A model generated the notes under the pieces. The model saw only the letters and a program-made list of their open reading frames with translations. It had not been told where the DNA came from and searched no databases. A stretch of DNA of 35,157 nucleotides from Serendipita indica DSM 11827. Taxonomy: Eukaryota; Basidiomycota; Agaricomycetes; Sebacinales; Serendipitaceae. The stretch lies in the NCBI GenBank assembly GCA_910890315.1, contig CAJVGD010000057.1, forward strand, positions 1 through 35,157, read 5' to 3'. Both the position numbers and the translations under genes were made by a program. Of this stretch, positions 1-35,157 are shown in pieces. Positions within the stretch are counted from its first letter, which is position 1. Every line of letters begins with the position of its first letter.

Positions 1-548
1 TTCTTCAGGAGCCAACCGGTGTCATTTTATATAGCCGACGAGTGCACATAACAAACTAGACTCTTGTGAATAGTACTACGCTTGCTGGTAAACGCATGCC
101 ATGGACTATTGTTACTCCATAGAATCAAGTCAACTGTGGCCGTCACTGCTTTGGAGGTCATATATATAAGGAGGCAGGTCGCTCTGGCTTGTTCTCATTA
201 ACATCGAGTTTCTTGAATTTGTTTTTATTCCGGATTTTTATAGGTCCGTCAGGACCTACGCAGTGGCTATTCTATGTAATGATACATGCGTTCAGAAAAT
301 TTTACATTGATGATTGGTAGTAGTGTCCAGGGAACCATTACATGCGTAACGATGAGCCCAGACTGCATCATATGTCGCCCGTCCTGGGACTGGTGTGAGG
401 TTGGAATGTCAGTTGGTAAACCTGCCGGAATCAGGACACGCTTGTCAACCTTGCGGTTGAACAAGTCAGAACCCTAACTAACTCCAGTGCCCGACTGATG
501 CTTGATGAGGAAGACAGCTGGTGTGGTAGATAACACTTGGACGATTGG
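1..548. other. No supported gene; TATA-like run and a short inverted repeat
   Basis: I see no convincing coding region here; the two small open frames of 63-65 codons overlap antisense and resemble nothing. A TATATATAAGG run lies near 162-172, and a perfect 7-bp inverted repeat with a 4-nt loop (taggtcc gtca ggaccta) lies at 241-258. The TATA-like run followed 75 bp later by a hairpin could be a promoter remnant, but no transcript start or downstream gene can be tied to it. Confidence 0.4.
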
Positions 549-1615
549 CTGGAAGAAAAAGCCAGGTCGAGGGGAGACGACCGACTGGTAGAGAAGCCAG
601 GCCGAGGGGAGACGACCGACTGGAAGAAAGAGTCAGGTCGAGGGGAGACGACCGACGAGTAGAGAAGCCAGGTCGAGGGGAGACGACCGACTGGTAGAGA
701 AGCCAGGTCGAGGGGAGACGACCGACTGGTAGAGAAGCCAGGTCGAGGGGAGACGACCGACTGGTAGAGAAGCCAGGCCGAGGGGAGACGACCGACTGGA
801 AGAAAGAGTCAGGTCGAGGGGAGACGACCGACGAGTAGAGAAGCCAGGTCGAGGGGAGACGACCGACGAGTAGAGAGAAGCCAGGTCGAGGGGAGACGAC
901 CGACTGGAAGAAAGAGTCAGGTCGAGGGGAGACGACCGACTGGAAGAAAGAGTCAGGTCGAGGGGAGACGACCGACGAGTAGAGAAGCCAGGTCGAGGGG
1001 AGACGACCGACTGGTAGAGAAGCCAGGTCGAGGGGAGACGACCGACTGGAAGAAAGAGTCAGGTCGAGGGGAGACGACCGATTGGTAGAGAGAGCCAGGT
1101 CGAGGGGAGACGACCGACTGGAAGAAAGAGTCAGGTCGAGGGGAGACGACCGACTGGTAGAGAAGCCAGGTCGAGGGGAGACGACCGACTGGAAGAAAGA
1201 GTCAGGTCGAGGGGAGACGACCGACTGGAAGAAAGAGTCAGGTCGAGGGGAGACGACCGATTGGTAGAGAGAGCCAGGTCGAGGGGAGACGACCGACTGG
1301 AAGAAAGAGTCAGGTCGAGGGGAGACGACCGACTGGAAGAAAGAGTCAGGTCGAGGGGAGACGACCGACGAGTAGAGAAGCCAGGTCGAGGGGAGACGAC
1401 CGACTGGAAGAAAGAGTCAGGTCGAGGGGAGACGACCGATTGGTAGAGAGAGCCAGGTCGAGGGGAGACGACCGACTGGAAGAAAGAGCAGGTCGAGGAG
1501 AGATGACTGGAAGAAAGAAGGGAGATGGACAGGAAGGGAGACGAACGGACTGGAAGAAAGAATCGAGGGGAGACGACTGATGAGAAGGGGCCGAGGGAGA
1601 CGCCGGAAGGAAGGC
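549..1615. repeat. Minisatellite array, 35-36 bp units, about 25 copies plus degenerate tail
   Basis: Direct reading shows a tandem array built on the invariant core caggtcgaggggagacgacc. Two main linkers alternate between cores: gaagaaagagt (36-bp unit) and gtagagaagc (35-bp unit). A third variant carries gagtagagaagc. Units are near identical to about 1490 and then degenerate to about 1615. Each core contains ggtcg-(8 nt)-cgacc, so every unit could fold a 5-bp stem hairpin. The array is purine-rich on + and nearly free of stops, which produces spurious open frames on both strands (for example 1082-1446 on + and 1131-1649 on -). I regard these as non-genic. The interspersed order of variants suggests repeated unequal exchange or slippage. 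Confidence 0.93.
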
Positions 1616-2427
1616 GGGGGGATGATGGACACCACGAAGAGATCCTCAAACAGCGAGTGCAACTTGGCGGCTACAATCAAGGAGCCAAAGATCAAATATT
1701 AGTCAGAAAGACTGTTTTAAGGTCGTTCCGCCCCGTTTCAGTGATAGCCAAAGTATGAGTCTCGTTATTTTCGCGGCAAAAATGTACGTACTGTTTGATC
1801 GAGTCATCTAGTACCGCTGCAGGCAACTATCTACGCCTCATAGAGCAAGATTTGTACCTCTCAGGATCCAGGACGCTGTGAATGGAGGCAGGGGGCGTAT
1901 CGTCACAGCCAATAGGACTTTCAATGAGCTCCAGGACGAAGAGGACAAAAGCCACAGACCTCTGCGATAGAAAACAAGGAGTCGCCTTTATAAGACAGGG
2001 GGACGCACATTGTCTGGACGGATGGTAGGAGCGGGTCGAAGTTGAGAGGCAGGGTTTGGCCACCGGATAAACAAAAGAATAACTACCATCGATATCCGAG
2101 GAGGCCAAGAAGCCGAGTTGCGACACTCCGTCGGATTCTGTGGGCTTTCTCCGTTTCTGGGTCTCATCCAGTCCTCCTTTTCGCCTGTAGTTCATGCTCC
2201 TTGTAGTCGCTCCCCAGGTCCGGCCTGTTAATCGCATGAAATTAGTTGTGCCATTGCATTAGGAATTTGCTACTAAGCTTCCTCAGCCTCCGCTCCGTCT
2301 TTCGGGTGTGTTGACTCGAGGCTCCCTCATGCCCTTGAAGACACCGGGATCCGATCCGGCAGAAATCTAATAAGGCGATGGACCTGAAACCAAACTTGCA
2401 CGTTGTAAATCTTCTCCCTCGAGCACA
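1616..2427. other. Intergenic, no supported gene
   Basis: An open frame of 136 codons on - (1827-2237) has no recognisable domain, signal or repeat, and no splice structure I can defend. A shorter one on - (2242-2442) overlaps the start of the next + strand gene. I see no RNA gene or mobile-element termini. Confidence 0.4.
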
Positions 2428-3304
2428 ATGCCTAAATATCAAGAGGCCAGTCGATTGAAGGCAGCGTCACAATATACAACGACAAAGGCTAACACCCCTT
2501 CCCGAGATGTTTCCCCTCCCCCATACTCAACTTCAATCCAAGAAACGTCAGTAACGCCAACTGGTAGACCCCTTCCATCGCCCCCGCCTAATCTACAAGT
2601 CCTTCGCACCCGAAGGGGTCCACGGAGAATTGATCCGATGGACGAACTTGCAAGCCCATGGAGCGAGCTCGTTGTGATGCAAGGTCCCATGTTTGGGAAT
2701 CTTGAACGCCTATACGCGCATATCGTCCTCGTTTGCCACTCCATGAGGACACCTTCCAAAAATTCGAATCTTCCTTTGCAAAACAACATCTCCGACGACC
2801 CGGTCAAGGTGAAGGCCAAAAATGGTCCAGGAGCTTTGGGACCGCAACGAGCGGCGGATTACGGATGCAACTTCAAGGCCTTGCGGCATCCGGGTCAAGA
2901 ATGGGAAGCTGAACGAGGACGACGCCGACTCGTGGCACATTGTCCATCTTCTATTTCGCAAGTCACACCGGGTGTCAGCCATTCCCCACATCTGGCGCGA
3001 TGCGTTGGTGCTTCTCAAGATAACGCAGCTTCCGAGCCATGACATGGAAGAACCTTTGATCAGTCTCGAGCGTTTGCAAGATCATCAGTGGTCTCCCGTG
3101 GTTGGTAACCCGGGTCGAGAGCCCATTGCCTTTGAAGTCGTCGCGCACCTATTAGCCGCAAGCGGTAAGTCGCACAAGTGGCTGAAGAGGAAGTTGGTTG
3201 CGTATGTGGAACGTGCTATGAAGAGCACGGAAGTTGAGAGCGAGATCTTGTCTGTAGACAGCGTCTCGAGTAACATGCCTTTCTTTTCACTATATGACAC
3301 TTGA
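2428..3304 (+). CDS. Unrecognised protein, Pro/Ser-rich N-terminus, frame change in the middle
   Basis: ATG at 2428 opens a frame that reads MPKYQEASRLKAASQ and then a Pro/Ser/Thr-rich stretch (residues about 25-60), followed by a more ordered segment. The reading moves to another frame near 2820 and continues (ELWDRNERRI, later ISLERLQDHQWSP) to the stop at 3302-3304. Two explanations fit. One is a single extra A in the aaaaa run at 2817-2822. The other is an intron from gt at 2731 to ag at 2830 (100 nt, phase 0), which restores frame exactly but has a weak gtttgc donor and is longer than neighbouring introns. Total length would be about 257-291 residues. I do not recognise the family, and no membrane segment or signal peptide is visible. 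Confidence 0.5.
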
Positions 3305-4270
3305 TGGAAATTATTCACCGTGCAAATATGATGCATAATGAAATTAATTCGATCGTAAGAAGTGATACCAAACCGTTACACACTGTCCAGATGTCAGGAG
3401 CGACAGGGAGATGAACAATAGTTCTAATAAACAGTGGGATCAACATTTGTGCGCATAGACAGAGATCGTACCTCTAGGAGTAACCCTGTCTTTTGTTTGG
3501 CAACTGCAAACTCAACCGATTGGAATGCATGGCATTGAGATGATGATAGAATGGGTGGACCTACCCTTATCGAAGTTAGCTACAAGGTCTGTAGCAATCT
3601 TGTTCCTGACGTTCTTGCACGTTTCTGAAGTGGTTGCGTCTGGTTTCGTGGTCCAGGTAGCCGATGTTCCTAGAATCCAAGATACGTTTATCAAAGAGGA
3701 GGGGTATTGTTGCGCTGATCGGGTGCCAGAGGAATGAGTGCAGAGCGACAAGTGTTGGTAGGAAAAGGAACCCGACGGCAGAGCCAAAGTAGTGGTATAC
3801 AGCCCGCTCATGTCAGTTTAGGCCCTTGGGAGATTGGAACACGGCTGAAGTTGACATTACAATGAAAGGGGAAGACTTGAGGTCGAGCCAAAGGTTGGTC
3901 TGAAGCCAATGTATGAATAGGATAGAACGTTGAGTTTGTGATAAACTCCACGATCTCGAGGAATTGAGATGAGTTCCAAGGTAGATGGGTTTGAGGTCGA
4001 GAGTGTTCACTGCAAGAACCGAGCGAATCTGTACAGGCGTCGTCGTATTGGGGAGCATTGGCCTCTATTCGACAACAGGGTAGGACTTACGAGGTATATG
4101 CCTCCCAATTGACGTCAAGTTCTGAGAAAACAATCAATTTGAGTCTCGCTGAGCATGATTCACACACCATGAACGTGCGCGGCGTCTAATCTCAATTATT
4201 TGATGCCCTATATCTCCTCTCTTCAATTATAGGCGCCGTTGACCAGTCTAGCGTTCCATGATGGGCGTGT
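3305..4270. other. Possible degraded coding remnant on the - strand
   Basis: Two adjacent - strand open frames (3813-4058 and 3512-3811) lie end to end. Hydrophobic stretches are readable in more than one frame, such as a segment near 3640-3780. The composition is compatible with a decayed membrane-protein gene, but I recognise no family and cannot place splice sites. A + strand frame at 3525-3737 is antisense to it. No firm gene call is made. Confidence 0.25.
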
Positions 4271-5851
4271 TTGCTTCAGAAGAAGGTTGGGAATGGACTA
4301 CAAGGCTAATACAGTGACTATTGAGAGGACATTTAGGCTTGAAACGATTGAGGATGAGCACCTACATGACTATCTGCGCGGGCGGGCAGACAAACCTCGC
4401 CCATCCAGTGTATAGTCACCGGGAGGTCGACTATGTGGCCGTGAAAGGCCTAAGCATAGTATCTATTAACCATAAACCTCTTAATCAGGCCGAATACTTG
4501 CAGAATCGGACCAGCAACATTAGTTCGCTGTTATTGGTGCACTACCGGGCTATTCGTGGCTCCTGTTCTCCTCAAACGGTATTCGTGAGCTCATTTACCC
4601 TCGTATTGATCCTTCGTACCAAAGGCCATCGGTTCTACCACGTCCAATCGCGTAAGCAGTGCGTTTGTGCTCGAGGTTCAGAGCACATGTCTTGAGGCAT
4701 TTTTTAAAGCTTCTTCCCGCATTCGTGTACCATATTTTGCAGTAAAGGCAGAGCTACTGCCAAGCAGCTGCACGGCGCTCATAGTGGCGGGAGCCAAGTT
4801 ATCGAATCACAGCATCCGTTTGTGCGACGCTTTGGGCGCACTTTGCTAGTTGTGGAAACGCTACAGACACCAGAAAGACATATATAGAGCACTATATTCA
4901 CAATTCCTCATTTTCTTAGAGCTACGACAATTTGCCGCTCACAAGGTCTCTCTGGAACGGGTCTCATTAGGTGCCTTACAAGGCAATTGCCTTGCAAAGC
5001 ACTTTCTAGTTTTCCGACAGGAGCTTCCACCTCTGCCTCAAAGACCGCATGACTATTGACGAGCTGTAGTGGACCACTGACTCGGCAGCAGGCCTCGATA
5101 ATATTGCTATCCGGTTAGCGGGGCAGAGGTATAAGCCCTGTTGAACCAAATAGTATATAAATACATGGGTGACTTGTCTCTTCATATTTGTGATTTAGTT
5201 CAAATAACCCGAGTCGCGCTCTCAAGGCCGCTCCACAGTTTGGCTTCTAAGTCTAATGACGTCGGTGTGCCACTAGTCTATCGATGGTCATCCTTTGTAC
5301 GACGTTTACGAGCTGAACAGGGGAGATAGTGAGCGTGAGCTGCATAACGGCATAAGGAAAAGTCTAGAAAGACTCTGAGTGGTAAATGTAAGATACATAG
5401 GATAACTCGCCTTGTACAAGGCGGCTGAGAAAGACTTGAACCCACAGAAGCGACAAAGTATCCTGACAAAGGGCAACTCGAGAGTTCTATAGGACGCGGC
5501 GTATAGCCGCCATGCGACAAGTAAGGTAATTAGAATCAGAGAAGTCCAATTGGTATCCTCGGCAAGAAACGCAATGCCGTCCGAGCCTACAAAGCATCCG
5601 TGGAGCGACTATTGCCTTGTTCGGGAAATAGGACGGAATATACATTGGAGAAGAGATCAGGGACTGGCTAGGAAGAGTTGCAAGAAGAGAAGTCAACGTC
5701 ATCGTAGTCAGTCAGAAGCCGGTTCAACTCAGTGGAGTCGTTAGCGTTAAGCTCCATAGATACCATTACCTAAAAACAGCGTACGGATAAGCCTCTATAT
5801 TAGGTATTCTGACAATATGCAGGAAGTCAACGACATTGGCGGATGGCAGAG
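4271..5851. other. Gene-poor stretch, about 1.6 kb
   Basis: Only short unrecognised frames occur (longest 124 codons at 4321-4695 on +). I see no domain, no consistent splice pattern and no repeat except the palindrome listed separately. A sequence near 5433-5444 resembles an inverted tRNA B box, but no T-stem or acceptor stem can be folded around it. Confidence 0.4.
5408..5423. repeat. Perfect 16-bp palindrome
   Basis: cgccttgtacaaggcg reads identically on both strands, with no spacer. It sits in the gene-poor stretch and is not at the edge of any recognised element. It could be a binding site for a dimeric regulator or chance. Confidence 0.5.
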
Positions 5852-6262
5852 TCAATATTTGTCTAAGAGAATCACCCGCCCGCCGTGACCGTAAACCCAG
5901 ACAAAGACAGGCTTGAGCTTTCTCGAGTCCGACGGTGAGGTCCAAACGTTGATTGTAAGACAGTCTTCACCGGCAGGAGAAGGGTCTGGCGGGTTGGCTC
6001 CGAGCTGAATACATGAGAGCCCAAACGCAGTCGCATTACGGGTGACAGAGGGCGTCAAAAGTGGCTTTGGAGCCAGAAAACGAAGAGGTCCAACGGGAGG
6101 TTGAGCGAATGGGATGCCCAAGTATGCGTTTGTCGCATTCGAGACGGCTTTACCTCGTATTTTGCCTGAAGTGGTCTGGATAATGGGCACTGCCGCTTGG
6201 ACGAAGCCAGCTAACGCGAGTGCAAGCCACAGCGTGAGGATTTGCAGAGAGTTAGGGGCCAT
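5852..6262 (-). pseudogene. Truncated type-B carboxylesterase copy (N-terminal part only)
   Basis: Reading from ATG at 6262 (MAPNSLQILTLWLALALAG), the product has a signal peptide followed by the conserved start of a type-B carboxylesterase/lipase: GKIRGKAVSN, the AYLGIPFAQPPVGPLRF block and the EDCLTINVW block. It is clearly paralogous to exon 1 of the intact esterase at 7034-8641. Homology stops at the oxyanion-hole glycine motif: the intact gene has YGGGWNSG where this copy reads YGHGGR and then eight unrelated residues to a stop. The nucleophile, acid and histidine regions are absent. Its upstream flank has a TATA-like motif similar to that of the intact copy. Most likely it is a partial tandem duplicate, non-functional as an esterase. 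A short secreted product cannot be excluded. Confidence 0.85.
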
Positions 6263-7033
6263 GGTTGCGCGAGGACGACCCGAAACATTGTGCTTAGTAG
6301 TCTTATAGGCTGCCCTGGATGTTGATTGCGGCTTCTTTATCGTCACAAGAGCAGTGTTACATAGGGCCAACTATGGGGCCTTTGAACGGATCAATGCGGG
6401 TTCTGATCTTCCGTTACTGGGCGCCGTTCATTCTCGACTATTGATATTGTAACAGTCGAGGGTGAACCATCTCGAGGTGTTGATCATCTGATCGAGGTTT
6501 TCAGGTGGAGGTCGTCAATTCTCAAGATTCAGACTATGACAGGGCTCACCACTCCAACATGGGGTCCGTGCAATCAACCCGGAAATCAAGACTTGCCCTC
6601 TTCAGCAAAGTGATGTCGACTGCGAGCGGTGCAATTCGAATCTGCATACTCACAGTTGTGCAATCTATCCAACGCATACAACGTGAGAGGTACAACCTCT
6701 TGGCAAGCCGTGGATGCTGCAACCCTGTGCTCAGGTCCCATTTTCACAGCGTCCGCAATCCATGTGTACAAGTCGCCTGATCATCCACAGAATGCGGAAT
6801 CCGAGCACCAGTCCTCGACGTCACCCCTTACTCCTTGTGTGACCTCACGACGCAATGGCTTCGTCTTCACGACCGTTCTAAACGACATTGAAATTTTGTG
6901 GAACCGGATATTGCGAGACCGAAGCCACGCCAAGAGCTGGCTATTGACTTTAGGCGCACAATAGACCAAGTGCACGTTTGAAATCATTGACCACGAGAAG
7001 ACGATACAGCCAGGTTTCAGGTTAAACGACAGA
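6263..7033. other. Spacer between esterase copies, no supported gene
   Basis: The stretch holds the upstream region of the truncated esterase and the downstream region of the intact one. Overlapping + strand frames at 6505-6780 and 6629-6964 have no recognisable domain, and the antisense frames are equally featureless. A TATA-like ctataag lies about 40 bp upstream of the 6262 ATG (near 6301-6308 on -). Confidence 0.4.
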
Positions 7034-8641
7034 CTAAAGGCCGAGACCCAATCCCGCACATCTAGAATCAAAAGAGGCCGGGTCTTCCAGTTGGATCGGA
7101 TTCTGTAAATCAGTGCTGTTGTTGAATATGTCGACGAGAGTGCTACTTCCAGGCCCATTGTACTTCTTCCAACCAAGCGACAGAAGGCCATCACTGGGGT
7201 TCACGACAAAGGCGCTCCATGCCTTTTGCAAGTATTCCGTGGCTGCCGAAGCAAGGCCAGGAAAGGCATTGAATAGGACAATTTGATCGGATGCGTGCCA
7301 GGAGCGAAGAGGTGGCGGAGATAGCGCACGGAAAATGGCCATGTATCTATATCGATACACGGACACCAATGAAGAAGAATACCTAGATTCCCATTAGCGT
7401 GATGGCTTCAAGTCTCTGATTACGCACTTGGACTGCTGGCTGTCGTAGCACCTGAAGACGGACAGAGTCAACAGATCCGAAAGAGTCTCGTTCAGCGTGT
7501 TTGTTGTCCGGTCTACAACGAGAATGTCGCCTTCATTGTCAGTTGTCCCAGTTAACAACGGCTGAACAAAGTGTCAATGACAAGAGTAGACGGTGGTTCG
7601 CTGGCTCACAATTTTCGCAAACTTTCCTGCGCGACCTCTGGATTTGTACTCGGATTTGGAGAAGAGTGTGGTATTGTCGACAAACGGAGCAATTCCGAGA
7701 GTGTTCGTAGAGTTGAGCGCGTCCGTCAGTTGGGCAGCGCTTTTTGTACGAACGCAGTCGAGCTGTGCTTTATAGTCTTTTCCTTGAAGAGAGCACCCAA
7801 CAGCGCTCGCAATATTGGGGAACGGATTGGGTCCTGCGGCTGGGAGACCAACAATTGGGATTGGAGGAGGGGTCAGCGCCATGGATGCCTGTCCGCTCAT
7901 AAGAATGGCACCGCGAATAGGTGGTCGGGATTCGTAAGCGTAGAGATACGCAGCGATACTCCCCGCACCCGAAGACTGTCCTCCAAGCGTAATCTGAGCC
8001 GGGTTTCCACCAAACGCTGCAATATTAGCGACGACCCATTCGACAGCGGTCCGTTGATCTCGGAGCCCAGCATTCGTATCCTTGTTTGGAATGGCTGGAG
8101 AGTTGGCATAGCCAAAGACGTTGAGGCGATAGTTGAAGGACACGAAGACAACCTCTGGATGGCTGGTCGACCACGAGGTAAGATCATTAACTACGGTGTA
8201 TCAGCTATACGACACCTAGGTCGTAGAGAACGTACGCGCAGATCCAGACTGTCCCGAGTTCCAACCGCCACCATAGATCCAGATGAGGACGGGCTTTAGC
8301 CTCGGAGAGAGAGACGGTGAAGTCCAGACATTGATCGTGAGACAGTCCTCACCAGAAGGAGATGGATCCGGTGGATTCGCTCCTAGCTGGATACAGGAGA
8401 GGCCAAATGCGGTGGCATTTCGCGTGGAGGATGGAGTCAAGAGAGGTCGTGGCGCTAGAAAACGAAGTGGCCCAACGGGAGGTTGAGCATAGGGAATGCC
8501 CAAATAGGCGTTGGTCGTATTCGAGACGGCCTTTCCTTTCACTTTGCCCGACGTTGTTTGAACGACTGGAACTGCCTTGACGAGGCTAGCAATAGCGAAC
8601 GGAAGCCACAACACGAGTATCTGGAGAGTTTTGGGGGTCAT
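7034..8641 (-). CDS. Secreted type-B carboxylesterase/lipase, four exons
   Basis: This is an alpha/beta-hydrolase predicted to cleave carboxylic esters outside the cell. Exons (- strand) are 8641-8236, 8190-7610, 7561-7428 and 7382-7034. The introns are 45, 48 and 45 nt with donors gtacgt, gtgagc and gtgcgt, and the spliced frame is open throughout for 489 residues, a normal family length. Residues 1-23 form a signal peptide (start MTPKTLQILVLWLPFAIAS). The oxyanion-hole YGGGWNSG is near residue 125. The nucleophile elbow GQSSGAG puts Ser at about 208 (GQSSG rather than the usual GESAG). The acid is Glu about 339 in TDNEGD, and the base is His about 403 in WHASDQ. The end FDSRCAGLGLGL is typical of fungal members. 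A truncated paralogue lies just downstream. Substrate cannot be told from sequence; fungal relatives act on lipids, plant esters or xenobiotics. Confidence 0.93.
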
Positions 8642-8680
8642 CTTTCAGTGGTCAGACTCTACAAACTCTTCGCTCGTCGT

Positions 8681-8687
8681 TTTATAC
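8681..8687 (-). promoter_or_regulatory. TATA-like box of the intact esterase
   Basis: The - strand reads cgtataaaacg about 40 bp upstream of the ATG at 8641. The truncated paralogue has a comparable ctataagac at a similar distance, so the duplication carried the core promoter. The short distance implies a very short 5' leader. Confidence 0.45.
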
Positions 8688-8949
8688 GTCGTCCCTATAT
8701 GGTCGTCGCAATCCACCTTCAAACCAACTCTCCGGCGCGCGCTGTGTCAGGTTCCACTTCTGGCGTCGGTGACTCGGCGATGTATTCAAGTGGAAGACGT
8801 CGACTACTGAAGCCGAGGATGCCGTATCGACATTCGAGCATGTCTGACCTGCAGGCTTGTACAATGAGTTTGAATTGAAAGAATGGAGTATATATACACT
8901 GAAAGAATGAGTAAACTCGACCAGGGGAAACTGCCATCAACTGCGGGCC

Positions 8950-10854
<1,905 letters not shown>

Positions 10855-11050
10855 GGCTGCGGACGAAACGAAGAGCAAAAGACAAGGACGGGTCAAAGAG
10901 GGCTGACAGGGTCGGACCACGAGATCGAATTTTGTGGGTGGGTTCGATGGAAAACTTCGAAAAGACAAGATCCGACGAGATTTTATGTATAGAAGTGTAA
11001 TTGGATAATTAGCATGCTCAAATTGTACATTATGCTTTCGACCTTTAAAC

Positions 11051-11735
11051 CTAGGTGCGTTTGTTCGCCTCCTTTTCGACCTTTGATGCTGTATCCCGAA
11101 CACCTGCAGCACTCTTCTCTTTGGCATCCTCGGCCTTGCCCGAGCCCCATGACCACCACGAAGATCCAGTGGCTTTTGCAGACTCGACGGTTTGTTCTGT
11201 TGCAGCCTAGATGCGCTTAGTATCATCGTGTACTAAGTATAGAGATGGGCCTACCTTTGTCTTGTCAACCGCCTCCTCTGCCTTGTTGCGTGCCTGCTCG
11301 TAGCCACGCTGGAGAGCGTTCTGAGCATCATGTCCATGCTTTTCAGCCTCATATTTCGCCTTGTCAAGCTTGGCCTCGCCCTCTTTCTGTGTCATTGATT
11401 AGCCCTCACGTCTTCATGGTCGAGCAGACTGTCGGACGTACCTTTGTGCTCTGGAGGGATGCCTCACCTTCCTTCTTCCATTTCTCACCCTTTGCTTCGG
11501 CAGAATGCTGGAGTTCTTTTGCTTTGGCCTTGAGCTCGTCGTCTTTGCCGGTGCTACTGAGATAGTACCATCCACCGCCTGCTACAGCGATTGCAGCGAC
11601 GACTAGCGGGACTGTACTGTTGCCCGTCTTTGGTGGATTGCTGGCGGGCTTGGTCATTGTCGGTTGAGGACCCGGGGTGGCATAGAATCGGCGAGGAGCC
11701 GTCGTGCGAAGAGTGCGTGCTGTTGAACGGAGCAT
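11051..11735 (-). CDS. Small mitochondrial membrane-anchored, charged helical protein
   Basis: Three exons (11735-11442, 11386-11255, 11206-11051) with introns of 55 and 48 nt (donors gtacgt and gtaggc) give an uninterrupted 193-residue product. Residues 1-20 ([19 protein letters not shown]) form an Arg/Ser/Thr-rich amphipathic mitochondrial presequence. Residues about 42-60 are a single Gly/Ala/Val-rich membrane segment. The rest is a highly charged, Lys/Glu/Ala-rich predicted helix or coiled coil, resembling LEA-like or apolipoprotein-like amphipathic repeats, broken by a Trp/Gly/Ser patch (SSWWSWGSG). The likely topology is inner-membrane anchored with a soluble helical domain. I do not recognise a named family. 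It lies head-to-tail with mS41, another mitochondrial gene, 217 bp away. Confidence 0.85.
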
Positions 11736-11952
11736 TGACGTGGTGAATTTGAGAGTTGGGAGTAGACTTGGTTGAAAAGACTCGACGCTGGCGAGAGGGT
11801 TTAAGTTGTGTCCTTGAAAGTGACGTCAATCTGCAGAGACGAGCGTCATCATCCCGCCACTTGAAATCGCCGGTAATGTGTCACAAGAGCACCGTGGAGA
11901 ATAAGAATTTAGCAAGCGCGACGCAAAAAGTGGGAAATAATCGTGTTCTACG

Positions 11953-12601
11953 CTATGGCTTGATCGGTACAGTCTTCTTACGGATCGGCGGTCCCCACCT
12001 AGAGCACCGTTAGCATTCTGACAGTGAATAAAATACAATTACAAACCCTCTCTGCGTCTTCTTTGGCTGTGGCTCTCGCGCATACACCTTTGGATCTTCG
12101 CCTTGTCGAAACTTTTCGAGACACCACAGGAGATACCTGTCGAGGTTGAGCTATATCAAAGCCATTTAAACTGTCTCCTACCTTCTTTCCTGGACGGTGA
12201 GACCCATCTTGTCCAGCTTTTGGCCGTTGAGTCGGAATAATTCTTCCCAGCTGAGCGTATCGACGTCGGGGAGTTTTGTTTCGCACTTTCTCCCAAATGC
12301 TACAAGCAAGCTCTTTGTGTCGTATCCTCCTGTTTGCAGTTGATCAGCGTGTCATTGCATGGCTGTAACTTGACCTACGCTTGTCCAATGGTACCCGCGT
12401 CGCCTCTTCCGACTTTTTCTGCTGTCGAATCATTTCAGGTGTCATTTGAAAAGGAGAAGGCGTGTTGGGAACAGCCGCAGCTGGCTCAAACCCGCCAGTG
12501 CTTCCTTGTTTGGTCGAGTCCGCCGCGTATAGACGTCCTGGAGCGCGTAAAACGCCTCGTATGACGAGTCTACGCGCGTGGAATTGGGCCACAAATGACA
12601 T
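11953..12601 (-). CDS. FYV4: Mitochondrial small ribosomal subunit protein mS41 (IGR-motif, FYV4 family)
   Basis: Four exons (12601-12379, 12329-12182, 12136-12047, 11998-11953) with introns of 49, 45 and 48 nt splice to an intact 168-residue protein. The N-terminus MSFVAQFHARRLVIRGVLR is an Arg-rich mitochondrial presequence. Residues about 75-140 match the IGR motif domain: SLLVAFGRKCETKL, WEELFRLNGQKLDKMGL, then ERRYLLWCLEKFR. Here AFGR occupies the IGR position. The basic tail ends GWGPPIRKKTVPIKP. Yeast Fyv4 is mS41 of the mitochondrial 37S subunit, so a role in mitochondrial translation is expected. The ATG is 204 bp from the divergent TMA46 start. The final intron uses a weak gtttgt donor, but its acceptor and branch (tgctaac) are good and the resulting tail is plausible. 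Confidence 0.88.
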
Positions 12602-12805
12602 GGCCAGAAACGTCAAGGTGTCGTGGTGTTCAAACTTGGAGGAGCAACTGACGGGCATGTCGACGGCCCGAACCAGGGAAATAGACGACCTTTGACATGT
12701 CTTTGATATATTCCTTTGGAAGAATAGAGTGGGCCGGAACATCCACCAGGCTTGACGCCGACCACATCTTTCATCCGAGTCAGACCGCACTGATCATCAC
12801 ACACG
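12602..12805. promoter_or_regulatory. Divergent promoter of mS41 and TMA46
   Basis: Only 204 bp separate the two start codons, which face away from each other, so both promoters must lie within this interval or overlap the leaders. One gene serves mitochondrial translation and the other cytosolic translation. Shared regulation is a reasonable inference, but no specific factor site is identified. Confidence 0.6.
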
Positions 12806-14172
12806 ATGCCTCCAAAGAAACAAAATGCACCGTCTTCATCAAAGGCTCCCGTCGACAAGGTCAGATATGACAACCAGAACCCAACTGCAGGCGCATACTG
12901 ACCAATTGGATACTCTATCATCAATACGATGCACTATATAGACGTTTGGGATGAAGAATGTGTGTGCGAGCATACTTTAGACGACTCGCCGTGTTCACTA
13001 ATCGGTCCGGATCGTGCGCTACAAATCCAGAAAAACAAGTCGGCCAAAGTGCAAAAGTATGTACAGCAAGTACAGAACGAACAAGCTCGAGCTGGCAAGA
13101 CACCGGCTGCTCTGGCCAAGGAGAAAGAGAAAGAATTACGGGCCAAGGAAAAGGCGGCGGAGGAGAAGCGAAAGAAGGAGGAAGCAGAGCTGTTCAAGCC
13201 AGTTCAGGCGGTACAAAAGGTACCGTTTGGTGTTGGTGCGTGTCACGATTCCTCGTTTGCGGCATCTCAGCAGGGCTGTAGATCCCAAGACTGTCCTGTG
13301 TGCCTACTTTAAAGCCGGTACTTGTGACAAGGGGAACAAGTGCAAGTTTAGTCACGACCTAAACGTCGGGAGAAAGGTCGAGAAGAAGGATCTATACAGC
13401 GATGCGCGAGAGGATAAGGAGAACGGTTTGTAGAATCTCTCTATGCGGAAGTTGGCTTACATAAAGTAGATACGATGGATAACTGGGACGAGGAAAAGCT
13501 ACGAAAAGTCGTCCTTTCAAAAGCTGGGAATCCACGGACGACGACCGATATTGTCTGCAAATACTTTATCGAGGCGATTGAGACGAAAAAGTTTGGTTGG
13601 TTCTGGGAGTGTCCGAATGGTACGCAAGATCGTTTCGTCTCCCATCATACACTCACATCTTTATAGGTCAGGACTGCATGTATCGACACGCGCTTCCGCC
13701 AGGCTTTGTACTCAAGTCGGAGAAAAAGGCGCTCGACGATGCGGCCAAGGCGAACACAATCTCTCGAAGAGTTTCTGGAAGTCGAGGTGGGCGATACCAC
13801 TTCAATAGCTCATAGTCTTACATCCACTAGCGGCACAAATTGGGACCGAATCTCACACCCGTGACCCCCGAAACGTTTGCCCAGTGGAAAAAAACTCGAC
13901 TAGACAAGAAGGCTGCAGAGCAAGAAGCGTTGAAAAAGGCAAAGGAGACACAAAATGCTGCTGGTCGCGTAAATGGCATGAGTGGACGAGACCTGTTCGA
14001 CTACCGACCCGAGTGGTTTGAAGAGGAGGATGACGAAGGAGATGCAGAAGATGCAGAAGGTGGTGGATGGGATATTGAGAGGATGCGAAAGGAGACCGAG
14101 GCAGAGGCAGAACGAGAAGAGGAACTACGGATGGAAGAAATGCGAAAGGAGTTTGAAACAACGTCTGTATAA
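12806..14172 (+). CDS. TMA46: CCCH zinc-finger translation factor, TMA46 / ZC3H15 (DFRP1) orthologue
   Basis: Partner of the GTPase Rbg1/DRG1 on ribosomes. Seven exons: 12806-12859, 12942-12959, 13031-13235, 13282-13425, 13470-13619, 13667-13786 and 13831-14172. The product starts MPPKKQNAP. The 18-nt second exon supplies the conserved TFGMKN that joins VDK to [16 protein letters not shown] Lys/Glu-rich coiled coil follows, then two CCCH fingers: [19 protein letters not shown] (C-x8-C-x5-C-x3-H) and a longer-spaced one ending [11 protein letters not shown]. Next come [15 protein letters not shown], the DFRP region [32 protein letters not shown] and an acidic/charged tail. The total is about 345 residues, like yeast Tma46. 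One frame break near 13760 (in the ctctc run, as if one CT were lost) separates NTIS from LEEFLEVE; all other junctions are in frame. Confidence 0.92.
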
Positions 14173-14342
14173 TAGATCATCCTCTCTCCGGGCTTGGGTT
14201 GTCGCCGTTGAGCGCAGGGTACCAGGATCTATTGCAGGTTGAACTCGACACCGTCCGCGTTTCCTGCCAGAGGCCATCGACCGATTGAACAAATACTGAG
14301 GAAACTCAATTTTACGCGTTCAACTCTGTTCAACCACGTATC

Positions 14343-15219
14343 ATGTCTTACGGGCCTCTTGTTGGTCCGAGGACATTCGACAACTTGGAGGGTATTCTCT
14401 CCGGCGAACGCAACGGTGGTTACATCCAGAACTATCTTTCTCTACGGGAGGCGAAGTTCCAGTCCCAGGTCCTCCCTGTGGAGGAACAGCGCGTCATCGT
14501 GAACATGTTCATGCAGGACGACGAGTCGCAGGTACACATTGCTTCTTTCGTATGATCCTATCCTTCATCATGACGAACCATGGACCTGTTCAGTAGAGCC
14601 TGACTTATTACAGGAAGAGCAATCCTAGCCCCGGAGGTGGTTCGCTCTAGCGTTTGTAGAGATACCCCATTCAGAGGATTCGGATGAAACAGAGCAGGAT
14701 TACTCTGCTTCACGTACGACACAGATGCTAGGATGACCGGGCGACTATAAGCTACTGCTCAACTTCTTTCATCACCTATACAACGACTTGAACGACATCA
14801 GCGAGAAGGCTCTGCGACTCGTCAACAATGCCCGAAAGAAACGGAATCTCTCCTATTCGTTGGAGTACCCACGAGCGCACCGGCAAGGCGTACCGCTCGA
14901 GCGGACAGCGAGCCTAAAACAACGGGAATTGCGCAGGGAATTCACGACCTCGCCCGAGAGCAATGAGACTTTAGAGGTAAACAAAGGCTCAAGTGGCCCT
15001 TGCGACGCCACGAATCCGCCAGCGGGAAATGAGGATCACATTGATACAGCTGCCACTATGGAGCCACCCAAGATGTACTCTTTGAGTGCCCAATTGCCTG
15101 CTTTGGAGGATCCAATGCAGTGCAGCACCGGACAGTCCCGGATGAGGTGTGCAGACAGTTACCTAAAGAATCCGGTCTTTGCGTATGTGAAGACAAACAT
15201 AACCGCGACTAGGCCATAG
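14343..15219 (+). CDS. Unrecognised, probably multi-exon or decayed gene
   Basis: An ATG at 14343 opens MSYGPLVGPRTFDNLEG and a well-behaved 60-residue segment. A plausible donor (cag|gtacac) lies near 14530. A second coding-looking stretch in one frame runs from about 14641 (FALAFVEIPHSEDS), meets an in-frame stop near 14734, and resumes DYKLLLNFFHHLYNDLNDIS to a stop at 15217-15219. An unplaced intron may join these parts. The C-terminal part is Ser/Glu/Pro-rich and low in structure. Its last 15 codons run into the DHHC gene fragment that begins near 15175, so the original 3' end has probably been replaced by duplicated sequence. I do not recognise the family. Confidence 0.4.
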
Positions 15220-15500
15220 AATATGGATAAGACGACTGTCAAATGACGGGTGTTAGCCATCGAGTCTATGTACGAGTAGATATAATGTACGACCCTCCAG
15301 GCGGGAAGCCAATGAGAGCATCCGCCCGTCCCTTCCAGCAGCGCAAGAGGATGACGCCCCAGAATACATAGCTACTCCAAGCGAAAAATGATAATACGAC
15401 TGCTACAGTAAACTTGACATCGTCAGGAGTGAGCAATCGCAGCGAGCCTCGACGGAAATAGTAAGAGTGTGTACAAGGAGCGCCAGGCGGGGTTAAATGG
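15175..15500 (-). pseudogene. 5' fragment of the DHHC palmitoyltransferase gene (leftmost remnant)
   Basis: About 320 bp match the first exons and first two introns of the full DHHC gene at 25921-28286. On - they read RGSLRLLTPDDVKFTVAVV, a hydrophobic segment containing AWSSYVFWGVILLRCWK, then GRADALIGFPPGG. The fragment also contains the exon that encodes the second membrane segment. Everything after that (long linker, DHHC core, last two membrane segments) is missing. It is followed by the same flanking sequence (gtgtacaaggagcgccagg) that precedes NLR2 and that occurs at 28488-28520. I interpret it as the left edge of a tandem segmental duplication. Confidence 0.85.
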
Positions 15501-15751
15501 TCGTTCTGGGCTCTTAGCACAATGGGTTTATGGTTACAAATGTAGTATACGTTGACATTCGTGTATGGGAACTGGCAGAACAAGGGTGAAACCGTGCACT
15601 CGTCCCCCTGCTTCGATATTCAATGATGTAGAGTAAATAGATGCAAGTATTCTGTCCATTTTCTGTGATATGCCCCACCAGGAGACAGTCGGCGTCTGAT
15701 AATTCAACCCGAGAGTGACAGACGCCATTCTTGGAACCATCCGCGTTGGCA

Positions 15752-18700
15752 ATGCCACCTCAAAAGTCGACCAAACCAAATCAAGATCTCTCTACTGCTG
15801 CAGGAAGATCTTCAAGCAAGAGGGATCAACTACAAAATGCGGCCAGCATCGCACTGGATGTAATCGCAAATGTAGCAGAGGCGTCGGATATCCTCGCTCC
15901 TCTCACGGCAGCCTGTAGAACAACAAAGTCAATCATAGACGTCAAGCAAGTAAGTAGATACACCCCGAATACCACTGGCTGATCAACTAACAGACCATCG
16001 ATGACAATCAAGGGGACTGGAACGACCTAGTACGCCGCCTGGAGCAATATATGTGGGCTGTCGAGAGCCAAATCGATTCTCTCGAAAAGTATCCTCCTGA
16101 GGATAGGGCTGTCGACGAGGCGTTCAGCCAGCCCCTCATTCATTATGTCGAGTAAGCCGGCACATCAACTCTGGCTCAGTCGACTGATTGATGCAGACTT
16201 CTCGAGGATATTCATTGCGCCATTGTCAATGATGCGCATAACCGACGCCGCACCAGCCGCAATGCTTTTACAGCCATCGGAGATGTGAGGATCGACGCTG
16301 GGATGATTGTTAAATTCAATCAAGAAATCGAGGACCGACATAGGCAATTCATGGTGAGGGCTTCCGGTCATATAGTCAAAATCTGACCTGCGAAATAGGC
16401 CGCTTTGGATCTGTTCATTGGACACCGCGTTCAGGTCATCGAACGGAATACCAAGGCCACCAAGTCGGACGGTAAGCAAGGACTCGCTCAATAAGAGGCT
16501 CGCTAAAATGTCCAAGTCGATGCATCTTTCATATTCCAACTCCCCATGGTGGCATTCGTCCCATCCTCGGTACACACCACCTGTCTACAAGGCACACGTC
16601 AGGCTGTTCTCCAGACAATCCGGAACTGGGCCGAGGACGATACTTCGGATAAGCCAATATTCTGGCTTTGCGACATAGCTGGCTCTGGCAAGTCCACGGT
16701 CGCAATGTCAGTAGCGACGTTGTGCCGCACGGAGAGAACTTTAGGAGGCCAGTTTTTCTTTTCAATGTCCAGTAACGATACGTCGACCACCGAAAAGTTC
16801 TGTTCGACTATGGCAAGATCTTGTCCATCACATTCCAGAACTCGCACCGCACGTCGCCGATACTGTGAAGCGAAATCCTTCGATCATGCGAAGCTCACTT
16901 GAAAAACAGTTCCGCACACTCATCACCGATCCACTCCGCCATCGACAGGAGCGTGTAGTTCTCATTGTCGACGCTATAGACGAGTGCAAATCCGGACCTC
17001 AGCGAAGGGAGCTTCTCGACACGCTCGCTAAAGCCGTTCAAGAAAGCAGGAACGTCAAGATCTTCATTACGAGTCGGCCAGACCCTGTCATCGAATCAGT
17101 TCTTCGGCCACTCTCGATCAAATCTAAACTGGAAGACCGTCTCCACGATATCAAACATCGTGACAACGTGGATGACATCGCGGCCTATGTCCACCAATCA
17201 CTCTACACCGTTCTGCCCCAGGACAAGAGGCAACGGCTGATTGAGAAGTCGAGCGGATTGTTCATCTGGGCCAGTACTGCGTGTCGGATGCTCAATAACG
17301 AGGCCACGTTGGAAAGCCACGAGAGGATATATGATCGCTTAATCTCGGCGGACCAAACTGGAGATATAGATGATGTATACAAACTCATCCTCGAGCGCAT
17401 ACCCCCAGAACACAATGCCATGCTGTGCAATATGCTCGCACTGCTGCTTGCTGCATTCGAACCCCCTACCGTATACGATCTGGACGACATTCTCCAACAC
17501 ACCGGAATAGGCGGGAGTGCCAAGGCGTTGGTCCAAAGCCTTGGAAGCGTTCTTATCGAGGACAAAACAACAAAAACCATTCAATTTCGTCATCCTACTC
17601 TAGTCGAGTATTTGCGACGTCGCTGTATCGCTCAATCCCGAAGCCCGAACAAAGTCTACATCGACATCCACAATGCACATGGGCAGCTTTCGTCGTGGTG
17701 TTTCAATAATCTCGAATCACGAAAGGAAGGACTCAAGTTCAATATATGTGGAGTTGAGTCGTCATTCTACCGAAACCGAGATTTCCTGGATCTGGAGGCG
17801 AGAATATCAAGGTCTATTCGAAGAAACCTTCGATATTCCAGTTTACATTGGCCATTTCATATTGCCCAAGCAGATATCGAGTGGAGAAGCAAGCTCGGAA
17901 ATAAAATCGAGCAGATTATTCGTGCGCCATATGCACTATATTGGATGGAGGTTCTGAGCTTCGTTGGGGGAGTGTCTCGGGCCATTGACGGCCTTCGGGC
18001 CATGATACACAATACAGTGAGTGCCTCATTTCAGTACATTCTTGCCCTTGATTTAACACGACATGAAGACGGAAGAGGAGACTAAGTGTCGTATAACGGA
18101 CTTAAGGCAGTTTATGATGGCATTTTCAGTACCTATTCAAGAAAGTGCACCGCATATCTACATTTCGGCGCTTCCATTCACGCCAACAAGATCTACACTA
18201 CATATTGAGGGCCTAACGATGCATGGAAACACCCTCAATGTGACCAACGGGCGGGAGGAGAGATACCGGGGACTTCCAGAAGCGCTTCGAGGACATACAA
18301 AGTCTGTGACGGCGATCGCATTCTCACCAGACGGCTTGCGAATCCTCTCTGGCTCAGAGGATAATACAATTCGACTATGGGACGCGGAGACTGGTCAGTC
18401 ATTGGGCGAGCCACTGCGAGGTCACACAGGCTCGGTCAATGCCGTCGCATTCTCACCAGACGGCTCCCAAATTGCCTCTGGGTCTAACGATGAGACAATT
18501 AGACTATGGAATGCGGAGACTGGCCAGTCGTTGGGAGAACCATTCCGAGGCCACCAAGGCTCGGTCAATGCTGTCGCATTCTCACCAGACGGCTCCAAAA
18601 TTGCCTCTGGGTCTAACGATGACACAATTCGACTATGGGATGCGGAGATTGGCCAGCCGCTGGGAGAGCCACTTCTAGGCCACACACGGTTGGTCAGCGC

Positions 18701-20433
18701 CGTCGCATTCTCACCAGATGGATCTCGGATTGTCTCTGGCTCATACGATAGCACAATTCGACTATGGGATGCAGACACCGGCCAGACGTTGGGAGAGCCC
18801 CTCTCAGGCCACACAGACTGGGTCACCGCTGTCGCATTCTCACCAGACAGCTCGCGAATCGTCTCTGGCTCCTACGACACCGAAATTCGACTATGGAACG
18901 CGGAGACTGGCCAGCCGTTGGGAGAGCCACTCCGAGGACACACACGCATGGTCAGCACCGTCGCATTCTCACGAGCAGGCTCGCAAATAGTCTCTGGGTC
19001 GGATGATCACACGATTCGACTATGGGATGTGGAGAGTGGTCAGTCATTGGGAGAGCCACTACGAGGCCACACGCGCTTGGTCACCTCTGTTGCATTCTCA
19101 CCAGACGGGTCGCGACTCGTCTCTGGGTCGAATGATCACACGATCCGACTATGGAACGCGGAAACTGGCAAATCGTTGGGACAGTCACTCCACGGCCACA
19201 CAGACACTGTCACTACCGTTGCAATCTCGCCAGGAGGCTTGCAAATGGTCTCTGGGTCGGTGGATAAGACGATTCGACTATGGAATAGGGAGACTGGAGA
19301 GTCAGTGGGAGAGCCGCTCCGAGGCAGTACTCACTCGGTCACAGCGGTCGCATTCTCACCAGACGGCTCGCAAATTGTCTCTAGCTGGAATCAACGCACG
19401 ATTCAACTATGGAACGCGGAGACTGGCCAACCATCGGGAGACCCACTCCAAGGCCATACACATTGGGTCAACTGTTGCATTCTCACCAGACGGCTCGCAA
19501 ATCGTCTCTGGGTCATCAGATAAGACGATCAGATTGTGGAGCGTATCCACTGGCCAGTTGTTGGGCGAACCACTCCAAGGTCACACACAGAGTGTCAATG
19601 CCGTCGCATTCTCACCAGACGGCTCCCAAATTGTCTCTGGGTCAAATGACGAAACGGTTCGGCTATGGAGTGTGGAGAATGGCCAGTCTTTAGGAAGTCC
19701 TCTCCGAGGCCATATATGGGCGGTTCTCGCGGTCGCATTCTCACCGGACGGCCTGAGAATTGTCTCTGGGTCGGGTGATAACACGATTCGCCTATGGAAT
19801 GCGGAGACTGGCCAGTCGTTGGGGGAGCCACTACGAGGCCACACAGGCTTAGTCACCACTGTCGCATTCTCACCAGACGGCTTGCAAATTGTCTCTAGTT
19901 CGTACGATAATACGATTCGACTCTGGGACGCGGAAACAGGCCAGTCTTTAGGAGAGCCACTACGAGGCCACACAAACTCGGTCAATGCCGTCGCATTCTC
20001 TCCAGATGGCCTACAAATCATGTCAGGCTCAACCGACTGCACAGTTAGGCTGTGGGACGCAGCATTTGGTTCGTTTCACTTCATTTCCTTTTCACCGTGA
20101 CGCCAAAAGCTCATAGATCTCCTAGTTGAGGTATTCTTAAAGTCGGGATGGTTCCCTGAGCCGCTCAAATCAGAGTGGCATCATCTTCGATCAAAATTCC
20201 ATGGCTTCACTCAGAGCCATGCTCTGAGCTTCGAATATTTCCTCTCTGATGATGGTTGGGTGCATCTCTCCGGGAAACTTCTATTCTGGGTACCACCAAA
20301 CAATCGGCTCGCACTAGCGGCCCGCTACTGCTAACCATGCCGACGTCCAGCCCTCCCTACCCAACCAAAATAGATTTCACTGTTTCGAGGTGGCGCCTCT
20401 TGGACAAAAGTTCGGGGTGGCGTCAATCAATGA
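15752..20433 (+). CDS. NLR1: helical N-domain - NACHT - 14 WD40 - C-terminal module (STAND receptor)
   Basis: Predicted cytosolic STAND ATPase of the fungal NLR (NWD) type. ATG 15752 begins MPPQKSTKPNQ. Exon 1 (15752-15949, canonical gtaagt donor) and exons starting at 15994 and about 16196 encode an N-terminal helical domain of about 190 residues (ASIALDVIANVAEASDILAPL, later LLEDIHCAIVNDAHNRR). It resembles the MLKL/HeLo-like helical domains on fungal NLRs, by inference only. NACHT: Walker A GSGKST at 16681-16698, FFFS block, Walker B LIVDAIDECK near 16955-16986, ITSRPDP sensor near 17067, and a winged-helix region. An intron near 18013-18085 (gtgagt) precedes FMMAFSVPIQES and 14 repeats of 43 residues. 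The C-terminal module DDGWVHLSGKLLFWVPP lies at about 20250-20310, ending at 20433. The frame slips near 16440-16540, 16822, 19472 and 20098, mostly as if one base were lost. Confidence 0.85.
18291..20096 (+). repeat. WD40 array of NLR1: 14 x 129 bp
   Basis: Each unit encodes 43 residues of the form GHT-x2-V-x-AVAFSPDGS-x2-SGS-x-D-x-TIRLW, ending TGQSLGEPLR. Starts are spaced exactly 129 bp apart. The repeats are related but individually diverged (GHTKSV, GHTGSV, GHQGSV, GHTRLV, GHTDWV, GHTRMV, GHTDTV, GSTHSV and so on). Fourteen units would allow two seven-bladed propellers. Confidence 0.93.
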
Positions 20434-20604
20434 ACTGTAGTGAGCGAGAACAGGATCATGATTTTACTCTCATGCTTGCGAGTCTCAGCTAGTAAGCCCC
20501 ATCGTCTTGCGGTCCAAACATCCTGGGATGAATAGTTCCATACCATGACCATCGTGTTCAATCCGTACCTGTTCGTATTCTGGAACAGCTATATGTCGGA
20601 AACA

Positions 20605-21240
20605 TATTCTCATGTTTGACTGTTTCCTTCGTCCTCCGTGTCATCTTCTTGGAGACCGACCGACTCGTGCGTGAGTCGTTTCGATACTGGGCCGACATTC
20701 CGATCCAGCTGCATTGTGTGATAGAGCGTGGACAATTGCAGGTACTGGTCTTGATGCGGGCGCAACTGCAGGTTCTGTCAAGGCACTGCCCAGTGGGTCG
20801 GGTGGCGGGTCAGAGGCTAGAGGCGGGTCGCTCTTTCTGACAAAATCCCGGGCGAAACCCGGTCCAGTGAATATTATCTGAAATTCCTGTCAGAGATATA
20901 TTAGGGAAAGAGCGAGAAATGCCGACCTTTGTGTATGTGAACAAACATAGCGGCGAATAGACAATAGAATATGGATAAGACGCCTGTCAAATGACGAATA
21001 TTGGCCATCGAAGTTGCATGCGAGTAGATATAATGTACGAACCTCCAGCCGGAAAGCCAACGAGAGCGTTTGCTCGTCCCTTCCAGCAGCGCAAGAGGAT
21101 GATGCCCCAGAATACATAGCTAATCCAGGCGAATAGCGCTATGGCAACTGCTACGGTAAACTTGGCATCGTCAGGAGTGAGCAATCGCAGCGAGCCTCGA
21201 CCGGGAATAGTGTACAAGGAGCGCCAGGCCGGGCTCAATG
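20605..21240 (-). pseudogene. 5' fragment of the DHHC palmitoyltransferase gene (middle remnant)
   Basis: This is colinear with 27672 to about 28255 of the full DHHC gene. On - it holds GSLRLLTPDDAKFTVAVA, AWISYVFWGIILLRCWK, GRANALVGFPAGG, the second membrane exon, the third intron and the start of the Pro/Ser-rich linker exon (the ggtgggtcgggtggcggg stretch near 20793-20815). Homology ends at about 20611, inside the linker, where the NLR1 3' flank begins. The DHHC catalytic core is absent. Its sequence across the RCWK...FPAGG region is better preserved than in the full-length copy, which makes it useful for judging base-level errors there. Confidence 0.87.
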
Positions 21241-21538
21241 GTCGTCGTGGGCTCTTAGCATAATAACTCTATGGATACAACTGTAGTATATTTTGATATT
21301 CACGTATGCAAACACGCAGAAACGGGGTGAAACTAAGCAGTCGCCCACTGCCTCGACAGTAGATGATGCAGAATAAGCAGATGCAAATATTTTGTCCATT
21401 TTCTGTGATATGTCCCACCAGGAGACAGTCGGCCTCTGGGCCAAGGTTGATGGTCGATGTGCTGCCTGTTGTTGCCCAGCTCGCAGAACACGCGGGCGAG
21501 AGTGGCAGGCGCCGTCCTTGGAGCCATCCACTTTGACA

Positions 21539-24500
21539 ATGCCACCTCGAAAGTCGACCAAACCGAATCAGAGTCCTCTACTGCTGCAGGGAGATCTTCA
21601 AGAAAGAGGATCAGTTACAAACAACGGCCAGTATCGCACTGGATATAGTCGCAAATGTAACAGGGGTGTCGGATATCCTCGCTCCTCTCACGGCAGCCTG
21701 CAAAACAACAAAGTCGATCATTGATGTCAAGCAAGTAGACGCGCCCGGAATAGCACTGGCTGATCAACTGACAGACTATCGACGATAATCAAGGAGACTG
21801 GAACGACCTAGTACGCCGCCTGGAGGAATATATGTGGGCTATTGAGAGCCAAATCGACTCTCTCGAAAAGTATCCTCCAGAAGATAGAGTCGTCGACGAA
21901 GCCTTTAGCCAGCCACTCATTCGTTATGTCGAGTAAGTCGGCACATCAACTCTGGCCCTGCCGACTGATTTCCTCAGACTTCTCGAGGATATTCATTGCG
22001 CGATCGTCAATAATGCGCATAAGAGACCTCGCACCAGGCGCAGTGCTGTTATGGCCATCGGGAATGTGAAGATTGACGCTGGACTCATTCGCAAGTTCAA
22101 TCGAGATATCGAGGACCGGCATAGGCAGTTCATGGTGAGATTCTCAGGCCATATAATCGTAATCTCACATGCAAAATAGGAGGCGTTGGCTCTTTTCACA
22201 GGTCATCGTATCCAGGTCATCGAACAGCACACTAAATCGACAGCGGCCAAGGTTGAAACAATCGTCTCGGACAGTAAGCTAAGACTTGTCTATAGACGCC
22301 TCGCTAAACACCCCAAGTCGATGCATCTTTCATATGCCAACTCCAGGTCGTGGCATTCGTCCCGTCCTCAGTCCATAGCACCTGTTTACAAGGGACTCGT
22401 CTGGATGTTCTCGAGAAAATCAAGACATGGGCCGAAGACGATACATCTGATAAACCAATATTCTGGCTCTGCGACGTAGCCGGTTCGGGCAAATCCACCG
22501 TCGCAATGTCGGCAGCGGAGACGTGGCGTGCGGAGGGAACCCTCGGAGGCCAGTTCTTCTTTTCAATCGCAAACAGCGAGACGTCGAATACCGAAAAGTT
22601 CTGCTCGACGAAAGCGGGTAGTTCTCATCGTCGACGCCGTGGATGAATGCAAATCCGGACCGCAACGAAGCGAACTTCTCGACACGTTCGTCAAAGCCGC
22701 TCGAGAAAGCAGGAATCTCAAGATCTTCATTACCAGTCGGCCAGACCCTGTAATTGAATCAGTTCTTCAGCCACTCTCAATTAAATCCAAGCTCGAAGAT
22801 CGGCTCCACGATATCACTTACCGTGACAACATGGATGACATCGCCACCTATGTCCATGAATCACTCTACACCGTTCTGCCCGAGGACAAGCGGCAACAGC
22901 TCATTGAGAAGGCGCACGGATTATTCATCTGGGCGAGCACCGCATGTCGAATGATCAATAGCAAGACAGCATGGGACACCCCCGAGACTATATACGACTG
23001 GTTGACTTCGGTGGACCAAAGTGGAGATATAGACGATGTATACAAGCTCATTTTTGAGCGCGTAGACCCCAGATTCCACACGGTCATGTGCGGCATGCTG
23101 GCACTACTGCTTGCCGCATTCGAACCACTGACCGCCAACGACCTCGACAACATTCTTAAGCATATCGGACTACGCGGATACTCCGATGCGTTGATTCGGA
23201 ACCTTGGAAGTGTCATATACAGGACAAAGCAACAAAAGTTATTCAATTTCGTCATCCGACTCTTGTTGAGTACCTGCAACGCTGCTATGACACTCCAGTC
23301 CCCGAAGAATCAAGCAGCATCTACATCAACATTCACGATGCACATGGTCAAATTGCGTCGTGGTGCTTCAGTAACCTTCAATCGACAGGAGGACTCAAGT
23401 TCAACGTATGTGAAATCGAGTCGTCGTTCTATCGAAACCGAGATCTACCGGATCTAGAGGCGAGTATCCAAGTTTATTGGAAGAAACCTTGGATATTCCA
23501 GTTTACATTGGCCGTTTCATATGGCCCAGGCGGATAGTAATTGGAGAAGCAAGCTCAGAAATGAGCTTAGGCAGATGATTCGGATCCCATACATATTATA
23601 CTGGATGGAGGTGCTGAGCTTCATCCAAGGGGTTCCTCGAGCTATAGATGGCCTTCGGGCTATGACTCGAGATACTGTGAGTGCCTTATCTCGACACATG
23701 CTCATTGATTGACACGAATAAAAGACTGAGAAAGAGACAAGAAGTCGCATAATGGATGTGAGACGATTTATGATGGCATTTTCAGTACCTATTCAAGAGA
23801 GTGCTCCACATATCTACGTCTCGGCGCTTCCATTCACTCCTATAGAATCATACCTGCATATGGAGGGCTTAGATATGTATAAGGGCACTCTCAAGGTGAC
23901 AAAAGGGCTCGAACAGAGATACCGAGGACTTCCAGAAGCACTTCGTGGACATACAGAAGTGGTCGAGACAGTCGCATTTTCACCAGACGGCTCGCGAATC
24001 GTCTCTGGGTCGTGGGATCAGACAATTCGACTATGGGATGCGGAGACTGGCCAGTCGTTGGGAGAGCCACTCCGAGGCCACACAGGCCCGGTCACCGCCG
24101 TCGCATTCTCACCAGACGGCTCGCGAGTCGTCTCTGGTTCGGATGATCAGACGATTTGACTATGGGATGCAGAGACTGGCCAGTCGTCGGGAGAGCCACT
24201 CCGAGGCCACACAGGCGCGGTCACCGCCCTCGCATTCTCACCAGATGGCTTGCGAATCGTCTCTGGGTCGTGGGATGACACAATTCGACTATGGGATGCA
24301 GAGACTGGCCAGTCGTTGGGAGAGCCACTTCGAGGCCACACAGGCGAGGTCAGCGCCGTCGCATTCTCACCAGACGGCTCGCGAATCGTCTCTGGGTTGT
24401 GGGATCACACAATTCGGCTATGGGATGCAGAGACTGGCCAGTCGTTGGGAGAGCCACTTCGAGGCCACACAGGCGAGGTCAGCGCCGTCGCATTCTCACC

Positions 24501-25709
24501 AGACGGCTCGCGAATCGTCTCTGGGTCGGATGATCAGACGATTCGACTATGGAATGCAGAGACTGGCCAGTCGTTGGGAGAGCCACTTCGAGGCCACACA
24601 GGCGAGGTCAGGGCCGTCGCATTCTCACCAGACGGCTCGCGAATCGTCTCTGGGTCATGGGATAATACGATTCGACTATGGAATGCGGAGACTGGCCAGT
24701 CGTCGGGAGAGCCACTTCGAGGCCACACAGGCGAGGTCAGCGCCGTCGCATTCTCACCAGACGGCTCGCGAATCGTCTCTGGCTCGTGGGATGACACAAT
24801 TCGACTATGGGATGCAGAGACTGGCCAGTCGTTGGGAGAGCCACTTCGAGGCCACACAGGCCCGGTCAGCGCCGTCGCATTCTCACCAGACGGCTCGCGA
24901 ATCGTCTCTGGCTCGTGGGATGACACAATTCGACTATGGGATGCAGAGACTGGCCAGTCGTTGGGAGAGCCACTTCGAGGCCACACAGGCGAGGTCAGCG
25001 CCGTCGCATTCTCACCAGACGGCTCGCGAATCGTCTCTGGGTCGTGGGATCACACAATTCGGCTATTGGATGCAGAGACTGGCCAGTCGTTGGGAGAGCC
25101 ACTTCGAGGCCACACAGGCGAGGTCAGGGCCGTCGCATTCTCACCAGACGGCTCGCGAATCGTCTCTGGGTCATGGGATAATACGATTCGACTATGGAAT
25201 GCGGAGACTGGCCAGTCGTCGGGAGAGCCACTCCGAGGCCACAGTGGTGTGGTCAACGCCGTCGCATTCTCGCAAGATAGCTTCCTAATTATGACCGGCT
25301 CTGCAGACTCCACAGTTAGACTGAGTGACACCGCGTTCGGTTCGTTCCACTTTACCCCTGTTTCACCGTCATGCTTTAAGCTCACAAATTCCCCTAGTTC
25401 AGCCATCTAGTCCGAATGGTCACCTGAGCCACTCAACTGAGGGCAGCATCATCTCGCATCAAAACTTCATGGCCTTACTCAGAGTAATTCTCTCCCATAT
25501 TCGAAGATTTCCTCTCTCTGATGATGGTTGGGTGCATCTCTCCGGTAAACTTCTGTTCTGGGTACCACCAGACAATCGGCTCTCATTAACGTCTCCATTA
25601 CTGCTCACTATACCGACATCCAGCCCTCCTTACCCCACAAAAATTAGATTTCACACGGTTTGAATACGGCTCTTCTTGGACAAACGTTCGAGGCAACGTC
25701 AATCAATGA
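21539..25709 (+). pseudogene. NLR2: decayed NACHT-WD40 receptor copy with 11 WD40 repeats
   Basis: Colinear paralogue of NLR1: same start (MPPRKSTKPNQ at 21539), same first-intron position (near 21733-21776), LLEDIHCAIVNN exon, Walker A GSGKST at about 22485-22500, Walker B LIVDAVDECK near 22623-22655, ITSRPDP near 22728, FMMAFSVPIQES near 23765 and C-terminal DDGWVHLSGKLLFWVPP at about 25520-25570. The damage exceeds that in NLR1. The first exon is out of frame. About 134 bp between Walker A and Walker B (the NLR1 segment around 16810-16945) is missing. A TGA at 24157-24159 interrupts WD40 repeat 2, and the C-terminal module is in another frame. The missing NACHT segment is not a one-base artefact, so I judge this a real pseudogene or defective allele. 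Its WD40 array nevertheless looks recently homogenised. Confidence 0.85.
23947..25365 (+). repeat. WD40 array of NLR2: 11 x 129 bp, near identical
   Basis: Eleven 129-bp units encode GHTGEVSAVAFSPDGSRI-type repeats. Units 4-10 differ at only a handful of nucleotides, mostly at residues 5 (E/P/A), 7 (S/R/T), 23 (W/D), 25 (D/N/H/Q) and 31 (D/N), with one S/L switch at 38. The last unit is diverged (AFSQDSFLIMTGSADSTVRL), as expected of a terminal unit that escapes exchange. Because no stop occurs in a second frame, a 447-codon shadow frame spans the array; it is not a gene. Confidence 0.94.
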
Positions 25710-25920
25710 ACTGTAGCGAGCGAGAACAGGATCATGATTTTACTTTCGTACTTGCGAGACTCAGCTAGTAAGCTCCATCGTCTTGCGGGTCCAAATGTTC
25801 GGGGATAAATTGTTCCACACAATGATCATCGTGTCCAAACTGTACCCGTTCATATTCTAGACCAGCTATATATCAAAAATATAATCCCAGATCTATAAAT
25901 CATGCGAGTCCATGGGATCG

Positions 25921-28286
25921 TCACCGAAGCTCCAGGGGCCAATCTCGTCTTCTCATCCATCGGCCCCGCTCATCGAAACGCGGGTTGAGCGGATAATCAA
26001 GACCAGCACGCGAGGTGTCGCCAATCGGCACTTTGGTATTGTAAGCCATTTGAATCTCAACATGGAAGAGAATACGTACGAAACCATGTCCATGGATTAT
26101 GTCCCATGACCGCCTCCCAGTTGGCACGACCAGATCCCAACCTACCCAATCGTCAGGAAGGAAAACGATAGGAATAAAGACGCACCACCACAAATTTCCC
26201 TCCTTGCCTATTCTGCCCCACTCCTCGTCCCACCGCTCCCGCAGTGCCTTTCTCCCTTTGAACCCAGCTGGAAGTCCCAGTTCCTTGACAGCATCACCCG
26301 CACCACTGCGCCAAGGAGAGTCATCTTTTCGTCCTAAGAGCCCTCCATTCTCATGCGAACCCATTCCAAGACATTGACAGACAGGAATCGCCTGACTCAG
26401 CACGGCTCGTTCGCGTTCTCGCATATTTTGTATGCCATGCCATTCGACCGTACTCGCGTTTCGACGGAGGAGATGAACATGCGTGAAGAGCATACCGGAT
26501 GAGAAGAGGCAGAGCAGTCCAGAGATGATGATGAGTGCGAGAAAGTTGCCGTCTATACCAATACTATCAAATGTTGCTGGTGCATTTGATGGGATATGAG
26601 TTCCGGTCGCTTTTTGCACAATGGCCGCGATGAGAAGGCCAATTGTGTAGAGAAGATAGAGGGTGCACCAGAAGAGAAAGACAACGAAGAACTAGTAATG
26701 GTCAGTCGCGTCCACAAGCGTCATAGAGTCTGACCAACCTTTCGATTTTGCGCTCCTACACATCCACCAATCCATGGACAGTGATGGTCATAGCCTAGAA
26801 CACACTACAAAGGTTAGTACGTCTTCTCCTGCGACGACGAACAGGGCTCACTGTGTTGCATATCCGACAATGATGTGCTCTCATCGGTTTGATAATCATA
26901 TCTCTCGAGCAATATCGGTAATATGGATCCAGGATTGGCATATCAGATGGCCTTCGACTCCATCTCGACAAAATAGGTGGCAAGTCGTCTAAATATGGCT
27001 GAGGTCGTGCAATCTCATCTTCTCCGAACGGCTCTGTCCGGCCGCTTACATCAAAATTTGGATGACGCGCAGACGGAGCGAGGCCAGGCGTAGGCATAGC
27101 CGAAGCAGAAGGCGTCGGCATCGTCGTAGGGACATTTGGCGTCTTGACACCAGACTTGGAATTGGTTCGTGAGTGCGTTTGCGAAGAGAGTCTCGGAGGT
27201 TCAAAGATGTAGGATGACGATTCGAATCGATAGCCGCTCGTGCCCGTCTTGATAGGCGGAGGACGCTTGGTCATTGTGGATGGGAAAGAGGAAAGTCCGG
27301 GCGATGCTGGAGGCGAGTTGGACTGGTGGCTACTCAAGCTATTACCACGGGTAATCTTGAGCGGTTTCGACTTTTGAGTCTTGATAGACTCTGTCGGTCG
27401 AGTTTCAGCAGACACTCGTGATGATGAGAAGGATGGTTTTGGTTGGGACTGGGTCGGGGTTGGGATCGAATTTGCGCTAGTCCGTTTCGAGTCTTTACGG
27501 AGAACGGCGGGCTTGGGTTGCGATATACCATTCGGAGACGTAGGCGTCGTCGGAGAATGTGGTTCAGTCTGTTCTCGGATGGTATGAGGTGTCGGTGGAA
27601 TGGCCGTTGTGCTGCCGGAGCGAGTATGTCCATTCGGACGTACGCTCATGGCTTCATATGGAACACCGATAGTTTGACTGTTTCCTTCGTCCTCCATGTC
27701 GTCTTCTTGGAGACTGGCCGATTCGTGGGTGAGTCGTTCCTCGATACTGGGCCGATATTCCGATCCAGCTGCATTGTGTGATGGAGGGTAGACAATTGCA
27801 GGCACTGGTCTTGATGCGGGCGCAGCTGCAGGTTCTGACAAGGCACTGCCCAGTGGGTCGGGTGGCGGGTCAGAGGCCAGAGGTGGGTCGCTCTTGGTGA
27901 CAAAATCCATGGCGAAACCTGGTCCAGTGAATATTATCTGAAATTACTGTCAGATGCATCCGAGAAAGAGCGAGAAATGCCGACCTTTGTGTATGTGACG
28001 ACAAACATAACGGCGAATAGGCCATAGAATATGGATAAGACGACTGTCAAAAGACGAATATTAGCCATCGAGGTTGCGTACGAGTAGATATAATGTACGA
28101 ACCTCAGCCGGAAAACCAACGAGGCATCCGCTCGTCTCTTCCAGCAGCGCAAGAGGATGATGCCCCAGAATACATAGCTACTCCAGGCGAATAGTGCTAT
28201 GACGACTGCTACGGTAAACTTGGCGTCGTCAGGAGTGAGCAATCGCAGCGAGCCTGGGCCTCGTACTGACCTTCCGCTCTAGCCAT
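25921..28286 (-). CDS. DHHC-type palmitoyltransferase (PFA family)
   Basis: Integral-membrane S-acyltransferase that attaches palmitate to cysteines of membrane-associated proteins. Exons on -: first exon ending 28103 (LLTPDDAKFTVAVV, first membrane segment), 28043-27985 (second membrane segment, LSIFYGLFAVMFVVTYTK), 27937-26852, 26804-26739 and 26691-25921. The large exon is a Pro/Ser/Thr-rich cytosolic linker of over 300 residues ending RYCSRDMIIKPMRAHHCRICNT. The 22-residue exon carries the catalytic GYDHHCPWIGGCVG. The last exon has two membrane segments (FFVVFLFWCTLYLLYTIGLL and NFLALIIISGLLCLFSSGML), then STVEW, the TTxE equivalent, and ends RRDWPLELR. About 700 residues. The 5' end is uncertain: the ATG at 28286 is not in frame with LLTPDD without another splice, and the RCWK-to-FPAGG stretch lacks two bases present in both duplicated fragments. 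The core exons are clean. Confidence 0.9.
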
Positions 28287-28700
28287 GGTTTAGGCCCCGT
28301 ACGCCGTCTGTCCTTTCGTCTGCCTTGCTATTGCAACTTCGAAGGAAGTGGAGATGCATGAGCACGGATTGCTGGATTTTGCGTGTGCTCGCCGCTTTGC
28401 AGACTTTGTCGTGGACTTGGTGCGGTTGGTGTGCGTCGAGGTCGACATGAACGACGACCGGAATAGCAGCTGACGCTGGAGGGCGTGTACAAGGAGCGCC
28501 AGGTCAAATGGATCCGTCGTGGTAGACTCTAAGCCAGGGTTTGTGATGCATCTGTTAACTGCGATAGGCCTGATTGCCATTTATGGTAATTGACTACAAG
28601 CCCCATATGTAGACTTCTAGTGAGTACGCTGCGTCATAGTGGCGCATCATAGTGGCCCATCTTGACCACTTACTCTGTCGTTTTCCACTTGGTTTTGGAC
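28287..28700. other. Spacer with 5' flank of the DHHC gene
   Basis: The segment 28488-28535 (gtgtacaaggagcgccaggt onward) matches the flank next to both DHHC fragments at about 15473 and 21211, so it marks the outer limit of the duplicated unit. The roughly 230 bp between it and 28255 are absent from both fragment copies. A - strand frame (28290-28580), Ser/Thr/Lys-rich, might be part of the DHHC 5' exon or leader. No separate gene is supported. Confidence 0.5.
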
Positions 28701-30873
28701 ATGGCATCCCTCACATCCACGTCCATTCGATACCCCATGTTCTGCCTGTTGCTCCTGCTCGCGTATGCTAATGCCTTTACCTTTCGTTTCTCGTCTCCAC
28801 CAGCCCAATGCGCCCGTATGAGAGCCATTTGGCAAGGAGGCTCTCCACCGTACACGCTCCTCATGGTCCCAGTCGACTTTATGCCCCAGGGAACAGAAAC
28901 TAGAGTCATCTTTGAACGCACCGTCACCACGGGTAATCAACTCGAGTTTACATTTCCCTTTCCTGCGCGTACAAGGTAACCTTCTTTGCTATTGCCTTGC
29001 TGTCCTTGCTAATGCCATCCAGATTTGCAGCCATCATGAGCGACTCGACGGGCTTTGGCACTGGAGGAACGTCGCCTCTGCTCACCGTTCAATCCTCCAA
29101 CTCGTCATCCTGTCTATCCACCACACCCTCGGCCCCCGAATTCTACTTCTTCCTCTCGTCACCTACACTCACCCAATGCTCGCCTGTTCATATTTCATGG
29201 GACACTCCCTCTGCTCCACCAGTCACTGTCTATGGAATCATTCCCCGCGGACAATCCTTTGATCTCAACGCGGCTTCCCGTGCAAATGGAGGTCGTGGAT
29301 TCGACTGGACTGTCAATGTTCGTAGCGGCACTCAGTTCTTCTTTGTCGTCGGAGACAAGAATGGGAGTGGAAAGGGAGGGAGCTCAGATGTAACAACCAT
29401 TCGAGGAGGGTCAAGTGGCTGTATCGATGCCAGTTCACCTAGCCAGACGGCAGATTCAGGGGTGGGAGGAACTGAACCACTGCCATCTTCTGGAACTACT
29501 GGCTCTGGACCAGATTCTAGTGGTTCAGGCTCGAGCTCTAGCACGACTGGTAACGGCAATGGATCTGGATCTGGCTCTGGCAGTACTGATGGAGGAGGAA
29601 ATACGGACGGTGCAAGTGGCTCTACCAATGGAGGAAATCCAGGACAAGGTGGAACCAATACGGCTGGCTCAGGTGGTGGCACAGTCTATGGACCTCTTGA
29701 CCCTACCTCGCCAGCACAAGCAGCCAAGTACGTAGCACTACTCTTCTGTACACTCCTTTAGTATAATCTACAGTCTCTCTTTCATATCCACTGACTCTTT
29801 TCCAGCGAATGACCATCGTCAGTCCAAACTCGGATTGATCCTGGGCCTTGTACTCGGATTATCAGGACTAGGCCTCGTCGTGGGTTCTGCTTACTCGCTT
29901 ACAAACGACACAAGCGTCAAGTCGAACGACGAGACAACCAACGCGCACGTCTACTCAGCGTCAGACGTGTCGGAATACCCTACCGGCATCGTCAAATTTT
30001 CGCGATATGCCGCATACACGACCGACAGCACGATGGCCAGGGACAAGTTTGGAAAACCTGGGCTCGACATTTCGCACTACGCCATTCGTCTGGCCTCACC
30101 GGGAGTGCAAGTGGACGCGCGAGTCCAGATCCACGTCGTTTCACCCTACCTCCACCAGATCATACACGAGGGCAAGTCGACGGCATCTCACCCGACAATG
30201 TCGCTGTTGGAAGCACGACGGCCCGTCCGCAACTCGAAAATCGGGCACGAGTTCCGGAATTGCGACGTTTACGGAGTGCACGGTCTGACTCAGTTTCCAT
30301 TCGGTGGGAATAGTCGCAATACAAGCAACAGCGGCTGCAAAGTCTGGCAGACGAAAACTCGACGCCAAGCAGTAACATGCGCAACGCAACGACGGGTCCC
30401 TCTTCCGGCTCGCTATCACTCTCACACCATCTCCATTTGTACCACCGCCAATAGGCCGCCTCACGATTCCAACGACTCGAGTGGCTCGTCGGCGATGAGA
30501 TCACGCATCGAACACAAGAGGCCCACTCCCAAAGCTATCGGCAACACGTGAGCAATACAAGCCACGGCTCACATGGCTCGCGCTTCTCCGCATCAGGACA
30601 CCCTCCCAACCAAAATCAACAACCACAACTCCCCATCCGCCAAGCGCACAAGACACGGCAGCTTATCCATCGGATGGAAATCCATTCAACGACGGGCTCG
30701 CGGTGCCGATTTCAATCGCACCTGGTCGTCTCGAGTCCACGCCACTTGGTCCGCGACCGCTCGCGGGTGCACGTGAAGATTCGTTTTCTGGGTTGAGCGC
30801 GAGTTTGCTTCGGGACCGGATATGGCGAGGTTGGGATACGGGAGTATCTGGAGATTCCGCCAACGTACAATAG
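28701..30873 (+). CDS. Secreted/single-pass surface protein with Ser/Gly-rich stalk
   Basis: ATG 28701 starts MASLTSTSIRYPMFCLLLLL, a signal peptide to about residue 25. Exon 1 is 28701-28975, intron 47 nt, exon 2 is 29023-29727. The ectodomain has Trp-x-GG-x-PPYTLL (IWQGGSPPYTLL), FAAIMSDSTGFGTGG, a Cys-bearing repeat of the same fold type (CSPVHISWDTPSAPP) and TQFFFVVGD. Such a two-lobe ectodomain recurs in Agaricomycete membrane proteins of unknown role (family recollection). A Ser/Gly/Thr/Asn-rich stalk follows (about residues 235-320), then an intron (29728-29805). The membrane helix is LGLILGLVLGLSGLGLVVG at about 29829, followed by a basic patch (KRHKRQVERR, readable in a neighbouring frame). 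The C-terminal reading GLAVPISIAPGRLES to SGDSANVQ ends at 30873. After the second intron the frame shifts at several points, so exact 3' structure is uncertain. Confidence 0.72.
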
Positions 30874-31195
30874 CCTCGCTCGTCAACGAGGTCTTGAATG
30901 ATCTTTGATGAAATGGACACCATGATTTAGAATAGTGTATTCGTAAATTGTACATGGCAACAAGGACAATGACTTTTGGGAATAGAATTGATAAATTAAT
31001 CAAGCTAACAATAGGAGTAAATGGCAACAGCAGAATGCGCGACCCATGGCTCGATAGATATACTCCTCACCATGCTGTAGGTGACAACGATGCGTTCAAG
31101 GGGTTCTCGCTTCCTGGACCTCTATCGACGCGCACGTGAACTTTGATATGTATTGAATCGAGATGCCGAATCTTGTTGCGCTCACCCGATACATA
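30874..31195. other. Intergenic between surface-protein gene and NLR3
   Basis: The two genes converge here, so the stretch should hold both 3' untranslated regions and terminators. It is AT-richer than its surroundings (30930-31010). No coding or RNA signal is seen. Confidence 0.4.
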
Positions 31196-34100
31196 TCATT
31201 GATTAATGCCGTCTCGGACTTTTGTCCATGAAGGGCCACAGTGGAAATGAGCGAAGTCGAGTTTGGTCGGGTAGGGAGGGTTGGACGTTGGTAAGTTGAG
31301 GAGGAGTGGAGACGCTAATGAGAGCCGATTATCTGGTGGAACCCAAAATAGAAGCTTCCCTGAGAGATGCACCCAACCGTCATCAGAGAGAGTAAATGTT
31401 CGGAGCTGGGAAAGCATAACTTTCAATAAAGCCAGGGTATTTTGATGCGAGATAAGGCCATCCTGGATTGACTGGCTCAACTGACCATTATGGTTGGATA
31501 ACTCGGCTACGGGAATTTGTAAGCTTCCGGCATCACGGGGGGAAAAGGAATGAAGAGAAGAACCAAATGCGGTGTTCCATAGTGCATTTGTGCTGCCAGC
31601 CGGAACCGACGTGATTTCCAAGCCGTCTGGTGAGAATGCAACGGCGCCTCCCAGTCTGTGTGGCCTCGGGTGGGTCTCCCAACGACTGTGTCTCCATTCC
31701 ATAGTCGAATCGTATTATCATCCGAGCCAGAGACGATTCGCGAGCCGTCTGGTGAATGCGACGGCCCTGACCCAGTTTGTGTGGCCTCGGAGTGGGTCTC
31801 CCAACGACTGGCCCGTCTCCGCATTCCATAGTCGAATCGTCTTATCATCGAGCCAGAGACGATTCGCGAGCCGTCTGGTGAGAATCGACGGTGACCGAGT
31901 TTGTGTGGCCTCAGGTGGGTCTCCAACGACTGGCCCGTCTCCATCCCATAGACGAATCGTGTCATCATGTGAGCCGGAAACAATTCGCGAGCCGTCTGGT
32001 GAGAAGGCGACGGCAGTGACGGAGTCTGTATGTCCTTGAAATGGCTTTCCCAGTAACTGGCCAGTATCTACATCCCATAGTCGAATCGTTTCATCATTTC
32101 CGCCAGACGCGATTCGCGAGCCATCAGGTGAAAAGGTTATGGCCACGATGGAGCCCTTATGTCCCCAAAGTGGCTTCCCCAGCGACTGGCCAGTCTCGGG
32201 ATTCCATAGTCGAATCGTCTCATCTCTGGAGCCAGAGGCAATTCGGGAGCCATCTGGTGATAACGCAACTACCCAGACGCGCCGTGTATGTCCTTGAAAC
32301 GGCCTTCCCAACGGATGGCCGGTCGTTACATCCCATAATCGAATCGTATGATCGTGCGAGCCAGAGACGATTCGCGAGCCGTCTGGTGAGAATGCGACGG
32401 GTGACCAGTTTGTGTGCCTCGGGTGGGTCTCCCAACGACCCGTCTCCGCATTCCATAGTCGAATCGTGTTATCATCCGAGCCAGAGACGATTCGCGAGCC
32501 GTCTGGTGAGAATGCGACGGCGGTGACCGAGTTTGTGTGGCCTCGGAGTGGGTCTCCCAACGACTGGCCCGTCTCCGCATTCCATAGTCGAATCGTGTTA
32601 TCCCACGAGCCAGAGACGATTCGCGAGCCGTCTGGTGAGAATGCGACGGCGCTGACCCAGTTTGTGTGGCCTCGGAGTGGGTCTCCCAACGACTGGCCCG
32701 TCTCCGCATTCCATAGTCGAATCGTGTGATCGTGCGAGCCAGAGACGATTCGCGAGCCGTCTGGTGAGAATGCGACGGCGGTGACCCAGTTTGTGTGGCC
32801 TCGGAGTGGGTCTCCCAACGACTGGCCCGTCTCCGCATTCCATAGTCGAATCGTGTTATCCCACGAGCCAGAGACGATTCGCGAGCCGTCTGGTGAGAAT
32901 GCGACGGCCCTGACCGAGTTTGTGTGGCCTCGGAGTGGGTCTCCCAACGACTGGCCCGTCTCCGCATTCCATAGTCGAATCGTCTTATCATCCGAGCCAG
33001 AGACGATTCGCGAGCCGTCTGGTGAGAATGCGACGGCCCTGACCCCAGGCCTCTGTGTGGCCTTGGAGTGGGTCTCCCAACGACTGGCCCGTTTCCCCAT
33101 TCCATAGTCGAATCGTGTTATCCCACGAGCCAGAGACGATTCGCGAGCCGTCTGGTGAGAATGCGACGGCGGTGACCCGGTTGTGTGGCCTCGGTGGGTC
33201 TCCCAACGACTGGCCCGTCTCCGCATTCCATAGTCGAATCGTATGATCATGAGCCAGAGACGATTCGCGAGCCGTCTGGTGAGAATGCGACGGCTGACCG
33301 GGTTTGTGTGGCCTCGGTGGGTCTCCCAACGACTGGCCCGTCTCCGCATTCCATAGTCGAATCGTCTATCATCCGGAGCCAGAGACGATTCGCGAGCCGT
33401 CTGGTGAGAATGCGACGGCCCTGACCGAGTTTGTGTGGCCTCGGAGTGGGTCTCCCAACGACTGGCCCGTCTCCGCATTCCATAGTCGAATCGTGTGATC
33501 GTGCGAGCCAGAGACGATTCGCGAGCCGTCTGGTGAGAATGCGACGGCGCTGACCCAGTTTGTGTGGCCTCGGAGTGGGTCTCCCAACGACTGGCCCGTC
33601 TCCGCATTCCATAGTCGAATCGTGTTATCCCACGAGCCAGAGACGATTCGCGAGCCGTCTGGTGAGAATGCGACGGCCCTGACCGAGTTTGTGTGGCCTC
33701 GGAGTGGGTCTCCCAACGACTGGCCCGTCTCCGCATTCCATAGTCGAATCGTGTGATCGTGCGAGCCAGAGACGATTCGCGAGCCGTCTGGTGAGAATGC
33801 GACGGCGGTGACCGAGTTTGTGTGGCCTCGGAGTGGGTCTCCCAACGACTGGCCCGTCTCCGCATTCCATAGTCGAATGGTATGATCGCCCGAGCCAGAG
33901 ACGATTCGCGAGCCGTCTGGTGAGAATGCGACGGCGGTGACCGAGCTTGTGTGGCCTCGGAGTGGTTCTCCCAACGACTGGCCCGTCTCCGCATCCCATA
34001 GTCGAATCGTATTATCATACGATCCAGAGACAATGCGTGAGCCGTCTGGTGAAAATGCGATTGCCGTGACTATTTGTATGTCCCCGAAGCGCTTCTGGAA

Positions 34101-35157
34101 GTCCCCGGTATGTCTTCTCCAGCCCTCTAGTCACTTTGAGTGTTCTTATACATATCTAACCCCTCAATATGCAGATGCGATTCTGTAGGTGTGAACGGAA
34201 GCGCCGAGATGTAGATATGCGGAGCACTCTCTTGAATAGTACTGAAAATGCCATCATAAACCGCATCACTTCACTTATGCGGCTCTTAGCCTCTTTTCAA
34301 CCTTTCCTTTGTTAAAAATGCGATATGTGAGGCGAGCCACTCACAGTATTGCGCGTCACAGCTCGGAGCCCACTGATAGCTCTAGCCACGCCTCCAACAA
34401 GGCTTAGGATCTCCATCCAATATAGTACATGTGGAATTCGAATAATCTCTTGCAGTTTATTTCTGAGCTGGTGTCTCCATTTGCTATCCGTTTCGGCCAT
34501 ATGAAACGGCCAGTGTAAACTCGCATATCGAACGTTCATTCTGATGAACTTTGATATTCTTGCCTCTAGATCCGGCATCTCTCTGTTTCGATAGAAGGAC
34601 GACTCGATTTCACATATATTGAACTTGAGGCCTTCCTTCGGTGCTTGAAGATTATTGAAACCCCACGATGCAATTTGACCGTGCGCATTGGCGATATCTA
34701 TATACATTCCACTCGGCTCTTTGAGGTCTGGGCCTAGACAGCGCCGTCGCAGATATTCCACAAGAGTAGGGTGACGAAACTGAATGACTTTTGTTGCTTC
34801 ATCTTCGATAAGAACACTTCCAGTTTCGAATCAACCCTGGAATTTCCCCGTAGTCTGCTATGCGAGAGAATATTATCAAGATCCTCGGCGGTAAGTGGTT
34901 CGAATGCAGCGAGGAGTAGCAAGCATGCTCCACATGATGGTATGGTATTTGGGATCTGTCCTCTCGAAGATGAGTTTGTATACCTCGTCGATCTCTCCAG
35001 TTTGGTCCGCTAGACCAACGAATATATATGCTCTCAGGCGCTTCCCATGTCGTTTCATTGTTGATCATCCGACATGCGGTACTGGCAGATGAACAACCCG
35101 CTCGACTTCTCAATCAGCCGTTGCCTCTTGTCCTGGGGCAGAACGGTGTAGAGTGAT
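31196..35157 (-). CDS. NLR3: NACHT (partial) - 20 WD40 - C-terminal module, truncated by window end
   Basis: Inverted relative to NLR1 and NLR2. The window edge at 35157 falls inside the NACHT (SLYTVLPQDKRQRLIEKS, the same segment as NLR1 residues encoded near 17195-17250), so the Walker motifs and N-domain lie outside. Then come the winged-helix/linker region (LLLAAFEPLTAEDLDNIL, VEYLRRRC, SFYRNREMPDLEARI), an intron with a gtgagt donor near 34340, RGLPEALRG and 20 WD40 units. The C-terminal module is clean and continuous: SDDGWVHLSGKLLFWVPP at about 31345-31398, then PTSNPPYPTK and the stop at 31196-31198. Unlike NLR1 and NLR2, whose 3' ends are out of frame, NLR3 shows the natural end. Frame changes occur inside several WD40 units (for example near 31755-31920, 32400-32440 and 33170-33400). 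Collapse or misassembly of near-identical repeats may contribute. Confidence 0.85.
31560..34084 (-). repeat. WD40 array of NLR3: 20 units of about 129 bp
   Basis: Twenty occurrences of the SPDGS codons (gagccgtctggtga on +) were counted, mostly spaced 129 bp. Some spacings are 119-131 because of small indels. Most units carry the signature GHTNSV/GHTNWV with LGDPLR, distinct from the GHTGEV/LGEPLR signature of NLR2. The variable residues are again 4-5, 7, 23 and 25 (W/H/D/G/Y and N/H/K). Units nearest the C-terminus (31960-32360) are diverged (GHTRRVWVVALSPDG, GHKGSIVAITFSPDG). One + frame and one extra - frame stay open across much of the array and are shadows. Confidence 0.93.

What the first reader, a model, noticed from the sequence alone, without database searches (positions are those of the whole stretch)
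15175..28286. Tandem NLR-DHHC duplication with stepwise loss of the palmitoyltransferase
The same gene pair (NLR on +, DHHC acyltransferase on -) was duplicated in tandem. The NLRs were kept at least in outline, while the DHHC copies were pared down: complete at right, about 630 bp of 5' end between the NLRs, and about 320 bp at the left edge. The breakpoints can be read directly: the NLR1 3' flank joins DHHC sequence equivalent to 27672 at about 20605-20613. This gives a relative order of events for a growing immune-receptor cluster.
Basis: partly seen in the sequence, partly recalled or inferred. Interest (0 to 1): 0.72.

Follow-up and report, generated by a model that had tools for sequence, protein, structure and literature searches.

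The report
NLR array carrying broken palmitoyltransferase scraps
A cluster of fungal receptor genes of the self/non-self recognition type grew beside a palmitoyltransferase gene, and the receptor copies carry short dead pieces of that neighbour, which look like passenger debris more than a working gene pair lost step by step.

Summary
Two NLR genes (NACHT plus WD40 repeats) lie in tandem. Fragments of 273 and 584 bp match, colinearly, the 5' part of the complete minus-strand DHHC gene at 25921-28286. Four contigs of this 24.7-Mb fungal assembly carry the array, with both junctions at the same place, so a single-contig misassembly is excluded. Tail-to-tail NLR-DHHC adjacency is older than the array: three dispersed NLR loci end in a DHHC 3' remnant.

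One complete copy of this DHHC gene was found. Both array fragments lack the same ~230 bp beside the gene's 5' exon. The middle junction fits a duplication breakpoint as well as a later deletion. The NLR1-NLR2 core is more diverged (dS ~0.67) than flanks or fragments (0.07-0.23), so one duplication clock fails. NLR2, beside the complete DHHC, has a NACHT deletion in all four contigs, frame-breaking in the two read. A third, inverted NLR at 31-35 kb is, on the longer contig C43, a chimera of NLR1 and the dispersed clade. Best reading: a recombining, allorecognition-type NLR cluster carrying dead pieces of its neighbour.

The parts
15177..15449 (-). dL: 5' fragment of the DHHC gene, upstream of NLR1
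   Evidence: 88.6% to 27985-28255; present in 4 of 4 contigs
15450..15751 (+). X1: NLR1 upstream region
   Evidence: 15450-15756 is 80.5% to 21198-21545; inferred start codon at 15752
15752..20097 (+). NLR1: N-terminal region, NACHT (Pfam NPHP3_N/NACHT), 14 WD40 units
   Evidence: Pfam; ORFs; unit count; carries frame breaks, some absent from C43
20098..20612 (+). 3' flank of NLR1, ending at the junction
   Evidence: 82.0% to 25408-25889
20614..21197 (-). dM: 5' fragment of the DHHC gene between the NLRs
   Evidence: 91.0% to 27672-28255; junction identical in 4 of 4 contigs; frame changes inside it
21198..21545 (+). X2: NLR2 upstream region
21546..25407 (+). NLR2: broken NACHT-WD40 gene; deletion between the Walker A-like and Walker B-like stretches, joint at 22605-22609; 11 WD40 units here, 5 on C43
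   Evidence: same gap in 4 of 4 contigs; frame changes across it on C55 and C43
25408..25889 (+). 3' flank of NLR2, tail-to-tail with DHHC
   Evidence: colinear through 25943 in C36, C37 and C9
25921..28286 (-). Complete DHHC palmitoyltransferase gene (open stretches: TM1-2 27937-28278; long exon 26798-27943; DHHC exon 26724-26804; C-terminal exon 25924-26691; putative start codon 28284-28286)
   Evidence: Pfam DHHC; open stretches; exon borders and start codon are inferences
28485..28545 (.). Short stretch resembling NLR upstream region X, right of DHHC
   Evidence: local alignment score 40-41, best of 300 shuffles 31-33
31170..35157 (-). NLR3: inverted third NLR, cut by the contig end; on C43 the whole gene is chimeric

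Best explanation
This is a recombining cluster of NACHT-WD40 fungal NLRs built next to a single DHHC palmitoyltransferase gene. An NLR came to lie tail-to-tail with the DHHC gene. Later tandem and ectopic duplications copied NLR units with breakpoints inside the neighbouring DHHC gene, so copies carry DHHC pieces as passengers: 5' pieces upstream of NLR1 and NLR2 here, and a 3' piece downstream of the dispersed NLRs on C36, C37 and C9. The complete DHHC gene stayed single; its pieces were non-coding at or soon after birth and decay. The NLRs keep exchanging sequence: NLR3 joins an NLR1-like front half to a dispersed-clade back half, WD40 unit number differs between contigs, and the NLR1 and NLR2 cores are far more diverged than their flanks. 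Shown: homology, junctions, four-contig sharing, remnants at three other loci, NLR3 chimerism, the NLR2 deletion shared by four contigs. Inferred: breakpoints rather than later deletions, absence of a functional NLR-DHHC partnership, role in non-self recognition, and that the four contigs are haplotypes of one locus.
For: The DHHC body (26000-27660) is complete on C55 and C43 only; otherwise 3' pieces at C36, C37 and C9. The 5' part (27672-28255) was found only in the array contigs, 11 matches. The three dispersed remnants are frame-broken and share flanks with each other. dL and dM lack the same ~230 bp beside the gene's 5' exon. Junctions at the same place in 4 of 4 contigs. NLR2 deletion in 4 of 4 contigs. 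NLR3 on C43: 87.9-98.5% to NLR1 in the ten 200-column windows starting at columns 0-1350, then 71.1-81.5% to NLR1 and 84.7-98.0% to the dispersed clade in the seven windows from column 1650; the window at 1500 is intermediate. AU test rejects the alternative in both halves (p = 0.0014 and 6e-5). NLR1-NLR2: core dS 0.67, omega 0.24 (468 codons), exons 1+2 dS 0.35 (118 codons), exons 3+4 dS 0.80 (77 codons), flanks K2P 0.21-0.23, dL-dM 0.163. WD40 units: NLR2 11/5/11 (C55/C43/C54), NLR3 20/26 (C55/C43). A 419-bp member of a repeat family sits inside dM on C43.
Against: The fragments are nested (dL lies within the span of dM), which is also what stepwise trimming would give. No outgroup copy of the DHHC 5' region was available, so the ~230-bp difference cannot be polarised: it could be an insertion in the complete gene. 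dL-dM (0.163) is larger than either distance to the complete gene (0.116, 0.075); this fits a slow functional copy but does not group dL with dM. Frames were compared on C55 and C43 only: most breaks in NLR1 and NLR3 fall at different places on the two and may be assembly errors; a frame change near 18057-18085 of NLR1 is on both and may be an intron; the DHHC long exon is open on C55 but broken on C43. So intact NLR1, NLR3 and DHHC genes are not proven on any one contig. Intergenic divergence below dS could partly reflect constraint.
Confidence: 0.6

Rival explanations
1. One reading: whole NLR-DHHC units were duplicated in tandem, the extra DHHC copies were complete at first, and they were then trimmed by deletion (1.78 kb from the middle one, nearly all of the left one together with its NLR).
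For: The missing part of dM is one clean interval equivalent to 25890-27671. dL is nested within dM. NLR-DHHC tail-to-tail adjacency predates the array. The array could have held three units, the leftmost lost.
Against: No remnant of a leftmost NLR in 1-15176: no DNA match in the self-BLAST and 0 tblastn hits at E up to 1 with three NLR protein queries without the WD40 repeats. dL and dM share the ~230-bp gap next to the 5' exon. Segment ages disagree.
Confidence: 0.27
2. The DHHC enzyme is a working partner of the NLR: it palmitoylates the receptor or its target, and the gene pair is maintained by selection.
For: NLR and DHHC sequence lie tail-to-tail at the array and at three other loci. A mammalian NLR, NLRP3, is reported to be controlled by S-acylation (PMC11392533, seen as search listing and start of abstract only).
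Against: At 3 of 3 dispersed loci the DHHC piece is frame-broken and no credible match to the catalytic exon was found in the stretch held. The NLR beside the complete DHHC carries the NACHT deletion in all four contigs.
Confidence: 0.05
3. The array or its junctions are assembly artefacts of repeat-rich sequence.
For: Contigs carry frameshifts at places where another contig reads on, for example in WD40 arrays, so base-level quality is doubtful.
Against: Both junctions lie at the same place in 4 of 4 contigs that differ from each other by up to 3.2% per segment outside and 7.4% inside the WD40 repeats.
Confidence: 0.03

Closest known systems
NWD family of Podospora anserina (HET-D, HET-E and relatives; NACHT-WD40 STAND proteins)
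   Same: NACHT plus very similar WD40 units; unit number differs between alleles; variation concentrated at four positions of the unit. In NLR3 on C43 these are 10, 12, 28 and 30 of my 43-residue register, which equal codons 7, 9, 25 and 27 of Paoletti et al. 2007 shifted by 3; the codons that the paper reports under purifying selection, 8 and 26, fall on my 11 and 29, which do not vary in the 20 units kept. Broken family members with preserved WD40 units also occur there (PMC1805685, passages read).
   Different: No HET domain found: residues 1-221 match no Pfam family at E up to 0.05. Members sit in a local array with DHHC debris. NLR3 also switched parent upstream of the repeats. The four-position pattern is less clear in the 8 units listed for NLR1 (C43) and for NLR2 (C55). 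Incompatibility function is untested.
NLR clusters of Sordariales fungi (PMC12258605, passages read)
   Same: Clusters of two to five NLRs; [quoted passage not shown]
   Different: There only 16 of 272 clusters consisted of paralogous copies; here the three NLRs are close paralogues and exchange between copies is visible.
DHHC (PF01529) palmitoyltransferases
   Same: The DHHC exon and the C-terminal membrane part match PF01529.
   Different: An ordinary gene family in fungi (recalled); further PF01529 matches lie on C1, C2, C6 and C40 of this assembly. Nothing seen here sets this gene apart except its neighbours.

Membership tests
Fungal NACHT-WD40 NLR (NWD-like) | NACHT nucleotide-binding domain | tested here: met
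   NLR1 piece: NPHP3_N 5.7e-13 and NACHT 2.6e-6; the Walker A-like motif is read from the translation, its name recalled
Fungal NACHT-WD40 NLR (NWD-like) | C-terminal WD40 repeats with high internal identity | tested here: met
   Pfam WD40, 9 stretches each in the NLR1 and NLR2 pieces; 129-bp units
Fungal NACHT-WD40 NLR (NWD-like) | Variation concentrated at four positions of the WD40 unit | tested here: met
   NLR3 on C43: of 26 units, 21 matched the strict pattern, one frame-broken unit was dropped, 20 kept; the four positions hold 521 of 652 pairwise amino-acid-changing codon differences. Counts only, no likelihood test of selection; pattern less clear in NLR1 and NLR2
Fungal NACHT-WD40 NLR (NWD-like) | Recognised N-terminal effector domain (HET, HeLo, MLKL-like) | tested here: inconclusive
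   No Pfam hit at E up to 0.05 in residues 1-221; MLKL-like N-termini are described for basidiomycete NLRs (PMC9815663, passages) but were not tested for here
Fungal NACHT-WD40 NLR (NWD-like) | Control of vegetative incompatibility | not testable with these tools
   Needs genetics
DHHC palmitoyltransferase | DHHC cysteine-rich domain with catalytic motif and flanking membrane part | tested here: met
   Motif in the open stretch 26724-26804; C-terminal exon 6e-7 to PF01529. Open stretches intact on C55; C43 shows a frame break in the long exon
Conserved functional NLR-DHHC gene pair | Both partners intact at independent loci | tested here: not met
   0 of 3 dispersed loci keep more than a frame-broken 3' DHHC remnant in the stretch held; the NLR next to the complete DHHC has a NACHT deletion in 4 of 4 contigs

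The most novel reading that the evidence does not exclude
The locus is an active receptor-shuffling site: between its copies and dispersed family members it swaps whole receptor halves (NLR3 front from NLR1, back from the dispersed clade) as well as WD40 units, and four co-existing haplotypes keep different versions. The DHHC scraps would then be natural tracer marks that record duplication breakpoints at a fungal non-self-recognition locus.
Probability: 0.3. Interest if true: 0.55.

Novelty: new member of a known kind. Interest (0 to 1): 0.38.

Why it matters
Fungal NLR clusters are thought to diversify by unequal exchange. Here neighbour-gene scraps give visible breakpoints, four contigs of one assembly allow comparison, and one receptor is a clear two-parent chimera. 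It also warns against reading conserved adjacency of an NLR and an enzyme gene as a functional pair: the adjacency can be inherited debris.

Tried and rejected
A functional NLR-DHHC pair: not kept as main reading because the DHHC remnants at three other loci are broken and NLR2 is damaged. An empty site or single-pair allele: the left flank (12500-15176) matched only the same four contigs and the right flank (28256-28936) only C55 and C43; none was found in this assembly. A lost leftmost NLR: no trace in 1-15176, nor right of DHHC in 28256-31160, by tblastn with three NLR queries that left out the WD40 repeats. Rooting the DHHC 5' fragments: no copy of that region outside the array contigs was found. 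Naming the DHHC gene's relatives through solved structures: no hit at E up to 0.01 for the C-terminal exon, the only part tried. Telomere check by four exact TTAGGG units: none in the assembly, so no claim of a subtelomeric place. Naming the organism: not attempted with any tool. Papers linking fungal NLRs and DHHC enzymes: searches (7 papers, all listed; 25 papers, 10 listed) showed no title on a fungal NLR-DHHC pair; nothing more is claimed. No structure prediction was run.

Failed calls: my coordinates held a stop codon; partly redone; script stopped at the last of ten pairs, nine printed; time limit; redone with a simpler count. In one search the front-half tree left out C36a and C9m (9 of 11 rows), which lack that part, and alignment columns 1500-1650 were left out of both trees.
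Full report
What was checked. The window is the whole of contig C55 (35157 bp) of a 24.7-Mb, 55-contig assembly. Self-BLAST confirms the elements of the finding: NLR1 and NLR2 are colinear at about 79%, and two DHHC pieces (273 and 584 bp) match the 5' part of the complete gene at 89-91%. The middle junction lies between 20612 and 20614.

The array is real and shared. Three further contigs, C43 (170 kb), C54 (26.5 kb) and C42 (24.2 kb), carry the same array. Outside the WD40 repeats they agree at 96.8-100% per segment, within them at 92.6-99.8% (the C43 comparison in the NLR2 repeats covers only ~600 columns). Both junctions are at the same place in 4 of 4. The complete DHHC gene is present on the two contigs that reach it, C55 and C43; C54 ends at the equivalent of 25872 and C42 at 23197. 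They look like haplotypes of one locus; segmental duplicates cannot be excluded. C42, and in most segments C54, show more small gaps, and frames break at places where another contig reads on, so I judged gene damage only where contigs agree.

Age of the NLR-DHHC adjacency. A search of the assembly with the DHHC body (26000-27660) found the complete stretch on C55 and C43 only, plus 68-75% pieces on C36, C37 and C9. At all three the piece lies tail-to-tail with an NLR, and homology runs through the NLR 3' flank to 25943, just inside the DHHC 3' end. In each, only residues ~34-192 of the C-terminal exon are recognisable, with frame changes, and the three loci share further flank with each other. 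So the adjacency is older than the array, and there too the DHHC is debris, kept from its 3' part where the array keeps the 5' part. The 5' region (27672-28255) gave 11 matches, all in the four array contigs.

How the fragments arose. dL and dM both stop at the same point of the 5' exon and continue into the NLR upstream region X. In the complete gene about 230 bp (28256-28484) lie between that point and a ~60-bp stretch that resembles X (score 40-41 against at most 33 in 300 shuffles). A putative start codon lies in those 230 bp (inference). The shared gap suggests one already defective ancestor of dL and dM; an insertion in the complete gene is not excluded. Distances: dL-dM 0.163, dL-gene 0.116, dM-gene 0.075. 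The middle junction can be a 1.78-kb deletion or simply the joint of a tandem duplication with ends at 25889 and 27672; the sequence cannot tell them apart. A plain NLR-DHHC duplication does not place a DHHC piece left of NLR1, and no remnant of a lost NLR was found there.

Divergence along the unit is uneven. NLR1 against NLR2: upstream region 0.23, 3' flank 0.21 (K2P), exons 1+2 dS 0.35 (118 codons), exons 3+4 dS 0.80 (77 codons), NACHT-to-WD40 core dS 0.67 with omega 0.24 (468 codons). For two dispersed loci the relation is reversed: C36 and C37 are 95% alike in the NLR stretch compared but 86-87% in the 3' flank. So in the array either the ends were homogenised or the cores were replaced; one duplication date does not fit.

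State of the receptors. NLR2 lacks a stretch between the Walker A-like and Walker B-like motifs, with a 5-bp overlap at the joint, in 4 of 4 contigs, and the reading frame changes across it on C55 and C43, the two whose frames were read. NLR1 on C43 reads openly through the NACHT region; C43 and C55 both show breaks in the WD40 part, at different places, and both show a frame change near 18057-18085 that may be an intron. NLR3 lies inverted at 31170-35157. On C43, where all of it is present, it is a chimera: windows starting at alignment columns 0-1350 follow NLR1 (87.9-98.5%), and those from 1650 follow the dispersed clade (84.7-98.0%, NLR1 71.1-81.5%). Trees of the two parts conflict and the AU test rejects the alternative placement in each (0.0014; 6e-5). 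Its repeats also break frame once on C43. The switch lies near the place where the window contig ends, so the window shows only the back half.

Comparison. The WD40 units resemble the NWD family of Podospora. Of 26 units of NLR3 on C43, 21 matched a strict pattern and 20 were kept after one frame-broken unit was dropped; 521 of 652 pairwise amino-acid-changing codon differences fall on positions 10, 12, 28 and 30. With a shift of 3 these are codons 7, 9, 25 and 27, reported under positive selection in the Podospora WD40 units (PMC1805685, passages). In NLR1 (C43) and NLR2 (C55), 8 units each, other positions vary as much. Unit numbers: NLR1 14/14/13/13 on C55/C43/C54/C42 (the two values of 13 each contain a double-length gap), NLR2 11/5/11 on C55/C43/C54, NLR3 20/26 on C55/C43. 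High internal repeat conservation is known in basidiomycete NLRs (PMC4986451, passages), and clustering with exchange is proposed for Sordariales (PMC12258605, passages).

Verdict. The story of a palmitoyltransferase pared down step by step remains possible, but passenger fragments of a single neighbouring gene in a recombining NLR cluster fit the evidence better.

Noticed in passing
31170-35157 (minus); whole gene on C43, about 25300-31262 (minus): Third, inverted NLR; on C43 a chimera of an NLR1-like front half and a dispersed-clade back half.
   Followed up: yes
L010:5018-5436 (C43:15018-15436): A 419-bp member of a repeat family (27 matches in the assembly, itself included) sits inside the dM fragment on C43; TG...CA ends and a possible 5-bp target duplication, read by eye, suggest a solo LTR.
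   Followed up: partly
WD40 arrays 18278-20060, 23931-25300, 31600-34100: WD40 unit number differs between contigs for NLR2 and NLR3; variation in NLR3 on C43 is concentrated at four positions that match those reported for the Podospora NWD family.
   Followed up: yes
452-1593: Minisatellite of ~36-bp units, copies 60-93% alike to a reference copy, near the contig end.
   Followed up: no
5852-6370 and 7574-8641 (minus): Carboxylesterase-family pieces; 5888-6262 and 8270-8641 are 74% alike, suggesting a small duplication.
   Followed up: no
9181-11232 (minus): IMP dehydrogenase matched in two pieces near the cluster.
   Followed up: no
28937-30551 (plus): ORFs between DHHC and NLR3, the first Ser/Gly-rich; no Pfam hit at E up to 0.01 for the first.
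   Followed up: no
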